Virus record (IMG/VR): IMGVR_UViG_3300030329_002114
Coordinates: 1-64,000 of that record
From: a virus
Strand: one strand, 5' to 3'
Length of the DNA stretch: 64,000 nt
Shown here one piece after another: positions 1 through 64,000 of the stretch; positions within the stretch are counted from its first letter, which is position 1, and every line of letters starts with the position of its first letter. The notes beneath the pieces are model-generated. The model worked only from the letters and a program-made list of their open reading frames with translations. It was not told the origin of the DNA and ran no database searches. Made by a program: the position numbers and the translations under genes.

Positions 1-192
1 AATCAGTATCTTGCTATGGCTAATTACAATCAAGACATTGCTAACAGAGATGCTAAGTCAGCTTGGTGGGACAGTGCATTTGGATTGGCGGGGGATATTG
101 GAGCGGCTTTCTTAACGGGAGGTGCCAGTATTCCAGCTTCATTAGCAAGCCGAGCGGTTAATGACTTAAATCTTGAAACTCCAAAAGTATAA
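1..192 (+). CDS. C-terminal end of an unidentified late protein (start outside window)
   Basis: An open frame runs from base 1 to a TAA at 190-192 and encodes 63 residues. It contains a Gly/Ala-rich hydrophobic stretch (around residues 26-48) of the kind seen in phage internal virion proteins; the 309-residue protein at 46479 has a similar segment. It lies just upstream of two other late genes on the same strand, so it is probably the end of a virion protein gene. The function is not recognised. Confidence 0.7.
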   Translation, partial: NQYLAMANYNQDIANRDAKSAWWDSAFGLAGDIGAAFLTGGASIPASLASRAVNDLNLETPKV

Positions 193-208
193 ATAAAAGG
201 ATTCGATT

Positions 209-1306
209 ATGGCGATGACAGTACCGGGACAACAAAGAAGTAACTTTAGACCAACTTGGGGTCAGAGTGATAGATTTCAAAAAGCAATACAAGCCAGATT
301 GCAACTTCAACAAAATGTTGACAAGTTACAAGCAGATCAAAGGTATCGAGATGAATCTTTAAAACTTCAAGAAAAGAGGCTTGATGAAGATTCTGCCTAC
401 AGAAAGCAAACGACACAATTTGCTCAAGAAGAAAAAACAGCAGCTAGGGAACACAGAGAAAAAATGATAGAGTTTGCCCAAGCTGAAAAAACAGCTAGGC
501 AAGAACACAGAGCAAACGTTTTGGCGCATCAAAAGACTTTGCAAACAGAAGCGATTAATGCAAATATTAGAAATGATAACTTTAGAAAATCGAAACTTGG
601 TATTGAAAGTATTAATACTTATGGCGCTAATATATTTAACGTAGACAAAGAAGGTAATATCACACTTCCGCCTGCAGTTGTAAAAGATAAAAGTGGTAAG
701 TATGTAAGAAATCCAGAATTACCTCCTCAAGTACAAGTAGATATAAAAGATAAAAGATACGTTACCTTGCAAGAGCTTTCTAATCAATTAAAAGTAAATC
801 AAGCGATAAAAGAATTTACGGGGCTAAATACTGTAAAAAGTGTAATTGAAAAGAAAAAAGTGGCAGATGCTTATGTCTTTGACCCTTTTAAATTTAGAGT
901 CACAGAGGAGAAGGGGGGTTTTTGGTTCGGAGGATTTAGCGAAAAAGATGCGCTAAATGAACTTATGAAGAAGTCCCAACATTGGAATGAAATTACCAAT
1001 ATAGTTAGCGTTCTTGAAAAAGACAACCCTAAAAGATTAGCAGTTCTTGCAGCTCTTAAAGAGTTGGCTTATGGAAAAGGTGGTTCTAAAGATGATATAA
1101 AACTCACAGGTTTGGCTGCTATTCCAACAGATAAACAGCTTCAGAGAAAAGATTTGCGGGCTGATGTCCGTTTGGGGTATGGGATGCATCTTGGTCAGCA
1201 ATACAAATATTTTCCAACTTGGGGGCCAAACAGGGACGAGTACAGACTAAAGCAAAAAACACTATCTAATATTCTAAAAGCAAGAATTGCTCAATTAGAA
1301 AAATAA
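209..1306 (+). CDS. Coiled-coil virion-associated protein, 365 aa
   Basis: The gene starts at an ATG preceded by an AAGG ribosome site and ends 6 bases before the giant polymerase-like gene. Residues about 25-115 are very rich in Gln, Glu, Lys and Arg with repeating QEEKTAAREHRE-like units, a long coiled coil. The rest is a mixed globular segment with no recognised motif. The protein at 48679 holds the comparable place one gene further upstream of the second giant protein and also has a coiled-coil N-terminal half, so the two may be equivalent. By position it is likely an internal virion or ejection protein. That role is inferred. Confidence 0.7.
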   Translation: MAMTVPGQQRSNFRPTWGQSDRFQKAIQARLQLQQNVDKLQADQRYRDESLKLQEKRLDEDSAYRKQTTQFAQEEKTAAREHREKMIEFAQAEKTARQEHRANVLAHQKTLQTEAINANIRNDNFRKSKLGIESINTYGANIFNVDKEGNITLPPAVVKDKSGKYVRNPELPPQVQVDIKDKRYVTLQELSNQLKVNQAIKEFTGLNTVKSVIEKKKVADAYVFDPFKFRVTEEKGGFWFGGFSEKDALNELMKKSQHWNEITNIVSVLEKDNPKRLAVLAALKELAYGKGGSKDDIKLTGLAAIPTDKQLQRKDLRADVRLGYGMHLGQQYKYFPTWGPNRDEYRLKQKTLSNILKARIAQLEK

Positions 1307-1312
1307 CAATAT

Positions 1313-4300
1313 ATGAACCAATACGAGTTACAGCGTTATATATCTGTATATAAACAAAATCCGTATATATTTGGTGATGACTTTGTAGATGAGATAGAAA
1401 AATCCTCTAAAGAATTTGATATTCCGTTCCAAAGAAATATAGAGGCTGAAGGTGACAAACAAGACAGTTTAGTTAATCAGTTTTTATCAGGTGTATCTTC
1501 AGGGTTTACTACATTAGGATGGGCTGAAGAGCCTACAAGCTCAGCGGGTCAAATCGCACACAGTATGGGGCATTTAATAGGCTTTGCTCCAGCTATTCTT
1601 TCAGGACCTCTAGGATTTGCGGCTAAAAGTACTGGTGTTAAGGCATTTGGGACTGCTGCAAAGTTCCTTAATAGAAAATCAGTTCCTTTCTATCTTGCTG
1701 AAAAAATAAACAAACCCATATATAAAGGCTTAACCAAAGCTGGTGTAAATGTAGACGAGTATTTAAAAAAGGGTAATGTAATTGCTGATATTGCTACTTC
1801 TGCTCAAGAATTGGGTGTAGCATCTGCAATTAGTAGCGTATGGGGTGGTACTGACGAGGTGATGGATTCCTATGTTCATGGTGCAATATTTGGTGGAGCA
1901 TTTGGATCAATCGGTAACTTTGTTAATATGGGCAAAATGATGAATTCAGCAAATCCTGCAGTTCGCAAAGGTGCTGAAGATTTTATATGGAATAAGGTTG
2001 TTAGAGCTGGACTAGGGTCAGCAGTTCAGGGTGGAATGGCAACTGCTCAAGGCGCACCAACATCTGTTCAGCTTTATGAATATTTATTAGGCGGATTTTT
2101 TGGCTATAAGCACCCAAATGCTAAAGTTAAATCTGGAAGACAATATATAGATTCTTTCTACAATAAAGAAAATCATCTTTACGGAGATAAGCTTTTTGGT
2201 AAAGAGAGAGAAATGGTTTATACAGAAGAATACAAAAACCTCGACCCCATTGCTCAAGAATATGTTACAAATCATTTTCAAAAGAGCATAGGTGAAAGAT
2301 TTAAGTATTACAATCCGCAATTAGAACTGTTTAAAGAAGATGACGCATCTGTTGCATCAGTTTTAATGAAAGCTGAATACTTAAATCATTTTAAAGAAGA
2401 AAACTTTGCAAAGCGTAGAAATGAACTTTTAGAAGAACGTAAAAAGGATAAACTATCTGAAGAGGAAGAAACATTAGCTAAGATTAGAACCTTAGATGAT
2501 ATTGACGCTGAGCACCAAAGATTGCAGATTGGAAATATAGCCGCTGAGATTACAGATAAGATAAATGGCTCTAAGGTAAAGATTTCTAATGCTAGTGATG
2601 TTGTTTATAACAAGTTAACAAAAGAGCAAAGAGAAGAAATAAAGAAAGGCAATGTAAATATCATATATGAGGTAATTAGTGGCGAACAAGATAGGACTAT
2701 GGATTTAAAAGAAGCTCGTGACATTTTAAATTTAGATAGACCAAAATCAGATCAGCTTGAAATTGATGCTCCTGTACATATACGAAATATGCTTACAGAG
2801 ATTGAGTCTAATTTAAAAGTTGATAAACCCCAATTGGATATTCTTAATGATATTATTGGTATTTACAATCAGTCTAGAAAAAACAGAGAATCCTTTAAAG
2901 AGTTCTTTAGTCAAATAGAAGTTTCTTACCCTGAATATGTTGCAACAAATAAAACAAAAAGAGAGTTAAAATCGTTTTTTAATAGGGTGTCTGAAGAAAA
3001 ACTGCATGGTCAAATTTCTTATGACCCCGTAGGTAATAAGATAGTCCAGATTAGAACTCACGACTTGAGTGGTAGAAGAGTAGCTGATAATAAACCACCA
3101 GCACCAGATGAAATCCATTTAAAAAATAAAGATTTAGAAGACCCTTTAAAGCCACCAAAAAAGCCAACAAAAAAAAGATCAAGTGACGATATTGAACAAG
3201 AGTGGCTGAATTGGATTTCAACATCTCAATATTCTCCCGATGCTGGAAAAGATATTATACGAAAAGATATAAAGGGCTTTGATGAGGTTCGTTCAAAAAT
3301 AGAATATGCCAATGCAAAAAATATTACCTACGATGAGGCAACAAATACATTCATAGATTCTAAACCCGGAACATCCCAGAAAAAAGGCAAAAAACCCTCA
3401 CAAAAGACATTACCTCCAAATTATCAGATTCAAGAATTAAAGACAGTAAAGTGGGGTGATAAAATTCTCAATCTTTATGATAAAATTTATGATAGAGTGC
3501 AGAAAAAGTTCACTAGGGTTATGAATCGCAAAAGGTGGTGGAATCTTACTCAAAAAACAAATGAGGTAAATGAGTATTATAAAATACCTAAAAAAGATAA
3601 AGGAGTAGAAAGAAAGTTTCCCTATCACCCTAAAGCAATTGAGTCTAAAAATGTAGGTGGAAAAAGAGCTTGGACTGTTAATCTTGTAGAATGGGAAAAA
3701 ATGATTTCAGAGTTAATGAAAATTGACCCCAGAACTCGTGAATTTATCCAAGCAGATTTTAAAGAATGGAACAAAGAATTTGGAGCAGGGAGCAATGCAA
3801 AAACTAAAACTCTTAAAAAGGCTTATGATATTTATCAAAAAGCTTTATTATCGAACTATCTGTACGAACCTTTTGCTCAATTTAAAAATGCTCAAGATAG
3901 AGTAAAAAGAGAAACTTTAATTGCCGCTACTGGGGTATCTCAAAAAATAATTGATAAGTACCCTAACTTTGAAATGGTTATAGTTGACGACATTCCTAGC
4001 GGTCAGCATAAAACAAATAGTAAAGGCATAGAACACGAGTTTTTTTACACAACAAAGGATGGTAAGACCTTAAGTAAAAAACGCTTATATGAGAGTGAAA
4101 TAGACGGTTATGGAGTACTTCCTACGGAGCTTTATAACGAGATATTGAGTGCAAATGGGTTTGACCCTACTACTTCTAGAATAAAGCCAACTATTGCCGC
4201 TTGGGTTAATGGTCAACTGTTTTTATTTAAAGGCGGTTTTCATCCTTCAAAAGCCGAATATGACGTTGCTTTAAAAAAGCCAAACAGAGCAATTGTAATG

Positions 4301-7300
4301 CTTAGTGCCGCCAAAGCTATGCCAAAAGGAACTCAGATTTATCACGGATTAGCTTCTAAAAACCCAGATGGCTCAGTTAAGTATGAATTCAAAAAACGAG
4401 GCACAAATAAAACTGTTAAAAATCCAAGAGCTATTAAGATTAGAATGGAAGATTTGCGAATAGACTATGGAGTTCGTGAAGATTCTCACTCTATAGAAAC
4501 TCAAACAATTAAAAAACAGTTCCACGTGTTATTAAACTCTCTACAGGTTTCTAGGGAAGGTTTTGACTCGTTAATGAATGAAGCTTTTGCTCCCAACATA
4601 GAGGGGAAAACAGAAGCAAATAGAGTTGTTAGAAGTTTATCTGAAAATCCTGAAAACCCTATTCCTGATAATTTTAGAATAAAAGATATTGGCGATAAAG
4701 AATTTGTTTATCTAGTCAACAATCCCGGTCATCCTCTGTTTAGAAAACTTTTAATGGAGATGATTAAAAAAACAAAATTTAGAGAAGTTTCCGATACTTT
4801 TGGTGAAGAAAATAGTCTTATTGAGCTTAATGATTATGTAAATAGACTTCAAAAATGGGCAAACTATTCTGATTTTAATCCTATTATTACAATGATAGAG
4901 CCTGAACTTTATCAAGATATGATTCTTCGCTACAGAAAAAATAAGTATTTATACCCAGAGTGGAAATATTCAGGTGCAATGTGGGGAGCTGGAGTTGATC
5001 CAGTTACTAAAATAAAACACGGAGCGATTAAAAAAGGCACTTTTAAATTAGGTGAGGATGCTGATATTCCTGTTAGTTGGGGGAAAAATGAGACTTTAAA
5101 AAGTCTGTGGAAAAAATATCAATCTAATTTAGAGAAACTTAAGGACCCCAAGCTTAAAAAGGATAAGAAAAAACTTGAAGCCCTTAAGACACAAACTGAA
5201 ACTATTAAAAATGATTTATTAGACATTGCGGTAATGAGAGTTCCATCTCCAGCAGTTAGTGGCACTCGAATGCTCACATTTGACGGATTTGTTAAAAATA
5301 ATGGTAAAAACAAAGATTATGGAGCTTATTTAAACCCCGAAGATCATTACTATTTAGATGGTATGGACGTAGATGGTGATAAAGTATTTATATATCAAGG
5401 TTTACCCGAAAAGTTTAGAGACACAATTAGAAAAAATAAAGATGAGCTTTCTGTTGATATAAATGGCAAAAAAGCTACTTGGGAAAATAAAGCACCAGAC
5501 TTAAATAAAGATTTTGGAACACGTGAAGCTCCTGATTTTATGAAAAGTAGAGTTAGTCAATACCTTCCCTTTGCTTTAAGAAAATCTGGAATTGCATCTT
5601 ATGATGGCAAACAAGGTATGGGTGCAGTTGTAAATGCAAAAACAGTTTTAAACTTTATGACTGCTGATATTATTGAAAATGGTGGAAAAATAACTCTTGA
5701 TTTGATTTCAAGTAAAGGCAAAAAATATGGAACTGTAACCCTTGTAACAGATGAAGCTACATTAAATGGAGTAAAAGGGTTACGAAGAATGGCGGTAGAA
5801 GCGTCGTCAAGAACTGCTGATAGTTCTGAGTATTGGGAAATGATGGATGCTTTAGAAATGAGAGACGTTCTTTTAAAAAGTGCTTTTAGAATAATCCACG
5901 CCAAAGACCTTAAAGGGAACAAAATAGATTTTAAGTATAACGATATTAAAAATACACAGTATGGTGACCTTTCTGATGTAAATAATAAGCTTTATGGCAG
6001 AGATTGGAGAAGGGATAAGGCTTGGGGTATAGAAGAAGTTCAAAGGTCAGTAGAAAACGCATCTTCTAAAGAATACAAAATGAATTCAATATTGTGGCTT
6101 GCTAATAAAATGGCTGGTAGCAGTATAGATGTTCGCTACATAAAAGGCAATAAAGCATGGAGAGAACTTGTTAAGGCTTATAATGAAGTGTGGAAATCTC
6201 CTGAAATACGTCAGTATTTTGCTAGAAAAAAGTTTAAAATAACTCCGCTTTACTTAGAAACGGATTATGTTGAACTGGAAAAAAGAGTTATGAATCTTAT
6301 CGATTCGGAAGAAAGTAAAATGCGTACTATTGACTCTATTTCTGGGAATAATCTTAGAGCAATGGGTTTAAGAAGAGATAAAAATCTCGACCCTCGTTAT
6401 CAGCAATTATTTGATCAAGCTTGGAAAGATGGAGTAATCAAGGCACATAGTCCATTAAAGGAAGCTAAATTATTAATTAACGATGCTATTGATCTTTATA
6501 GTGCCATTGTTCTTGGTAAGAAAGGTTCAGAAATACGTGATTTAATTATCCAAAGTGGAGGCACAGAAAAACAAGCATTAGACTTTTTAGGCAAGTTAGC
6601 TGAGTTTGCAGTTATTCCAAAAGTTCAATATAGAAACAGAATTCAAAAAATAAAAAAGTCTCACGATCCTATGAAATTTGCTACAGATGATGTAGATAAA
6701 AAGATAGCAGATTTTCAAAGGCAGATAAGCGAAGAAGCTAAAAAATTAAATATAGACAGACAAAAAGCATTGGATTATTTTCATTTTTATATGATAGGGT
6801 CAATATATCCTCAACCATATTCAAGCCAACATTCATTAAAGCTTTATAGGGATGCGATTGCTAAAGAAAAGAATAAGCCTACAGAAGGACCAGATAAAAC
6901 AAAATTGAGAGATGATAATTTTATAGCTTGGGCAGAATCAGTAGAGCAAAATTGGAGTAAGTACTATAACAAAACAAGTTTTACACGATTTCCATTAGAA
7001 TCTAAACAAGTTCCTGAGGGTATTAAAAAAGAGTTTATGAGTGGCTTTGGTAAAATGTGGGATGTTATTCAAAGTGACCAACCCCTTAACAAAATTAATG
7101 AATTCTCAGGAGAGGCACTATACCCTGAAACTGTTAAATCTAATCAATCTGGTTCTAGAACTAGAAAACAAATAGAAACAAAAGTTGTTCTTGAAAGATT
7201 TTTTGATAACGTCTTTAAGGGTAAGAAAATTGAAGAACTCCCTAAAGATGTTATACCTAAAGATATACCACAGGTATTAAAAGATTTAATGACTGACCTT

Positions 7301-10300
7301 AAAAGTATGCCTGAGCCTTTTTCTGTAAGAATCGAAGAATTATTTGCTGGATATACATTAGAAGCATTTGGCAAATCTAAAAAGGTATCTGATGCTACTT
7401 GGGATGATATTAGAAATTTTCAAAGATTTATTCGTAGAGCAAAGGTTTCAGCATCAAATTCGCCTAGAGTTAAAAAACTTTACTATTATTTATTTCCTGA
7501 AAGAGTTGGAGAAAAGCAATTAAAGTATGATGTAAGTCAAGTATACAAAAGAACTGTTCCTTATGAACATAAACCCGGTGATATAGCCTTTATTGATATA
7601 AGACTTCCATTTAGCACAATGCAGTATTTAAGTGAGTCTTTTAATCAGATATATAATTTTGAGAATATAGATAAAGAGTATAATCAAGAATACACACAAA
7701 GATTCTATGGGTGGCGTGATCAAATACTGGGCATGGAAAATGGCACAACAGAGTTTTCACAATTGCATAGAGCTGCGATAGCAAAGATGTTAGCTGAAAG
7801 AGAATCTGTAGGTAAACAAGGAAGTAAAGAGTCTAAAAGAGCCCGTAGAGAATTTTATAATGAGCTATGGGAAGAAAACAAACCTTTTTATGAAAGCCTT
7901 AAAGATAAAATTTATAAAATAACTGAAGGTGGAAAACTTGTAGAAAAAACTGGTGCTGAAGTAATGGAGTGGATTGTAACTAAGCACCAAGATTTTTTTA
8001 ATGGGTTTTATCAAAAATGGATAAGAGCATTAGACAGAGAAGGAAACTCTATTTGGGATAGAGTAGATACTCAAAACAAATATGGTATTATTGATGAGCT
8101 TGTAGAGTTTAATAGCTTTGGTAGAATGAACTTAGAAAAGATAAGAAAAAAGCTATTACAACCCGCATCATTTGGTAAGGGCAGCATTATAGAAAGATTG
8201 ATTAATAGTTCTTCGTTGTCTGTTGATTTGCTAAACAGAATACAATATGAAATAATTTTAGAAAATAGAGTAAAGCAAAAAGGGTATAAACCAAACTCAG
8301 TTCAAGCTAAAAAGTTCAGAGAAAGAGTTAGAAAGCCATTATTATCTAACGGAGAGTACAATCCACAATCGTATACCTCTATTGGATATGTAGATGAATT
8401 CTATTGGCCTCAGATGGATCATATGTCTACAAAGCAAAGTAGAGCAAAGGTAAGAGAGTACATTAACAATCAGATAGGGTTTCTTAGATCTGAAGTTGGT
8501 CGCTATGCAGATGATTTATTAAATGGGGTTGTTGAATCCACAGACAAGTATAGAATTAAAAAGCAATTTATTGCTCAAAACAAACAGAGTGTTGTTGAGT
8601 TATTAGAAGGAAATTTAAGCAAAGAAGAGTTTATTAACCGATTTGTTGCACTTCAGGAACTTGGATTTGAAAGAAGTTTTAATTCAAGTACGCTAGAGGA
8701 TGGAGGGGCTGGAGAATTTGCTTACAAATGGCTTGCAAGTAAAAAGAATAGCAGAAGTTCATTAGATGATATAGGGTTTAATAGTAGACCCGGCAGCGGT
8801 AGAGAAAGGGGTGAGTCTCCTATGCCAGCTTTCAGTTTGGAGTTCGATGTTGTAGAGAACTATTCATCACAATGGATTAGTTCTTTTTATAAGAATTTAA
8901 CTGCACTTGTTTCTCACGATGCTATTAACAGATTTTCACAAAAGAATGTTTTATATAAAAAAGAAGATAGAGAAGATTGGGAAATAATGATGAAACTCTA
9001 TACTCGAAATGCAATGGGGCAGTCATCTATTTTCTCTCCAGATGTTATAGGCTTGGGTAAAGATTCTTTAAAAAGAACTCAAGATTTTGTAGCTAATACA
9101 GAAAAGATATTAAAGAAGGAAGAAATAAGTTCTGAACATAGAAAACAATATGAAGATGCTAAAGAGATTCTTAAAAAGGATAAGCGATTAAAAAAGATAA
9201 GAAAGACTGCATATTTTTGGACTAGCGATCAACAATGGGCAAAGCTTTTAAATAAACTTGTTTCTAATCGAGTTGGAGAAAAGTTATTTCCAGATATACC
9301 AAAATCTCCTGAAGCCCGTCAAAGATATTTAATTGATGCAGTTAAAAACATTGGTGCTTTTGAAGCAAAATGGTCTTTAATATCACTTTTATCACACCCA
9401 AAAACAGCAGTAGGTAATCTTTTAGGTGGTAATGTTAATACTATATCAAATAATGGATTACGTCACTTTTTAAGGACAAAGGATAAACCTTTTCTGTATA
9501 ATATTTTTAAAGGTGGAAAGCTTAAAGATGGCACTGAAATAACCCCTGACAATGTTTCTACTTGGCTAAATAGATTTGCTGAAGAATCAGGCGCATTAGA
9601 GTCTTTTATTGTATCTGAAGCATCTCTTGAAAGAGGGTTTAGAGGTAAAAAGGTAAATAACTTTTTATCTGAGTTTATAGAAGAAGTTAGAAAAGATTAT
9701 TCTATGCCAGATCAATCTTTGTACGACATTGCTAAAAAACACGGTATAAACAAAGCATTCGTAGATGGTGGTGCTTGGTTTATGAGAAAATCTGAAAGAA
9801 TATTAAGACGAGATTCTTTTCTTTCGCATTATTTAGCTAACTATGAAATACTAAAGGACATAGTGCCTAATCTTAAATATGATAACCCCTATCTAATAAG
9901 AATGGCAACAGAAGGTGTTAAAGCAACTCAATTTTTATATCACGCATCAGCTAGACCAGCATTTTCAGCAACATCAACAGGGAAGATTTTAACTAGATTT
10001 ATGCCTTTTGCTTGGAATTCAATAAGATTTAGAAGGCTAGCGTTTCAAAGAGCTGCAACATACGGTTTTGATATGAACACACTTCCGGGTAGAAGACTTC
10101 AAAGAATCTTAACACTTGATATGCTTACTTTTGCATTAGCTAATATATTTACTTCATCAATTTTTGATTCAGCATTACCACCTCCTATGTCTTATTTGCA
10201 AGATACTGCTGATTGGGTATTTGGTGACGAAAAAATGAGAGAAAGGGCTTTCTTTAACCAATGGCCTCATCCTGCACTAGCACCATTATCAACAATAACG

Positions 10301-10549
10301 GGTCCTTCACTAAGGTTGGTTTTAGCACCTACTAAAGCTTTAATAAATAACGATTGGGAACCCTTTTTAAACTATCAAGCTTGGACACTTGCTCCTTTTG
10401 GTAGGTTTGCAAGAAGTTTATATAGAACTGCAGAAGTCCCTGAAATGTGGGTAGAAGAACTGACTGGTTTTCCTATACATAGATTAGCACAGAAAATGAA
10501 AAAGGCACGCAAAGAAACAGAAGAAGAATTAACTGAGGTAGAAATCTAA
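1313..10549 (+). CDS. Giant 3078-aa virion protein with double-psi-beta-barrel RNA polymerase signature (copy A)
   Basis: Seen: a first barrel-like block has DGYG at 931-934, K958-P followed by IAA, K973 in FKGGF, and K1001 in SAAK. A second block has R1309-x-P, SGTR at 1316-1319, and D1352-V-D-G-D1356, followed by hydrophobic KVFIY. The same residues recur with almost the same spacing in the 3030-aa protein at 49931. Known: D-x-D-G-D preceded by an R-x-P segment marks the catalytic barrel of multisubunit beta-prime and of single-chain YonO/crAss-type RNA polymerases, whose other barrel carries catalytic lysines. Inferred: a virion-packaged RNA polymerase. Residues 1-110 resemble the N-terminal domain of two B proteins. 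The C-terminal 550 residues, including an LPPP motif, also match the B giant. No clear ribosome site precedes the ATG; expression may be coupled to the gene 6 bases upstream. The gene overlaps the next by 1 base. Confidence 0.75.
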   Translation: MNQYELQRYISVYKQNPYIFGDDFVDEIEKSSKEFDIPFQRNIEAEGDKQDSLVNQFLSGVSSGFTTLGWAEEPTSSAGQIAHSMGHLIGFAPAILSGPLGFAAKSTGVKAFGTAAKFLNRKSVPFYLAEKINKPIYKGLTKAGVNVDEYLKKGNVIADIATSAQELGVASAISSVWGGTDEVMDSYVHGAIFGGAFGSIGNFVNMGKMMNSANPAVRKGAEDFIWNKVVRAGLGSAVQGGMATAQGAPTSVQLYEYLLGGFFGYKHPNAKVKSGRQYIDSFYNKENHLYGDKLFGKEREMVYTEEYKNLDPIAQEYVTNHFQKSIGERFKYYNPQLELFKEDDASVASVLMKAEYLNHFKEENFAKRRNELLEERKKDKLSEEEETLAKIRTLDDIDAEHQRLQIGNIAAEITDKINGSKVKISNASDVVYNKLTKEQREEIKKGNVNIIYEVISGEQDRTMDLKEARDILNLDRPKSDQLEIDAPVHIRNMLTEIESNLKVDKPQLDILNDIIGIYNQSRKNRESFKEFFSQIEVSYPEYVATNKTKRELKSFFNRVSEEKLHGQISYDPVGNKIVQIRTHDLSGRRVADNKPPAPDEIHLKNKDLEDPLKPPKKPTKKRSSDDIEQEWLNWISTSQYSPDAGKDIIRKDIKGFDEVRSKIEYANAKNITYDEATNTFIDSKPGTSQKKGKKPSQKTLPPNYQIQELKTVKWGDKILNLYDKIYDRVQKKFTRVMNRKRWWNLTQKTNEVNEYYKIPKKDKGVERKFPYHPKAIESKNVGGKRAWTVNLVEWEKMISELMKIDPRTREFIQADFKEWNKEFGAGSNAKTKTLKKAYDIYQKALLSNYLYEPFAQFKNAQDRVKRETLIAATGVSQKIIDKYPNFEMVIVDDIPSGQHKTNSKGIEHEFFYTTKDGKTLSKKRLYESEIDGYGVLPTELYNEILSANGFDPTTSRIKPTIAAWVNGQLFLFKGGFHPSKAEYDVALKKPNRAIVMLSAAKAMPKGTQIYHGLASKNPDGSVKYEFKKRGTNKTVKNPRAIKIRMEDLRIDYGVREDSHSIETQTIKKQFHVLLNSLQVSREGFDSLMNEAFAPNIEGKTEANRVVRSLSENPENPIPDNFRIKDIGDKEFVYLVNNPGHPLFRKLLMEMIKKTKFREVSDTFGEENSLIELNDYVNRLQKWANYSDFNPIITMIEPELYQDMILRYRKNKYLYPEWKYSGAMWGAGVDPVTKIKHGAIKKGTFKLGEDADIPVSWGKNETLKSLWKKYQSNLEKLKDPKLKKDKKKLEALKTQTETIKNDLLDIAVMRVPSPAVSGTRMLTFDGFVKNNGKNKDYGAYLNPEDHYYLDGMDVDGDKVFIYQGLPEKFRDTIRKNKDELSVDINGKKATWENKAPDLNKDFGTREAPDFMKSRVSQYLPFALRKSGIASYDGKQGMGAVVNAKTVLNFMTADIIENGGKITLDLISSKGKKYGTVTLVTDEATLNGVKGLRRMAVEASSRTADSSEYWEMMDALEMRDVLLKSAFRIIHAKDLKGNKIDFKYNDIKNTQYGDLSDVNNKLYGRDWRRDKAWGIEEVQRSVENASSKEYKMNSILWLANKMAGSSIDVRYIKGNKAWRELVKAYNEVWKSPEIRQYFARKKFKITPLYLETDYVELEKRVMNLIDSEESKMRTIDSISGNNLRAMGLRRDKNLDPRYQQLFDQAWKDGVIKAHSPLKEAKLLINDAIDLYSAIVLGKKGSEIRDLIIQSGGTEKQALDFLGKLAEFAVIPKVQYRNRIQKIKKSHDPMKFATDDVDKKIADFQRQISEEAKKLNIDRQKALDYFHFYMIGSIYPQPYSSQHSLKLYRDAIAKEKNKPTEGPDKTKLRDDNFIAWAESVEQNWSKYYNKTSFTRFPLESKQVPEGIKKEFMSGFGKMWDVIQSDQPLNKINEFSGEALYPETVKSNQSGSRTRKQIETKVVLERFFDNVFKGKKIEELPKDVIPKDIPQVLKDLMTDLKSMPEPFSVRIEELFAGYTLEAFGKSKKVSDATWDDIRNFQRFIRRAKVSASNSPRVKKLYYYLFPERVGEKQLKYDVSQVYKRTVPYEHKPGDIAFIDIRLPFSTMQYLSESFNQIYNFENIDKEYNQEYTQRFYGWRDQILGMENGTTEFSQLHRAAIAKMLAERESVGKQGSKESKRARREFYNELWEENKPFYESLKDKIYKITEGGKLVEKTGAEVMEWIVTKHQDFFNGFYQKWIRALDREGNSIWDRVDTQNKYGIIDELVEFNSFGRMNLEKIRKKLLQPASFGKGSIIERLINSSSLSVDLLNRIQYEIILENRVKQKGYKPNSVQAKKFRERVRKPLLSNGEYNPQSYTSIGYVDEFYWPQMDHMSTKQSRAKVREYINNQIGFLRSEVGRYADDLLNGVVESTDKYRIKKQFIAQNKQSVVELLEGNLSKEEFINRFVALQELGFERSFNSSTLEDGGAGEFAYKWLASKKNSRSSLDDIGFNSRPGSGRERGESPMPAFSLEFDVVENYSSQWISSFYKNLTALVSHDAINRFSQKNVLYKKEDREDWEIMMKLYTRNAMGQSSIFSPDVIGLGKDSLKRTQDFVANTEKILKKEEISSEHRKQYEDAKEILKKDKRLKKIRKTAYFWTSDQQWAKLLNKLVSNRVGEKLFPDIPKSPEARQRYLIDAVKNIGAFEAKWSLISLLSHPKTAVGNLLGGNVNTISNNGLRHFLRTKDKPFLYNIFKGGKLKDGTEITPDNVSTWLNRFAEESGALESFIVSEASLERGFRGKKVNNFLSEFIEEVRKDYSMPDQSLYDIAKKHGINKAFVDGGAWFMRKSERILRRDSFLSHYLANYEILKDIVPNLKYDNPYLIRMATEGVKATQFLYHASARPAFSATSTGKILTRFMPFAWNSIRFRRLAFQRAATYGFDMNTLPGRRLQRILTLDMLTFALANIFTSSIFDSALPPPMSYLQDTADWVFGDEKMRERAFFNQWPHPALAPLSTITGPSLRLVLAPTKALINNDWEPFLNYQAWTLAPFGRFARSLYRTAEVPEMWVEELTGFPIHRLAQKMKKARKETEEELTEVEI

Positions 10550-12228
10550 TGAATGCAAGAGAAAGACAAATTTATAATCAATTATTTAAAGCCATAGGTA
10601 TTGATCCCAGTTCTTTTAAAACGCCAACTGCAAAACAAAGTCCATATTTTGATGCTCAAGGTAAAAGAATTCCACAGAAAAGAATTAATCAATATGAAAT
10701 AGTTTATGATAGTAAAGGTGAAGAACTTCCAAATCCAGAAGGAAGAGGATTAATTGAGTTAATACCAGCTAGCCCTAGAGATTTAATAGCTGAAACAGTA
10801 GGGGTAGGTATAGGTGAAGCAGTAAACAATCCTGAATTAGGTGCCGTAGGTGGACTTCTTGCGAGTATACTAACTGGTAGACCAAAACCAAAACAACAAG
10901 TTAGTAATCCTTATAATTCATATAGTTCAAATCCTTACCAATATACAAACTACCCTGTAAGAGTTAAAGATAGAGGAGTTGACAAATACACAACGAAGGC
11001 AATAGACTTAAATCCAAACAACCACCCCCTAAACCCAGAAACCTTTATTACAGAAAACACGAAACTTGTTGAACAATTTAAGGATGACCAAGTAGGTAAG
11101 CTTCCCCTTATGGGGTTGCCTAGACTTGAGTCAGGTGGTACGATAAGAGGTTTAGACGAAGTTGATGTTGATATGATTCTAACGAATAAATATGGAACAG
11201 AATCAATTCCTATATTTCGTCAAGGCGACTATGATCAATTTGGGGAAATTAGAGGCATAGAAAATCTTGAGAATGTACGGGGACAAAAACAAATGATGTT
11301 TGGGAATATTGATCTTCAAATGTCGGATGTTGATATTGAAAACCCTGCGCATTGGAGTAAGTGGATCACAGCTAAAAGTCAAGGAGAAGCTTGGGAGCGA
11401 GCACAGAGGTATGTAAGAGATAATCCAGAAAGACGATTAAGTGTAGATTTAACCCCGGGTGGTATTCGTTTTTATGATACCAGTATGGCTGGAATAACAG
11501 ACAAGATGAAAGGCGAGGCTATCAATAATTATATGAAATTTATGGGGGCATTAAAAACTGATCCAGCATATATGAATTTCGAGTTAAGTAGAATAGCTGA
11601 TCGTTTAAATAAAATTTATAAAGGGGCGCCAAGCAAAGGAAAAGGACAGTTTGGAAAATCTTTATTAGATTTTATATCCCAAAAACCTTATGTTTTAGAT
11701 AAGAGTGGAGCTCCACTTTTTACACAGAAAAACTGGGTTAAGATGTCTGGTCAAAACACAAAACCGGGATATAATCCAGTAATGGAAGATGTTGATTGGG
11801 ATAAGATTAAAGGTATGCCAGAATATGTAAAGAAACGATTTCTTGAAACAGGGGGAATACAAAGTGCAATTCGCTTATCAGCTAAGCCAGAACGAATAAG
11901 CAGATGGGCAAGAAGCAAAGCTGAAGCTCCATATACTTCACAGTGGATAGGAGACATTGTAGGCAAAGAATCTACACAAGCATTATTTCCACAAAGCGCA
12001 ATACGAGACAAGGCTAAGATTATAGATCAGTTAAGATATGTGCAAGGCTTGCAAGACCCTGTAAGAAAAGATTGGGGTGTTGGGTTTGGAGATAGCAATC
12101 TACTTGATCCAGTTTTAAGGTCGTTTGAGAATACAGCACAAGAGACAATCAGAAAAAATTTAAAACTAGGGTTATTACCAGCAATACCTACTTTAAATCA
12201 AGAATTTAACCTAGAGGAGAATAGATAA
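10549..12228 (+). CDS. Unidentified late protein, 559 aa
   Basis: It starts at an ATG sharing one base with the stop of the giant protein (TAATG), so translation is probably coupled. The N-terminal 110 residues include a Gly-rich segment, then a Pro/Asn/Tyr/Ser-rich linker (about 115-140), then a long globular region with no motif I recognise. It is the last large gene of the A late operon. No equivalent follows the second giant protein at 59023, so it is specific to the A lineage in this window. A virion role is inferred from position only. Confidence 0.65.
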   Translation: MNARERQIYNQLFKAIGIDPSSFKTPTAKQSPYFDAQGKRIPQKRINQYEIVYDSKGEELPNPEGRGLIELIPASPRDLIAETVGVGIGEAVNNPELGAVGGLLASILTGRPKPKQQVSNPYNSYSSNPYQYTNYPVRVKDRGVDKYTTKAIDLNPNNHPLNPETFITENTKLVEQFKDDQVGKLPLMGLPRLESGGTIRGLDEVDVDMILTNKYGTESIPIFRQGDYDQFGEIRGIENLENVRGQKQMMFGNIDLQMSDVDIENPAHWSKWITAKSQGEAWERAQRYVRDNPERRLSVDLTPGGIRFYDTSMAGITDKMKGEAINNYMKFMGALKTDPAYMNFELSRIADRLNKIYKGAPSKGKGQFGKSLLDFISQKPYVLDKSGAPLFTQKNWVKMSGQNTKPGYNPVMEDVDWDKIKGMPEYVKKRFLETGGIQSAIRLSAKPERISRWARSKAEAPYTSQWIGDIVGKESTQALFPQSAIRDKAKIIDQLRYVQGLQDPVRKDWGVGFGDSNLLDPVLRSFENTAQETIRKNLKLGLLPAIPTLNQEFNLEENR

Positions 12229-12323
12229 TGCCACACGGAAAAGGAACTTACGGAAGGAAACGAGGTAGACCCTCAAAAAAGAAATCTAAGTCACGTAAAA
12301 AGAGCAATAAAAAGAAGAAATAA
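12228..12323 (+). CDS. 31-aa highly basic protein with AT-hook-like motif
   Basis: The ATG overlaps the preceding stop (TAATG) and an AGAGGAG ribosome site lies upstream, so this short frame is probably translated. About half of the residues are Lys or Arg. The KRGRPSKK core matches the Gly-Arg-Pro centre of AT-hook minor-groove DNA binders. It is the last gene of the A late operon, just before the attachment region. It may condense or bind viral DNA, but that is a guess from composition. Confidence 0.6.
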   Translation: MPHGKGTYGRKRGRPSKKKSKSRKKSNKKKK

Positions 12324-12331
12324 CTCCTAGG

Positions 12332-12349
12332 TTGCCAATATGTTGCCAA
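12332..12349 (+). repeat. Left pair of TTGCCAA arm-type repeats
   Basis: Two TTGCCAA copies (12332-12338 and 12343-12349) sit 11 bases apart, about one helical turn. The same paired arrangement and spacing occur on the other side of the tRNA. They are probably arm-type binding sites of the adjacent integrase. Confidence 0.6.
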
Positions 12350-12437
12350 TTTTAGGATAAATAATTTGTAAAAATCAGCTGATAATCTATAATTTTATGT
12401 ATGGGGTTTGTGAAATTTCCTCTTAAGGTTATAGTTT

Positions 12438-12510
12438 GCGAGAGTAGCTCAGCTGGTAGAGCATCACGTTGCCAACGTGAGGGTCGCGAGTTCGAATCTC
12501 GTCTCTCGCT
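12438..12510 (+). tRNA. tRNA-Gly (anticodon GCC)
   Basis: A full cloverleaf is present. The acceptor stem is GCGAGAG with CTCTCGC, the D arm starts GCTCAGCTGGTAGAGC, the anticodon stem TCACG/CGTGA encloses the loop TTGCCAA with anticodon GCC, and the T arm contains GTTCGAAT. The discriminator is T, usual for bacterial tRNA-Gly, and CCA is not encoded. The sequence is close in form to typical bacterial tRNA-Gly(GCC). It adjoins an integrase and probably contains the integration core. Confidence 0.95.
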
Positions 12511-12583
12511 CATCTGTAACTGTACATAATACTGAACTTATAGGAATCACACTTTCCCCGTACCAGTAGATAAATTTTACTGG

Positions 12584-12601
12584 TTGCCAAATAATTGCCA
12601 A
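12584..12601 (+). repeat. Right pair of TTGCCAA arm-type repeats, overlapping an alternative integrase start
   Basis: TTGCCAA occurs at 12584-12590 and 12595-12601, again 11 bases apart. The second copy contains a TTG that could open the integrase frame, but a GTG with a GGGGG stretch upstream lies 21 bases further on. The overlap means integrase bound here could also affect its own expression. Confidence 0.55.
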
Positions 12602-12615
12602 AAAAGGGGGTAAAA

Positions 12616-13503
12616 GTGCTAAAACCTAACCTATATAGGAATGATAATGGCTTTATATACTATCGTAAAATGATAGATAGAAAGCGAGTATCACTTCCAA
12701 CTCACACTAAAGAAGAAAAAGTAGCTAACAAGTTACATAAGGCTTTAGAGTTTCAAGCTTTAAACAATCTTTATAATCCTACTGAAAAAATAGCGTACTA
12801 TACTTTTAGGGAGCTGGTAGAAGAATATTTAGCTCATCCACACGAATGGACTAAAAATAGTAGAAAGATGACAGAAGGCGCTTTAAGACATTTTTTAATA
12901 AAAGGTGTACCTGAAAACAAGAACGCTGCAATCATTGTGAAGGGTAGAGTTAACAGTTGTATCAACTGGGGTGCTAAACAAGGCATACGAACCAATGTAG
13001 TTAAGTTTCAGAAGATAGGATCATCTATACCTAGAACCCGTGTTTTTAATGATGCTGAAATGAAGCTAATCTTAAATGAAACAACACACGATGATTTTAG
13101 AAAGTTTATTCACTTTGCTTATTACACAGGCGCAAGGCGTTCTGAATTAGAAAACCTTCAAGCTTGGGATTTTCAGCCTTTATATTTTAAGGTAGATGGT
13201 AAATCAGGTAGAAGGTTGGTTCGCTTAAACAAACAAGCTAGAATTATTTTATCTGAAAAAGAAGGGATGTGGGAGTATAGCGGTGAGTATATGTCTAAGA
13301 AGTTTAAAAAGAATTTGCGTAGACTGGAGATTAAAGATGGTAGGTTTCACGATTTAAGAAGAACTTTTGGATACAATCTAATTGTAAAGAATGACATCCC
13401 TATATATAAGGTAAGTAAATTATTGGGACATAGTAGCGTACTTACTACAGAACGTCACTATGCCCCTTTACTTGCAACTAATGTTGAGGATTTTATTTTA
13501 TAA
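12616..13503 (+). CDS. int: Tyrosine-family site-specific integrase
   Basis: The C-terminal half has the tyrosine recombinase catalytic set: R in GARRSELENL, H-x-x-R in FHDLRRTFG, H in LLGHSSVLTTERHY, and the nucleophile Y in the same HYAP segment. The N-terminal part (RNDNGFIYYRKMIDRKRVSLPT) resembles the arm-binding domain of phage integrases. The frame is open from a TTG at 12595, but I prefer the GTG at 12616, which has an AAGGGGG ribosome site. It lies next to the tRNA-Gly and repeat pairs and converges on the B early genes with a 3-base gap. It would catalyse integration and excision at the tRNA. Confidence 0.9.
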   Translation: MLKPNLYRNDNGFIYYRKMIDRKRVSLPTHTKEEKVANKLHKALEFQALNNLYNPTEKIAYYTFRELVEEYLAHPHEWTKNSRKMTEGALRHFLIKGVPENKNAAIIVKGRVNSCINWGAKQGIRTNVVKFQKIGSSIPRTRVFNDAEMKLILNETTHDDFRKFIHFAYYTGARRSELENLQAWDFQPLYFKVDGKSGRRLVRLNKQARIILSEKEGMWEYSGEYMSKKFKKNLRRLEIKDGRFHDLRRTFGYNLIVKNDIPIYKVSKLLGHSSVLTTERHYAPLLATNVEDFIL

Positions 13504-13506
13504 ACC

Positions 13507-13878
13507 TTACTTAACTCCTTTTTCTAATTGCTCTTGTGTTGGGTATCCAAATGTTCCTTGTCGAACCACTTTTATTTTATACTTTTCACCAAACCCTTCC
13601 ATATCTAACAAACCATTTGCAATTACAGATTCAATTAAATCATCATTTTCAAATTTAAACAAATCACTAGGCAATACAGGTGAATACATATATAACCAAT
13701 CTTCATAAAGATCAACTAAATCAGTAGTGTTTACTTGAAACATACTAAATTTGTGAATTCTCCAAAGAATCTCTTCTTTGATTAAAGCATCTTTCATAAA
13801 TGGAGGATTTTTTTCAATGCACCATTTAATAAATTTCTTTTCTTCAACATATAGTATAATTCTTTTATCTTTTGTCAT
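13507..13878 (-). CDS. Unidentified early protein, 123 aa
   Basis: This is the last gene of the leftward early operon and converges on the integrase. It overlaps the upstream gene by one base (TAATG), which suggests coupled translation. It is rich in acidic and aromatic residues, has no membrane segment and no recognised motif. Confidence 0.65.
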   Translation of the reverse strand: MTKDKRIILYVEEKKFIKWCIEKNPPFMKDALIKEEILWRIHKFSMFQVNTTDLVDLYEDWLYMYSPVLPSDLFKFENDDLIESVIANGLLDMEGFGEKYKIKVVRQGTFGYPTQEQLEKGVK

Positions 13879-14261
13879 TACTGATCCTTTTTATTACTTC
13901 TTGTTAAAAATTCAAACACATCAGGTGTTTTATGTCTGTCTTTAATAATTATATTCTTTTTTCGTTTAACCACTTTTTTCATTCTATCGTCATAAGAATA
14001 ATACTCTTTTTTTTTCTGTTCTTTTTTAGTCCTCATCAAATTAAAGTACCCTTGATTAATAAGGCTTTCTCTTTTTTTCTGTTCTTGCAGCCCTACTGTT
14101 TTTAATTCAGGTTTTAACTCCATCCTTAATTCCATTTTATCAACCTTGTCTATTTCGTAGAATGGCTTTTCACAGTAATTACATACTCCGTTTAGATATT
14201 TTCTTGCATCTTGATCAGACATCTGCCAAGGACCAGCACAAGAACATTTAAAAAGTTTCAT
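13878..14261 (-). CDS. Small early protein with a zinc-ribbon-like N-terminus, 127 aa
   Basis: The N-terminus has CSC near residue 6 and CNYC near residue 27, four cysteines spaced as in a compact zinc ribbon. The C-terminal part is strongly basic with runs of Lys (RTKKEQKKKEYY, KRKKNIIIKDR), fitting nucleic-acid binding. It overlaps both neighbours. The function is unknown. Confidence 0.65.
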   Translation of the reverse strand: MKLFKCSCAGPWQMSDQDARKYLNGVCNYCEKPFYEIDKVDKMELRMELKPELKTVGLQEQKKRESLINQGYFNLMRTKKEQKKKEYYSYDDRMKKVVKRKKNIIIKDRHKTPDVFEFLTRSNKKDQ

Positions 14262-14520
14262 TATGCTGTACTATATCTTTTTCAAATTCCCTTCTTTGGT
14301 TTTGAAGTTCATCTCCCGATAGCCACTCTTTCCAATCCTCTGGTCTTTCTTTCCAAGATTCTATTATATCATTATATAGTATATCAGGTGTCCAAGGTTT
14401 ATCTTCATTTTTACTGTTAGCAATATCTCGCAGTGTTTTAGCTCCTTCATTTTCACTCCAGCCCAGCCAATACCTTACCATATCTAATGTAATTTTTATG
14501 TTTTTAACATTCTGGGTCAT
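14248..14520 (-). CDS. Unidentified early protein, 90 aa
   Basis: An acidic, Trp-rich small protein (WLGWSENEGAKTLRDIAN, then several Trp in the middle). It overlaps the next gene by 14 bases and the preceding one by 17 bases. The segment from about residue 12 could form a small helix-turn-helix fold, but this is weak. The function is not recognised. Confidence 0.6.
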   Translation of the reverse strand: MTQNVKNIKITLDMVRYWLGWSENEGAKTLRDIANSKNEDKPWTPDILYNDIIESWKERPEDWKEWLSGDELQNQRREFEKDIVQHNETF

Positions 14521-14854
14521 TTTGTATCCCCTTTGTTTGTTGTTTTTCGTCTGTTATCAATGTTACTAACAACAGTAGGTACTGAATTGCATCTGATATT
14601 CTCCCTTCAATCTTCTCATCAGAATATTCAGTACCTTTATTAACATAGTTAGTAATAGAGTCCATATGCTTTAACAGATAAACCATTATAGCTTTTTTAG
14701 GATCAATATCTAATCTATTGCCTACATTTTTAAAATTAGCGTGAACATCTTTATCACCTTGGCTAATAGTGTATTCTATTCTTTTTTCAGAAGCCATTTT
14801 ATGTGACTCCCCTAAAAAATTTCTTATAGTTTTATTATATCTGTCATTTGTCAT
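14504..14854 (-). CDS. Phage conserved helical protein, possibly Nmad1/MazG-like, 116 aa
   Basis: The residues KRIEYT, NFKN, a KHMDSI segment and EGRISDAIQYLLLL recur in the C-module protein at 59607. The pattern of a lysine-histidine helix followed by E-G-R-I-x-D-x-x-x-Y-L-L resembles phage DUF1599 (nucleotide modification associated domain 1) and all-alpha nucleotide pyrophosphohydrolase-like proteins. A role in nucleotide metabolism is therefore possible but not shown. It overlaps the upstream stop by one base. It is one of several genes shared between the B and C early modules. Confidence 0.6.
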   Translation of the reverse strand: MTNDRYNKTIRNFLGESHKMASEKRIEYTISQGDKDVHANFKNVGNRLDIDPKKAIMVYLLKHMDSITNYVNKGTEYSDEKIEGRISDAIQYLLLLVTLITDEKQQTKGIQNDPEC

Positions 14855-15057
14855 TATGCTCTTACCTCTTTCTGTTCTTCTTTAAGTATAAAATCAAAAT
14901 CTTCTTCGATTTTTGTTGGTTGTTCAGAATCTTTAAGATTGTTTTTATCATATATCTGTTCTAATAAAAAGCGGATGTGTTCTTCTTGTTCATCTTTATT
15001 AAACTCGTGAACAATTGAATCCATTACTTTATCTATTTGTTTTTGTATAATGCTCAT
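14854..15057 (-). CDS. Small acidic early protein, 67 aa
   Basis: A helical, strongly acidic protein whose HIRFLLEQIYDK segment and following acidic tail match the C-module protein at 61483 (EIKHLLEQVYED). The shared sequence and one-base overlap with the next gene support it being real. The function is unknown. Confidence 0.65.
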   Translation of the reverse strand: MSIIQKQIDKVMDSIVHEFNKDEQEEHIRFLLEQIYDKNNLKDSEQPTKIEEDFDFILKEEQKEVRA

Positions 15058-15066
15058 TTCAAATTC

Positions 15067-15351
15067 CTATTTGCTAGCTATATATGGGGTATTTTCAGTA
15101 TAAAATAGCTTGCTAGAGGTCACTTTTTTTACTTTATCGCGTGTTATGTTGCCTAAAGTTCTTTTAGCTTTCTCGAGCGTATTTTTCTTTGAAACGTAAA
15201 CCCATAATCTTGAGTTAAGAGACCATAAGACCAGCTTAAAGTCTTTTCTCTGTCTCATTTTCTTGTGTATATCGGGGTTGTTAGTTTGATAACGATAATG
15301 TTTATCGCCACGAATAAATGGATATTCTCGCCACATATATGTTTTATCCAT
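15067..15351 (-). CDS. Unidentified early protein, 94 aa, basic
   Basis: The frame is open up to 15393, but the ATG at 15351 overlaps the stop of the upstream gene (ATGGATAA) and has a GAGGT ribosome site, so I use that start. The protein is basic and rich in Lys, Arg, Tyr and Trp. No motif is recognised. Confidence 0.6.
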   Translation of the reverse strand: MDKTYMWREYPFIRGDKHYRYQTNNPDIHKKMRQRKDFKLVLWSLNSRLWVYVSKKNTLEKAKRTLGNITRDKVKKVTSSKLFYTENTPYIASK

Positions 15352-15652
15352 CACATACCTCGCATATTTTTTTGTCACATGGTATGCCACCAAAGATACT
15401 TCTACTTAAATAATCCACAACTTTTTTCTTGCGAACATTTAGCTTATAGCACCAATATCTATTGCATCCCAAGCAGAGATAAGGCGGATATTCTGTTGGG
15501 TTTTTACCTCGCCAACTTTCAATCGCCTTATCTTCTGCAACTAATTTAAGATCAATCCATTCTTCAGCATCTTTGCCAAAATAGTAGATTAAATCAAGTA
15601 TTCGAGCCTTTCTTTTACCTCTTTCATCAGAAGTTTCCAATCTGGAAGCCAT
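15344..15652 (-). CDS. Early protein with a cysteine cluster (zinc binding likely), 102 aa
   Basis: The C-terminal half has CLGC and a Cys three residues after a Trp, then C-x-x-x-x-C-x-x-C at the end (CDKKICEVC). This suggests one or two zinc sites. The N-terminal half contains a basic segment followed by a helix resembling a small winged-helix start. It is probably a nucleic-acid-binding protein; the target is unknown. Confidence 0.6.
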   Translation of the reverse strand: MASRLETSDERGKRKARILDLIYYFGKDAEEWIDLKLVAEDKAIESWRGKNPTEYPPYLCLGCNRYWCYKLNVRKKKVVDYLSRSIFGGIPCDKKICEVCDG

Positions 15653-15696
15653 TTGCGTATCTCCATACTGACTTCCTTACCATCTTCATTAAATCT

Positions 15697-15852
15697 TTAT
15701 ACTGGGAATTTCCTTTTTAATCTATCATATAGGGTCATAGAGCATACTATTAATGCCAATCCCCCAAATAAAACACCTATCCAAATAAGTAATGCTAAAC
15801 CAAGAACAAGAATATTTGCAATCCATTCAGCAATTGTCCATATTGTAAGCAT
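15697..15852 (-). CDS. Small membrane protein, 51 aa
   Basis: The ATG overlaps the stop of the upstream gene (TAATG). The product is MLTIWTIAEWIANILVLGLA followed by a second hydrophobic stretch and a basic tail (YDRLKRKF), so it has one long or two short membrane segments with a cytoplasmic C-terminus. Its role is unknown; similar tiny membrane proteins in phage early regions often act on the host envelope. Confidence 0.6.
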   Translation of the reverse strand: MLTIWTIAEWIANILVLGLALLIWIGVLFGGLALIVCSMTLYDRLKRKFPV

Positions 15853-16082
15853 TAGTTATTACCGTATGTGTTAAGTGTTTTGTTAATTAATTCAGCTACT
15901 TTGTTGAGTCCATAGTCATCGGGTTCAAAAGACTGAACATTGTTTATATCTCGCTTTATTGATTTTAAAGCTTCTTTTAGTTTCGTTATAATATGGTCTG
16001 ATTTCATAAGTTCTCCAGAGAGTTTAGCCAATTCCCCTTCGTAATATGATTCAGGATTTAAGGATTCGAAAGTATCACCCAT
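15852..16082 (-). CDS. Unidentified early protein, 76 aa
   Basis: A longer frame begins at 16109, but the ATG at 16082 overlaps the stop of the upstream gene (ATGGGTGA) and fits the compact style of the operon. The product (MGDTFESLN...) is predicted helical, with no recognised motif. Confidence 0.55.
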   Translation of the reverse strand: MGDTFESLNPESYYEGELAKLSGELMKSDHIITKLKEALKSIKRDINNVQSFEPDDYGLNKVAELINKTLNTYGNN

Positions 16083-16266
16083 TTGGATGAGTTCCATCCC
16101 ATATTTCATCTAACTTATTTTGCATATTGTCTAATTGTTCCTGCCTAAGATGCTCTCTGTAGGTGTTAACAAAAATCCAAATAGCAATCATTAGCATCGT
16201 AATCCATTCCATACTATTGCTTACAAACATATGATAAGCATAAGTAGTCCAACTAACATCATTCAT
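16075..16266 (-). CDS. Single-pass membrane protein shared with module C, 63 aa
   Basis: The N-terminus MNDVSWTTYAYHMFVSNSM is followed by a hydrophobic helix (about 20-36) and a charged helical tail. The C module has a clear relative at 59262 (MNEPSWITIAYHMFVENNM), conserved in the part before the membrane helix. The conserved N-terminus of such a small protein suggests a specific membrane partner. The function is unknown. Confidence 0.7.
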   Translation of the reverse strand: MNDVSWTTYAYHMFVSNSMEWITMLMIAIWIFVNTYREHLRQEQLDNMQNKLDEIWDGTHPNG

Positions 16267-16474
16267 TTTTACTCCTTTTGATTATATTTTCTCTTAAAGA
16301 CTTTGGAATATTTTTCCATTTAGCAAAGGTTTCTCTTTTGCCAACTAAGTTTTTATATCTAGTGTGTGCTGCTCCATTTTTCTCTATCAAGCCTTCTTCT
16401 AGCATTTCTTTATACATCCCAATAAGCCCATACAACCCAACCTTAGTGTGGTGTGATTGTATTTGTTTAGTCAC
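16259..16474 (-). CDS. Small early protein shared with module C, 71 aa
   Basis: The open frame extends to 16591, but a GTG at 16474 lies in a GTGACTAA overlap with the upstream stop and has an AAGGTG ribosome site 7 bases before it. This start leaves the part with sequence support. The segment IEKNGAAHTRYKNL matches IEKNGAAYHRMINF in the gene at 59441, which sits in the same order after a homologous membrane-protein gene. The function is unknown. Confidence 0.6.
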   Translation of the reverse strand: MTKQIQSHHTKVGLYGLIGMYKEMLEEGLIEKNGAAHTRYKNLVGKRETFAKWKNIPKSLRENIIKRSKNE

Positions 16475-16733
16475 AATTTTCACCTTTACAAGCCCCTTGA
16501 TTAGATTCAACCATTTCTTTATCGCTAATAAGGTTTTCTGTATTTGAATCAATCTTATTAACAGCGTCATTGGCTTTTCTATGAAAATCATTCATAAATC
16601 CAGCAAGCTTTCCATCTTTATTGGTTTGATATAGAGATTTTGTAATTTCTTTTATCTCGTCTAATTCGAACCAAATCCCAAATTTGTGAACTTGCTGTGT
16701 TCTTGTTTCTGTTTTTATTGTCATATCGATCAT
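16467..16733 (-). CDS. Unidentified early protein, 88 aa
   Basis: The ATG has an AAGGA ribosome site. The product is mixed alpha/beta with an acidic C-terminus ending in CKGENCD. It begins a small translationally coupled group running down to 13507. No motif is recognised. Confidence 0.6.
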   Translation of the reverse strand: MIDMTIKTETRTQQVHKFGIWFELDEIKEITKSLYQTNKDGKLAGFMNDFHRKANDAVNKIDSNTENLISDKEMVESNQGACKGENCD

Positions 16734-16758
16734 TTATTTTCCTTTTTCTTTAAAGTTG

Positions 16759-16854
16759 TTGGGGTTCAACAGCGCCAACCATTTCACTTGTTAAAACTAA
16801 TCCCACAACCAAACACGATTGTTTTTATTAGGTTACTCAAAGTGCGAACCCCAA
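16759..16854 (-). repeat. Long-span intergenic inverted repeat
   Basis: A perfect 9-base inverted repeat (TTGGGGTTC at 16759-16767, GAACCCCAA at 16846-16854) encloses a 78-base gap between two leftward genes. Both arms are flanked by an AAAGTTG-like sequence. On the - strand it would fold into the leader of the 16467-16733 gene. It may be a terminator-like or processing structure; there is no long T run. Confidence 0.45.
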
Positions 16855-16859
16855 AGTTG

Positions 16860-17066
16860 TTATTTTTCACAGATTTTGCATATAATTCTGTTTAATCCAT
16901 ATGTGGGCATATCTGTATATCTAATCGCTGACCCACTTAAAGAAATTGACCATACCATTTTACAGCTAGGGCAAAACTTTAATGTCCTTTCAATATGAGC
17001 AAGATTTGCACTGTGCTTAAAAGTTCTTGTAGAGCGTCTAGACATTTTCTTTATGACCCATTCCAT
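16860..17066 (-). CDS. Zinc-ribbon-like small protein, 68 aa
   Basis: Contains CPSC at about 32-35 and CKIC at 63-66, a four-cysteine zinc ribbon spanning 30 residues, with a basic N-terminus (MSRRSTRTFKH). It begins 2 bases after the stop of the gene at 17069. A nucleic-acid-binding role is likely but unspecific. Confidence 0.6.
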   Translation of the reverse strand: MEWVIKKMSRRSTRTFKHSANLAHIERTLKFCPSCKMVWSISLSGSAIRYTDMPTYGLNRIICKICEK

Positions 17067-17068
17067 TA

Positions 17069-17269
17069 TTATTTATCCTTTGCAAATTCCAAAGCAGAAT
17101 TATAATCGGATTCAAGTTTGTGAATCCCATCATTTTTATATGCTTTTTCAATTAAGTGTTTAATCTCTTCAACTGCAGTATCACAATCATATCTTATCCA
17201 TCTTGCTATTTTTGTTATCTTCTTATTACAATCTTCACAAGCAACTGCATCTTTAATTGAATGCACCAT
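17069..17269 (-). CDS. Unidentified early protein, 66 aa
   Basis: A small helical protein with one CEDC pair near the N-terminus and a third Cys near residue 29. It lies between the resolvase-like gene and the zinc-ribbon gene with gaps of a few bases. The function is unknown. Confidence 0.6.
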   Translation of the reverse strand: MVHSIKDAVACEDCNKKITKIARWIRYDCDTAVEEIKHLIEKAYKNDGIHKLESDYNSALEFAKDK

Positions 17270-17273
17270 TACT

Positions 17274-17585
17274 TTATCCCTTGAGTTGTTTTAAAAGATT
17301 AAGAAATTTATCCATTGGCATTAAAGCGTATGTGTCTCCACGATCCTCCCTAAATGCTACTATATCTGTGTGTTCACACTTTAGGTATTTAGGAAGTGTT
17401 TTTCTGCGTTTTGCTTGAACTGTATATTCTTCTATCTTTAGATCAACTTCTTCGTGCAGTCCTAATGATTGACCATTAGATCCCCAAGCGCGTTGGGCTG
17501 AGAAACCCCAGCCCTTAGCGTTGTTGACAAGCTCTCGCTCAAAAGAATTACCTTTACGTTTACTTGGGTTGCTCAAGGTAGCCAC
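17274..17585 (-). CDS. Holliday-junction-resolvase-like nuclease (PD-(D/E)xK type)
   Basis: The sequence has a Glu in the first helix (NSFERELV), then AWGSNGQSLG, an Asp in EEVDLKI and a Gln-x-Lys in VQAKRR, which is the order of catalytic residues in small PD-(D/E)xK resolvases such as Hjc-type enzymes. At 103 residues it is near the minimum for the family. The C-module protein at 61160 shares all these positions. Lying directly downstream of the primase-helicase, it probably processes branched replication or recombination intermediates. No biochemical specificity can be read from the sequence. Confidence 0.7.
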   Translation of the reverse strand: MATLSNPSKRKGNSFERELVNNAKGWGFSAQRAWGSNGQSLGLHEEVDLKIEEYTVQAKRRKTLPKYLKCEHTDIVAFREDRGDTYALMPMDKFLNLLKQLKG

Positions 17586-17764
17586 TTAGTCCATCTATGT
17601 AAAGTAAGACTACACTCCATTGGTCCAAAACCGAACCCTAGATTAAAGTGCTCACCATTAACATTGTGAAACCCAATAAACATATTTATTAGAGTAAAAA
17701 GGACAAGCCTAGCTCCAATCCCCTCACTATTATCTAACATTTCTAATTTGAATAAGTATTTCAT
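17573..17764 (-). CDS. Unidentified protein, 63 aa
   Basis: A short, partly hydrophobic frame that overlaps the resolvase-like gene by 13 bases and the primase-helicase stop by 4 bases. The tight overlaps favour a real gene. A hydrophobic stretch at about 18-32 may be membrane-associated. No relative is recognised. Confidence 0.5.
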   Translation of the reverse strand: MKYLFKLEMLDNSEGIGARLVLFTLINMFIGFHNVNGEHFNLGFGFGPMECSLTLHRWTKWLP

Positions 17765-19584
17765 AGTGTTCCTTTACTAAATCCCTGATCGTGCAGAACA
17801 ATGGGAGGGGGTTCTTTAAATATCATGTGTTCTTTATTAAACGTAAACATTATTTTAAGACCCTTTCCATCTCTGTTTTTATCAGAGGTAATTAATCTTT
17901 CACTCTCTATTCTAGTTCCGTTAAGCGTTAATACTTTATCAGCTTCTTGCACCACAGTACTAGAGCCTTTTGCAGAATTAAGATCAACATAACCAGTTTT
18001 AGCTGATTCCTTATTAATGTGATGAACTGCTACTACAACACATTCTTGATTGACAGCTATGTCTTTCAATCTTGTTACAATAGAATTCATTTTATCAAAT
18101 TCGTTATGAACATTTCTCACAATAATTTTATTAGTAGGATCAACCATTACTATATCTGGATTAAACCGAGCAACTTCTTCCTCTAGTTTATCTACATCGG
18201 GACATTTATGAACTGGGTGAATGTGATCAACTGAATCATATAGGGTTGAGGTATCTTTAAGTTCCTTATGGTACTTATTAGATTCATCTTTAGAGTACCC
18301 TAGAGAGATTTGGATAAATCTTCTATAGGTAAGATGCCAAGTATTCTCTAGCGAAAGATATAATATCTTATGCTTTCTTAAGAGAACAGCGAGATTAGAT
18401 AAGTATGTAGACTTACCCATTCCTGTATCACCTAAAAGAATTACAAGTTCACCCGGCATTACCCAAAAGTCAGAGTTCCAAGTGTGGTAAAGGTCTTTAA
18501 AATTAAAAGCACTTTTTGATATACCAGACTCTAAAAACTCTTTATACTTTTCAGCTAATGTACTCATATTTTCAATCGGCATAGAATAATCTTTCCGTTT
18601 GAAATGAATACATTTTGGATCACAGTATTTAGACATTATATAATCATTGCACCAATAATTGTACCCTTTGTCGTAGGCACTATTTGCAGTACTTATAGCC
18701 TCTTCTTTATTGCCAGTCCATCCAATTAAAGTTTGAATCACAGTTTCTTTAGGAATACCTGATCTTCTATACCAAGCAGCAATCCTCATCATAGACTCAT
18801 TTCTCTCTCCCGGAATCGGGGGTTTAGATAAAAGAGTCTGCATACAAGTAACCACTCTAGTGGGATCAATATCAAATGTAGACCTTTGAACAGTAGCGCT
18901 TTTATAGATTTTTTCAGCTTCAAGCTTTAAGTATTTCTTAAGGTAGGGAGTAACATTCTTAAAAGCATACTTCTTTAAATCTATTTTGGTGGGGATTGTA
19001 GAAGCCTTTTCTTTTATTTTATCTAAACTAAAAGTATTCAGTTCTCTTAAAGTTAATGGAACTTTAAATAAACCACTCTTTTTGTTGTAGCTAAAAGGCG
19101 ACCTTATCAATCTTGCCCCATCATAGATTTTATCAGCATCAGGGAAAACATCTTCTAATGTTGCTTTAACTGAAAAAGGTAGAGTAGTAGAAGGAGTGAA
19201 TCCAAACAAATTAGGCAATGTAACGTGAAAACCAGTTCCACTATACCAAATTCGTATATGTTCTTCTTTAATTGATAAATCTTCTATTAAGTCCGTGTTT
19301 ACAAAGAATCTAATTGCCTGAAGTCTTTCACTTTCAGACACTTCTTTATAATCAAGGTCTAGAATAATCTGATCAATATAATAAACGCCTTTAAAGGTGC
19401 TTATAGAATTTCTACCATCTAAATGACTTTGAACCTCTTGGTCAAAAGAATACCAGCTGTGATACAATTCGTGTTTATTTTCAGGAAGCCCAATGAGGCT
19501 AGGCAAATTCTCAATTAAATCTGCCCGACCTCTATTAGCTATATGCCCTGAAGCTATTTCTACGAAATGTGTTGGATTTCCCAA
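17761..19584 (-). CDS. Archaeo-eukaryotic-type primase fused to RecA-family helicase
   Basis: The N-terminal domain has AEP primase motifs: D76-L-D78 (in IILDLDYKE), SGTGFH at 115-120, and GARLIRSPF at about 156-164. A middle segment contains a cysteine group (CNDY, CDPKC) that may bind zinc. The C-terminal domain is a RecA/DnaB-like ATPase with Walker A GDTGMGKST at 385-393 and a Walker B-like VMVDP. This is the primase-helicase architecture of phage and plasmid replication proteins. It probably unwinds DNA and makes primers, and may act as a PrimPol. No DNA polymerase gene was recognised in the B region, so this may be the central replication protein. Module C carries a diverged version at 62321. 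Confidence 0.88.
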   Translation of the reverse strand: MGNPTHFVEIASGHIANRGRADLIENLPSLIGLPENKHELYHSWYSFDQEVQSHLDGRNSISTFKGVYYIDQIILDLDYKEVSESERLQAIRFFVNTDLIEDLSIKEEHIRIWYSGTGFHVTLPNLFGFTPSTTLPFSVKATLEDVFPDADKIYDGARLIRSPFSYNKKSGLFKVPLTLRELNTFSLDKIKEKASTIPTKIDLKKYAFKNVTPYLKKYLKLEAEKIYKSATVQRSTFDIDPTRVVTCMQTLLSKPPIPGERNESMMRIAAWYRRSGIPKETVIQTLIGWTGNKEEAISTANSAYDKGYNYWCNDYIMSKYCDPKCIHFKRKDYSMPIENMSTLAEKYKEFLESGISKSAFNFKDLYHTWNSDFWVMPGELVILLGDTGMGKSTYLSNLAVLLRKHKILYLSLENTWHLTYRRFIQISLGYSKDESNKYHKELKDTSTLYDSVDHIHPVHKCPDVDKLEEEVARFNPDIVMVDPTNKIIVRNVHNEFDKMNSIVTRLKDIAVNQECVVVAVHHINKESAKTGYVDLNSAKGSSTVVQEADKVLTLNGTRIESERLITSDKNRDGKGLKIMFTFNKEHMIFKEPPPIVLHDQGFSKGTL

Positions 19585-19874
19585 CTTTTTTCACCTTTAA
19601 ATACCGACACTTCTTTTAAAGAAACACCTGCGTTTTTGAGCATATGAGTTTTTTCATTCTTAATCCCTCTGAACTTTCTCATAAACGTATCGGGATTGAA
19701 TCTTTTCTTATATGTAGTATATGCCCATTGAGGAGCATCTATTTGTATATGATGAGAGCCTATTACTGTACCCTGGGGAAGCTGTTGAAGAAATTCAATA
19801 ATAAGATTTTCAACGCTTAATTTGGGAGCTTTCGAACCAACGCTTTTAGTTGGTCTTGCAAAATTGAAAGCCAT
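19560..19874 (-). CDS. Unidentified replication-region protein, 104 aa
   Basis: It lies between the 210-residue protein and the primase-helicase, overlapping both. The protein has a central basic, aromatic segment (WAYTTYKKRFNPDTFMRKFR) resembling a small winged-helix DNA-binding unit. A role in replication or recombination is inferred from position. Confidence 0.6.
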   Translation of the reverse strand: MAFNFARPTKSVGSKAPKLSVENLIIEFLQQLPQGTVIGSHHIQIDAPQWAYTTYKKRFNPDTFMRKFRGIKNEKTHMLKNAGVSLKEVSVFKGEKSWEIQHIS

Positions 19875-20506
19875 TAGGATAGGTCAGGTATTAGATTATC
19901 TGCTTCACCTTCAACCTTTTTACTGTTCCAGATAGACCCAAGAGAATTGTTTCCACTATACTTTTTAGGTTTATTCTTTAGATTTCTCCACCACCCAAGA
20001 AGAGGTTTTATGCCACCTTCTGAGGTTCCAAATTTGTAAGGAAGAATAACCCTCTTATTATTACCATTTTGGTTTATATCGGTTGTTTCATATTCAATGA
20101 CATAACATTTTCTACCAATACAATCACGAATTGTTTCTTCAGATAATCCATCCTTTTTTTCATTCAGAGTATTTTCATTAATATCGTGACCAAGTACCGT
20201 AAGAAAATCTGCAATATTCTTAGAAGGTCCTCTAACTTTGTTGTCGCCGAATGGAGAACCCCAACCTACGACTTCACCTCTTTCATTCTTTTCGTGATTG
20301 CAGTTCATATACCAATACACACCATACTTTGATTTAGTATCTTCAGGTAGATCAGCATTTACATTAATACAAATATCATTATCATACTGACTTTTTTCAG
20401 TCGTATTTTTTATTTCTGTTATTCTAGCGTATTTAATCCATACACCCTTAGGCCAATCTTCATTAGACCCATTAGAAGATGGATTTACTTTTCCAAAACC
20501 AGTCAT
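19874..20506 (-). CDS. Probable single-strand DNA-binding or recombination accessory protein, 210 aa
   Basis: It sits directly after the annealing protein gene (4-base overlap), where many phages encode a single-strand binding or DUF669-like protein. The sequence is predominantly beta, with many aromatics and a hydrophilic Ser/Asn/Lys-rich tail ending in acidic residues, features compatible with an OB-fold SSB. No family signature is certain, so the assignment is mostly from context. Confidence 0.45.
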   Translation of the reverse strand: MTGFGKVNPSSNGSNEDWPKGVWIKYARITEIKNTTEKSQYDNDICINVNADLPEDTKSKYGVYWYMNCNHEKNERGEVVGWGSPFGDNKVRGPSKNIADFLTVLGHDINENTLNEKKDGLSEETIRDCIGRKCYVIEYETTDINQNGNNKRVILPYKFGTSEGGIKPLLGWWRNLKNKPKKYSGNNSLGSIWNSKKVEGEADNLIPDLS

Positions 20507-21342
20507 TTCTTCTCCATTTTTGTTAATTGTTGTTCAAATTTGTCAAGAGCTCCATTGGTTAAATTTCCATTTAAAAACTCTATAGCTTTTTTATTCTTTT
20601 CTTTAGAAAGATTTAAAGCCTCAACTGTTTTTATAACCTTGTCTAACCTAGTCTTTGTAGGTGCTTTATTGTTATCTATTCCAACTTTAGTATCTGCTAT
20701 AAGGATTGCTGCTTCGGTTTCAGTAAGTGTTTTAAATCCACTATCTTTCCATTTTTGTATAATAACTTTGCTCTTAGGTGGGCATTGTTTATGAAGCATC
20801 ATTTCATTTAGCTTTCTACTTTGTTCACCAGTTACCATTCCGGGTATAATATCATCGCCAGTGATATGAGTTTCTTTCTTATAGTCAAGCAGTTTAATAT
20901 CCTCACCAGCCCATAGCTCTATACCTAATCCAGTTAGAGTTGATAAACCTTTTGCTAGGCATCTGCGAATAGTATTTTGAACTTGAACAGAATCGGGATT
21001 TTTAACTGATCTATTTGAATTATCAGTTACAGCAAGTTCCATAGTTGTAGTATGAGTGTCACCGTTTCTATCCTCTATTTCAATTTCTACAAACACCAAT
21101 GCACTTGCATCTGGCAATATTGTATAGGGAAGTAAGTACTTATTTCCACCAAGTTCGGTTGGAAATCTTTTTACTTTATAGTCACATCTAGGAAAGAACT
21201 GTTTTACCAGATCCCAAGCTTTTGCCCAAGATAGATAATCAAATCTTCCTTTCTGTTCAGTCATACCTTTTATATCTTCATTACGAAGAACTGCGTACAT
21301 ATCGCACATTTCTTCAAAGTTAGCGTTTTGTGTTTCGCTCAT
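20503..21342 (-). CDS. Rad52/Sak-like single-strand annealing protein (DUF1071-type)
   Basis: The N-terminal 150 residues include YLSWAKAWDLVKQFFP, a beta-rich segment, then VQNTIRRCLAKGLSTLTGLG with ELWAGEDI. These are the hallmark stretches of the DUF1071/Sak-like group of phage single-strand annealing proteins. The C-terminal 120 residues are a helical, charged extension. It would coat single-stranded DNA and promote annealing or recombination with the adjacent candidate SSB. The family call is from remembered motifs. Confidence 0.75.
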   Translation of the reverse strand: MSETQNANFEEMCDMYAVLRNEDIKGMTEQKGRFDYLSWAKAWDLVKQFFPRCDYKVKRFPTELGGNKYLLPYTILPDASALVFVEIEIEDRNGDTHTTTMELAVTDNSNRSVKNPDSVQVQNTIRRCLAKGLSTLTGLGIELWAGEDIKLLDYKKETHITGDDIIPGMVTGEQSRKLNEMMLHKQCPPKSKVIIQKWKDSGFKTLTETEAAILIADTKVGIDNNKAPTKTRLDKVIKTVEALNLSKEKNKKAIEFLNGNLTNGALDKFEQQLTKMEKK

Positions 21343-21361
21343 TATACTCCTATAGTTAAAT

Positions 21362-21444
21362 TATTAAAAAAGCGAAGGGCTGGAAAACCAAGAAGGTAGG
21401 TAATAGTAGTGTGGTATCTTGGTACAAGGAATATCCAACCCTTC
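21362..21444 (-). terminator. Nested hairpin terminator after the DUF932 gene
   Basis: The outer stem pairs 21374-21384 with 21434-21444 (10 of 11 bases) and an inner stem pairs ACCAAGA (21387-21393) with TCTTGGT (21417-21423). On the - strand the structure is followed by CGCTTTTTT, as in an intrinsic terminator. It separates the DUF932 gene from the recombination-replication genes and could act as an attenuator. Confidence 0.65.
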
Positions 21445-21454
21445 ATATATTAAA

Positions 21455-22186
21455 TTATGCCATTGCTCTTTTATGGAGAGCGATATGCTTTTCTATTATT
21501 TTATTAGGCGGGCTTGTTTTTAACGCTTCTGTACAAGCATTATATAAAGACCACATATTACTTTTCTCGAACTCTTCAAAGGGAGGCTTATCCCAGTTTT
21601 TGTAAGCTTCGTTGGATTGATTAGCTGATAATAGCTTATATCCTCTAGCTTTGCCTATAAACTCATAAGCTTCGTCTTTGTTTATAGGTGTATCTTTCAT
21701 TATTCGAGTATCTTCAACAATATCAGTAAAGCTTTTGTTGGCTCTATAAAGAGCATTTACTAACTGATCTTGAAGGTCTTGCAATACATTTTTAGTATGT
21801 TTTCTCATTATGGTGATTTCGCCTACAAAAGCCATATTGTCACAAACAAATATTCTAGCACCAGCACATACACCGTTTGCCATTGATTTGTCATAGCTAG
21901 AGCGCATACCAATCGCTTGGTGCATTTCTTCATTGTCACCTTTATAATAGTGGACTCCGAAGAATTTGTTATAGTTACCATCTTTATCTTTACCAGATAA
22001 AGCATATTGAGAGCTGTCATATTCATAACCCTTAAGTAAGGTATCAGCTACTTCTTTTGTATTGTCTATTATATCTTTGTATGGAACAGGTACATAAGTC
22101 TCTGTTTCCTGAGGAAGTGGAACACTACAAACTTCATTATAGTTTGCATTTATTCCACCACAATGAACCATTAGTTTATTCGTCAT
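21455..22186 (-). CDS. DUF932-like phage/plasmid protein
   Basis: The pattern YVPVPYKDIID, FFGVHYYKGD, MRSSYDKSMANGVCAGARIFVCDNMAFVGE (residues about 96-125) followed by a helical region is typical of DUF932 proteins, which occur near recombination and replication genes in phages and plasmids. The family's biochemical role is not established. It overlaps the upstream gene by 4 bases (ATGA type). A strong hairpin follows it. Confidence 0.7.
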   Translation of the reverse strand: MTNKLMVHCGGINANYNEVCSVPLPQETETYVPVPYKDIIDNTKEVADTLLKGYEYDSSQYALSGKDKDGNYNKFFGVHYYKGDNEEMHQAIGMRSSYDKSMANGVCAGARIFVCDNMAFVGEITIMRKHTKNVLQDLQDQLVNALYRANKSFTDIVEDTRIMKDTPINKDEAYEFIGKARGYKLLSANQSNEAYKNWDKPPFEEFEKSNMWSLYNACTEALKTSPPNKIIEKHIALHKRAMA

Positions 22187-22440
22187 AAGGATTTCCTTAA
22201 TAGATTTAATGTTTTCATTCTTTCTTTATGAATAGGATGCGGTTCTTTTAAGTTATCAGCACGAAACTTATCGCAATCTCTAGTCCATCGTTTATATATC
22301 TCTACAGCCAATTCCTTAGTTAGGTCAAACTTGGCTACCAAACCAGATACAGCATTTTCTTCTGATGGAAAACCCAATTTGCTTAAGTAAGGATAAAGGT
22401 TTTCACACATTTCATCTGCTGTTTTTTCTAAATCACTCAT
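22183..22440 (-). CDS. Unidentified early protein, 85 aa
   Basis: The frame is open to 22512, but the ATG at 22440 (product MSDLEKTADEM...) overlaps the upstream stop as ATGAGTGA, so this start is preferred. The protein is helical and acidic with a basic C-terminus. It may be a small regulatory partner of the adjacent DUF932 protein; no motif is seen. Confidence 0.6.
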   Translation of the reverse strand: MSDLEKTADEMCENLYPYLSKLGFPSEENAVSGLVAKFDLTKELAVEIYKRWTRDCDKFRADNLKEPHPIHKERMKTLNLLRKSL

Positions 22441-22666
22441 TAAAAAGTTTTTCCTGATTTTTATTTGCTTTATTTGCATCGGATTGTTTCTTAGCTTCTG
22501 TAAGGAGAGCATCTAATTTCCGAGTTGCAACCATTGCTTTTTGGATACTTTTTCTATCTAACTGTTTAGCAAGTTCAGGGCTTATTTTATTTGCCTTTTC
22601 AACAAAAGAATCAATGCTGTTGAACATTTGTGCCCAACTCTCTCTTAGTTCTGTTAAAACTACCAT
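22433..22666 (-). CDS. Helical early protein, 77 aa
   Basis: The ATG has an AAGGAACAAA ribosome site. The product is all-helical, with a Lys/Asn/Gln-rich C-terminus (KKQSDANKANKNQEKLF). It overlaps the end of the upstream zinc-binding gene by 56 bases. The function is unknown. Confidence 0.6.
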   Translation of the reverse strand: MVVLTELRESWAQMFNSIDSFVEKANKISPELAKQLDRKSIQKAMVATRKLDALLTEAKKQSDANKANKNQEKLFNE

Positions 22667-22847
22667 TTTGTTCCTTTTTTAAAGTTAGTGTTTCATAATA
22701 ATCTGATATATCTATTTCTCGACTGCAAGGTTTACATTCTAATGTGATTTCTGTAATTGTTTCCTTCAATTCAGGATCGTAGGAACTGTACAGATGTCCA
22801 ATTAATTTCGATTTGCAGTAAGGACATTTTCTTGAATTAATTCTCAT
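22611..22847 (-). CDS. Zinc-ribbon protein, 78 aa
   Basis: From the ATG at 22847 the product reads MRINSRKCPYCKSK and later ECKPCSRE, two CxxC pairs about 33 residues apart, as in a zinc ribbon. A longer frame begins at 22913, but that extension crosses an inverted repeat and looks non-coding. It is likely a small nucleic-acid-binding or transcription-related protein. Confidence 0.55.
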   Translation of the reverse strand: MRINSRKCPYCKSKLIGHLYSSYDPELKETITEITLECKPCSREIDISDYYETLTLKKEQNGSFNRTKRELGTNVQQH

Positions 22848-22860
22848 TGTAATTATGAGA

Positions 22861-22919
22861 AGGCTCTCAACGTGTGTATGTGGAAGGGGTAAGGAAGCGG
22901 TAGTCATTGTCAAGAGCCT
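22861..22919 (-). repeat. Intergenic inverted repeat in the early operon leader
   Basis: AGGCTCT (22861-22867) and AGAGCCT (22913-22919) pair across a 45-base G-rich interior between the first and second leftward genes. There is no T run, so it looks like a leader or processing structure rather than a simple terminator. Confidence 0.4.
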
Positions 22920-22926
22920 ACCTCAA

Positions 22927-23277
22927 TTATTTACTTAGAAGTAATTTTCTATGATAAGCAAACATATAATTAGATAACATTCTCTTAATATCTTTGCCGA
23001 CATATCTATTGAATTCCCTGCGGTCTTTTATTTTTCTAGCTATCTGAACAGCCTTATTGCTGTTAATCTTTCTAAGGTAAGAAGATAGTTGCCTCTTAGT
23101 CATCATTCTAATTCGCAGAGTTTCCATACTTCTAGAGCTATAGAATTCCTTAAATTCTTTTACCAGATTTTGAGCATTAGAACAGGTGATTAGTGAGGAA
23201 TTTGATTTGTAAGACCTTATTGAATTTGACATCAATAAATGTCTTTTTTTCGAATCTAATCGTTGATTTATTTGCAT
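22927..23277 (-). CDS. First gene of the early operon, basic protein, 116 aa
   Basis: The ATG has an excellent AAAAGGAGG ribosome site. The protein is very basic (many Arg, Lys and Ser) and helical, ending in FAYHRKLLLSK. It is the first product made from the putative early promoter, opposite the repressor gene, where phages often place antirepressors or host-takeover proteins. No motif is recognised. Confidence 0.65.
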   Translation of the reverse strand: MQINQRLDSKKRHLLMSNSIRSYKSNSSLITCSNAQNLVKEFKEFYSSRSMETLRIRMMTKRQLSSYLRKINSNKAVQIARKIKDRREFNRYVGKDIKRMLSNYMFAYHRKLLLSK

Positions 23278-23289
23278 TTTACCTCCTTT

Positions 23290-23391
23290 TAAGATAATAC
23301 AAAATGGACATAATTGTCCAGTTTTAAGATTAATTATTTATAGATTGTACAATTTTTGTTAAGTTTGGTCTACAATGAAGGGGTTTATAGA
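23290..23391. promoter_or_regulatory. Divergent early/repressor promoter region with palindromic operators
   Basis: TGGACA-TAAT-TGTCCA (23305-23320) is a perfect palindrome, and TTGTACAA (23345-23352) is a second one 25 bases away. On the - strand a TGGACA box and a TATTAT box are about 15 bases apart, with the palindrome covering the -35-like box and the spacer. A TACAAT box on the + strand lies just upstream of the repressor gene. This is the layout of a lysogeny switch, in which the repressor at 23392 would shut the leftward early promoter. Confidence 0.6.
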
Positions 23392-24192
23392 ATGAATAAA
23401 AATGAAGTATTAAATTGGCTTAAGAAAACCGATTTATCGCTTACTTCTATTTCCAAAAGAACTAATATTAGTCGTTCAACACTATATAATTGGATTGAAG
23501 GGAAAGAAATGAGTGACAGAAGCTTTAATAAAATTTTGTCTATCTACAAAAAAGAAATCAAATTACTAAACACTAAAATAGAGTTGAAAGGAGCCACTCA
23601 CATGATTAGAGATAGAAATGTATCAACAGAAATAGATAGCAGCAGCTATATAGACAAACTGCATAGGATTATTAAATATCAAGAACAAGATATTGAAAGA
23701 TTGAAAAGTAAACCTTCTTCAAAGATGGTTGAAAAAGAACTCTACAATAACATTGCTTCCGAAGTTGTTTTTAAGATTGATTTGCATATAAACTTTAAAA
23801 AAATGATATTCGGAAGAAATATTCAGTCCGTCCAAGGCGTAGATGTTTTTTCTGAAAAATTAGGGTATGACTTGAATACTATAAGAAATGATATTTTTTG
23901 CATAGGTGAGTACTATGGAGACTTAGATGATCACCCTGTAAACAATTACATTACCAAAGATAGTGAAAAAAGTCTAAAACGTCTTACCAAGTCATTTTTG
24001 AGTTCTTTAAGTCTATTTAAAAAGCTTATTACAAATGACAAGGATTACTTTATTGATTTGGATATAACTTATATTGCTAAAGACGGAAGCTTAGTTGAGA
24101 CTAAGTCTTTCAATTGGGTAGAGATAGATTTTAAAGATGGATTGCATCAAGTACACACTAAACTTATATTTTTAGAAGATGCAATTAATTAA
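23392..24192 (+). CDS. Helix-turn-helix repressor of the early operon
   Basis: The ATG at 23392 has an AAGGGG ribosome site; an upstream TTG in frame (23356) falls inside the promoter region and is less likely. Residues about 8-35 (WLKKTDLSLTSISKRTNISRSTLYNWIEGK) form a clear helix-turn-helix. The remaining 210 residues are a coiled/linker segment and an unrecognised C-terminal domain. It is transcribed away from the early operon with palindromes between. It probably keeps the early genes off in lysogeny or sets copy number. An in-frame tail of 15 codons continues beyond its TAA. Confidence 0.75.
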   Translation: MNKNEVLNWLKKTDLSLTSISKRTNISRSTLYNWIEGKEMSDRSFNKILSIYKKEIKLLNTKIELKGATHMIRDRNVSTEIDSSSYIDKLHRIIKYQEQDIERLKSKPSSKMVEKELYNNIASEVVFKIDLHINFKKMIFGRNIQSVQGVDVFSEKLGYDLNTIRNDIFCIGEYYGDLDDHPVNNYITKDSEKSLKRLTKSFLSSLSLFKKLITNDKDYFIDLDITYIAKDGSLVETKSFNWVEIDFKDGLHQVHTKLIFLEDAIN

Positions 24193-24201
24193 GTATTTAG
24201 G

Positions 24202-24237
24202 GGGTGGTCTCAGGGGTGGTCTCTAGGGTGGTTTTTA
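24202..24237 (+). repeat. Three tandem copies of a 12-base G-rich unit
   Basis: GGGTGGTCTCAG, GGGTGGTCTCTA and GGGTGGTTTTTA follow each other exactly, just after the repressor stop codon and before a G6/C6 terminator. Because 12 is a multiple of three, the repeat stays in frame with the repressor and would encode GWSQ-GWSL-GWFL if the TAA were read through. Confidence 0.7.
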
Positions 24238-24238
24238 T

Positions 24239-24270
24239 AAGGGGGGCGCAATGCGAACACCCCCCTTTTT
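24239..24270. terminator. Bidirectional intrinsic terminator between repressor and ParB genes
   Basis: AAGGGGGG (24239-24246) pairs with CCCCCCTT (24260-24267) around a 13-base loop, with T and A runs on the outer sides. It lies between convergent genes and could stop both transcripts. Confidence 0.8.
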
Positions 24271-24279
24271 AACCGAAGC

Positions 24280-25977
24280 TTACATAATAGGTTTATAGAT
24301 AAGCTTCTTATCGAGGTAAGCTGATTTCACTTCGATTTCCTTCCAATTTGCTTCTTTACTGGTAAAAATATCTCTAAACGGAAACTTAACATCCGATTTA
24401 CTTGTGATATATTTAACAATATCTTTCTTTGAACCAGTTTGCTTAAAAGCATTTCTTAAGTTCGTTGTTGAGATGGCAAGAAGCATACCTTCTTTAATGT
24501 CCTCTACTTCCCAACATTTTAAGCACCATTCTTTGTAAGAAATTGCACCTTTAACTAGCTTTGCAAACTTATCAAGCTCTTTTATATTGCAACGAAATAC
24601 ATATTCGTGAATTAAAGCTTGAAGTATATGAAAAGAAAGAGTTGCGGGATTGCTTCCAGACAGTTTGTGGATTCTTTCTAAATTATATCCAGCTTGATGA
24701 CTTCCAACAGATATATCCTTTAAAGATAAGTTCCAAGTATCTTTCATTACAAGCTTGACTTGTTCTTCAGTTATTGAACTCTTTGCCCAGGTCTTATATA
24801 AGTAATCTACATACGAAGGAACTGTAGCTTTTCCAAACTTCTTTGTTTGAAGGTAGTATTTTGTTCTTTCAACTTTTTCCTTAGTTCCGCCTTTTTTCTG
24901 TGATTTTATCTTTATAGCTACTCTGCCACTTCCCAAATTAGACCTTCCTACAACACTTTCAATTGCCTTTGGAGCTTTGCGTAGGCTTATCATAAGTTCA
25001 CATAAAGAACCAGCTTGTTTCACATTATCATTCCAGCCATATTCTAAATCTGGAACTTGTTTAACTTCTGTTAACTTTTTGTATAAGTCAGCCATTGTTT
25101 CATCAGAAGTATTTACTAAGGCATACTTAACAAATCCTATAGTACCATCATAATCATCTGTAAACTCCTCAAATAACTGCATTGATTTTTGTCGTTTAGT
25201 TTGATAAGTAGACTGCAAATCTTTAAACTCATCTTCTCCACCACAAAGTTCAATTAAAGTATCCTTATCTTCTTTGATTCCAACCAAGTTTTCAAAACGG
25301 AGAAAACTATGATTCCAAGCAACGCTATCTTCTTCAAAGTGACTTTTTACATATTTTGCAATAGTTTTTGATTTAGAGTTTTTAACTGCCCAAGTCAATG
25401 CTTCTTTTTGCACTTGCTGAGTGTTACTAGCAAAATCTTTCATTGCTTTTTTATCAAATGAATCAGAATTAAACACAAAGGGCTTCAAAAGATCAGGCAC
25501 TAAATTAGAGTATCGTAATCTTTCTTTTACATAATTAGGCGAATGTCCAAACTTTTCAGAAATGCTCTTAATAGTACTATCTTTATCAATCATACCTTTA
25601 AAAGCTAAAACTTCTTCTAAGAAAGATAAATCCTCTCTTAATAGGTTTTCTTCTAACTGAAGAGTAGACAAGTCACCATTAGGGACTGGTGAAACAATTA
25701 CTGGAACTTCTGAAGTAATATTGTACTCATTTTCTAATTCCTGAATTGCTTTCAGCCTTCTGTGTCCTGCAATAAGATAATATTTGCCATCTGTAGGGTC
25801 TTTATACACATTTAAAGCACTTCTTAAACCATTATTATTAATACTGGTTTTTAAGTTTTTAAATGATTCTGATTTAGTATCAACGCCTTTACGAACATTT
25901 GATACAATTTTTATATTTTTACTTAATAAGAGTAAAGACTCTTCTGTTTTAGTTACTGTTTTAGTTATGTTTTTCAA
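24280..25977 (-). CDS. ParB/Spo0J-family protein, 565 aa
   Basis: Residues 1-125 contain the ParB N-terminal signature: GHRRLKAIQ at 71-79 and ENLLRED at 110-116. A helix-turn-helix follows (about 135-156, IKSISEKFGHSPNYVKERLRY). The remaining 400 residues are a long extension not typical of short chromosomal ParB. The start is a TTG with an AAGGAG ribosome site 6 bases upstream, overlapping the preceding gene. Known members partition plasmids or regulate transcription. No ParA ATPase is recognised beside it, so it may instead be a phage regulator or support plasmid-like maintenance with an unseen partner. Confidence 0.8.
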   Translation of the reverse strand: MKNITKTVTKTEESLLLLSKNIKIVSNVRKGVDTKSESFKNLKTSINNNGLRSALNVYKDPTDGKYYLIAGHRRLKAIQELENEYNITSEVPVIVSPVPNGDLSTLQLEENLLREDLSFLEEVLAFKGMIDKDSTIKSISEKFGHSPNYVKERLRYSNLVPDLLKPFVFNSDSFDKKAMKDFASNTQQVQKEALTWAVKNSKSKTIAKYVKSHFEEDSVAWNHSFLRFENLVGIKEDKDTLIELCGGEDEFKDLQSTYQTKRQKSMQLFEEFTDDYDGTIGFVKYALVNTSDETMADLYKKLTEVKQVPDLEYGWNDNVKQAGSLCELMISLRKAPKAIESVVGRSNLGSGRVAIKIKSQKKGGTKEKVERTKYYLQTKKFGKATVPSYVDYLYKTWAKSSITEEQVKLVMKDTWNLSLKDISVGSHQAGYNLERIHKLSGSNPATLSFHILQALIHEYVFRCNIKELDKFAKLVKGAISYKEWCLKCWEVEDIKEGMLLAISTTNLRNAFKQTGSKKDIVKYITSKSDVKFPFRDIFTSKEANWKEIEVKSAYLDKKLIYKPIM

Positions 25978-26215
25978 CTACAACTCCTTTTGTTATGGGT
26001 TTACAATACCAACATTCACAATTAACTTCGTAGAGATGTCCATTTTCATCTGCAATGACATCGTATCCTAGACAAGGTGTATAATTGTGCAGTTGTTTAA
26101 TTCGTTTTTTAATTAATTCATCATCAGTTACAACAATACCGTATCCGTCAAAATATTCGATTAGATTTTCTATTGTAAGATCAGACAAAGTAATGTTTAG
26201 CTCATTTATTGTCAT
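25961..26215 (-). CDS. Unidentified protein upstream of ParB, 84 aa
   Basis: The ATG has an AAAAGGAAC ribosome site, and the end overlaps the ParB start by 17 bases, so the two are probably co-translated. A C-terminal CECWYC group with an earlier Cys may bind metal. A long structured leader lies upstream at 26247-26397. Confidence 0.6.
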   Translation of the reverse strand: MTINELNITLSDLTIENLIEYFDGYGIVVTDDELIKKRIKQLHNYTPCLGYDVIADENGHLYEVNCECWYCKPITKGVVVEKHN

Positions 26216-26246
26216 AAGCTGTTCCTTTTTAATTATACAAAAATTT

Positions 26247-26397
26247 ATTAACTATGCGTACACGATTAGTGCTTTTCAGCCTAATCCACCACAACCTAAA
26301 TAAAGAAGTGTGCTTCCCAAAACTTCAGCAATTCGGACACTCAGTCACTTTATTTATCCACTAATCTGGTTTACCCAGCTCCCTCCGCATAGTTAAT
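26247..26397 (-). ncRNA. Candidate structured RNA with four nested stems
   Basis: Four nested stems close in order: a perfect 12-base stem (26247-26258 with 26386-26397), an 8-base stem GATTAGTG/CACTAATC (26264-26271 with 26359-26366), a 9-base stem TAAATAAAG/CTTTATTTA (26297-26305 with 26348-26356) and AGTGT/ACACT (26307-26311 with 26337-26341). GATTAG can also pair locally with CTAATC (26281-26286), giving an alternative fold. No ORF covers it. The - strand orientation would make it the leader of the ParB operon, but the strand is uncertain. Confidence 0.6.
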
Positions 26398-26421
26398 TAA
26401 TATTTGAAGTGTTTGAATTGT

Positions 26422-26498
26422 AGCGATATATGGGGTGTTTTAAGACCTTAATCGCTTTAATATGGAGATGTTTAGGGGCAACTGATACATTACCCCTA
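26422..26498 (-). terminator. Two small hairpins after the 56-aa gene, one terminator-like
   Basis: TAGGGG (26473-26478) pairs with CCCCTA (26493-26498), and AGCGAT (26422-26427) pairs with ATCGCT (26451-26456). They follow the leftward gene ending at 26504 and precede the structured RNA. The T runs are short, so termination efficiency is uncertain. Confidence 0.45.
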
Positions 26499-26503
26499 GT
26501 TTG

Positions 26504-26674
26504 TTATTTAACGCTTGTTAACGCCTTTTTTACAATCTGTTTTATATTAAGCAAACTGCATCCTAGATTCTGTTCAATCTTACTGTAATAAGCTTCAATA
26601 TTTCCCATATACCTATAAGTAATAGGATGGTCAGCTCGGTAATAAGTTTTACCTTTATATTTTAATTTATACAT
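26504..26674 (-). CDS. Small early protein, 56 aa
   Basis: The ATG overlaps the stop of the 177-aa gene (TAATG). The product starts MYKLKYKGKTYYRADHPITY and looks like a small beta-hairpin plus helix, with no known motif. The overlap and codon use resemble those of the neighbours. Confidence 0.6.
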   Translation of the reverse strand: MYKLKYKGKTYYRADHPITYRYMGNIEAYYSKIEQNLGCSLLNIKQIVKKALTSVK

Positions 26675-27207
26675 TAATATTCTTCTGAATTATAATCAAG
26701 CTCAGGCATTTCTCCACTTTTTATACCTTTATGTTTTTTTACTATTGATTTTATTACAACAGAAGGAACATAATGATAAACTTGTTCGTGTGTCCACTTG
26801 TCACTACTTCTTCTTGCTAACTCAGGTTCAATCATAGGGCTATCTGCATAAGGTATAAGTAATTCTTCTTTTTCATTTGGAAAACCTACTTCAACATATC
26901 TATACTTGGTAAATAAGCCATTTATTTTTGGATCACACGAGTGGCTAGCAGATGCTTGAACTGACACAGAAAAACCGTCATTAAAAACAACCTTTTTTCT
27001 TAAATCCTGTATTGGCGCTTTTAACCACCGATACTTTTTAATTACCTCATCTCTACTCATATACTCACTATTTCTTGAGTGAGGCATAAGAAAACCTTCA
27101 TCATTATACACTTTACCTATGTACCAGCCAGCATTTGATTCAATAGGAGTTAATTCCGATACGTTGTTAACAAATTTAATATCTTTAATGTCTTTTAATG
27201 TTTTCAT
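26674..27207 (-). CDS. Unidentified early protein, 177 aa
   Basis: A GGAGAG ribosome site precedes the ATG. The protein contains SASHSCDPKINGLFTKYRYVEVGFP and two Trp-rich segments; it is mixed alpha/beta and not recognised. It is the largest gene of a short leftward unit that also contains 54-aa and 56-aa products. Confidence 0.65.
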   Translation of the reverse strand: MKTLKDIKDIKFVNNVSELTPIESNAGWYIGKVYNDEGFLMPHSRNSEYMSRDEVIKKYRWLKAPIQDLRKKVVFNDGFSVSVQASASHSCDPKINGLFTKYRYVEVGFPNEKEELLIPYADSPMIEPELARRSSDKWTHEQVYHYVPSVVIKSIVKKHKGIKSGEMPELDYNSEEY

Positions 27208-27216
27208 TTACTCTCC

Positions 27217-27381
27217 TTAATAAGTTTTTATGTTGTATTTTAAATAATACCACATTCTTTTTAATTGATACCCTAGATAAGTTTCCTTATTCCTTAATGA
27301 ATGCCATTTATCTATTATTATAAATTCTTCTAGGTCTTTACCTTTAAGCTGAATTGTTGTAGTACTTTTGTTATCGTCCAT
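27217..27381 (-). CDS. Small early protein, 54 aa
   Basis: The ATG has an AAAAGGAT ribosome site, and the product begins MDDNKSTTTIQLKGKDLEEF, resembling the N-terminal strand and helix of ribbon-helix-helix regulators, with an aromatic and basic C-terminus. It is the first gene after the conserved 102-base element, so it is the most direct candidate for control by it. The DNA-binding role is tentative. Confidence 0.55.
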   Translation of the reverse strand: MDDNKSTTTIQLKGKDLEEFIIIDKWHSLRNKETYLGYQLKRMWYYLKYNIKTY

Positions 27382-27419
27382 TTTTTATCCTTTTTTTTGT
27401 TAATTATTGTAAATTTTTA

Positions 27420-27521
27420 GGGGCAAAGGCATAACTGCCAACCAACAACACAAAGATATTGTGTTAACTTTTATTTAGTGTCGTTGTTTTTTTCCTATTG
27501 ATTTTTATTTTTATGCCCCAA
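27420..27521. ncRNA. Conserved 102-base intergenic element, B copy
   Basis: About 97% identical (3 substitutions) to 59971-60072, although neighbouring proteins in the two modules are far more diverged. On the + strand GGGGCA at the start pairs with TGCCCC at the end. AACACAA/TTGTGTT form an inner hairpin, and CAACAACAC can instead pair with GTGTCGTTG, which is followed by TTTTTTT like a terminator. Both copies lie just upstream of leftward early genes. It could be a small RNA, a leader switch or a protein-binding site. Confidence 0.6.
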
Positions 27522-27524
27522 GTG

Positions 27525-27569
27525 TAAAATAGGGAGAGTGTAACTGAGATAACAGTCACAACTCCCCCT
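27525..27569 (-). terminator. Hairpin after the 49-aa gene
   Basis: GGGAG (27532-27536) pairs with CTCCC (27562-27566), with an inner stem of seven bases (one wobble) around a TTATCT loop. On the - strand it is followed by TATTTT. It lies between the 49-aa gene and the 102-base element and probably terminates leftward transcription. Confidence 0.55.
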
Positions 27570-27590
27570 AGGCAATGGAAAGTGCAGGTT

Positions 27591-27740
27591 TCACTTCCCA
27601 AAAACACGTTTCCTAGCCTCTGCCAAGGCTCTAAGAACATTCGGAAAGTTTTTCTTTGGTATTGAAACCACAGTTACATTTCCTGTTGGTAAAAAGTGAT
27701 GAAAAAGACTATTCTTCGATTGGTTTATTAAATAACGCAT
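27591..27740 (-). CDS. Small basic early protein, 49 aa
   Basis: From the ATG at 27740 (AAGGAACA upstream) the product is MRYLINQSKNSLFHHFLPTG followed by a strand and a basic helix ending in RKRVFGK. A longer frame starts at 27803 but crosses a structured intergenic element. The function is unknown. Confidence 0.5.
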   Translation of the reverse strand: MRYLINQSKNSLFHHFLPTGNVTVVSIPKKNFPNVLRALAEARKRVFGK

Positions 27741-27792
27741 TGTATGTGTTCCTTTTTGTTTTAAAAATTTTAAGTATTGTGCCATAAAATAA

Positions 27793-27912
27793 TGAGGGAG
27801 CAAGGATAGGAATCCAATTACAGGGTGTTTTCCCAGTTTATTGGAGCATCCCTATACATAGACAAGAGCTTACAGCTGTGTCTAGGCGGGCAGATGCGCA
27901 CCTACTCCCTCA
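27793..27912 (-). ncRNA. Candidate structured RNA/leader before the 49-aa gene
   Basis: TGAGGGAG (27793-27800) pairs perfectly with CTCCCTCA (27905-27912), enclosing about 100 bases. Inside is a hairpin TAGACA..AGCT..AGCT..TGTCTA (27859-27884). The interior has no convincing ORF. It resembles the long-span structures at 26247 and 59971 in size and position, directly before a small leftward gene. Confidence 0.5.
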
Positions 27913-27922
27913 AATTACTCGA

Positions 27923-28285
27923 TTAAGAATTTCTTTTATTTTCATCTATCATTTTAAGGGTATCACTCATCTTTTGTTCAATTTCGTCTATTACTCTATT
28001 TATCCGTTGTTGTGGATGTAAATGCTCAGTACCTGCATTTATATGTCTTTGACTCAATTTTAAAAGATGAAACATTTCAGGTGCAAAAGATATTAAAATA
28101 GCATTTGCCATACCTTCTTTTGCAACTTCAGAAAATTCATCTTTATCGTGAGGGGTATGAACAAGAGCAACTGTTTTTTCTCCTGTCCTTGTTCTGTTAG
28201 CTTTATTTATTTTTATATAACCAGCGTCAATAATATTGTTATAAAATTCTAAATCTATATACCAAGGCTCTTGATAATATTCCAT
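27923..28285 (-). CDS. Unidentified early protein, 120 aa
   Basis: The protein has a TRTGEKTVALVHTPHDKDEF segment and a helical C-terminal half with several His, with no known motif. A weak GGAGT ribosome site precedes the ATG. It lies between two terminators and may be transcribed alone. Confidence 0.6.
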   Translation of the reverse strand: MEYYQEPWYIDLEFYNNIIDAGYIKINKANRTRTGEKTVALVHTPHDKDEFSEVAKEGMANAILISFAPEMFHLLKLSQRHINAGTEHLHPQQRINRVIDEIEQKMSDTLKMIDENKRNS

Positions 28286-28351
28286 TCTTTACTCCTTATA
28301 TCCTTTTTTTATTGCTTTTTATTTAAAGCGATTTTTATTTGCAGGGATTAA

Positions 28352-28381
28352 AAAAGGGACAGTACAATGACTGCCCCTTTT
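28352..28381 (-). terminator. Strong intrinsic terminator after the 126-aa gene
   Basis: AAAAGGGACAGT (28352-28363) pairs with ACTGCCCCTTTT (28370-28381) with one mismatch and a six-base loop. On the - strand it is followed by TTTTTTAAT. It ends the transcript of the 28396-28776 gene. Confidence 0.8.
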
Positions 28382-28395
28382 CTGGGTTATGGAAC

Positions 28396-28776
28396 CTATC
28401 GTACCAGCTTAGCGATACGCTTGCTGAAAGCACCCAAAGACGGGTTACGAGGGGGTTCTTTGGTAAACCCGATTCTATAGCCAACGACCTCCTCACCAGA
28501 ACGCTTATCAACATAAGCTGACGGACTATCTTTGACCTCACCACGCCACTTAAGATTATCACGCAAGGTTTGCATCTGGGCAACGATAGCTGGAATCTCA
28601 GCTTTATCCTCATCACCGATGAATACTGAGATAGACCCAGCATTGTTAACGATGTTGGTAAGCTCCTCATCAGATAAATCCTCAATAGGCTTATCAGGAA
28701 TTACCTTTACCCAAGGTTCACTTTGGAGAGCATCATAGCGTGTAAAACGCATTGTTAGGTTAGTTACTAGACTCAT
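28396..28776 (-). CDS. Unidentified protein, 126 aa, first leftward gene next to the late region
   Basis: The protein contains KPIEDLSDEELTNIVNNAGS and a C-terminal YRIGFTKEPPRNPSLGAFSKR and appears mixed alpha/beta. Its DNA is visibly more GC-rich than its neighbours. It has its own terminator and is transcribed divergently from the late operon, a position where early-late regulators often lie. No family is recognised. Confidence 0.6.
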   Translation of the reverse strand: MSLVTNLTMRFTRYDALQSEPWVKVIPDKPIEDLSDEELTNIVNNAGSISVFIGDEDKAEIPAIVAQMQTLRDNLKWRGEVKDSPSAYVDKRSGEEVVGYRIGFTKEPPRNPSLGAFSKRIAKLVR

Positions 28777-28846
28777 TGTACATCCTTTTTGTTATGTTAA
28801 AGAAAATATTTCCTAGAAGAACTAGGGGACGCTCAACAAGGGCTGA

Positions 28847-28900
28847 GGTACAGGCTAGACACCTTTTCTCAACGAAAAGTATAGGGTATAGCCCTGTACC
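28847..28900 (+). promoter_or_regulatory. Inverted repeat in the divergent early/late gap
   Basis: GGTACAGGCTA (28847-28857) pairs with TAGCCCTGTACC (28889-28900) with one bulged base, and an inner CTTTT/AAAAG stem closes a small loop. It lies in the 226-base gap between the 126-aa gene and the first late gene. A second hairpin TGGGG/CCCCA (28960-28964 with 28975-28979) lies nearer the late gene, and the rest of the gap shows nothing else clear. It is a candidate late control or hairpin promoter site. Confidence 0.45.
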
Positions 28901-29002
28901 GAAGGGGGGTCGGGGTACTGTATATCTCCCACACACATTCTACACTAAATTTTTGAGATTGGGGCGTAGAGAATCCCCCATAGTCATCTATACTTTCAGT
29001 CT

Positions 29003-29200
29003 ATGAAAACTGATAAAATGGCTCCATTAGAGAAAATGAACCCTCAAACGGGTAAATTTGAGAAAGTATACGAATTAACAGAAGATGCCATACGGATATT
29101 GAACATATTTGATGCTGAACAGAGGATAATGGAGCGTATATTTCAGATACAGGATTGGAGATACGGACTTAAAGGAGTACAGCATATAGAATACGACTGA
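29003..29200 (+). CDS. First late gene, 65 aa
   Basis: The product is mostly helical (KMAPLEKMNPQTGKFEKVYE, then an amphipathic helix). A TATACT box lies 8 bases before the ATG and no ribosome site is seen. It is followed by the repeated CTGTATA sequence and the terminase genes. The function is unknown. Confidence 0.55.
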   Translation: MKTDKMAPLEKMNPQTGKFEKVYELTEDAIRILNIFDAEQRIMERIFQIQDWRYGLKGVQHIEYD

Positions 29201-29206
29201 ATGCAG

Positions 29207-29314
29207 GGATTACTATACTGTATAATATTATGCTGTATAATAGTCTGTATAGTTACTATACAGTAAAATATACTATTACAGTACAGTTGTCAAGTCAGTA
29301 TATATATTTATACT
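29207..29314 (+). promoter_or_regulatory. Repeated CTGTATA array with promoter-like boxes before terminase
   Basis: This 116-base gap is almost entirely A, T and short CTGTATA/ACTGTATAATA-type repeats in both orientations (for example ACTGTATAATAT, GCTGTATAATAG, TCTGTATAGTTA, CTATACAGTA). A TTGTCA box and TATACT box, 16 bases apart, end at the terminase small subunit start. It looks like a late promoter with several operator-like sites. No transcription evidence is available. Confidence 0.5.
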
Positions 29315-29316
29315 AG

Positions 29317-30093
29317 ATGGATTTTATAACTAGAAAATTTAAAAAGAATGAATACAGAAATGTCACTTACCCTGTGTACTCTAAAGAAGAAGCAAGTAAT
29401 AGAGAAATAGAGTATAAGTCTTGGAAGGAGTGCAAGGAGGGTGACTATGGTATTAGTGATGATGGATATATTGCTGAATGTATCTATCGAAAGCAGTATA
29501 AGGACGTAGATCAAGTTACATTTCCTTACGGGAGACAATGGGTGAATAAGTCCAGATTGGAGTATCTGCCTCATAGAAGTGCGGGGCAGTACTCTCAGGT
29601 AGGTGTTAGACCTTGGCACGAGCAAGAAGCTAAGAAAACTCGTACTAAGAATGTTGTAAAAGCTTATGCTGCAATGATGTTGGGTGGGAATAAGATAGAT
29701 TGGAACTTACTTGGTAAAATATACAGAAAAGATCAAGAAAGACCCGATTTAACTGCTCGCAGATTATTTAAAACAGAGAGGATTCAGAAAATGCTGGATG
29801 ATGAGATACAAAAAGCCTTAAAAGATAGAGATATTGCTCAAGGGGATGTCCTAGATATGCTATTAGGGGCTATAGAAATAGCTAAAGAGAACAAAGACCC
29901 TTCAAATATGTTAAGAGGTGCTGAACAATTTGTTAAAATACTTGATATGCTACCTAAAAAGAGTATGACTACGGATACAGTACAAATAGATATGTCCAAT
30001 ACCATACTGGATCAGATTGCAACAGAAGAAAAAAAGAGCCTAAAAATGTCTCAAAAGAAGGAACTTCCCTATGAAAAGCCACAAGAAGCTTAA
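29317..30093 (+). CDS. Terminase small subunit (probable)
   Basis: It lies directly before the terminase large subunit. The C-terminal 160 residues (VVKAYAAMMLGGNKIDWNLLGKIY, RRLFKTERIQKMLDDEIQKAL, then DVLDMLLGAIEIAKE) are helical and resemble phage small terminase subunits, with a repeated-helix DNA-binding part. The N-terminal 90 residues are an additional aromatic/basic segment. The start has no ribosome site and lies 2 bases after a TATACT box, so it may be leaderless or start elsewhere. It would recognise genomic DNA for packaging. Confidence 0.7.
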   Translation: MDFITRKFKKNEYRNVTYPVYSKEEASNREIEYKSWKECKEGDYGISDDGYIAECIYRKQYKDVDQVTFPYGRQWVNKSRLEYLPHRSAGQYSQVGVRPWHEQEAKKTRTKNVVKAYAAMMLGGNKIDWNLLGKIYRKDQERPDLTARRLFKTERIQKMLDDEIQKALKDRDIAQGDVLDMLLGAIEIAKENKDPSNMLRGAEQFVKILDMLPKKSMTTDTVQIDMSNTILDQIATEEKKSLKMSQKKELPYEKPQEA

Positions 30094-30235
30094 AAAGACT
30101 GTAATCATTAAGGCGAGTGACAAAAATAAAGAGAAATTATCTTCATTTATGAATGTGCTAAAGGCAGTAGCTGAAGATATGGGCTTAGAAGTCGCTGACG
30201 CTGATGTAAATACCCTAGTTGGCTCCGATTATTAG
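30071..30235 (+). CDS. Small protein between terminase genes, 54 aa
   Basis: The ATG lies within the end of the terminase small subunit gene and is preceded by GAAGGAAC. The stop overlaps the GTG start of the large subunit (TAGTG). The product is a basic N-terminus followed by an acidic helix ending VGSDY. Its function is unknown, and the tight overlaps support it. Confidence 0.6.
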   Translation: MKSHKKLKKTVIIKASDKNKEKLSSFMNVLKAVAEDMGLEVADADVNTLVGSDY

Positions 30236-31725
30236 TGTCTGATAAGAAAAGAATAGAAATAGCCTCTAAATTGAGGCACGATATGGTCTTATTTGGCAAA
30301 ATATGTATGTCAAATATGTTTGCGGTCAATTCTCCCAAGTTTCATTATGAGATTGCTGAACAGCTACTCAATCCCGATAAAAAACAAATCAATATTGTAG
30401 CACCCAGAGGACACGCTAAGTCTTCTATAGTAGGTGGTATATTCCCCTTACACCATTTAATGTATGGAGAAGGACAGAAATTGGTTGTATTGGTGTCTAG
30501 GACTCAAGATCATGCAGTTAAGCTCTTAGGTCTTCTAAAGGATACAATGGATTACTCTGAAGCGTTTCGCTCCATATTTGGCTACTGGGGGCAACATAGT
30601 GCTAGAAGCTGGTCTAAGTCCGAAATTGAATTAAAAGACGGTTCTATGGTTATCTGTAAGGGTACAGGGCAACAATTGAGAGGTATTAAGGTTGGGAATC
30701 AAAGACCTACACTAATTATAGTAGATGATCCTGAAGATGAAAATAATACCAAAACAGCTGAAGCTATGGAAAATAACCTGAGATGGCTTCTTCAAAGCGC
30801 AGTTCCCTCATTAGACCCTATGAAGGGTAGAATTGTCATAATTGGTACACCTCAGCATCAAAGATGTATGGTAGAAACCTTAAAAGGGATGCACGGATGG
30901 AAAAACTTAACCTTTAAGCCCGATTTCGATAAAAATATTGCTCTTTGGGAAGACTGGTGGAGCATTGAAAAGCTTCTTGAAAAGAAAAAAGAATTAGAAT
31001 CTATTAATAGGCTATCTGTATTCTATAGAGAATATGCTTGTGAAATTGTAGGGGATGAGGACCAACTTTTTAAAGCAGATGACTTTAGGTATTACGATGG
31101 TGACTTTATTCGTAAAAAAGGCAAGAGTTATTTAAGGATTACCTCGTTAGATGGTGAAAAATGCGATAAAATGGTTCCTGTAAATGTATTTACGGGGGTC
31201 GATCCCGCTTCAAGTGTAAAAAGAGGAGCAGATTATTCCGTTATTTACAATTTAGCAGTTGATGACGAAGATAATCGGTATTCCTTACCTTATTACAGAA
31301 AACACGCTACTCCACTTACTTTAGCAGAAGCAATTGTAAACAATTTTAGACGATACCGCTCTGAGAAAACAAGGATAGAGTCTGTAGGGTATCAGGAAAT
31401 GTTAAGAGAATATGTCTTAAAAAGATCTAGAGATGAAAATTTATTCATACCTGGGCTGAATATTAAAGAAAACCCTAGAACCTCTAAAAGCAACCGCCTA
31501 GAGTCTCTTCAGCCCATATTTGCTAACCATAAGATGTTTTTAAAGGAAGATCAGCAAGATTTGATCAATGAGTTGTTACTTTTCCCTAGAGGTAAGCACG
31601 ATGACCTTCTAGATGGTTTATTTTATGCTAATAAAGGTTCTTACATACCTCATCATAAGTATGAAGATGCTCCACTTGTAACCAAAGGCATACGAAATAT
31701 ATTTAGTGATTGGCAATTAGTTTAA
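30235..31725 (+). CDS. terL: Terminase large subunit (ATPase-nuclease)
   Basis: Starts with GTG overlapping the previous stop. The Walker A-like motif is APRGHAKSS (56-64), Walker B is LIIVDDPED (about 160-168), and the nuclease domain contains VFTGVDPASS with a catalytic Asp and KHDDLLDGLFYA near the C-terminus. Length (496) is normal. It cuts and pumps phage DNA into the capsid through the portal encoded 65 bases downstream. Confidence 0.92.
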   Translation: MSDKKRIEIASKLRHDMVLFGKICMSNMFAVNSPKFHYEIAEQLLNPDKKQINIVAPRGHAKSSIVGGIFPLHHLMYGEGQKLVVLVSRTQDHAVKLLGLLKDTMDYSEAFRSIFGYWGQHSARSWSKSEIELKDGSMVICKGTGQQLRGIKVGNQRPTLIIVDDPEDENNTKTAEAMENNLRWLLQSAVPSLDPMKGRIVIIGTPQHQRCMVETLKGMHGWKNLTFKPDFDKNIALWEDWWSIEKLLEKKKELESINRLSVFYREYACEIVGDEDQLFKADDFRYYDGDFIRKKGKSYLRITSLDGEKCDKMVPVNVFTGVDPASSVKRGADYSVIYNLAVDDEDNRYSLPYYRKHATPLTLAEAIVNNFRRYRSEKTRIESVGYQEMLREYVLKRSRDENLFIPGLNIKENPRTSKSNRLESLQPIFANHKMFLKEDQQDLINELLLFPRGKHDDLLDGLFYANKGSYIPHHKYEDAPLVTKGIRNIFSDWQLV

Positions 31726-31774
31726 AATAGGGCGTTGAGGATCGGAAATTATTCTCGATAATATTACCGCCGTA

Positions 31775-31787
31775 ATTACTTAGTAAT
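31775..31787 (+). promoter_or_regulatory. Palindrome immediately before the portal start
   Basis: ATTACT-T-AGTAAT is perfectly palindromic and ends 2 bases before the portal ATG, where a ribosome site would be expected but is absent. It could be an operator or an RNA hairpin controlling portal translation. Confidence 0.35.
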
Positions 31788-31789
31788 AT

Positions 31790-33964
31790 ATGGCACACGA
31801 GAGACACCCCGAAGTAACCAAGTCAGAAAAGTTGCTTGACAACTATCACGAAGGCAGAGCCATGTGGGCAACTCAAGCAATGGAAGATGATGAATTCCGT
31901 AATAATCAGCAATGGAAGAGTGAACATAAGAGAGTTTTAGCTGATCGTTCACAAGTCCCTATTGTTGATAATATAATATATCCCGCAGTAGAACAAGCCA
32001 AAGCACTTCTTACAGCTAATAAACCAAAATTTCAGTCTGCAGGCAGAGATGATTCCGACAATAAAGTTGGTCGTCTGTTTTCAGATATTATGGCATATAT
32101 ATGGGATATTTCTAATGGGAATGTTGAGTTAAAACAAGTTGTTGATGATTACTATGTAAAAGGTATGGGGGTCATGCAGACCTATGTAGATGGGATGGCT
32201 GATTTTGGTCGGGGTGAGATCAAGATAAAAAGCATCGATCCCCTTGACCTATATCTAGACCCAAATGCAAAAGACCCATTTGCTAGGGACTCAGCTTGTA
32301 TGATTGTTTCAAAGCGCATCACAGATGAGCAAATAAAAACAATGTATCCATCTATGGCAGATCAGTTGGATGATATGATGACATCATCTTCTAATAATAG
32401 ATACCCAAGCACAACAAGAGAAGGGTCAGAAGATCAAAAGATAGGACCAACTGAGGACGATGATGGATACTATCGCCATTATGAAGTCATAGATCGCTAT
32501 GAAAAAGTTAAACTTCCTTATTTCCACTTGTTAGATACTTTAACAGGTGAAGAGAATATAATGAATGAAGAAGGCTTTAGTGAATTTGCTCAAGAACCTG
32601 CAGTCTTTATGGAAAATGCTCAAGGGGTTCAACCCGTAACTGAGCAAAAAGCAGTTTCAGAATTGTTACAAATTTATGAGGCTACAGGTGGTGTTTATCA
32701 TATGATGCCTGATCCAGTTACAGGTCAGCCTTCTATAATGCCGGGCGAAGAACACGAGGGAGCTATACCGAATTCAACGACAAGAATTACCCCTGTAACA
32801 AAAAAAGAAATGATTGAAGAAGGTGTAATTGTTCTTAATCAGGTAATGACAGACAGAATTGAAAGGGTTCTTTCTGTTGGGGGAATCTTATTAGATCATA
32901 GCATTATGGATATTAACGAATATCCAATTGTGCCACTTATGAATAGGCACAACAGAAACCCATATCCAATGAGCGATGTGAGGTTTGTAAAGCCTATTCA
33001 AGAGTACATAAACAAATTAACATCTTTAATTATTGCTCACGCATCCAGTTCTACAAATACAAAGCTTCTGATTCCTAGAGGGTCAATGGACAGAAAGCAA
33101 TTAGAGCAAGAATGGTCAAGAGCGGGTACAGGGGTCATTGAATACGACCCTGAATTAGGACAGCCTATAGTAGCGGGTCCTATACCTCTCCCTAATGAGC
33201 TTTATAAAAATAAAGAAGATGCAAAGTCAAGCATTTATCATATTCTAGGGATTCATCCTTTATCACAAGGTGATCCAAGCGCTGCTCCACAAACATATAA
33301 AGGAACAGTAGCTATTGATGAGTATGCCCAACGCAGAATCAAGTCTAAGTTAGATGATATTGATGAGATGTTAAATCAGATCGGTAAAGTGGTGGTACAG
33401 ATGGTACAGCAGACATATACAGACGAAAAAATCGTTAGACTAATGAAGCCAGATGGTAGAACAAGTGTGGCAGTTCTAAATAGACCAGTATACGATGATT
33501 TTACTGGTGAGATTGTAGGTCGTGTCAATGATGTCACTATAGGTAAGTACGATCTAATTGTGGTAAGTGGTTCTACGCTACCATCTAATCGTTGGGCAAG
33601 ATTTGATTACTATATGCAACTATATCAAGCAGGTATTATAGACCAAGTTGAAATATTAGAACAAACTGAAGTTGCAGACACGGAAGGCGTACTTGAAAGA
33701 ACATCTATTATCCAGCAACAGCAGTCAATGATTCAGCAACTTCAAGAAGAATTAAAGAAGATTAAAGGCGATCTTCAAACGACAGAACGTGAAAGTGTTC
33801 ACGACAAGAAACGTGTCGAAATAGAAAAATTTAAACGTCAGTTAGGTAGAGCTAGTGACAAAACAGCTAAAGCAGTTGAATTGTATGAGGCTCGATTGAA
33901 TGACCTACTGAAAACGGAACGGGAAGAAGAAGCAGAAACTCAAACCCCGGTTGCTGTCGGATAG
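31790..33964 (+). CDS. Portal protein
   Basis: At 724 residues it has the size of podovirus portals and lies between terminase and the scaffold and capsid genes. The N-terminal part (FRNNQQWKSEHKRVLADRSQ, VDNIIYPAVEQAKALLTANKP) is the typical wing start, and a central segment PIVPLMNRHNRNPYPMSDVRFVKPIQEYINKLTS matches portal proteins. The C-terminal 80 residues are a Gln/Lys/Glu-rich coiled coil, resembling a barrel extension. It forms the ring through which DNA enters and leaves. Confidence 0.85.
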   Translation: MAHERHPEVTKSEKLLDNYHEGRAMWATQAMEDDEFRNNQQWKSEHKRVLADRSQVPIVDNIIYPAVEQAKALLTANKPKFQSAGRDDSDNKVGRLFSDIMAYIWDISNGNVELKQVVDDYYVKGMGVMQTYVDGMADFGRGEIKIKSIDPLDLYLDPNAKDPFARDSACMIVSKRITDEQIKTMYPSMADQLDDMMTSSSNNRYPSTTREGSEDQKIGPTEDDDGYYRHYEVIDRYEKVKLPYFHLLDTLTGEENIMNEEGFSEFAQEPAVFMENAQGVQPVTEQKAVSELLQIYEATGGVYHMMPDPVTGQPSIMPGEEHEGAIPNSTTRITPVTKKEMIEEGVIVLNQVMTDRIERVLSVGGILLDHSIMDINEYPIVPLMNRHNRNPYPMSDVRFVKPIQEYINKLTSLIIAHASSSTNTKLLIPRGSMDRKQLEQEWSRAGTGVIEYDPELGQPIVAGPIPLPNELYKNKEDAKSSIYHILGIHPLSQGDPSAAPQTYKGTVAIDEYAQRRIKSKLDDIDEMLNQIGKVVVQMVQQTYTDEKIVRLMKPDGRTSVAVLNRPVYDDFTGEIVGRVNDVTIGKYDLIVVSGSTLPSNRWARFDYYMQLYQAGIIDQVEILEQTEVADTEGVLERTSIIQQQQSMIQQLQEELKKIKGDLQTTERESVHDKKRVEIEKFKRQLGRASDKTAKAVELYEARLNDLLKTEREEEAETQTPVAVG

Positions 33965-33988
33965 ACAAATCGGAAGGAGAAGATGATA

Positions 33989-34900
33989 ATGGAAGATCAA
34001 GTACAAGATGTCGTTGCTGAGGAAACTACAAACGACAACGCAGGTAACGAGAACGTAACTGACGTTCTAGAACCGTTTAGCCCAGATTTCAATCCTGAAA
34101 CGGGGCGATATACGGGAGAGCAAAAGGTTGAAACTGAGCAACCTGTAGCAGAGCAAGAGGCTGAACCTCAAGAGCAACGCTACGAATATTGGCAAAGTAA
34201 ATATGATCAGAAGGCGAGTGAGTACAACAGAATGGAAGAAAGGATAAAAGAACTTGAAACTGTGGAGCCTATAGCAAAGCACATCAAGGACAATCCTTGG
34301 ATTCTTGATAATGTTGCATCATCACTCTCTGGTAATTCCCCTAAGGTTGCCGGGCAACCCGAATCTCAGGGCTTACCAAAGAAACCCGAAAGACCTAGTA
34401 AGCCAAGCAATTATGATCCATCAGAAGCATATATGGATCCTGAATCAGCCAGCTTTAAATATCGTGATGCACTCGATAATTACCGTGAAGACTTGGTTAG
34501 CTACCAAGAGAATATGGAAATACATCGAAATCAAGAAGCTGAAAAGCAATATCAATTGCAACAACAACAGCAACAACAAGCTATGGCAGTTCAGCAACGA
34601 GAAGCTATGCAGAGAAACTTAATGGAGAACTATAATTACACCCCCGAAAGAGCGGGTGAGTTTATTAAATATTATTCTTCTCCCGATAGTATATCTCTAG
34701 AGAATCTAGTTGCTTTAGACAGAATCAGGAATGCTCCAAGTACCGCTGAGGTGGATACGAGACAGAAGGCTGAGATGATGAAGAATCGTCAAAATCGGGT
34801 AAATATTCCTCCCCCTCCAAGTGTTGGTGGTGGAGAGAATCAACCTCAATACACAGACGAAGACTTATTTAATCTTAGCTTGATGCAAAAAAAAAGATAG
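33989..34900 (+). CDS. Scaffolding protein
   Basis: I take the second ATG (33989), which is spaced about 9 bases from the AAGGAG site; 33983 is also possible. The product is very acidic at the N-terminus, rich in Gln and Glu, predicted coiled-coil in the middle (Q-rich tract near 185-200), and lacks any catalytic motif. These are normal features of a capsid assembly scaffold. It lies directly before the major capsid gene. Confidence 0.75.
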   Translation: MEDQVQDVVAEETTNDNAGNENVTDVLEPFSPDFNPETGRYTGEQKVETEQPVAEQEAEPQEQRYEYWQSKYDQKASEYNRMEERIKELETVEPIAKHIKDNPWILDNVASSLSGNSPKVAGQPESQGLPKKPERPSKPSNYDPSEAYMDPESASFKYRDALDNYREDLVSYQENMEIHRNQEAEKQYQLQQQQQQQAMAVQQREAMQRNLMENYNYTPERAGEFIKYYSSPDSISLENLVALDRIRNAPSTAEVDTRQKAEMMKNRQNRVNIPPPPSVGGGENQPQYTDEDLFNLSLMQKKR

Positions 34901-34977
34901 ATGGTTTAACGAAATAATCTAGAGCAACTCGATACAATTGAATTTGAGTTCTTCTAGGTTTAGGAGGATATAATAAT

Positions 34978-36285
34978 ATGGCAAGTAATGCCAAAGTAAT
35001 GACTCATACGGGTGTCTTATATAGTGATCGTAGAGATTTTTATATACGCCCTAATGTAGTTAAGGAACTGTGGACCGATGTTGCGCCTTTCACAACTGTG
35101 ATTGCAAATCAAAACACTATGACTGGAATGGCTGATCCGCAGTTTAAAATGTTTGAACACCGCAACCCCTGGGCAAAGCAATACGCTCAAGTTCATTCAG
35201 ATGCAAATAATCAAGCGTTTGATGCAGATAATGCTGAAGATGATCTAGAAATAAAGGCTGGTTCTATTGTAGGGATGGAAGGTGAAGGTACTAGAACTTC
35301 TTATGACAGTCATATAGGCTTAATGCTTGAAGTGTGGGATTCAACCAAGACAACCAAAAGAGGAGTTCTTCTTATCACCGATAAAGGCACAAACAAGTGG
35401 GTTTGTAAAAATATGGGTGATGCAACAGTTACTACTTCAACAGATGATTATTTATTTGTAGTTGGAAACGCTTATGGTGAAGGAACTAATGCTGGAACTG
35501 CATGGAGCGATGAGCTAGCTGTAGTTTATAATCAATGTCAGATATTTAAAACACCACTGCAAATCACAGGTACTCTTTTAGAGGCTTCTTTGCGTGGAGA
35601 ATCATCTGAATTGGCTAGACTTCGTGAGCAAAAATCACAAGAGCATAAGGTTCAAAAAGAAAGAGCTTTCTTATTTGGTCGCTCACCAATTAATACAAGC
35701 GGCGGGTTTAATGATAACTCTTTAAGTGACACAAATGGTAATGTTGTTCGATCAACAATGGGTATTATCCCAGCAATTGAGAAGCACGGTGCTTCTTCAG
35801 GTGACGATCAGAATATATTCGAAATTTCTGAGGCTAGTTATAGCTATGGAAGTTTTGTAGATGATATGGAAAAAGTTTTCCAATATGTTCCTGAAGCTGG
35901 TATAAAACGTGCTTTCTGCGGAATGGGTGCTATGAGTTACTGGTCAAAAATGGCGGGTAGTTCAGGTTTGGCTGGAAACTCTGGTTGGACAGTAAATCTT
36001 GCAGATATGAAACGCGATTCATTGGGATTTAATTACAGAACCTTAGAGACACCTCACGGGGCGTTGCAGTTGATTCCAACTCCAGTCCTTAGAGATGCTT
36101 ACAACAAAACAATGCTTGTTGTTTCTGATGATAATCTCTTTCACGCTCAATACAGAGCGCCAAAGTTCCAAGCGAATATCTTAACGGATGATGCTTACGA
36201 TGGCGTAAAAGATCAATATTTTTCTGATGAAGGTATTGGTGTAAGTCTGATTGAAAGTCATAAGAAATTTTCCATCGTAGCATAA
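34978..36285 (+). CDS. Major capsid protein
   Basis: A 435-residue protein with a strong TAGGAGG ribosome site, placed between scaffold and small head genes, which is the position and size of HK97-fold capsid proteins. It has an N-terminal extended region, an E-loop-like glycine-rich segment and a helical QITGTLLEASLRGESSELARLREQ stretch. No single diagnostic motif is decisive, but the gene order leaves little alternative. Confidence 0.8.
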   Translation: MASNAKVMTHTGVLYSDRRDFYIRPNVVKELWTDVAPFTTVIANQNTMTGMADPQFKMFEHRNPWAKQYAQVHSDANNQAFDADNAEDDLEIKAGSIVGMEGEGTRTSYDSHIGLMLEVWDSTKTTKRGVLLITDKGTNKWVCKNMGDATVTTSTDDYLFVVGNAYGEGTNAGTAWSDELAVVYNQCQIFKTPLQITGTLLEASLRGESSELARLREQKSQEHKVQKERAFLFGRSPINTSGGFNDNSLSDTNGNVVRSTMGIIPAIEKHGASSGDDQNIFEISEASYSYGSFVDDMEKVFQYVPEAGIKRAFCGMGAMSYWSKMAGSSGLAGNSGWTVNLADMKRDSLGFNYRTLETPHGALQLIPTPVLRDAYNKTMLVVSDDNLFHAQYRAPKFQANILTDDAYDGVKDQYFSDEGIGVSLIESHKKFSIVA

Positions 36286-36297
36286 GGGAGGTTATTT

Positions 36298-36708
36298 ATG
36301 GCTAGACCTTATTTAGGTGGTTCGAATGCAGGTATAAAAGCGGTAAGTGCTGATGTGACATTACAACCTGCAGATTCTGGTAAAAAAATAGTTGTTGATG
36401 CAAGCGCAGCAGCAAACTTTACAATTACTTTACCAGCAACTGCATCCAGCAAAGGTTTTGAGTACGATATAGTTCTTGGAGTGGCAAGCAATGCTGCTGC
36501 AGAAGTGTTGGTTACTTCAGATACAAATATTGTTGGAGGGGTAATACTAAATGGCACGGGGGCAGTTACTGCAATAACATCTGGTGCAAGCAGAGGATTT
36601 GGAGATGCTTCAGACGCTGGTTCGCGTATGCACATAGTTTGCGATGGTTCACAATGGATTATCTTAAATGCAAATAGCGATGTAGCATTTGTTACTGCAT
36701 TCTCTTAA
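36298..36708 (+). CDS. Small head or decoration protein, 136 aa
   Basis: The protein is rich in Ala, Gly, Ser and Thr, beta-structured, and contains FTITLPATASSKGFEYDIVLG, a pattern common in phage decoration or head-fibre domains. It has a GGGAGG ribosome site and follows the major capsid gene by 12 bases. It may decorate the head surface. Confidence 0.6.
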   Translation: MARPYLGGSNAGIKAVSADVTLQPADSGKKIVVDASAAANFTITLPATASSKGFEYDIVLGVASNAAAEVLVTSDTNIVGGVILNGTGAVTAITSGASRGFGDASDAGSRMHIVCDGSQWIILNANSDVAFVTAFS

Positions 36709-36731
36709 TCGAGATAACTAAACAAAACGTG

Positions 36732-36756
36732 TTGGGGGGGCTTAATGCCCCTCCAA
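36732..36756 (+). terminator. Hairpin between head and connector genes
   Basis: TTGGGGGGGC (36732-36741) pairs with GCCCCTCCAA (36747-36756) with one mismatch around a TTAAT loop. No T run follows, so it may only partly terminate, lowering expression of the genes beyond the capsid region. Confidence 0.55.
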
Positions 36757-36769
36757 TATCGGAGATAAT

Positions 36770-37111
36770 ATGACACAAAAACAGATGATAGAATTGGTTC
36801 AGCAACATCATCCCGATATGGGGCAAACTGAAGCACGGATTCATTTAGGTCACGCATTAAGAGATTTTTGTGCAAAATCTAGAATATTGAAAAAAACATA
36901 CAGATTAACAGTAGCAACTAATAGTACAACGGGAAATGCTAATACTTATTATCCTTTTACAGGTTTAGCTGATCTTGCGGATACGTCTACTACAGACGGA
37001 GAAAGAATTTTAGAAATTGAAAGAGTAGATTATGATGGATATGAAATACCAAGGATTATTGATGGTCATGAAAAATTTATTCCAGATGGTGAGGCTGTAG
37101 GTAATTTCTAA
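36770..37111 (+). CDS. Head-tail connector protein (probable), 113 aa
   Basis: The N-terminus (MTQKQMIELVQQHHPDMGQTEARIHLGHALRDFC) is helical and resembles the small adaptor proteins that follow the capsid gene in podoviruses. It shares one base with the next gene's start, and a GGAG ribosome site is present. Function is from position. Confidence 0.55.
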   Translation: MTQKQMIELVQQHHPDMGQTEARIHLGHALRDFCAKSRILKKTYRLTVATNSTTGNANTYYPFTGLADLADTSTTDGERILEIERVDYDGYEIPRIIDGHEKFIPDGEAVGNF

Positions 37112-37524
37112 TGAGTGATAAAAAAAATGCAGAAAAAAAAGTATGGTGGATTCATAACAATAAAAGTATAGGACTCGCTCAAAGAACTGAAAATACTGAT
37201 GGTTCAAAGTATTCTGCTATAGCATCATCTGACGTTGGTAAGTATGCGTACATCCAAGCGATTGTAATGGATGAGGGATTTGGAAAAGTAGATACACCTG
37301 ATGGTTCAATAGGTATGTTAGAATCTCCAAATATACCCGAGGAATTCCACGAAGCTTTAACCTATTATGTTATTGCCAAGGGGTATGAAAAAACACCTGA
37401 AGGAAAGGGCTTAAATCAAGCTATGTACTTTAGAAGGCTTTATAAAGAATTGGTTAACGAAGCTAAGAAAAATTCAAACAGAGAAAAATCGGGTGTTTAC
37501 TCGGTGAAAGGGTATGATTTTTAA
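37111..37524 (+). CDS. Connector-region protein, 137 aa
   Basis: One-base overlaps on both sides place it in the connector block. The C-terminal half (EFHEALTYYVIAKGYEKTPEG, FRRLYKELVNEAKKN) resembles helical adaptor subunits of podovirus necks. The assignment is from context. Confidence 0.5.
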   Translation: MSDKKNAEKKVWWIHNNKSIGLAQRTENTDGSKYSAIASSDVGKYAYIQAIVMDEGFGKVDTPDGSIGMLESPNIPEEFHEALTYYVIAKGYEKTPEGKGLNQAMYFRRLYKELVNEAKKNSNREKSGVYSVKGYDF

Positions 37525-38249
37525 TGTCGTATTCACTTTCAATAAGTTTTAAAACTGGAATAGAAGATTTAATAGGAGCTGTTGGTGATGATGATTTAAT
37601 AACTCAAGCTATTAGACAAGCTGGTGCTGATGTAATTAATGCTATGCCACATCAGTCATTAGCTAGATACACTAGAACAGCAGCAATTACTACAGGGTCA
37701 GATGGAATTAGTATTAGAGATTACCACGTAATTTCTGTTGATAAAGACAATCATCAAGCAAAACAAATTCCCGTATCTGATAAAGCAAAATACAACGATG
37801 TAAATTCTATATACGGGGCAGTTAACACTGATCCTGTGTACTACATAAAAAATGAAACTTTGTATGTTATAGGAAATGCGGGGTCAAGTGAAACAACTGC
37901 AAATGTAAACTACATACCTATTATGCCAGTATCGGATGTTAGTATGAATACATCTTTAGAACACGGTTCTACTCAAGATTTCAATTTTCCGCAAGAATGC
38001 GATCATTTATTAATAATAGGTGGTGCTATGTACTGTTTAAATAGGTTGATTTCAGATGCAGTTACTCAAATGAAAACTTATGTCAATACAGATGAAGATG
38101 TTGAACTGGCAAATGCTCAACAAGGAATTATTGACAGATATACTGCTTTAAAGCAGTCTTTAACTCAAGATTATAATTTAAAATTACAAATATTTTTAAA
38201 CCAAGACACCCATGAGAGGAGTCAAGCTCGGGAAGGTGTCGTAGCTTAG
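37524..38249 (+). CDS. Head-to-tail adaptor-like protein, 241 aa
   Basis: The sequence, with a helical N-terminus, a beta-rich middle with VDKDNHQAKQIPV and a C-terminal helical region with FNFPQECDHLLIIGGAMYCLNRLI, resembles neck or adaptor proteins, especially the last helical segment, which is common to several phage adaptors. It overlaps the gene before it by one base. Confidence 0.55.
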   Translation: MSYSLSISFKTGIEDLIGAVGDDDLITQAIRQAGADVINAMPHQSLARYTRTAAITTGSDGISIRDYHVISVDKDNHQAKQIPVSDKAKYNDVNSIYGAVNTDPVYYIKNETLYVIGNAGSSETTANVNYIPIMPVSDVSMNTSLEHGSTQDFNFPQECDHLLIIGGAMYCLNRLISDAVTQMKTYVNTDEDVELANAQQGIIDRYTALKQSLTQDYNLKLQIFLNQDTHERSQAREGVVA

Positions 38250-38259
38250 GAGAAACAAG

Positions 38260-38535
38260 ATGGCTGAATTACAAAAATATTCCGTAAAGGAATCACTAAA
38301 TCAATTATTATACGATAGCGCAGTAGCAGTCTCCCCTGATAATGACAATGATGTAACTGGAGCTCCATACAAAGCATTATATGTAGGTGTCGGAGGAGAT
38401 GTTGCGTTAGACTTAAATAATAGCGGTGAGGCTATTGTATTTAAAAATCTAGCAAGTGGTCAGGTATTACCCGTTGTTTTTGATAGGGTAGACGCTACAG
38501 GAACAACTGCAACCAATTTAATAGCGTTGAAATAA
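38260..38535 (+). CDS. Small structural protein, 91 aa
   Basis: A short beta-rich protein (PYKALYVGVGGDVALDLNN, FKNLASGQVLPVVFDRVDATG), with the composition of phage baseplate or head-associated small proteins whose tail resembles decoration domains. It has an AGGAGAA ribosome site and overlaps the next frame by one base. Confidence 0.55.
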   Translation: MAELQKYSVKESLNQLLYDSAVAVSPDNDNDVTGAPYKALYVGVGGDVALDLNNSGEAIVFKNLASGQVLPVVFDRVDATGTTATNLIALK

Positions 38536-38666
38536 TGCTAGGGGCAATCAGACAAGTAGCTGTGAACTTTGTTCAGACAATATTAGATGCTGGATGGGGT
38601 GGGGCAGAAGCAATTATGCTTAAATGGGAGGAAACAAAAACCAATTGGGAAGATTTAACGGGATAA
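38535..38666 (+). CDS. Very small late protein, 43 aa
   Basis: The frame starts at an ATG that overlaps the previous stop (TAATG) and ends 4 bases before the fibre gene. It has an amphipathic helix (MLGAIRQVAVNFVQTILDAG) and a Trp-rich end. The function is unknown; the coupling supports expression. Confidence 0.5.
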   Translation: MLGAIRQVAVNFVQTILDAGWGGAEAIMLKWEETKTNWEDLTG

Positions 38667-38670
38667 TATT

Positions 38671-40428
38671 ATGGCAACTTTAACAGGTAAAAAAGTAAGC
38701 GAGAGTTACAAAGACTTACTACAAGTTTCAAATTCAAATAGTGGTGTAGATGCTACACTCAGAACAGTAGAAGATGGCGAAGGAACTTCTGCTGGTGTCC
38801 AGTTATCAACAACGGATACAAGTTTTAATGGTAATCATATTTTAAACGAGCAAGGCAGACAAAATCATGTAGTAAGTACAATGCCCTCTCCATATTATCA
38901 TTTTGATGGCACAAATGATTATATAAGTCTAGCAGATGATGACAGACTTTCCTTCAGTCCAAAATTAAGCATTTCTATCTGGTTTAAATGCAAAGAAAGT
39001 ACAATTAGTGGTGGTGAGGTTTTAATTAATAAATATAACGGAACTGGTAGTAATCGAGAATATACATTATATTTTGGTACAGACGAAAAATTAAATATTG
39101 GTATTAGTCCAACTGGTGGAGATGATGCTGTTGGAAGAGCAACTCCAGTACTTTCTAATTTAGACAAATGGAATCACGCTGTAGTTGTTTGGGATAGCGA
39201 TTATTCAACTGGAACAATAAAGATATACATAAATGGTATTGACCAAGGAACATTAACTGGTTCAGGCACTATTCCTACAGTTATGGCTAATAAAACTTCT
39301 ATTCTTACTATTGGGGCTAATGCTTCTGGTGCTGATAACTTTACTGGTGATATTGGACAAGTACAATTATGGAATATAGCACTTAGTGCATCTCAAGTTA
39401 AAGATTTGTATTCTGGAAAAAGCGTAGAGTACAAATATCAAGGTTCGCCCAATACAGAACTTATTACAAATGGCACAATGGAAGCCGACAGTAACTGGGC
39501 AGATAGAGGCTCTGTTACAACTAGTCGTTCATCAGAACAAGCAAAAACTGGAACATACTCTCGAAAAGTCGTTGCATCTGGCAGTGCTAGTGGTTGGGGG
39601 ATAGACTCAGATACTTTTACTACAGTTGCTGGTAAGCAATATAGATTATCTCTTTGGGTTTATCCAGACGATTCTACTCATATGAGGATTTTATTACACG
39701 ATGGTGGTGGTGGTGTTATTTACAGTAATGATGGCACAGGAATACTTGATAATTTAACACAAGACGCTTGGAATCATATTGAATATGACTTTGTTTCGGT
39801 AACTGGTGGCTCATCAGCACAGGTTAAATTAATGTATAAAGATGGCGAGGATGGCACTATATACTTTGATGATGTTTCTGTAAAGCAACTAGGCTGTACT
39901 CTAGAATTAGATGGTTCAGGTGTTGCATCTGATAAATGGTTAGATAAATCAGGAAACGATTTACATGGAACTCTTGGAGATGGAAGTGATGCTACAAAAA
40001 ATCCAGCTTTAGCTAATGCCCCTTCAGGTGATGATGGTTTAGTTTATGAAGAAGGCGATTTTACTCCTGCAATAAAATTTGGCAGTGGCACAACTGGGAT
40101 TACATACCATGCAAATACAGTTGGTAAATACTACAGAATTGGAAATACAGTTTTTATTACTGCAAATATTAAACTAACCAGCAAAGGTTCTTCTAGTGGT
40201 AATGCAAGAGTAACTGGGTTGCCTTATTCAGTCAATAGTGGGGCTGAACTCTCTGGGTTTGTTATGCCATATTGGACATTTACAAGTGGAAGTCATACAG
40301 GATTACAGGGGTCTGGTACTGAAATCGCTCTTTATGATAAAGCAGATGCTGGGTCAGTTGATTATATCACTGATGGAGATTTTGCAGATACTACAGAGTT
40401 TGGATTTTCAGGAACTTTCAATATATAA
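38671..40428 (+). CDS. Receptor-binding/tail fibre protein with LamG-like and CBM-like domains
   Basis: Residues about 75-250 form a concanavalin/LamG-like jelly roll (YYHFDGTNDYISLADDDRLSF, SISIWFKC, WNHAVVVWDSD, IYINGIDQGTL). Residues about 265-410 resemble a carbohydrate-binding module of the CBM4/9 type (NTELITNGTMEADSNWADRG, YRLSLWVYPDD, IYFDDVSV). The remaining C-terminal domain is a beta structure of the kind found at fibre tips. Such modular lectin-like proteins usually contact host glycans. It is likely the host-range protein of phage B. Confidence 0.75.
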   Translation: MATLTGKKVSESYKDLLQVSNSNSGVDATLRTVEDGEGTSAGVQLSTTDTSFNGNHILNEQGRQNHVVSTMPSPYYHFDGTNDYISLADDDRLSFSPKLSISIWFKCKESTISGGEVLINKYNGTGSNREYTLYFGTDEKLNIGISPTGGDDAVGRATPVLSNLDKWNHAVVVWDSDYSTGTIKIYINGIDQGTLTGSGTIPTVMANKTSILTIGANASGADNFTGDIGQVQLWNIALSASQVKDLYSGKSVEYKYQGSPNTELITNGTMEADSNWADRGSVTTSRSSEQAKTGTYSRKVVASGSASGWGIDSDTFTTVAGKQYRLSLWVYPDDSTHMRILLHDGGGGVIYSNDGTGILDNLTQDAWNHIEYDFVSVTGGSSAQVKLMYKDGEDGTIYFDDVSVKQLGCTLELDGSGVASDKWLDKSGNDLHGTLGDGSDATKNPALANAPSGDDGLVYEEGDFTPAIKFGSGTTGITYHANTVGKYYRIGNTVFITANIKLTSKGSSSGNARVTGLPYSVNSGAELSGFVMPYWTFTSGSHTGLQGSGTEIALYDKADAGSVDYITDGDFADTTEFGFSGTFNI

Positions 40429-40461
40429 ATTTTTTAATTGGATAATTAAAAGGAGTCAGTA

Positions 40462-40839
40462 ATGGCATTAGAAAAAGTGGTCGAAGTAGACCAAGTTGAA
40501 GTAAAAGGTGATTACTCAATACAAGTAAGAACTGCGACAAAAGTAATGGATGGTGGCAGTCAGATTGGTAGCACAAGTTATCATCGTCATGTGGTTCATC
40601 CAGATTCTGTACTTACATCAGAAGATGCAAAGGTAAAAAAGATTGCTGAAGCATTATGGGGCGATACAGAAAAAGAAGAATACTTTGTTTCTCAAAATGG
40701 ACACCCAAGTGGTGAACCAGCAAATAGTTGGACAGCAGTTCAGCTTAAAACTTATTTAAAAAACAATGGAATTTCTTATACAGAATCAGAAGCAAAATCT
40801 AGCTTACTTACAAAGGCAAAAGATAAGTATAACGAATAA
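40462..40839 (+). CDS. Fibre-associated protein with HeH/SAP-like C-terminus, 125 aa
   Basis: The C-terminal 40 residues (WTAVQLKTYLKNNGISYTES, followed by SLLTKAKDKY) match the short helix-extension-helix fold of HeH/SAP/LEM-type domains, often found at the ends of phage proteins. The N-terminal part is beta-rich. An AAGGAG ribosome site precedes it. The role is unknown, possibly assembling or attaching the fibre. Confidence 0.6.
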   Translation: MALEKVVEVDQVEVKGDYSIQVRTATKVMDGGSQIGSTSYHRHVVHPDSVLTSEDAKVKKIAEALWGDTEKEEYFVSQNGHPSGEPANSWTAVQLKTYLKNNGISYTESEAKSSLLTKAKDKYNE

Positions 40840-41132
40840 TGACTAATAAGTCCTTGAATAATAAGAGCCTAATTAAGAAAGTTCAAATAAGTTTAGGTAT
40901 TTATATCTCTTCAATCCTCGTGCTTTTAATAATTGCATATGGAATGGGTTGCAGGGATACTTATATAGCTGGATATTCTTTAAACCCAGATACGACAACA
41001 CATAATTCAACTATCTTTAATGAAATTGTTGATGCTGATAGCTCTGTTCATTGGTATGTGAAGTTGTACGATGGTGAGTTATGGTGCTACTTCCACAATC
41101 GCTATGAAATGGTAAAACGTGTCAGAAGATAG
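40839..41132 (+). CDS. Membrane-anchored protein of lysis region, 97 aa
   Basis: It has a basic N-terminus followed by a hydrophobic helix (LGIYISSILVLLIIAYGMGC). The GMGC end resembles a lipobox, so it could be lipid-modified at the Cys. The remainder is a small extracytoplasmic domain. It begins with a one-base overlap. It may belong to the lysis cassette. Confidence 0.55.
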   Translation: MTNKSLNNKSLIKKVQISLGIYISSILVLLIIAYGMGCRDTYIAGYSLNPDTTTHNSTIFNEIVDADSSVHWYVKLYDGELWCYFHNRYEMVKRVRR

Positions 41133-41211
41133 CGAAATACATTTTTGGATAGGCGTAACTGGATTTATTTGGGTCTTTATATTGATTGTTAGATGGCTAA
41201 TAGGTCTGTAG
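41119..41211 (+). CDS. Tiny membrane protein, 30 aa
   Basis: A GTG frame within the end of the previous gene encodes a hydrophobic helix (WIGVTGFIWVFILIVRWLIG). A membrane helix of this kind and the position at the start of the lysis block are suggestive, but no ribosome site is strong, so it may not be translated. Confidence 0.4.
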   Translation: MSEDSEIHFWIGVTGFIWVFILIVRWLIGL

Positions 41212-41531
41212 ATGGAAAACCTAAAACCGCTAGAAGTATACGAGGCGATGTCATTGATGACAATCTCGCCCTCAATATTAATATTAAGTGGTTGGGTCAG
41301 CTTTTGGTGCTTGTTGGCGGACTTTTTTATGGAGCTTGGCGTATTGAAAATCGTATCACAGTACTGGAACAAAGGATGGCTGAAGCTAATGAACAAATAT
41401 CCGAGCTTGTTTCAAAACATATATCTGAAGAACGTATTAGATATGAAAAGATGGAGGAAGAACTTCAATGGTATCAAAAAGAGCTCAACCTAAATCCCCT
41501 AAGTTGGCGAAAAAAGAAAAAAAGAAAGTAA
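41193..41531 (+). CDS. Membrane plus coiled-coil lysis-region protein, 112 aa
   Basis: The N-terminal part is basic, then a membrane helix (WLGQLLVLVGGLFYGAW, about 33-49), then a long coiled coil (VLEQRMAEANEQISELVSKH) and a very basic end (RKKKKRK). This is the layout of spanin-like or small holin-associated proteins in phages. It overlaps small frames on both sides. Confidence 0.55.
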   Translation: MANRSVDGKPKTARSIRGDVIDDNLALNINIKWLGQLLVLVGGLFYGAWRIENRITVLEQRMAEANEQISELVSKHISEERIRYEKMEEELQWYQKELNLNPLSWRKKKKRK

Positions 41532-41593
41532 TTGGGTTTATGGAAGTTTGTGCAAAGGTAGAGTCTATAATAAGAGGCAATGGAAATAATTAA
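41468..41593 (+). CDS. Small basic overlapping protein, 41 aa
   Basis: The ATG lies inside the previous gene in another frame and the stop overlaps the next gene's start. The N-terminal half is very basic (SKRAQPKSPKLAKKEKKK), the rest is a short amphipathic helix. Existence is supported only by the tight stop-start coupling with the holin-like gene. Confidence 0.4.
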   Translation: MVSKRAQPKSPKLAKKEKKKVIGFMEVCAKVESIIRGNGNN

Positions 41594-41913
41594 TGGAAGA
41601 ATTTTTAGCATTATACTCCGAAGCAGGAATGATCGGTGTTGTAGGGGCAATGTTTGTCTTTATGGTATATCAAAATGCTAAAAGAGCAGAACAGCAAGGT
41701 GAAGCTATACAAGAATTAAAAATAGAAAATAAAGGTCAGTCTGAGACTTTAGAAAACTTAGAAAGCATTGTATTAAAAATGTTAGATAGGTGGAACAAGT
41801 CTGATGAAACATCTTTAAGGCATCGAGAAGATATAACTAAAGAATTAAATGAGCTGTCAGATAAAGTTTCTTATATGTCTGGTAGAATTAATGGAGGCAA
41901 TAGCAATAGATAA
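41593..41913 (+). CDS. Holin-like protein (BhlA/UviB type), 106 aa
   Basis: The N-terminus (MEEFLALYSEAGMIGVVGAMFVFMVYQNAK) has a single membrane helix beginning within the first 30 residues, and the rest is a coiled coil, the typical form of BhlA/UviB-like holin or holin-associated proteins. It is followed by another small membrane protein and the muralytic gene. Not a decisive identification. Confidence 0.6.
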   Translation: MEEFLALYSEAGMIGVVGAMFVFMVYQNAKRAEQQGEAIQELKIENKGQSETLENLESIVLKMLDRWNKSDETSLRHREDITKELNELSDKVSYMSGRINGGNSNR

Positions 41914-42128
41914 TGGACTATGAACCTATAGACGTTTATCGTAATGATGTTAAAGAACGCCTTACGAGAATTGAAACAATTCTTAATAGAGAGCTGCCAG
42001 ATATTAAAGATCAATTAAAAGCTTTAAATGGCAGAACTAGCTCTTTAGAAAATTGGCGTAGTTATATGCTAGGTGGCATAGCTATATTAACAGTAATAAT
42101 AACTTGGAGTAATAAATGGATTGGATGA
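41913..42128 (+). CDS. XhlA-like lysis protein, 71 aa
   Basis: The first 45 residues form a coiled coil (VKERLTRIETILNRELPDIK), then a C-terminal membrane helix (YMLGGIAILTVIITW). This is the arrangement of hemolysin XhlA-like proteins that work with holins. It overlaps both neighbours. Confidence 0.65.
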   Translation: MDYEPIDVYRNDVKERLTRIETILNRELPDIKDQLKALNGRTSSLENWRSYMLGGIAILTVIITWSNKWIG

Positions 42129-42349
42129 ACTGGACTAATTTTGCATATGCTATGGTTTTGGTATTTACGATTATGGGCACGATGGTTGCTCAAAAGTACC
42201 GTATCGTAGTAAAGGAGTTAAAGGATGTGGCTCAGAAGTACAAAGAAGCGTCTAAGGATGGTAAAATTTCAGAAAAAGAAAAAGAACAACTGGCTAAAGA
42301 GTGTATGGATGTTATCATGGCTCTTGTTAAGCTCGTGTGGAGATTCTAA
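42116..42349 (+). CDS. Small membrane protein of lysis cassette, 77 aa
   Basis: One N-terminal membrane helix (FAYAMVLVFTIMGTMVAQKY) followed by a basic and acidic helical tail. It overlaps the preceding gene by 13 bases. It may be another holin-like component. The alternative frame in its last 40 bases could encode a lipoprotein signal for the downstream gene. Confidence 0.55.
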   Translation: MDWMNWTNFAYAMVLVFTIMGTMVAQKYRIVVKELKDVAQKYKEASKDGKISEKEKEQLAKECMDVIMALVKLVWRF

Positions 42350-42350
42350 T

Positions 42351-42827
42351 TTGTTAAATTCTAAACAAATAAAAGAAATTATCTCTGATACTTTAAAGGA
42401 TATAGATTTACATAGCGATGAAGCTGTCAGTCTTATCTATAATACTGGATTAGTTGAAAGCAGATATGAATACCTTAAACAAATCAAAGGGCCAGCGAAA
42501 GGTCTCTGGCAGTGTGAAAGTTGGGTGGCTGTAGATATATGTAAGAATTATTTAAAGTATAGAGAGCCTTTGATGAAAAAAGTAGCGAAGGCTTGTAAGT
42601 TAGAATGGAAGTATTTTTTAGACCCAAAAGAATCAGAGTGGGAAAATATACTTACTACTAATATATCAGCTCAAATAGCTATGTGTAGATTGCATTATAG
42701 GAGAGTCCCAAAACCTCTACCTAAAACAATTGAAGAGCAAGCGTCACAATGGAAAGTCTATTATAATACATCAAAGGGTAAAGGTACTGTAGAAAAGTTT
42801 CTACAAATAGTTAAACAATACGGATGA
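42351..42827 (+). CDS. Muralytic enzyme of lytic-transglycosylase/lysozyme type
   Basis: Near the N-terminus GLVESRYEYLKQIKGPAKGL followed by WQCE has the catalytic Glu and the GPA-G-L-W-Q pattern of phage transglycosylase-like lysins. I use a TTG start with a GGAG site 7 bases upstream. An in-frame ATG at 42309, inside the previous gene, would add MLSWLLLSSCGDSN, a plausible lipoprotein signal with LSSC lipobox, so the enzyme may exist in a secreted form. It would cleave peptidoglycan at lysis or be exported. Confidence 0.65.
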   Translation: MLNSKQIKEIISDTLKDIDLHSDEAVSLIYNTGLVESRYEYLKQIKGPAKGLWQCESWVAVDICKNYLKYREPLMKKVAKACKLEWKYFLDPKESEWENILTTNISAQIAMCRLHYRRVPKPLPKTIEEQASQWKVYYNTSKGKGTVEKFLQIVKQYG

Positions 42828-43585
42828 AAATAAAAGAGACAGTAGTTGTGTTCCCAGATATACATTTTCCAAATCATGACGAAAAAGCATTTAATTGTGC
42901 TTTAAACATTATTAAGAAAGTCAAGCCTACTGGTTTTCTATGTTTAGGAGATTTTGCAGATGGTGAGTCTGTAAGCCATTGGCAATGGAGAAAAAAGAAA
43001 AGACCACCTACAGAATATCAATTACCTATGATATATAAAGAAATAGATGAAGTTAATGAAGGGTTGGATCAAATTGATTCTGCGTTAAAATCCGTAAAGT
43101 GTAAAAAGAAAATTATGGTACAAGGTAATCATGAACTTTGGTTCGATAACTTTGTTGAAGAAAATCCATACTTAGATCACTTAGGTTCTAGAAAGGCTTT
43201 TAAGATAGACTCTAGAGGCTATAAATGGTACCCATATGGAAAGATCTTTAAAGTTTTAGGGTCTAAGCTATATGCTTATCATGGCGGCCATTACGGAGGT
43301 ATTGCACATGCAAGAACCCATGCTTTGCAATTTGGTTGTAACATTATTTATGGACACACACATGACAGTCAAAAGGCAACTGTTCAACATATTGATGGAG
43401 CACACATGGCTCATTCTTTAGGGTGCCTTACAGACATGACAAAAGATTATTTAAAAGGCAGACCTACTAACTGGAGCCATAATGTAGGAGTTGTGGATAT
43501 ATTTACAAACGGCAATTTTAATTTAGTTGTACTGGAGATAGTCAATGGATATACGAGTTATTGTGGAGAAATAATAAGTGCCTAA
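42824..43585 (+). CDS. Calcineurin-like metallophosphoesterase
   Basis: All signature motifs are present: D-x-H (FPDIHFP), GDFAD, GNHE, an H in YHGGHYGG, and GHTH. At 253 residues it is a complete single-domain enzyme. It overlaps the muralytic gene by 4 bases. Such proteins hydrolyse phosphomonoesters, phosphodiesters or nucleotides; in phages they are often placed near lysis or tail genes, with unknown substrate. Confidence 0.85.
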   Translation: MKIKETVVVFPDIHFPNHDEKAFNCALNIIKKVKPTGFLCLGDFADGESVSHWQWRKKKRPPTEYQLPMIYKEIDEVNEGLDQIDSALKSVKCKKKIMVQGNHELWFDNFVEENPYLDHLGSRKAFKIDSRGYKWYPYGKIFKVLGSKLYAYHGGHYGGIAHARTHALQFGCNIIYGHTHDSQKATVQHIDGAHMAHSLGCLTDMTKDYLKGRPTNWSHNVGVVDIFTNGNFNLVVLEIVNGYTSYCGEIISA

Positions 43586-46052
43586 ACAGATATATCAATT
43601 AAAAGATTTTAGTGGCGGTATAAATACATTGCAAGATCCAGCTGACATTCAAGATAATCAATTTGAATCATCTAGAGGCTTTATGTTCAATACTCAGGGT
43701 TCTATTTCTCCCTCTTATGTAATGAATGTTGCAGCTAATAAAGTTACAGCTTTTGCTAATACAAATATCACTACAGTGGAATCAGGCTTTGGTCTGGGTT
43801 ATTTTGAAACAGATAGAAATAGAGACGCTGTAACGGTTGCAGTGACAAGCTCTATTACAGGCGATGATGACAATGAAGGATCTGCAACTGGTTTTATAGC
43901 TAGGCTAAATGGCGGTATTAGGCGAGAGTTAGAACGTAAAAGTGGAGGAACTCAACAAAACTTAGCTGCTTCTTTTCCAGTTGGGACTAGAATACTTATA
44001 ACATCTAGTGATTTTAGTGCTGATGGGTTTGATCCAAAAGGACAGGGCATTTATGATGTTGTTGAGCATAATGGAAACAATATTGTTTTAGATAGAGCAA
44101 TACCTATTATTATTGAAACTCCGCCTCAAGATTTTTGGGGAGCTACAATAACAGGAGTTACAGGAACAGATTTCTTGCTTCTTATAGCAAACCCAGCTAC
44201 ACACAAAATAGATGTTTACTCAACTAATACAGCTGGAACTAATTGGGAAAGTAACGCTATTACATTAAGGTCTTCTGCTAGCGGTGTAGCATCTCAAGTT
44301 TTATATTATAGCATTAATGAAGCTATAAGGTGTTGTGATACAGCAATTGGATCTAGCTCTAAAATTCAATGGTATGGCTTCATACAAAGAAGACATTTTG
44401 ATGAAGCAAATTCTAGTACAGATGCTAATGCTTATTTAGATTTTTATGCGAAAGATAATACACTATCTCCTCCTTCTGAAAATGGTCTAACATCAGCATC
44501 TACAGCTTCCCCTGCAAATTTTACAACTTATCCAGCTGTAGCTGGAACTGGTTTTGAAGTTAATATAATTACAGATCAAGATGAAAATGGTGCAATACCT
44601 GCTGCAACATATGAATTAGCTTCTACCTTTATATATGATGGCAATCAAGAGTCCCTTCCATTCGCTTATTCTAATACACATACTGTTGCAGATGCTTATG
44701 ATTTGAAGTCTTTATCTTTAAATGTAACTGCTTTAGGCCCATATGATCCTAGAATATCTGGTGGTAGAATCTACATAAGAGAACAAGGCATAGACGCAGA
44801 ATATACTATGTTAATTGACATTGACTTAACCAAAGGTTGTAGAACTAAATTTTCAGATGATTTTACAGAATGGCACGATGCAGGTAGCAGTCAATATAAT
44901 TGTCCAACTGCAACAGCTTCTGCTAATTTTGTTGTTAAAGAATTTGGATTAGTCACATATGAAGTTATTAATGGTTTTTCTTCTAGTATATTTAGCAATG
45001 CAATAGGAGATGATGGTGAGAACTGGAAAGATTCTGTTGTTGCAAATAATAGAGCTTTTGTTTGTAATTTAAATATTAAAGATGATATGACTGGCAAGTC
45101 TAAAGCATTAGCTAGTGTTGGAAATTTTGGTGATAGAATTATGTATTCAATGCCTAATCGTTTTGATACATTTCCATATCATAATTACATAGAAGCAGCT
45201 AAAGGTGATAATGATGAGTATGTTGCTATAGATTCTTTTGCTGATAGATTATTAGCTTTTAAAAGATTTAGTTTAGATATAATCAACATAGCATCCCCTG
45301 ATGACGCTGGTTGGTTTTTAGAAGATAGTAAACGCTATATGGGTATAAGAAACACTCAGCTTGTTAAAAAAACTCAATATGGTTTAGTGTTTGCTAACCC
45401 TAATGGATTATTTTTATATAATGGAAATAATATTGTTAATCTTTCAGAGAATTTAATAAGTGATTCAGATTGGTCTTCTCATATAACTACAGATAGTTGC
45501 ATTATATATGATGAACAAGAGTCCCAAGTTTATGTGATAAAGCAAATGGATGGCGATGGTCAGGCATATATGTGCGATTTAAAGAAAAATGTTTTTACTA
45601 GAATTAAAGATTTTACCCCAGATGGCAATGATGGAATTACCAATTCAGTAGATACAGATCAAAATGTATATGTAGGTTATGATGCAGGTTCTCAAATTGA
45701 TGTTCATCAGCTTGTTAGAACTTCAACAAAACAAACTGGAGGTAGGCTGTATTTTAAAGATTTGGATTTTGGCGATCCTTCTGCAATTAAAAAAATATAT
45801 GCAGTATATGTTACATATAAATCAGATGAAGCCTTAACTGGTCTATTTCATATTAGAAGAGATGGAAGTAATATTGATTTAGATGGAACTATTCCTATTT
45901 CATCAGGTTGGAATACTGTAAAGATTGCACCCAGTTCTCCTATTACATGTACAAAAGCTCAGTTTAGATTAGATCTTGATACAGCTGATCCTAATGTATA
46001 TATTAATGATGTTAGTATAGAGTATAGAATAATTAAAAAGAAAGCATCGTGA
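43578..46052 (+). CDS. Large tail protein (tubular/stabilising type), 824 aa
   Basis: Starts with GTG overlapping the phosphoesterase gene by 8 bases. The N-terminal KDFSGGINTLQDPADIQDNQ is the characteristic opening of podovirus tail proteins that contact the neck, followed by long beta-rich repeats, and a middle segment (DRLLAFKRFSLDIINI, MGIRNTQLVKKTQYGLVFANPNG) commonly found in the family. It probably forms the tail tube or nozzle. The function is inferred from similarity to phage tail tubular proteins. Confidence 0.65.
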   Translation: MPKQIYQLKDFSGGINTLQDPADIQDNQFESSRGFMFNTQGSISPSYVMNVAANKVTAFANTNITTVESGFGLGYFETDRNRDAVTVAVTSSITGDDDNEGSATGFIARLNGGIRRELERKSGGTQQNLAASFPVGTRILITSSDFSADGFDPKGQGIYDVVEHNGNNIVLDRAIPIIIETPPQDFWGATITGVTGTDFLLLIANPATHKIDVYSTNTAGTNWESNAITLRSSASGVASQVLYYSINEAIRCCDTAIGSSSKIQWYGFIQRRHFDEANSSTDANAYLDFYAKDNTLSPPSENGLTSASTASPANFTTYPAVAGTGFEVNIITDQDENGAIPAATYELASTFIYDGNQESLPFAYSNTHTVADAYDLKSLSLNVTALGPYDPRISGGRIYIREQGIDAEYTMLIDIDLTKGCRTKFSDDFTEWHDAGSSQYNCPTATASANFVVKEFGLVTYEVINGFSSSIFSNAIGDDGENWKDSVVANNRAFVCNLNIKDDMTGKSKALASVGNFGDRIMYSMPNRFDTFPYHNYIEAAKGDNDEYVAIDSFADRLLAFKRFSLDIINIASPDDAGWFLEDSKRYMGIRNTQLVKKTQYGLVFANPNGLFLYNGNNIVNLSENLISDSDWSSHITTDSCIIYDEQESQVYVIKQMDGDGQAYMCDLKKNVFTRIKDFTPDGNDGITNSVDTDQNVYVGYDAGSQIDVHQLVRTSTKQTGGRLYFKDLDFGDPSAIKKIYAVYVTYKSDEALTGLFHIRRDGSNIDLDGTIPISSGWNTVKIAPSSPITCTKAQFRLDLDTADPNVYINDVSIEYRIIKKKAS

Positions 46053-46477
46053 TGGATAGAATTTCTAGGTATATTAATAACAGAAAGCAAGACAAAATTC
46101 GCATGTCTAATAGCAGACCCTCATTACAAAGCTTACGTGAGGGTGAAGAGGTTCTCTATATTAATAAAGATAATAAGCTTTGTAGATATAGAAAAGAAAA
46201 AGGCATTCTATGGAAGTCTGAAATGAGTCACGATGGAAATCATATTGTAGAAAAAGATTTAAAGATTAGAAAGAATTTATCAGTCTCAAAAGATATTCAT
46301 CTTGATGGAACTATAAAATTTGATAATGGAGTTGATATTACCACTAAAGCAACAAGTGGTAATGAAACATTAAGCATAACAACGGAAGAAACTGTTGGGA
46401 GTTCTGTAACTCCTGACGGTAGTTTAAAAGTATATATAAATGGTACTTTGTACCAAATCCCAGTAAAAGAGGTTTAA
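46049..46477 (+). CDS. Small tail-associated protein, 142 aa
   Basis: It overlaps the large tail gene by 4 bases and has a basic N-terminal helix, a YINKDNKLCRYRKEKGILWK segment, and a beta-rich C-terminus (EKDLKIRKNLSVSKDIHLDG) similar to repeats seen in fibre-connecting domains. It likely links the tail to a fibre or spike. Not recognised further. Confidence 0.55.
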   Translation: MMDRISRYINNRKQDKIRMSNSRPSLQSLREGEEVLYINKDNKLCRYRKEKGILWKSEMSHDGNHIVEKDLKIRKNLSVSKDIHLDGTIKFDNGVDITTKATSGNETLSITTEETVGSSVTPDGSLKVYINGTLYQIPVKEV

Positions 46478-46478
46478 T

Positions 46479-47408
46479 ATGTCATTAAGTAGTTTATTAT
46501 TGCAACAACAAATGAGCGAGACTGAAGCAAATCTGCAAGATGTGTATGACGCAGAAGACAGAAGGCGTCAAAAATCTGGAAAATGGGCAGGGCTTGGAAA
46601 TTTTGGTGGGGGTCTTCTTGGCTTGGGTGCTGCTGCAGCTCTTGGCGTTACTGCTCCTTGGGCTGTTGGTTTAATAGCAGGTGCAGGTTCGCTTGGTGGT
46701 GGTAAGCTAGCAGAACAATGGGCTGGGGGTAGTACAGATCAAAGAACTTCTTTAGGTCAAAATGTTGATACAATAACTGGAGGCAAAAAAGAATTTTCAC
46801 AAAAAGTTAAAGATAGGTATAAAAAGAATGTTGATAGATTTCAGAAAGAGCAAAATTCAAGAATATTTAATAAAGCAGTGAGTACTGGAATTAAAGCTGG
46901 TATGTTTGCTTGGCAAGATCCTTCTAATCAATTTACAAGAGGATCTAACTATTTGCGTAGTAAGCTTGGATTATCTCAAGCTGGAGGGCCAGTTATCCCT
47001 GATACCACTGACGCTATTAATACGATGCAAGCTTATGATCCATTTGGTAGTCCACCAAGTCAATTTGGTGCAACTCCAAATCCTACTGGTGTAATGTCTG
47101 GGCCTATGGCTGCTCAAGTAGCTGCTGACCCTACAATTGGACAAGGAGTGCTTTCTTATGATAATTGGATGGATCAACAAACGGCTCCAGTTACACAAAA
47201 TATTATGGGAGGTTGGTCTGATATTTCTAATTGGAATCCATTGGAACAAGCAATGAATAGAGGTTCTGCTATGAAATCAATTGGATTACCCACACCACCT
47301 ATGAACATGGGGATCCCTAGGCGAATTGGGTATGATCAGTATCCAAGTGGTTTTATTGGAGCTCCTAATCCGTATTTACAAGGTAATACTTATACAAACA
47401 AACCTTAG
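46479..47408 (+). CDS. Internal virion protein candidate with a Gly/Ala-rich hydrophobic region, 309 aa
   Basis: Residues about 40-85 are a long Gly/Ala/Leu stretch (FGGGLLGLGAAAALGVTAPW) that could insert in a membrane. The C-terminal half is Pro/Gly/Asn/Gln-rich and low in complexity. Proteins like this are ejected with podovirus DNA to form a channel across the cell envelope. The similar hydrophobic end at 1-192 may be the A-lineage equivalent. Confidence 0.55.
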   Translation: MSLSSLLLQQQMSETEANLQDVYDAEDRRRQKSGKWAGLGNFGGGLLGLGAAAALGVTAPWAVGLIAGAGSLGGGKLAEQWAGGSTDQRTSLGQNVDTITGGKKEFSQKVKDRYKKNVDRFQKEQNSRIFNKAVSTGIKAGMFAWQDPSNQFTRGSNYLRSKLGLSQAGGPVIPDTTDAINTMQAYDPFGSPPSQFGATPNPTGVMSGPMAAQVAADPTIGQGVLSYDNWMDQQTAPVTQNIMGGWSDISNWNPLEQAMNRGSAMKSIGLPTPPMNMGIPRRIGYDQYPSGFIGAPNPYLQGNTYTNKP

Positions 47409-47420
47409 GGAGTAAGATTT

Positions 47421-48677
47421 ATGCACATACCAAATCATATAGACACAGACCCTTCATCAATGACATTTAGTGGCTCTGGTGGAGGAACAAACCCAGCTCA
47501 TTCTAATCCATTACCAGCTGCGTCCTCTGCTCCATATAGTGCTGCTTATGGCCAGACTTTAGGTGCTAATTGGGGAGGAAACATGTCGGGACTTCAGAGT
47601 GCTTGGAATAATCAATTTGGCAATACAGCTGGTACCAATCCAACAAATCCTAATCCATATGATTTTAATTGGTCTTCCAGTACAATAAATCCATATTTAC
47701 AAGGAGCAAATGTTAATAACCCAACTGGAATGGATCAACTTCAATGGCTCAGTGGTCAAGGTATAGATGTTACTGGGCTATCAGATGAGGAGCTTGCTTT
47801 CTTACCATCTATGGATAAGTTAAATACAGCTTGGAATAGAATGAATACTAATGTGGGAATGGCAAGAACAGGTCTTGGTTTTGGAATGGATGCGTCTCAA
47901 CTAGCTGGTACACAAAATTTATTAGGAATGAGTGGAGGTCAAGGTCTTTCTAGCATTGGAGGTGGGTTTGGCAAAACAGCTGCAAATATGTTTAGCAATT
48001 TAAGATCACAAGGTCAACAATATAGAACAGATTTAAATCAACAACTTGCAGGTTTTCAATCCGATGTACTTGGAATGCGTTATGACTTTGAAGATGCAGA
48101 AAGCAATTATCAAGATAGTTTAACAACAGCATTAGGAAATATTATGGCTTCTGGCGAAACAGATTTAGCTGTATCTGCAACAGCTGGGCCTTTTAATCCC
48201 CCTCAAGGTGCTTCAATTGGAACTAATTACCAATGGGGATCGAATACATATACATTAGCAGCTGATGGTCAATGGAAAAGACTAGGAGGCGAAGGTGGGG
48301 TTGCAGGTGCTCAAGAAGACGCATTTGGAGCAAATAATTATGTAGATGCTGGTTTTAATGCTGCATCAGGTATAGACCCAAGTAATCCATTACAGGGAGT
48401 ACTTACTCCAAATACAACTACGGATGAACAAGGTAATCAAACTACTACAACATATAGTTTCTTATCAGACAATAGACTTAAAAAAGATATTAACTATTTA
48501 TTTACTATGAATAATAAAGTTCCTATTTATTCATTTAAGTATAAAGGGTACAATGAAACTCATATAGGTACTATGGCTCAAGACATAGAAGATATGATAC
48601 CAGATGCTGTATCTGAAGTCAATGGATATAAAATGGTTGATTATGAGAAAGTATTTAACTTTAAAGGAGGTCAGTAA
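47421..48677 (+). CDS. Virion protein with S74-type intramolecular chaperone domain, 418 aa
   Basis: The last 65 residues (LSDNRLKKDINYLF, PIYSFKYKG, HIGTMAQDIEDMIPDAV, MVDYEKVF) have the endosialidase chaperone/peptidase S74 pattern with its Ser-Asp start, which trimerises and often cleaves itself off. The preceding 350 residues are Gly/Ser/Asn/Gln-rich with a coiled segment. An unusual combination: the chaperone normally serves beta-helical fibres, while this body looks like an internal or flexible virion protein. Confidence 0.7.
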   Translation: MHIPNHIDTDPSSMTFSGSGGGTNPAHSNPLPAASSAPYSAAYGQTLGANWGGNMSGLQSAWNNQFGNTAGTNPTNPNPYDFNWSSSTINPYLQGANVNNPTGMDQLQWLSGQGIDVTGLSDEELAFLPSMDKLNTAWNRMNTNVGMARTGLGFGMDASQLAGTQNLLGMSGGQGLSSIGGGFGKTAANMFSNLRSQGQQYRTDLNQQLAGFQSDVLGMRYDFEDAESNYQDSLTTALGNIMASGETDLAVSATAGPFNPPQGASIGTNYQWGSNTYTLAADGQWKRLGGEGGVAGAQEDAFGANNYVDAGFNAASGIDPSNPLQGVLTPNTTTDEQGNQTTTTYSFLSDNRLKKDINYLFTMNNKVPIYSFKYKGYNETHIGTMAQDIEDMIPDAVSEVNGYKMVDYEKVFNFKGGQ

Positions 48678-48678
48678 T

Positions 48679-49200
48679 ATGGCAATGGATAGATATACAT
48701 CAGGCTTTGATATAGCCGATACCTTAGAAGATACCTTATTAAATTGGGTTATGTCTAATAGGAAATTACAAGAAAACGCTAGGCAGTTTAATAGAGACCT
48801 AGAAGAAAGAAAAAGGCAGTATGATGCAACTTTTGGAGAAGGCAAAAGGAGATATGATATAACTGATCAGCTTGGTAGAGATATGCGTTTAGGTGATAAA
48901 AAAATGGCTCAACAAATATTAGGTAGGGAAAGCGTAAAAGAACAAATAGAAAAATGGGATAGAGCTAGGAAAGCCTATACAAATGCTCAAGAAAAAAAGT
49001 TTTTTGGTATTGGTTTTGATGAACAACGTTCTATAGAGAAATTTGAAAAAGAAGTTGGCCCTCGACCTGAATTAAGACCAATGACTTTACCAGATTATCC
49101 TTTTATGCCTAGTTATGGAATGGATCAAAGTATTATTAGTCAAGCTCCTTCTCAAAGAAGAACAAATTTTTTAAATGAACTTATGCTAGGAGGTATGTAG
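48679..49200 (+). CDS. Coiled-coil virion protein, 173 aa
   Basis: The ATG at 48679 has a near-perfect AAAGGAGG ribosome site; an upstream frame from 48604 lies inside the preceding gene. Residues about 20-90 (RKLQENARQFNRDLEERKRQY) form a coiled coil. It is placed similarly to the 365-aa gene of A. It may be an internal ejection protein. Confidence 0.65.
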   Translation: MAMDRYTSGFDIADTLEDTLLNWVMSNRKLQENARQFNRDLEERKRQYDATFGEGKRRYDITDQLGRDMRLGDKKMAQQILGRESVKEQIEKWDRARKAYTNAQEKKFFGIGFDEQRSIEKFEKEVGPRPELRPMTLPDYPFMPSYGMDQSIISQAPSQRRTNFLNELMLGGM

Positions 49201-49931
49201 TGAATGGCATAGATCCTTATCAGGTAAGAGAACTGATAGAAGATTATAATAGTAACCCACAGAGATACTCAGATGGGGAGGCAGAAACTATAGCTGTATT
49301 AGCGCAAGCTATAGGTGCTCGTTTTCAAAGAGATGGTAAGCCTTTTCAAAAGGGTTTATTTGATGTATTAGATACTGCTACCTTTGATCTGCTTCCAAAT
49401 GAATTGAGACCAACTTCACGTGGAGAATCTGTCTTTGGAGAAACTGATGCAGAACAATTAGCTAGTGCTTTGGGTATTGGAGCTGGTGTTGTAGGTGGTA
49501 TTGGTGGGGCTTATAAAGGCGGCAGGGGTCTTTTTAATTATTTTAAAAAGAAAAAAGGTCGCAAAGGTGGTAGTGATCCAATATCAAATGTAAGAGAACA
49601 AACTAAATCAAATGTAAGAGAACAAACTAAACTTCTTGGAGAACCTCAACGTTTATTGTCTGGGCAAACTTCTAGACAAACTAGACGCAATAGGTTTCCA
49701 TTAGATTCTAGAAGTGGAAATCCTATTCCTATGACAAGTAGAGCTGGAGATCCAATTCCTATGGGAGGAGATACTCTTAGTAAAATACGTGAGTTTGAAT
49801 ATAATATGGGAATTGGCGATAGTTATTTTGATACGCAAAAATTAATAAACTATGCTGGTTTAAATATTAAACCAAATCAATTAACTAGAAGTCAAAGAAA
49901 TGAAATTATTCAAAGACTTATGGATAGTTAA
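49200..49931 (+). CDS. Small protein sharing an N-terminal domain with the giant polymerase-like protein, 243 aa
   Basis: The GTG start overlaps the previous stop (TAGTG) and the end overlaps the giant gene (TAATG). Its first 110 residues (DPYQVRELIEDYNSNPQRYS, then TFDLLPNELRPTSRGE) align with the beginning of the 3030-aa protein (PYEAIKVQNLIRTYKTNPTMF, TFDLIPKEPRNTGE) and more weakly with the A giant. It also has a Gly-rich hydrophobic segment and two exact tandem 8-residue repeats. It looks like a short paralogue carrying a virion-targeting or ejection domain. Confidence 0.7.
   Translation: MNGIDPYQVRELIEDYNSNPQRYSDGEAETIAVLAQAIGARFQRDGKPFQKGLFDVLDTATFDLLPNELRPTSRGESVFGETDAEQLASALGIGAGVVGGIGGAYKGGRGLFNYFKKKKGRKGGSDPISNVREQTKSNVREQTKLLGEPQRLLSGQTSRQTRRNRFPLDSRSGNPIPMTSRAGDPIPMGGDTLSKIREFEYNMGIGDSYFDTQKLINYAGLNIKPNQLTRSQRNEIIQRLMDS
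49583..49630 (+). repeat. Exact tandem duplication of a 24-base unit
   Basis: Two identical 24-base copies lie side by side in the 243-aa gene and encode SNVREQTK twice. The identity suggests a recent slippage duplication in a linker region. Confidence 0.75.
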
Positions 49932-52900
49932 TGGCATCACCTTATGAGGCGATAAAAGTTCAAAATTTAATAAGGACTTACAAGACCAATCCAACTATGT
50001 TTAATGACGACCAGCTTGATGAGCTGGAACGTCTTGCTGAAAACAATGAAATAGAATTTAAGAGAAGACAAAGCGAATTTTCTTTAAGGCGTGGTCTTCA
50101 ACAGGCACAGGCTGGTTTCATTGAAGGGCTTACTACCTTTGATCTTATTCCTAAGGAACCTCGTAATACAGGTGAAGCTATATTTAGACAACTCGGTCAC
50201 CTTGCTGGTTTTGCTCCTGCAATATTAAAAGCTCCAGTGATGGGAGTTGTTCAGGTTGCTTCTAAAGTTACTGGAAAAGAAGTTGCAGATATAGCTAAGC
50301 AACCTTTTACAAGTGCTGTTTTAGATGGCATTAACGCATTAGATGCGATTGCTGTTCCTATGATAGGATCTAGATTAACTAAAAAAGGATTCGATGCTGC
50401 TCTTACTAAAACTGGAGCAGAATCCCTAGAGTTTTTAAAACGAGGTTCACGAACTAGAGCAATCACAGAAGAAGCCTTAGGGCTTGCATCAGCTAGTGCT
50501 ATTAGCAATATATGGAAGGGTAAAGATGCTATTGTTGATTCTTATATTGGAGGTGCCATCGCAGGTGGAGCCTTTGGTGGTATTGGTAATTTTGTTTCTT
50601 TAGGTAATTTATATAAAGGCACACCTCAACAAGTAGAACAAGCCAATAAGCTTTTGCGTGCAGGTGTAGCCAGTATGTTTATGGGTCTTCCTTCTACCCT
50701 TAGAAACGATCCAACTGAAATGCAGATATATGAATATCTATTAGGTGGTTTCTTTGGATACAATACAAGACCAGCTAAAGAGGTTGAGGCTGGTAAATGG
50801 ATAAATGAAAATAGGGCTAGAGAAGAAATATTTAGACCAGAAACATCTAAAGATTGGAATAAAGTAAATAAGAATGCTCAAGAATTTATTATTCGAGAGC
50901 ATCCTATGACTAAAGAATTAAACTCAGAAGGTCACGGTGGCAGTACTGGTGCTGCTTTGGGTTATTTAGAAAGAAGATTTCCAAATGCTAAATGGAGAGA
51001 AGGAGCATTAAATAATCTTAAGAAAAATAATAAAGAAGCAACAGAATCCAACATACAAGATTTTTACAGAAAGAAAGCTTATGAAGCTTACAGAATAGAA
51101 AAGAAAGTTTTTGAGAATGCTGTATTAGCAAACTCATCTATTATTAATGATGAGAGACTCGATGCTATGGATCAGGCTCAACGTGACCAATTTAAGATTG
51201 AAGATATATCAGACTCTATAAGTAAATCTTCAGATAAATATGGCGACAGAAAAAGCGTTGGAGAAACTATTATTGAAGTAGCTGAAAATTCTTCAGTAAA
51301 TAACGTTCCTAATCGTGAATTGTTTATAAGAGAACTTAGTAATAGGTTTGATTCTAAGACTATAAAAAAATTAGATTCTAAACTTAGGGGTTGGTTTAAT
51401 AACTATAGTCAAAGATTTGTAGAACAAGATATTGTCAATATAGATGGACAGGAATACAGAATTATTACTAAGGAGAAAATAGGCGAAGTAGATGTAGGTG
51501 AAAAGGTAGATGTATTGCCAGCAACATATTTAGTTCCTGAAGGTGAGTTTCGTTTAATGACTCATTTTATAAGGGAAGTCCCAAGTGAAAATGGTCAAGT
51601 AAAGCAAGAAGCAATTAAGATAATGAAGACGGATCTTGTATTTGATTATGGCGTTCCCACTGTTAAAAATAGATTAGATGGCAATGCATATATTAGATTG
51701 CAAAATTTATTAGAAGAGAATGGCAGATACATAGTTAGTGGCATTAAAGATAAAGACTATGTAATGACTGGTCGATTTAGAGATGAGAACTTAACTCTTG
51801 ATAATGTGTTTGATATTTTATCTAATAAACAAGCTGGTATTATAACAAGAAAACAAGTAGAAGACGCTTATAATAGATCGTTAGAAAAAGAAAGAGAATT
51901 ATCTGAGTTTGTGCGTGCAGGTGAATATGAAGCATTAGAAAAACTTCATGAGCGTAAATGGATTTCCAATTTCGTTAACTTAGCCGAAATGAACAATTTA
52001 AAGCTAGAAGATGCTTGGGCTATTATAGACCCAGCTCAAAATTTTGGTAAGAGTGTGGCTGACTTAAATAAGCGTATGTCACTTGTTACTAATAGAATGA
52101 CTCCAATGGTTAAAGAAAGCTTTGAGAATGTAGCAGGGATGAATAAAGGTGAAAAGTTTAATGTAATTCAAATAGAAGATAATTTAGGAATTGGAACTGG
52201 AGTATCAGATACAGATGGATACATGGCTTTTAGACATGATATATTTGATGCAACTACTAAATCATTTGGAAGAGATGTTAAAAACACTGGCCAGAATAAA
52301 CCTGTTATTGCTGCTAAAACACCATATGGATTTTTTGCAACTAAGAGTAATGGTCAAAGGGCTCATGAATCTCTTAATGAATGGATGATGAAGAACGATG
52401 TTCATGCTGTTATATATACAAGTGGATCTAAATTAAAGGGTAATAATCCTATTTCTACTTTAAAGTATGAAAAAGGTAATTATGTTTCTGATAATATTAA
52501 TCGAATAGAAATACCCATAGATAAATTACAAGTAAGCTCTGGTACTTATGAGAATACTAAAAAAGATGTTAGAGGCGCTAGTACGCCTATGCAAAAATTT
52601 GGTCAGGCAAACGAAGAACAAGCATTCGGCTTTGCTGACAAATGGATTGATACTGTAGTAAAACCATCTCTTGAGGGATCTGAAAGAGGTCGGAAAATTT
52701 TAGAGAATTATCAAAAGACTAATGATTTAACAGAAATGTCTAAGGCTTTTGAAAATAAAGATATTAAATTGGAAGAACTTCCTTTTAGATTTGTTATTGA
52801 TACTCTTTTAAAAAATCCTGATTCTAAATTAGGAAGATTTCTTTCTGATAGGTTAATGCGTTTAGAAGTTGAGGGTGAATTAGATAAGACAGTATTTGAA

Positions 52901-55900
52901 GATTCATTTTCACCTGATTCGGACACTGCATTTAGAGAGTATCATAGAACTAATGACTTGTTAGCTGAAGCGTTAAGGGGTTCTTTTGTAGCTAAACACG
53001 CAATGCCTTTTAATAAAAAGAATTATTTCAATGCCTTAAGAAAGTTTGTATTAAAACGATTTGCTAATCCACATATAGAAACTGCAGGTAAGTCTTGGTT
53101 AAAAGGCTATACTCCTGAGATGCTTAATTTTTTTGACATAGATCCTTATTCTACTACTCAAGCTACTATAGTAAAGCCTGATTCAGCAAATTCTATAAAT
53201 ATAATGAGGGGCTCTAAGTATGGAAACCCTTTTATCATGCCTTCTGTTTACGATAAGAGTCCATCCTATTATAAAAATAAAGGATTTATAAGAGCTGGGA
53301 GCACGAAAGAAGCTACAGAAAGATACGAAAGCTGGTTAAGGGGTAAAACTGACAAAGGATATATGCCAGATAAAAGAGATGGAATATTAAACGATATTAG
53401 ATCTGGAAAATTATCTGGTAAATCCCTAGGTTATTTTAAACCTGAAGCAAAAGATAGCCATGCAGTTCGATTAGTTAAGCTTATTAATGAATGGTCTCCA
53501 AGAACTTTGAAAGAAGGAGAAATATACCTTGATAACGGTTTTCAACAAATGCCTGTGGTATTGCTCGGTAAACAATACACTCTTGGCGAAGTTTGGGATA
53601 TGTATACTGGGCGAAAAACCATGCCTGATGGTGTTAAAAAACCAACTAAAGAGGAGTGGAATGATGCTTTTACTTTTCTTGCTATACGTACCCCTGCTGA
53701 TTCAATGTCTGGTACACGTAAGCTACGATTTAGAGGCTTTACTGGGCAAAGAGGAGCAGGTTCCATTACGCACCATAAAGACAACAAGTATCTTGGTGGT
53801 GCAGATAAAGACGGAGACAGTATTAAAATCTTTCAAAACATGAACAAAGATTTAATTAAATACTTTGAAAATGTAAAAGACGAAAGAGGGCATTGGGCTG
53901 ATTTTCTCAATGTTAAAAAAGATTTTATAGTAGATCTTGAAGGTGCTGAAGTTGAGTATTATAAAAATATAGTATCAACTAATTACAAGCAACTTGATTC
54001 AGAAATTAATTGGGTTCGAGGTGGTAAAAGTGGTAAGCGCCCTATTTTTACTCAATATTATGGAGATAAAAATACGGAATATTCTTATACTGAATCAGGG
54101 AAGCGTGGCGACTGGACTCCCCTAGAATGGACTCCAGAGTTGATTAAATTAAAACGTGAAGTAGAAAGAATAACTGGTTATAAATTCAATAGTGCTGTTG
54201 TAAATAAGTATAAGGATGGTAAAGATAGTATAGGTTTCCATAGAGACAATGAACCAGAGTTAATGAGGTCTGACAATAGAGGGCCTGTTATAGCTTCTAT
54301 TAGTTTTGGAAGTAAAAGAAATTTTATATTAAAAGATAATACTGGTAAAAAAACTTCATTTGCCTTGGAGAATGGTGATTTGTTTTTAATGAAAGGCGAT
54401 ACTCAAAAAAATTATACTCATGGAATAGCTAAAGAAAATACAACATCCCCTAGAATAAATATTACATTTAGAAGAACTAATTATGGAAGAAGGGATCCAA
54501 GAAAAAATCCTCAACCATTCAGAACAAAAACAAAAACATACGAAGAAGCATTAGACGAATTGTTTAAGGGTGATGTATCTCAACAAGTTGTAGATGATTT
54601 TAATAAAAATAAAATTATGATGTTTTCCCCATCTTTTAGATTTGAAGTTGCAAGAAATGCTAGTATGGGCAAGGGTGGTTTAGGTTTTGGTTTAACTGCT
54701 AAGATTGATCTTCAGAATATGTATGATTATGTTAAAGCAAAAGGTGGGTCTATTAAACTTAAAAACCCCAAGGGTGAAGTTTTTACATTGGAAATAAAAC
54801 ATAATTCACCGTATGAAGGAGTTAGTGCTCATAGATTTTTCTTAGACTTAGGAACTAAGGTAGTAAATGTATCAGCAGATGCAAGCAACGATCCTAACTT
54901 AAGACCTTATAGTGAGTATAGAGATATGCTTTCTTCTTCTATATTTAAAATAAACAATAAAGATGCAAAATTTGGTCAGATTAAAAATCTTGTTAAAGGT
55001 ACGCCATTAGAAGGTATTATGATGTCCAATAGAAATATTAAACCACATCAAAAATATCTAAATGAAAAAACTAATGAGCGTGAAGCTCCAGATGTTTTTC
55101 AAGTGCTTGATAATATTAATAAAGCTAATGAGTTAATGTTTTCAGATCTTGATGATAGTTTTTTTGTACGCACAGTAAATCCTAAATTAAATCAATTACT
55201 ACAAGAATCTGGATTTAAGGTTGGTAATTATTTATTTCCAGAGTTACAAAGGGCTCATAAAATTTTATATGATTCTTTTATAACAAGTGAAGTTGAAGGT
55301 ATCCCAAAAAACCCAGATGCATTATACAAGTGGGAGGTTGTAGATAAAAAAGTTACAGGTAGGTTGATAATAAACAATAATAAAACTTCAAAGCAGTTAG
55401 AAGGATTCTATAAAATACTTGCAAAGGAGTTATCTTTTACAAGTCCTAATCGTATGAAAAATCTTTTATCAGAAAAAAGTCGAAATTTTAACCCAGATCA
55501 AGCCTTAGATTTTTTAGGTAAGGATATGGGTCAGTATGCTTTAATGGAACTATTAACTGGGCAATACGTAGCTGTGCAGAATGCATTTGCAAAACAAGGT
55601 AGGAATGTGAATACAGTTATTGAACTCCTTCCTGAAATAAAAAAGAATGCATATGAAATAAAAAGACTAGCTGACACAATCTCCAGAAGAAGAGACGGTG
55701 GTGACAATGTTAGGAATGTTGATTTAGATGCATTGATATACAAACATAAGACTAGACTAGCTAACCTTGAAAGAGCTCAAGGACTAGAAGAGGGTATGTT
55801 ACAAAACTATTTACATTATTGGCTATTAAGTCCTATAAGAGCGCTTGTAAAAGGTCAAAATAAACCTCAGTATTATAAAGCAATACATGGGTCTCAAATG

Positions 55901-58900
55901 ATACCAATGTCTGTTAAAAGAAATTTTTACAATCGCATGGATAAAATATATAAACGTGCTCAAAGCTCTGATATGTTAAGTATAAAACAAGCAGATTTTA
56001 AGACAGCTTTAAATAAATTAGAGTCTACTCAAAAATTATCTACTACAATAAATGAAGCTATTAAAAGTAAATCATTAGAGAACCTTGCTTTATTTGAATC
56101 TGATTTAAAAGAAGTTAGAAAGTTTCAAGAGTCTGTAAAGAATAACTCATTAATGGATAGAGACTTTAATGAGTGGTATACAGCTTTTACAAAGAACATG
56201 GTAGATGGCCCCACTAAAGATGCTACAACTATAACAATGCAAGATATTAAACTTGTCAATAGGTATCTAGATAGTTTAAATACAAGTAAAAACATGGAGT
56301 TAAAATTAGCTCAGTTTTATCAACATCCCTTAACTGTAGATGAGATAATGCAGTCAAAGGGCTTATTTGGTGGATATACAAAGACTATTAATGAACCAGT
56401 CTTAACAAGTAAGGGTTTAACAAAACGTAATGTTAAAGTTATTATGTCTCCTGTTGGTAATATAGCTAATTATTTTAAAAAATCAGAAGCTGGTATTAAT
56501 TTATATGAAGGTCGCATGAAATTAGAAACTACTGCTATAGATAAAATATTAAATAAGTTAACTCCCAATCAAAGAAGGCAATACGCAGAAGCTCTATTTG
56601 CTTATCGTGAAGGTATTGATAAGGATGGAAAACCATATTCATTAAAAAATGTTCCTAAAGAAATCAATATGACAAAGTTTAAAAAACTTGATACGGAGCT
56701 TACTAAATTTTGGAAGCAAATGGAAAACAGTTGGATAACTACGAAAGATATTAACGGCAAGCGTTTTAATTGGTCTAGGGTAGATAAAGAAAAAAGATAT
56801 GGTAAGGTCAATGAATATATTGAATACGATTCTAATGGTAAGTTTAACTTTAAAAAGTTTCATGATAAAGTTATAAACGCTAGAAATCAATCTAAAGATA
56901 TTATTAGAAATGTTGGCATTGAGGGTGTCTTAAGATATAGAATGGAAGAATCTATTGAAAAAGAAATCTTATCAGATAAGTCAATTAAGAATAAGAAAGC
57001 TTATAGAGAGATGAGAAGATCTGAATTATCAAGACCTTATCAAAATAGATCTTATGAAAATTATGTTCATCATTCTTTTAATAATGCATCAGAAGGTTTA
57101 TTAAAAGAGCAAGCTGAATACGTTGCATCTATTAAAGACCCTGCAGAAAGATCAAGGATTGCGAGACTGCTACAAACAGAAAATCCTTTTATTAACGTAA
57201 ACGATATTTTAGAAATATCTATAGAAGGTAAGACAAAAGATTTTAATAAGTACGCAGTCTACAGTGAAGTTCTTGAAAAGCAAGGAGACATTCCCTATAA
57301 ACGATCCTTTGATTCTCTTCAAGATTATCAAAATAAGGCTATAAATGGATATTTTAGAAATCTAATGAAGCTAAAAGCTCAAAATGAATTAGATCTTATG
57401 GTTAAAAACACTAAAGATTATAAGCCCTCTAAGCATGAGCAAAAAGAATTTGAAAAATTATACAGAGGTAGTAAACTACCAAAAGAACTTCGTTATAATA
57501 GCCATGTAGATGTTTGGGCTGATTATGTCAGGCTTTATGCTAGAGATTCTTTAGGCAACCAATCGTTCTTAAGTGACAGAATGGTAACTCCTCAAGGTAA
57601 AAAATTATTACATTTAAACAAGAAAAATTTATGGTATGGAACTTCAGATGAAGCAATTATCAATAAGATGGAAAAGCTATACAAAAGTAAGCTAGGTAAG
57701 GAAAGAAATATTCCATTTTTTAATAAAGATGCGATACCAAAAGATCCTGTTGCAAGAAAAGAATACTTTAGTCGTGTGATTCATAACTTAGGTAGAATGG
57801 AAGCTCAGTATGAGTTATTAACATTATTAGCTAATACTGGTACATGGACAACCAATATATTTGGTGGAGCTACTATGACCATTGGTAGTGCTGGTGCAAA
57901 GAACTATGCAAATTCATTTAACAACAAAAGAGTTTATGATACATTGTTAAGTGATGCCAATGGTAATCCTGTATTAAAACTACTAGATGGAACAAGCGTT
58001 AGAAATAGAAAACAATTACTAACATTTTTAGAAGAGCGTGGTGTTATAGATAACTTTATTAAAAATGAATTTGAATATAATGATAGGCTTAAGATAGGTT
58101 TAAAGAAAGCTGGTGTTAGCATAAAAGACTTTCAACGGGATTTAATTAAAGCTGCAAAGAGTAAAAAAGGCAATCGTGATGAGAGTGTTATGGAGGTTGT
58201 TAAAAGATATGGCGTTACAGATTTAATGCTTGAGGCTGGTGGTTTCTTAATGAAACAATCTGAACGTGTTAATCGACTTAATGCTTTTATAGCTCATGGT
58301 TTGCAGGCTGTTGAAGGCTTTAAAGAAGCTGGTAAAGAATTATCTTTAGCTGATCAATATGTTTTTGAAAAAGCAGAGCGTGGAATTGAAATGACTCAAT
58401 TCTTATATCAAAATGCTCATAGACCAGCGTTTATGAGAACTTCAATGGGTAAAGTTCTCGGTAGATTTAAGCTATTTGTTTTTAATAGTGTTCGTATGCG
58501 TAAAGAATTTTATAAACAAGCTAAACTTAATGGCTTTAAACAAGGATCTGAATCTTATGAAAGATTTAAAGATACCTTTGCTATTGACATGATGATGTAT
58601 GCATTAGGCAGTGCATTCATGTTCAGCTTGTTTGATACTACATTGCCACCGCCTTGGGACTGGGTGCAAGCTTTGGCTGATTACACTTTTGGTGATAAAC
58701 GTGAACGTGAAATGGCATTTTTCGGTTCAAAGCTTGGCCCTCTTAATGTATTAAAACCTCCTATAGCTAGAGTTCCTGAAGCCTTTGGAGAGCTATTAAC
58801 TGGGCAATACGAGGATTTTACTAATTATACTGTCTATACCATGTTTCCATTTGGAAGAGGAATCAGGCAGATAAAACAGCTAACAGATGATAGACCGTTT

Positions 58901-59023
58901 CGTGGAATAGAGAGAGCACCTGAAATACTTTTTAGGATACCAAGAACTCAAGTTATGAGTAGAATAAAAAGAATGCAATCAGAGAATGAAAAAAGACGTG
59001 CCATTGAAGAGCTGTTAAATTAA
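49931..59023 (+). CDS. Giant 3030-aa virion RNA-polymerase-like protein with inserted DUF4326-like and AlkB-like domains (copy B)
   Basis: Barrel one: DGY at 762-764, K790-P with IAA, K805, K834 in SGSK. Barrel two: R1253-T-P, SGTR at 1260-1263, D1292-K-D-G-D1296. Residues 1089-1188 look like DUF4326 (NIMRGSKYGNPF, YESWLRG, LSGKSLGYFKP, SHAVRLVKLIN), with the usual cysteines replaced. Residues about 1370-1516 match AlkB-type 2-oxoglutarate/Fe(II) dioxygenases: H1437-R-D1439, H1497, R1508, N1510, R1514. Both domains are absent from the A protein, which otherwise matches. Residues 1-110 resemble the preceding gene and A; the C-terminus (TTLPPPWDWVQ) also matches A. By family knowledge this suggests a virion-packaged RNA polymerase. 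The demethylase-like insert could act on nucleic acid damage or modification, but activity is unproven. Confidence 0.75.
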   Translation: MASPYEAIKVQNLIRTYKTNPTMFNDDQLDELERLAENNEIEFKRRQSEFSLRRGLQQAQAGFIEGLTTFDLIPKEPRNTGEAIFRQLGHLAGFAPAILKAPVMGVVQVASKVTGKEVADIAKQPFTSAVLDGINALDAIAVPMIGSRLTKKGFDAALTKTGAESLEFLKRGSRTRAITEEALGLASASAISNIWKGKDAIVDSYIGGAIAGGAFGGIGNFVSLGNLYKGTPQQVEQANKLLRAGVASMFMGLPSTLRNDPTEMQIYEYLLGGFFGYNTRPAKEVEAGKWINENRAREEIFRPETSKDWNKVNKNAQEFIIREHPMTKELNSEGHGGSTGAALGYLERRFPNAKWREGALNNLKKNNKEATESNIQDFYRKKAYEAYRIEKKVFENAVLANSSIINDERLDAMDQAQRDQFKIEDISDSISKSSDKYGDRKSVGETIIEVAENSSVNNVPNRELFIRELSNRFDSKTIKKLDSKLRGWFNNYSQRFVEQDIVNIDGQEYRIITKEKIGEVDVGEKVDVLPATYLVPEGEFRLMTHFIREVPSENGQVKQEAIKIMKTDLVFDYGVPTVKNRLDGNAYIRLQNLLEENGRYIVSGIKDKDYVMTGRFRDENLTLDNVFDILSNKQAGIITRKQVEDAYNRSLEKERELSEFVRAGEYEALEKLHERKWISNFVNLAEMNNLKLEDAWAIIDPAQNFGKSVADLNKRMSLVTNRMTPMVKESFENVAGMNKGEKFNVIQIEDNLGIGTGVSDTDGYMAFRHDIFDATTKSFGRDVKNTGQNKPVIAAKTPYGFFATKSNGQRAHESLNEWMMKNDVHAVIYTSGSKLKGNNPISTLKYEKGNYVSDNINRIEIPIDKLQVSSGTYENTKKDVRGASTPMQKFGQANEEQAFGFADKWIDTVVKPSLEGSERGRKILENYQKTNDLTEMSKAFENKDIKLEELPFRFVIDTLLKNPDSKLGRFLSDRLMRLEVEGELDKTVFEDSFSPDSDTAFREYHRTNDLLAEALRGSFVAKHAMPFNKKNYFNALRKFVLKRFANPHIETAGKSWLKGYTPEMLNFFDIDPYSTTQATIVKPDSANSINIMRGSKYGNPFIMPSVYDKSPSYYKNKGFIRAGSTKEATERYESWLRGKTDKGYMPDKRDGILNDIRSGKLSGKSLGYFKPEAKDSHAVRLVKLINEWSPRTLKEGEIYLDNGFQQMPVVLLGKQYTLGEVWDMYTGRKTMPDGVKKPTKEEWNDAFTFLAIRTPADSMSGTRKLRFRGFTGQRGAGSITHHKDNKYLGGADKDGDSIKIFQNMNKDLIKYFENVKDERGHWADFLNVKKDFIVDLEGAEVEYYKNIVSTNYKQLDSEINWVRGGKSGKRPIFTQYYGDKNTEYSYTESGKRGDWTPLEWTPELIKLKREVERITGYKFNSAVVNKYKDGKDSIGFHRDNEPELMRSDNRGPVIASISFGSKRNFILKDNTGKKTSFALENGDLFLMKGDTQKNYTHGIAKENTTSPRINITFRRTNYGRRDPRKNPQPFRTKTKTYEEALDELFKGDVSQQVVDDFNKNKIMMFSPSFRFEVARNASMGKGGLGFGLTAKIDLQNMYDYVKAKGGSIKLKNPKGEVFTLEIKHNSPYEGVSAHRFFLDLGTKVVNVSADASNDPNLRPYSEYRDMLSSSIFKINNKDAKFGQIKNLVKGTPLEGIMMSNRNIKPHQKYLNEKTNEREAPDVFQVLDNINKANELMFSDLDDSFFVRTVNPKLNQLLQESGFKVGNYLFPELQRAHKILYDSFITSEVEGIPKNPDALYKWEVVDKKVTGRLIINNNKTSKQLEGFYKILAKELSFTSPNRMKNLLSEKSRNFNPDQALDFLGKDMGQYALMELLTGQYVAVQNAFAKQGRNVNTVIELLPEIKKNAYEIKRLADTISRRRDGGDNVRNVDLDALIYKHKTRLANLERAQGLEEGMLQNYLHYWLLSPIRALVKGQNKPQYYKAIHGSQMIPMSVKRNFYNRMDKIYKRAQSSDMLSIKQADFKTALNKLESTQKLSTTINEAIKSKSLENLALFESDLKEVRKFQESVKNNSLMDRDFNEWYTAFTKNMVDGPTKDATTITMQDIKLVNRYLDSLNTSKNMELKLAQFYQHPLTVDEIMQSKGLFGGYTKTINEPVLTSKGLTKRNVKVIMSPVGNIANYFKKSEAGINLYEGRMKLETTAIDKILNKLTPNQRRQYAEALFAYREGIDKDGKPYSLKNVPKEINMTKFKKLDTELTKFWKQMENSWITTKDINGKRFNWSRVDKEKRYGKVNEYIEYDSNGKFNFKKFHDKVINARNQSKDIIRNVGIEGVLRYRMEESIEKEILSDKSIKNKKAYREMRRSELSRPYQNRSYENYVHHSFNNASEGLLKEQAEYVASIKDPAERSRIARLLQTENPFINVNDILEISIEGKTKDFNKYAVYSEVLEKQGDIPYKRSFDSLQDYQNKAINGYFRNLMKLKAQNELDLMVKNTKDYKPSKHEQKEFEKLYRGSKLPKELRYNSHVDVWADYVRLYARDSLGNQSFLSDRMVTPQGKKLLHLNKKNLWYGTSDEAIINKMEKLYKSKLGKERNIPFFNKDAIPKDPVARKEYFSRVIHNLGRMEAQYELLTLLANTGTWTTNIFGGATMTIGSAGAKNYANSFNNKRVYDTLLSDANGNPVLKLLDGTSVRNRKQLLTFLEERGVIDNFIKNEFEYNDRLKIGLKKAGVSIKDFQRDLIKAAKSKKGNRDESVMEVVKRYGVTDLMLEAGGFLMKQSERVNRLNAFIAHGLQAVEGFKEAGKELSLADQYVFEKAERGIEMTQFLYQNAHRPAFMRTSMGKVLGRFKLFVFNSVRMRKEFYKQAKLNGFKQGSESYERFKDTFAIDMMMYALGSAFMFSLFDTTLPPPWDWVQALADYTFGDKREREMAFFGSKLGPLNVLKPPIARVPEAFGELLTGQYEDFTNYTVYTMFPFGRGIRQIKQLTDDRPFRGIERAPEILFRIPRTQVMSRIKRMQSENEKRRAIEELLN

Positions 59024-59054
59024 ATAGGGGACACGAAAAGCTCGCATCCCCTAT
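59024..59054. terminator. Bidirectional terminator between B late and C early genes
   Basis: ATAGGGGA (59024-59031) pairs with TCCCCTAT (59047-59054), with a further CGA/TCG pairing inside the loop. It starts one base after the giant gene's stop and lies between convergent genes. No tRNA or TTGCCAA repeat occurs here, so this junction differs from the A/B junction. Confidence 0.7.
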
Positions 59055-59059
59055 ATTAA

Positions 59060-59251
59060 TTATTCTTCATACTTCCTATAACCAACTCTTTCCATTTCTT
59101 CCTTATGTACTTTCTCAGCCTTTTCTATTCTAGTTAGAATTTCATTAGAGCTTGCATCATTAACTATATTAAGATATTTTTTACAAGCACTTAATAATTT
59201 TACAAGACTTGATGAAGTTTTGGTTCTTATTATTGTAGGATCTAATTGCAT
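59060..59251 (-). CDS. Unidentified early protein of module C, 63 aa
   Basis: A helical, charged protein and the last gene of the visible C leftward operon. It ends 6 bases from the terminator. No motif is recognised, and no relative was found in B by eye. Confidence 0.55.
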   Translation of the reverse strand: MQLDPTIIRTKTSSSLVKLLSACKKYLNIVNDASSNEILTRIEKAEKVHKEEMERVGYRKYEE

Positions 59252-59261
59252 ATAATATCCC

Positions 59262-59429
59262 TTAAAGTTTATTTAATTTAGACTCTATTCTATCCATTTG
59301 ATCCCTATCTTTTTTTGTAGTCCATGTTCTGGCTATTGCATAAATAGCAAATATCCACATAGTAAGATAAGACATGTTATTTTCAACGAACATATGATAA
59401 GCTATTGTTATCCAGCTTGGTTCATTCAT
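59262..59429 (-). CDS. Single-pass membrane protein homologous to the one at 16075, 55 aa
   Basis: The product begins MNEPSWITIAYHMFVENNMS and has a membrane helix then a charged tail. The N-terminus matches the B gene closely (SW-T-AYHMFV-N-M conserved), as does its place next to the IEKNGAA gene. The conserved N-terminus suggests a shared host or membrane target. Confidence 0.7.
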   Translation of the reverse strand: MNEPSWITIAYHMFVENNMSYLTMWIFAIYAIARTWTTKKDRDQMDRIESKLNKL

Positions 59430-59440
59430 ATTAACCCCTT

Positions 59441-59623
59441 CTATTTAGTTTGTATTTTAGACTTAAAATTTATCATTCTATGGTAAGCAGCACCATTTTT
59501 TTCAATACTATCACTTTCGTATAATTTTTTATATATTTTATACAATGATTTAAAAGTTAGTCTTTTTGGAAGTACATTTTTGTACATACTTTTATCTTTT
59601 TCTTCTTTAACATTCGATGTCAT
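59441..59623 (-). CDS. Small early protein homologous to the one at 16259, 60 aa
   Basis: Contains SIEKNGAAYHRMINF, matching IEKNGAAHTRYKNL in the B gene. The ATG overlaps the end of the upstream gene. The rest is basic and helical. The gene pair order (membrane protein, then this) is kept in both modules. Confidence 0.6.
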   Translation of the reverse strand: MTSNVKEEKDKSMYKNVLPKRLTFKSLYKIYKKLYESDSIEKNGAAYHRMINFKSKIQTK

Positions 59624-59948
59624 GTTGTATCCCTTTCTTTTTGTATTTATGTAGCATTGCTACCATTAATAATAAATAGTTAATAATATCGCTTATACGG
59701 CCTTCAATTGGCTCTGAGTATACCTTACCACTCTTTAGGTAATTCATGAGGCTAGAGATGTGTTTATGGAGGTATATTGACAATACCTGCATTGGTTTTA
59801 AATCAATAGACTCTGCAATGTTTTCAAAATTCCAAAGTACGTTTTCTTTATGGTTTCCTTCGGTGTATTCGATTCTTTTAGCGTCTGATAACGCAAGTGT
59901 TTCTTTTAAGAACTTATCTCTTAGTTCTTTGTACTCTTCTGATGTCAT
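59607..59948 (-). CDS. Nmad1/MazG-like phage protein homologous to the one at 14504, 113 aa
   Basis: Shares AKRIEYTEG, NFENIAESIDLKP, KHISSLMNYL, EPIEGRISDIINYLLL with the B protein and ends with the same IEC-type tail. It directly follows the 102-base conserved element. The family link to nucleotide-modification-associated proteins is tentative. Confidence 0.6.
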   Translation of the reverse strand: MTSEEYKELRDKFLKETLALSDAKRIEYTEGNHKENVLWNFENIAESIDLKPMQVLSIYLHKHISSLMNYLKSGKVYSEPIEGRISDIINYLLLMVAMLHKYKKKGIQHDIEC

Positions 59949-59970
59949 TATATTCTCCTATTATAATATT

Positions 59971-60072
59971 GGGGCAATGGCATAACTGCCAATCAACAAC
60001 ACAAAGATATTGTGCTAACTTTTATTTAGTGTCGTTGTTTTTTTCCTATTGATTTTTATTTTTATGCCCCAA
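59971..60072. ncRNA. Conserved 102-base intergenic element, C copy
   Basis: Differs from 27420-27521 at three positions only, and keeps the terminal GGGGCA/TGCCCC pairing, the AACACAA hairpin (one arm base changed) and the T-run hairpin. The end of the leftward 130-aa gene overlaps its right part, so the nucleotide conservation here is not explained by shared protein coding. It sits upstream of the 59607 gene on the - strand. Confidence 0.6.
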
Positions 60073-60407
60073 ATTATTTTATTAAATGGTTTTAAATACC
60101 ACTTTGATTTAACGTCTTTTATTTGCTTTCTTAATTTTTTAGTTACTGACGTTTGATAATACCAGCTACTCCTAGTTGCTTTTAAAGTCTTTTCTAAATT
60201 TTCGTTTTTTTCTTCAAGTTTTAGTATAAGTAGTTTATTTTCTTCTAACAACTTTAAACTTTTATTTAGCATTTCTAGTGTATCTTGATATTTTTCATGA
60301 GGTAGCCTAGGAACTCCGTAATGATCAAATACGTATTGAAAACCTTTTCTGTACATAGGGTTTTCCATATTTTTTTCATGTTCAAAAAAATCTTTCATTA
60401 TATTCAA
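60015..60407 (-). CDS. Coiled-coil early protein of module C, 130 aa
   Basis: The protein has an N-terminal aromatic part and a long coiled coil (LLEENKLLILKLEEKNENLE), then a basic end. Its last 19 codons lie within the conserved 102-base element. A hairpin leader precedes the start. The function is unknown. Confidence 0.55.
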   Translation of the reverse strand: MNIMKDFFEHEKNMENPMYRKGFQYVFDHYGVPRLPHEKYQDTLEMLNKSLKLLEENKLLILKLEEKNENLEKTLKATRSSWYYQTSVTKKLRKQIKDVKSKWYLKPFNKIIWGIKIKINRKKTTTLNKS

Positions 60408-60423
60408 ATCCCCTTAAACGTCA

Positions 60424-60468
60424 GCAGAAGAGGTCAAGGGGGTTAACGTGCCCTTTACTGTCTTCTGC
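60424..60468 (-). repeat. Hairpin leader before the 130-aa gene
   Basis: GCAGAAGA (60424-60431) pairs with TCTTCTGC (60461-60468), and inside AAGGG (60436-60440) pairs with CCCTT (60451-60455). It lies between the 64-aa gene and the 130-aa gene, another long-span structure in the early region. Confidence 0.5.
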
Positions 60469-60486
60469 GTCAGTCTACTTAAGTTA

Positions 60487-60681
60487 TTATAAATTATAGT
60501 TTCCAAGAGCACACCACATTAAATCAGGTGTAAGTCTTTTAACTTTATTTTCCTTGCACCTTTGTGCCATTTTTGAAATACTTGTTAATATTTCTCTATT
60601 AATACTTTCCATTGTATCTGCACTTAGCTGCACTCCATTAGCATTAAATATTTTCTTTACTTTTGTTTTTTGTATTATCAT
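60487..60681 (-). CDS. Unidentified early protein, 64 aa
   Basis: A helical protein (VQLSADTMESINREILTSISKM) overlapping the upstream gene by one base. The segment resembles a histone-fold-like helical pair, as in archaeal or phage small chromatin proteins, but this is weak. Role unknown. Confidence 0.5.
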   Translation of the reverse strand: MIIQKTKVKKIFNANGVQLSADTMESINREILTSISKMAQRCKENKVKRLTPDLMWCALGNYNL

Positions 60682-60854
60682 TATTTATCGCTTTCATTTT
60701 TATGATAAAAACTAATTTTTAAAGTATTGTCGCTGCCTTGCATTACATTAACAACAGCATAGCTGTTTTCTGGAGTTATGTTGTTAGCTTTAAGTAATGA
60801 AAGTGGGAATGTTATTCTTCCTCTTTTATCTAATTTTAATTTGGCTATATTCAT
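60681..60854 (-). CDS. AbrB/SpoVT-like small protein, 57 aa
   Basis: The product starts MNIAKLKLDKRGRITFPLSL followed by a helix and ends with a beta strand, and LDKRGRITFP matches the AbrB/MazE swapped-hairpin DNA-binding fold. It overlaps the next gene by one base (TAATG). It is probably a small DNA-binding regulator; no toxin partner is recognisable nearby. Confidence 0.65.
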   Translation of the reverse strand: MNIAKLKLDKRGRITFPLSLLKANNITPENSYAVVNVMQGSDNTLKISFYHKNESDK

Positions 60855-60856
60855 AA

Positions 60857-61054
60857 TTAATAGTCCTTTCCGTAAATGTTAATTTGTTTAAACTCTTTTT
60901 TTATATCGATTAAAAGATTCATTATTTCCTTGATATAATCCTGATACAATTTATTTATAGATTTTTCTCCAGTATGATTACTGTGTTGTATTGTTGTAGA
61001 ATGTATATTATTTAATATATCTTTTATTTTTGAAATCTTTTTATCTATGTTCAT
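60857..61054 (-). CDS. Small helical early protein, 65 aa
   Basis: A Lys/Ile/Asn-rich, helical protein located 2 bases upstream of the AbrB-like gene. An AAAAGGAT ribosome site precedes the ATG. No motif is recognised. Confidence 0.55.
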   Translation of the reverse strand: MNIDKKISKIKDILNNIHSTTIQHSNHTGEKSINKLYQDYIKEIMNLLIDIKKEFKQINIYGKDY

Positions 61055-61068
61055 TTAAAATCCTTTTA

Positions 61069-61098
61069 ATAGGGGACTAACGCCAACCAGTCCCCTAT
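61069..61098 (+). terminator. Perfect 10-base-pair hairpin, terminator-like
   Basis: ATAGGGGACT (61069-61078) pairs perfectly with AGTCCCCTAT (61089-61098). On the + strand it is followed by TTTTTC, on the - strand by an A/T-rich segment containing the next gene's ribosome site. It separates the resolvase-like gene from the 65-aa gene and may act in either direction. Confidence 0.65.
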
Positions 61099-61159
61099 TT
61101 TTCACTTATTACTAATTTTATCCCAATGTTTTACCAAACATTAGTTTAAGTTATTAGTA

Positions 61160-61486
61160 TTATCCTGTTAAACTCTTTAAGAGTTCTAACAAGTCTTTGT
61201 ATCGTATAGTTACCAATGGTTCTTTACGATCTTCTTTGAGAATTTGTCCATAAACTTCTTCACAAGGTTTAAGATAATCAGCTATAGACTTCCTACCTTT
61301 TACTTGAAACTTAAATAGTTTTTTTATTTTAGGTATGTCTATAGTCATATCTACTTCTTCGTGCCAGCCTAGGGATCTACCATCAGATCCCCAAGCTCTA
61401 CGGGACTCAAACCCATACCCTTTGGCAAGGTTGACGCACTCTCGTTCAATTCTATTTCCTTTTTGTTTAGGGGCTTTACCACTCAT
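61160..61486 (-). CDS. Resolvase-like nuclease of module C, 108 aa
   Basis: Shares GNRIERE, RAWGSDGRSLG, HEEVDM and FQVKGRKS with the B protein at 17274, so the PD-(D/E)xK-type Glu, Asp and Q-x-K positions are kept. It precedes small genes rather than the primase directly. A role in resolving branched DNA is inferred. Confidence 0.7.
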   Translation of the reverse strand: MSGKAPKQKGNRIERECVNLAKGYGFESRRAWGSDGRSLGWHEEVDMTIDIPKIKKLFKFQVKGRKSIADYLKPCEEVYGQILKEDRKEPLVTIRYKDLLELLKSLTG

Positions 61487-61719
61487 ATAAGCTCCTTGTG
61501 CGTATTATGTGCATTAGGATTACCTCTATGTTCTGAATGGTATGGTGAATCAGCCCTAAATAAAGCTTCGTAATCTTCTTCTATATTTAAATCACATTCA
61601 TCTTTTGGATCTTCATATACTTGTTCAAGCAGATGTTTTATTTCTTCAAAACGATCTTTTTCAGTTGTTTCGTAAGTTAAATGATCTGCTACTATTTCTA
61701 TTTTTTCATGTAGTTTCAT
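61483..61719 (-). CDS. Small acidic protein homologous to the one at 14854, 78 aa
   Basis: The HLLEQVYED and acidic tail match the B protein; a His-rich end (HSEHRGNPNAHNTHKE) is additional. It overlaps both neighbours by 4 bases (ATGA type). The function is unknown. Confidence 0.6.
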   Translation of the reverse strand: MKLHEKIEIVADHLTYETTEKDRFEEIKHLLEQVYEDPKDECDLNIEEDYEALFRADSPYHSEHRGNPNAHNTHKELI

Positions 61720-61913
61720 TTATTAATTCCATTTTTGTTTTTCATTTTTTTTAATTCAGCATTAGTTGGCTGACCTAATAATTTCCATATTTTATCAAAT
61801 TGTTTCTTACCTGCGTTACTCATTTTATCATACTCTGCATTTTCTAATTGTTGCAGTAAGTGAATTAATTTTTGAGTCATAGCTGTAGCTATGTTTGATA
61901 CTGGTTTTTTCAT
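61716..61913 (-). CDS. Small early protein, 65 aa
   Basis: The ATG at 61913 overlaps the upstream stop as ATGA, preferred over an ATG 9 bases earlier. The product is helical (MKKPVSNIATAMTQKLIHLL), with a basic end. The function is unknown. Confidence 0.55.
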   Translation of the reverse strand: MKKPVSNIATAMTQKLIHLLQQLENAEYDKMSNAGKKQFDKIWKLLGQPTNAELKKMKNKNGINK

Positions 61914-62053
61914 ATAAACCATCCTTTTCTTATTGTAAATGATGTGAATAATTCCAGTCTAGTTATTCCAAGCACAACTTGAATACTATCTCCAGCAAGT
62001 GTTGAGTATCCTATGCCTACCATAAATGTTTTAAATATTATCACTCTGCTCAT
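61910..62053 (-). CDS. Small hydrophobic protein, 47 aa
   Basis: The ATG at 62053 lies within the end of the upstream gene with ATGAGC overlapping. The product (MSRVIIFKTFMVGIGYSTLA) is moderately hydrophobic and may be membrane-associated. A longer frame to 62131 would run further into the preceding gene. Role unknown. Confidence 0.45.
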   Translation of the reverse strand: MSRVIIFKTFMVGIGYSTLAGDSIQVVLGITRLELFTSFTIRKGWFI

Positions 62054-62264
62054 CACCATTTCCTGATACTTCGTCTTCGTTATTGTGATTATAGGAAGAC
62101 CCAGAAGTGTCAGTGATTGTCCATGTTTCATATATATCCGCCTTTGTTTTAAATATCATTGTTGTTGTTTTATTAATATCATGATCATATATATACACAT
62201 ATGCATCATGCCCTTCAATTTTTTCTATTTCATTATTTTTAATATGTATTTCTATAGAAGCCAT
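62031..62264 (-). CDS. Unidentified early protein, 77 aa
   Basis: A beta-rich protein (SIEIHIKNNEIEKIEGHDAY) with an acidic C-terminal tail. The ATG is preceded by GGAGACAAT. It is the first small gene after the primase-helicase in C and not recognised. Confidence 0.55.
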   Translation of the reverse strand: MASIEIHIKNNEIEKIEGHDAYVYIYDHDINKTTTMIFKTKADIYETWTITDTSGSSYNHNNEDEVSGNGDEQSDNI

Positions 62265-62287
62265 ATTGTCTCCTTTGTATGTGGATA

Positions 62288-62313
62288 GGGCACAAATAAA
62301 GGAATCTGTGCCC
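62288..62313 (-). terminator. Hairpin between primase-helicase and downstream small genes
   Basis: GGGCACA (62288-62294) pairs with TGTGCCC (62307-62313). It follows the primase-helicase stop by a few bases and is flanked by A/T-rich sequence without a strong T run. It may reduce read-through or protect the mRNA end. Confidence 0.5.
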
Positions 62314-62320
62314 CATTTTA

Positions 62321-64000
62321 TTAATTACGCTTGTCAAAAGTAAACGTTTCCCAGTTGTAGTCCAAGATAATTTCAAAGGTTGATTCGTCTCTTGCTTTAA
62401 GAGACCTTACTAATCTTTTCTTTGTCATTGCCCTTCCCTCAAATGATATATATTGGTCTGATTTTTGTTCTATGGCACTATTGCCTTTACCACTATGTAC
62501 ATTTAAAGAATTTGTCTCTTGATAGCTATAAGATGCTGATTTAGAAATATGATGTACTGCTAATACCATTACATCTTCATTCATTGCCAAGTCTTTTAAT
62601 CCATTAGCAATTATTTCCTGTCTAGCAAAATCATCTTTTCCAGCATACTTTGCCTTTACTCTATCAATAGTGTCTACAACAACTATTTTTGCACCTGATT
62701 CAGAAACTACACTTGGTAAATCTTCAATGTCTGGTGACATTGTCATCAATTTAATATGTTTAATTGATTCCATCCCCAAATCTATTATTTCTGAGTTCTT
62801 ATTTGCAAACGCACTTAAAACCTCATGTTTCTTCATTAGCAATGTAGCTTGAAGAAATCTTCTTATCATTGTTATATCATCTACCTCTAAAGATAAGAAT
62901 AAAGTATTAATATTCTTTAGTTTTGTGATTATATATTGATAGAAAGCTGTTTTTCCAAGTCCAGTATCGCCTATTAAGGTAATTAATTGTCCTGTGGTAA
63001 ACAGGTGAGGTTTTGATATAAATGGAAATATATCCTTTAAGTCAAAAGACTTATCTGTAAAATCAGTAGTTAAATAATCAACAAGACGAGATGTCATGTC
63101 TTCAGCATTTAACATTTCAGATTCTTCATCTAGATTTTTCCATTTATATAACATGCATTTAGTATCGCAATAAGGCTGTAATACAGGATGATTACAACCA
63201 TAGTTATAGTCATTTTTAAAAGCATCACTAACAATCTTACTTGTTTCAACAGCTGGTAATGGATTATCCATTTTTTCCATATATGCTCTTGCTAAATGGT
63301 CACATGCTATTTTATCAAAAGCATATTTTTTACGCCATATACTAACAAGTGCTAATAGATGTTTATGTCTATTATTAGGAACATATCCAGCATTATAAAT
63401 ATGTTGAACGCATGTAATGTATCTAGTGCTTAACCCACCAGCATTATCAAATACTTTACGAACCTCGGCTATGTTTTTTCTGCTCATATCCATAGGCTCT
63501 AGTCCTTCAACTACTTCTTTTATTATATGGCTTGGTTTATAATCTGATCTTATTTCTTTAGCCATATCTAAAATATCGTAATATTCTAGATTTTCAAGTT
63601 CATCATAACTAATTGGTATTTTAAATAGTCCAGAACCTTTATGGTAAGAGAAACCAGCTCGTATTAATCTTCGACTGTCATAGATAATGTCTATTAAGTT
63701 TCCAAAATCACGTTGCATTGTTGCTCTTACTTGTTTGGCTATCTGATTAGAGTCTTTAAATCCGTATACATTTCCAACATGTATATGGAATCCTTTTCCA
63801 GAAAACCAAATATTATAATGCTCTGGTTTAATTGATAGCTGTGACATTTTATTTATAACATCTATAACTTTTGCTTTTGTTTGATTGCCTTCATTATTAT
63901 CATTTTTAATATAGTCAATATCTATAACAAGTTTATCAACGCTCTGGATTCCATTAAATCCAGTAACTGTATTATTTTCTGCTACAAAATCAACTATATC
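62321..64000 (-). CDS. Archaeo-eukaryotic-type primase-helicase of module C (5' end outside window)
   Basis: The frame continues to the window edge: codons before the first internal ATG (63847) encode VDKLVIDIDYIKND, with the primase D-I-D motif, so the gene is truncated by the window and not a short protein. SGKGFH and SRRLIRAGF follow, then a cysteine group and a RecA-like ATPase with GDTGLGKTA and VVVDTIDR. It matches the B protein at 17761 in domain order but differs in most residues. It would prime and unwind DNA for module C. Confidence 0.85.
   Translation of the reverse strand, partial: DIVDFVAENNTVTGFNGIQSVDKLVIDIDYIKNDNNEGNQTKAKVIDVINKMSQLSIKPEHYNIWFSGKGFHIHVGNVYGFKDSNQIAKQVRATMQRDFGNLIDIIYDSRRLIRAGFSYHKGSGLFKIPISYDELENLEYYDILDMAKEIRSDYKPSHIIKEVVEGLEPMDMSRKNIAEVRKVFDNAGGLSTRYITCVQHIYNAGYVPNNRHKHLLALVSIWRKKYAFDKIACDHLARAYMEKMDNPLPAVETSKIVSDAFKNDYNYGCNHPVLQPYCDTKCMLYKWKNLDEESEMLNAEDMTSRLVDYLTTDFTDKSFDLKDIFPFISKPHLFTTGQLITLIGDTGLGKTAFYQYIITKLKNINTLFLSLEVDDITMIRRFLQATLLMKKHEVLSAFANKNSEIIDLGMESIKHIKLMTMSPDIEDLPSVVSESGAKIVVVDTIDRVKAKYAGKDDFARQEIIANGLKDLAMNEDVMVLAVHHISKSASYSYQETNSLNVHSGKGNSAIEQKSDQYISFEGRAMTKKRLVRSLKARDESTFEIILDYNWETFTFDKRN

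Follow-up and report, generated by a model that had tools for sequence, protein, structure and literature searches.

A predicted two-barrel RNA polymerase within a giant late protein of small marine podovirus-like phages

The stretch of viral DNA analysed here (the window, 64,000 nucleotides) makes up the opening 64 kb of a virus record of 88,986 bp, and it carries a gene for a giant late protein, giant A, whose fold and membership in the two-barrel (double-psi beta-barrel) RNA polymerase superfamily we regard as almost certain. In the reading that we favour and hold to be probable, giant A is a virion-delivered, single-chain two-barrel RNA polymerase set in a polyvalent-type late protein and active in early transcription; catalysis, a DNA template, packaging, ejection and the early-gene role are the parts of this reading that we infer, whereas the conserved motifs, the predicted fold, the gp66 homology and the place in the late operon are shown by the analysis. 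The carrier is a small marine virus of bacteria, a phage of ~45 kb that does not belong to the Crassvirales. To our knowledge, virion-carried two-barrel polymerases have been found in few phages, namely the crAss-like phages (~100 kb), Thermus phage P23-45 (84 kb) and jumbo phages. The parts of giant A and its neighbours, in window coordinates, are as follows.

209..1306, + strand: late gene directly upstream of giant A, without a family match
1313..10549, + strand: giant late protein A, 3,078 aa (open reading frame and translation; family of 98 homologues)
1313..2182, + strand: N-terminal ~290 residues of giant A, conserved in copy B and most family members (37% identity to copy B; in 60 aligned members)
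3968..4480, + strand: predicted first (lysine) barrel, ~residues 886-1056 (AlphaFold2 strands; gp66 lysine-barrel profile)
4103..4114, + strand: DGYG, residues 931-934 (D931 in 96/96, G932 in 89/96)
4184..4186, + strand: K958 (96/96; paired with gp66 K1012)
4229..4231, + strand: K973 (96/96; paired with gp66 K1027)
4313..4315, + strand: K1001 (96/96; paired with gp66 K1065)
4970..5482, + strand: predicted second (catalytic, DxDxD) barrel, ~residues 1220-1390 (AlphaFold2 strands; gp66 profile)
5237..5269, + strand: R1309-x-P to SGTR1319 (R, P, G1317 and R1319 in 98/98)
5366..5380, + strand: D1352-V-D-G-D1356 metal motif (three Asp in 98/98, Gly variable; paired with gp66 D1361/D1363/D1365)
5567..5677, + strand: bridge-helix-like helix with GKQGMG, residues 1419-1455 (37-residue model helix; local match to the gp66 GKSGVG profile, E 0.0027)
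8750..10546, + strand: predicted all-helical C-terminal domain, polyvalent/PLxRFG-like (AlphaFold2 pLDDT 76; Foldseek; PLxRFG match in copy B)
10106..10165, + strand: recurrent hydrophobic helix, residues 2932-2951 (hydropathy)
10549..12228, + strand: late gene directly downstream of giant A, without a family match

Relatives of giant A were found by scanning IMG/VR and GTDB contigs, nearly all of the hits being viral metagenome contigs, and the resulting family comprises 98 non-identical sequences, each of at least 1,200 residues, among which core identity to giant A drops to 16-20%. The motifs from which the original prediction set out (DGYG at 931-934, K958, K973, K1001, R1309-x-P1311, SGTR at 1316-1319 and D1352-V-D-G-D1356) all lie where it had placed them. 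In the alignment of the 98, D931, K958, K973 and K1001 are invariant in the 96 homologues that cover them, and R1309, P1311, G1317, R1319, G1350, D1352, D1354 and D1356 are invariant throughout. The second-round search patterns included R-x-P, SG and Y-L-G-x-x-D-x-D, so that this share of the conservation arose partly by selection. None of those patterns contained D931, any of the three lysines, R1319 or D1356, and the first six homologues, recovered mostly with other patterns, already possessed them; conservation of the motifs exceeds chance. The segment around D1352 had been read as the DxDGD metal motif, of which the aspartate triad stood and the glycine did not: residue 1355 is Ser in 44, Ala in 28, Gly in 13 and Ile in 13 members, with Gly present in all eight members of giant A's own clade. 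The family motif is accordingly DxDxD rather than DxDGD.

Neither the core of giant A nor that of its counterpart in the window, copy B, has a polymerase match in PHROG, Pfam or NCBIfam, and tblastn against 50,697 phage genomes returned no core match, the AlkB insert of copy B being the sole match. For the core, single-protein searches from giant A yielded no usable result, and searching PDB sequences with the family profile (hmmsearch) was negative bar a spurious match to SKN-1 (E 0.049), so the polymerase link needs profile-profile or fold comparison. That no family library labels the core a polymerase, along with the negative search of PDB sequences, would suit the view that an unrelated structural protein has come to resemble a polymerase in its DxDxD and lysine motifs by chance or convergence. 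We strongly disfavour that view, as three independent lines agree, namely a confident fold that matches QDE-1 first, a profile match to gp66 far above controls, and the invariance of the residues. The missing core matches in the three libraries and among deposited phages also fit the earlier suggestion of an undescribed branch; within the open-access literature we found no published description of these viral sequences, and a prior description elsewhere is possible.

The enzyme with which the family shares a recognisable profile is gp66 of the crAss-like phage phi14:2, the 2,180-aa gp077 of KC821624 and PDB entry 6VR4, labelled 'DNA-dependent RNA polymerase'. Its metal motif is DFDID, in which Ile replaces the Gly of the cellular enzymes and is near-invariant across 74 gp66 relatives; the DxDGD glycine is therefore not a defining feature of the superfamily. 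A comparison with gp66, proposed along with the original prediction, was made between family profiles with hhalign and gave a match (96.2%, E 2.1e-9, score 93.2, 421 columns) far above ten reversed or column-shuffled controls, which score 14-21. The motifs fall in register, with K958/K973/K1001 paired with K1012/K1027/K1065 and D1352/D1354/D1356 with D1361/D1363/D1365. Taken alone, the lysine barrel matches at 95.3% (E 2.4e-8) and the aspartate barrel at 67.7% (E 4.9e-5), the bridge-helix segment reaching only E 0.0027. Both proteins are late giants with the polymerase on a single chain, in which a lysine barrel is followed by a DxDxD barrel and then a bridge helix, and they share K-x14-K spacing and a DxDxD loop without the glycine. 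They differ in that identity across the aligned core is ~13%, and in that the core of the present family is flanked by other domains, with an apparently polyvalent-type C-terminus. Further, whereas Crassvirales genomes are ~100 kb, the carrier phage has a ~45 kb genome with a P22-type portal, an SU10-type capsid protein and an integrase, which upholds the earlier remark that it is not obviously crAss-like and points to a sister branch rather than a crAss phage enzyme. Two-barrel virion polymerases occur in crAss-like phages (PMC7886860, PMC10172136), and gp66 itself enters the cell alongside the DNA and there carries out early-gene transcription (PMC7886860).

Residues 790-1640 of giant A, supplied to AlphaFold2 with a 71-sequence alignment, yielded a model with a mean pLDDT of 89.0 and a pTM of 0.88. 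Judged by its structural matches, the model has the overall fold of two adjacent double-psi barrels; DxDxD sits in a loop preceding a strand, and the 37-residue helix 1419-1455 comes after it, as expected of a bridge helix. In a Foldseek search against PDB, ranks 1-11 are all QDE-1 chains (7Y7S, 7Y7R, 2J7N, 5FSW and others; E 2.5e-7 to 4.5e-6, probability 1.00, aligned over 654-978 columns), with bacterial beta-prime chains ranking next; 6VR4 is absent among the best 50 PDB matches listed. Whole-chain TM-scores to QDE-1 are low (0.29-0.37), for which differing domain positions could be responsible. The two-barrel polymerase first proposed from motifs is thus supported by both the confident model and the gp66 profile match. 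In BFVD, the best Foldseek matches (E down to 1e-31) are unnamed proteins with accessions beginning A0A516L or A0A516M, followed by proteins of crAss-like phages (cr118_1, E 3.9e-11). Two of the unnamed proteins, A0A516LW39 and A0A516LAI4, match the C-terminal domain as well as the core, indicating that the architecture of giant A is already in UniProt, nameless in the tables used.

QDE-1, together with the cellular RNA-dependent RNA polymerases (2J7N, 7Y7S), is the best solved-structure match and has conserved lysines in its first barrel (DPBB1; K743 and K767) and three aspartates in DPBB2 (D1007, D1009 and D1011) (PMC1750930). Judged by order and context rather than by a computed alignment, K973 and K1001 would correspond to K743 and K767. 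QDE-1 differs in being a eukaryotic RNAi enzyme with ~10% identity, a DLDGD-type loop and the low whole-chain TM-score; the crAss/QDE-1 branch has been proposed as the origin of the eukaryotic RNAi polymerases (PMC7281927). As QDE-1 is an RNA/DNA-dependent RNA polymerase, its standing as best solved match would also be in keeping with an ejected polyvalent protein that retains the fold for DNA or RNA binding, or for an RNA-templated or primase-like activity, and not for early transcription. The loss of the DxDGD glycine in 85 of the 98 members and the AlkB and DUF4326 domains inserted in some of them lean the same way. We nevertheless consider such another function very improbable, given that all three Asp and all three Lys are invariant, which argues for retained catalysis, and that the crAss enzyme, an active RNA polymerase, likewise lacks the glycine.

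Other phage polymerases provide further points of comparison. The P23-45 protein gp96 is a virion polymerase fused to a tape measure protein (PMC10770324), and, as predicted for giant A, has a two-barrel polymerase, with DxDGD, within a giant virion protein (PMC10770324); it differs in the tape-measure fusion and in coming from a long-tailed phage, and as a single sequence it showed no significant match to the family. YonO of SPbeta is also a single-chain two-barrel polymerase, with DNDGD, but it is a stand-alone protein of 839 aa; the likeness to YonO drawn in the original prediction was not recovered by sequence comparison, its single sequence giving no significant match (E 0.058), although in that alignment, itself not significant overall, its TDGCG fell against DGYG. 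N4 gp50 and the large polyvalent proteins are giant virion proteins with a mid-chain polymerase and polyvalent-type domains (PMC5512222), a layout that giant A probably shares; the N4 virion RNA polymerase is of the unrelated T7 type. The account of polyvalent proteins with RNA polymerase modules in PMC5512222 covers the N4-type (T7/N4) enzyme only. A T7/N4-type polymerase was rejected for giant A, since there is no match in PHROG, Pfam or NCBIfam and the fold is two-barrel.

The carrier genes include TerL, a P22-type portal, an SU10-type capsid protein, a weak internal-virion-protein match and tail-fibre-like genes, as well as a DnaB-type primase-helicase, a Sak annealing protein and an integrase beside tRNA-Gly. 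The first-listed TerL match, MW202796 (26%), was set aside, its phage having no comparable giant gene. A tRNA-Gly(GCC) followed by a tyrosine-type integrase gene lies at 12438-13503, an arrangement kept in contig L001; it is probably a tRNA attachment site, and the phage hence temperate. A metallophosphoesterase is encoded in the late operon at 42824-43585 (PHROG 221, E 3e-31; also 'DNA transfer protein'), and phi14:2 too has one among its structural genes.

The giant gene follows the head and tail genes, and is the last-but-one and largest gene of the late operon. The C-terminal 599 residues of giant A, which AlphaFold2 predicts to be all-helical, match 'large polyvalent protein-associated' proteins in Foldseek (E ~5e-4), and the corresponding part of copy B has a weak NCBIfam PLxRFG/tail-700 match (E 8.7e-7; 27.8 bits against a cut-off of 100). 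By hydropathy, each of the seven family members inspected has the hydrophobic helix 2932-2951, and gp66 has no such helix. From the late-operon position and the apparently polyvalent-type C-terminus we infer delivery with the DNA. The indirect case for virion presence leaves room for an alternative in which the two-barrel polymerase stays unpackaged, as a late product transcribing late genes inside the infected cell, and stand-alone non-virion two-barrel phage polymerases do exist, such as YonO (PMC5467207) and P23-45 gp64 (PMC10770324). We rate this as unlikely: a non-virion polymerase would normally be smaller and the product of an early or middle gene, whereas giant A is encoded by the largest gene of a late operon and apparently fused to a polyvalent-type C-terminus, the arrangement of the N4, crAss and P23-45 virion polymerases (PMC5512222, PMC10770324).

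TerL, portal, capsid and replication genes are each present twice in the 88,986-bp record, which also holds a second giant gene:

49931..59023, + strand: giant protein B (copy B), homologue of giant A, 3,030 aa, second phage unit, with DUF4326 and AlkB-like inserts
53804..53818, + strand: DKDGD of copy B, residues 1292-1296 (alignment)

A 47-kb contig (G001) matches window positions 28.8-43.6 kb and then 0.2-27.7 kb, in order, at 72-93%; another (L004) matches from ~41.6 kb onward, giant B included; and the record end (88301-88986) is 87% identical to 40944-41620. Most likely, the record joins two related ~45-kb phages at ~41-43 kb, where the units are alike. The duplicate gene sets and the two contig matches led us to reject one phage equipped with two polymerases and to favour two joined genomes. 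On that view each phage has a single polymerase, and copies A and B probably come from different genomes. The two proteins share 37% identity over the N-terminal ~290 residues and 27% over the C-terminal ~590, and their catalytic segments align. In copy B the catalytic segment is surrounded by two inserted domains, DUF4326 and an AlkB-like 2OG-Fe(II) oxygenase domain (53183-53392 and 54068-54472), which, with the weak C-terminal PLxRFG match, make up its only library matches; about ten further members of the family have AlkB-like or DUF4326-like segments, which close relatives lack.

Two family members are filed under cellular assemblies, a Prochlorococcus single-cell genome (L030, QCPL01000010.1, 46,061 bp) and a Flavobacteriaceae MAG (L031, DIAL01000073.1), both matches sitting on short contigs. 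A prophage search of 292 genomes of the former assembly's phylum and 400 of the latter's family matched only the starting assemblies, so that both members may be co-sorted or co-binned virus.

A search of the early region for phage-specific promoters found none, which counts against the favoured reading: direct repeats there form only short two-copy families, and sigma-70-like sites there show no excess (80 against 77 +/- 8.8 by chance). An element of ~102 nt lies on the - strand at 27420-27521 and 59971-60072, 97% identical between the otherwise diverged phage units, and recurs in five other contigs (L069, L067, L011, L258 and L107). Its ends are complementary (GGGGCA...TGCCCC), 96.9% of cells pair across the seven sequences, and six pairs change on both sides, a pairing share and a number of two-sided changes that none of 500 shuffles reaches. 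The element thus has the appearance of a structured RNA conserved on the early strand, and has no Rfam match.

Under the favoured virion-delivered reading, the middle third of giant A (~residues 850-1560) would belong to the QDE-1/crAss-gp66 clade as a DNA-dependent RNA polymerase with both barrels on one chain. Three lysines would come from the first barrel and the DxDxD metal triad from the second, with a bridge-helix-like segment after it. Copies of the protein would be packaged in the phage head and, alongside or before the DNA, would pass through the portal and short tail in partly unfolded form. In the cytoplasm they would regain their fold, perhaps held at the membrane by the hydrophobic C-terminal helix, and would transcribe the early operon at a stage when host RNA polymerase is not yet required. 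Our confidence in this reading draws on the invariant catalytic residues, the place in the late operon, the apparently polyvalent-type C-terminus and the precedents of gp66 and P23-45 gp96.

The family presents the enzyme class of gp66 in a different phage lineage, with half the genome size and a different protein chassis: about a hundred metagenome sequences place it with ~45 kb phages that have an integrase and a P22-like head. We regard as evenly balanced the broader proposition that marine podovirus-like phages, small and apparently temperate, form a widespread and undescribed clade that delivers its two-barrel RNA polymerase in a polyvalent-type ejection protein and starts early transcription without host RNA polymerase, the enzyme being a deep branch, tolerant of Ser, Ala or Ile at the DxDGD glycine, beside the crAss/QDE-1 lineage. 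The confidently predicted fragment of ~850 residues offers material for expression and testing. The family is a second phage lineage related by recognisable sequence to the crAss/QDE-1 branch; it shows that the catalytic loop can do without its glycine, and suggests that even a compact phage may carry its own transcription start-up machine.
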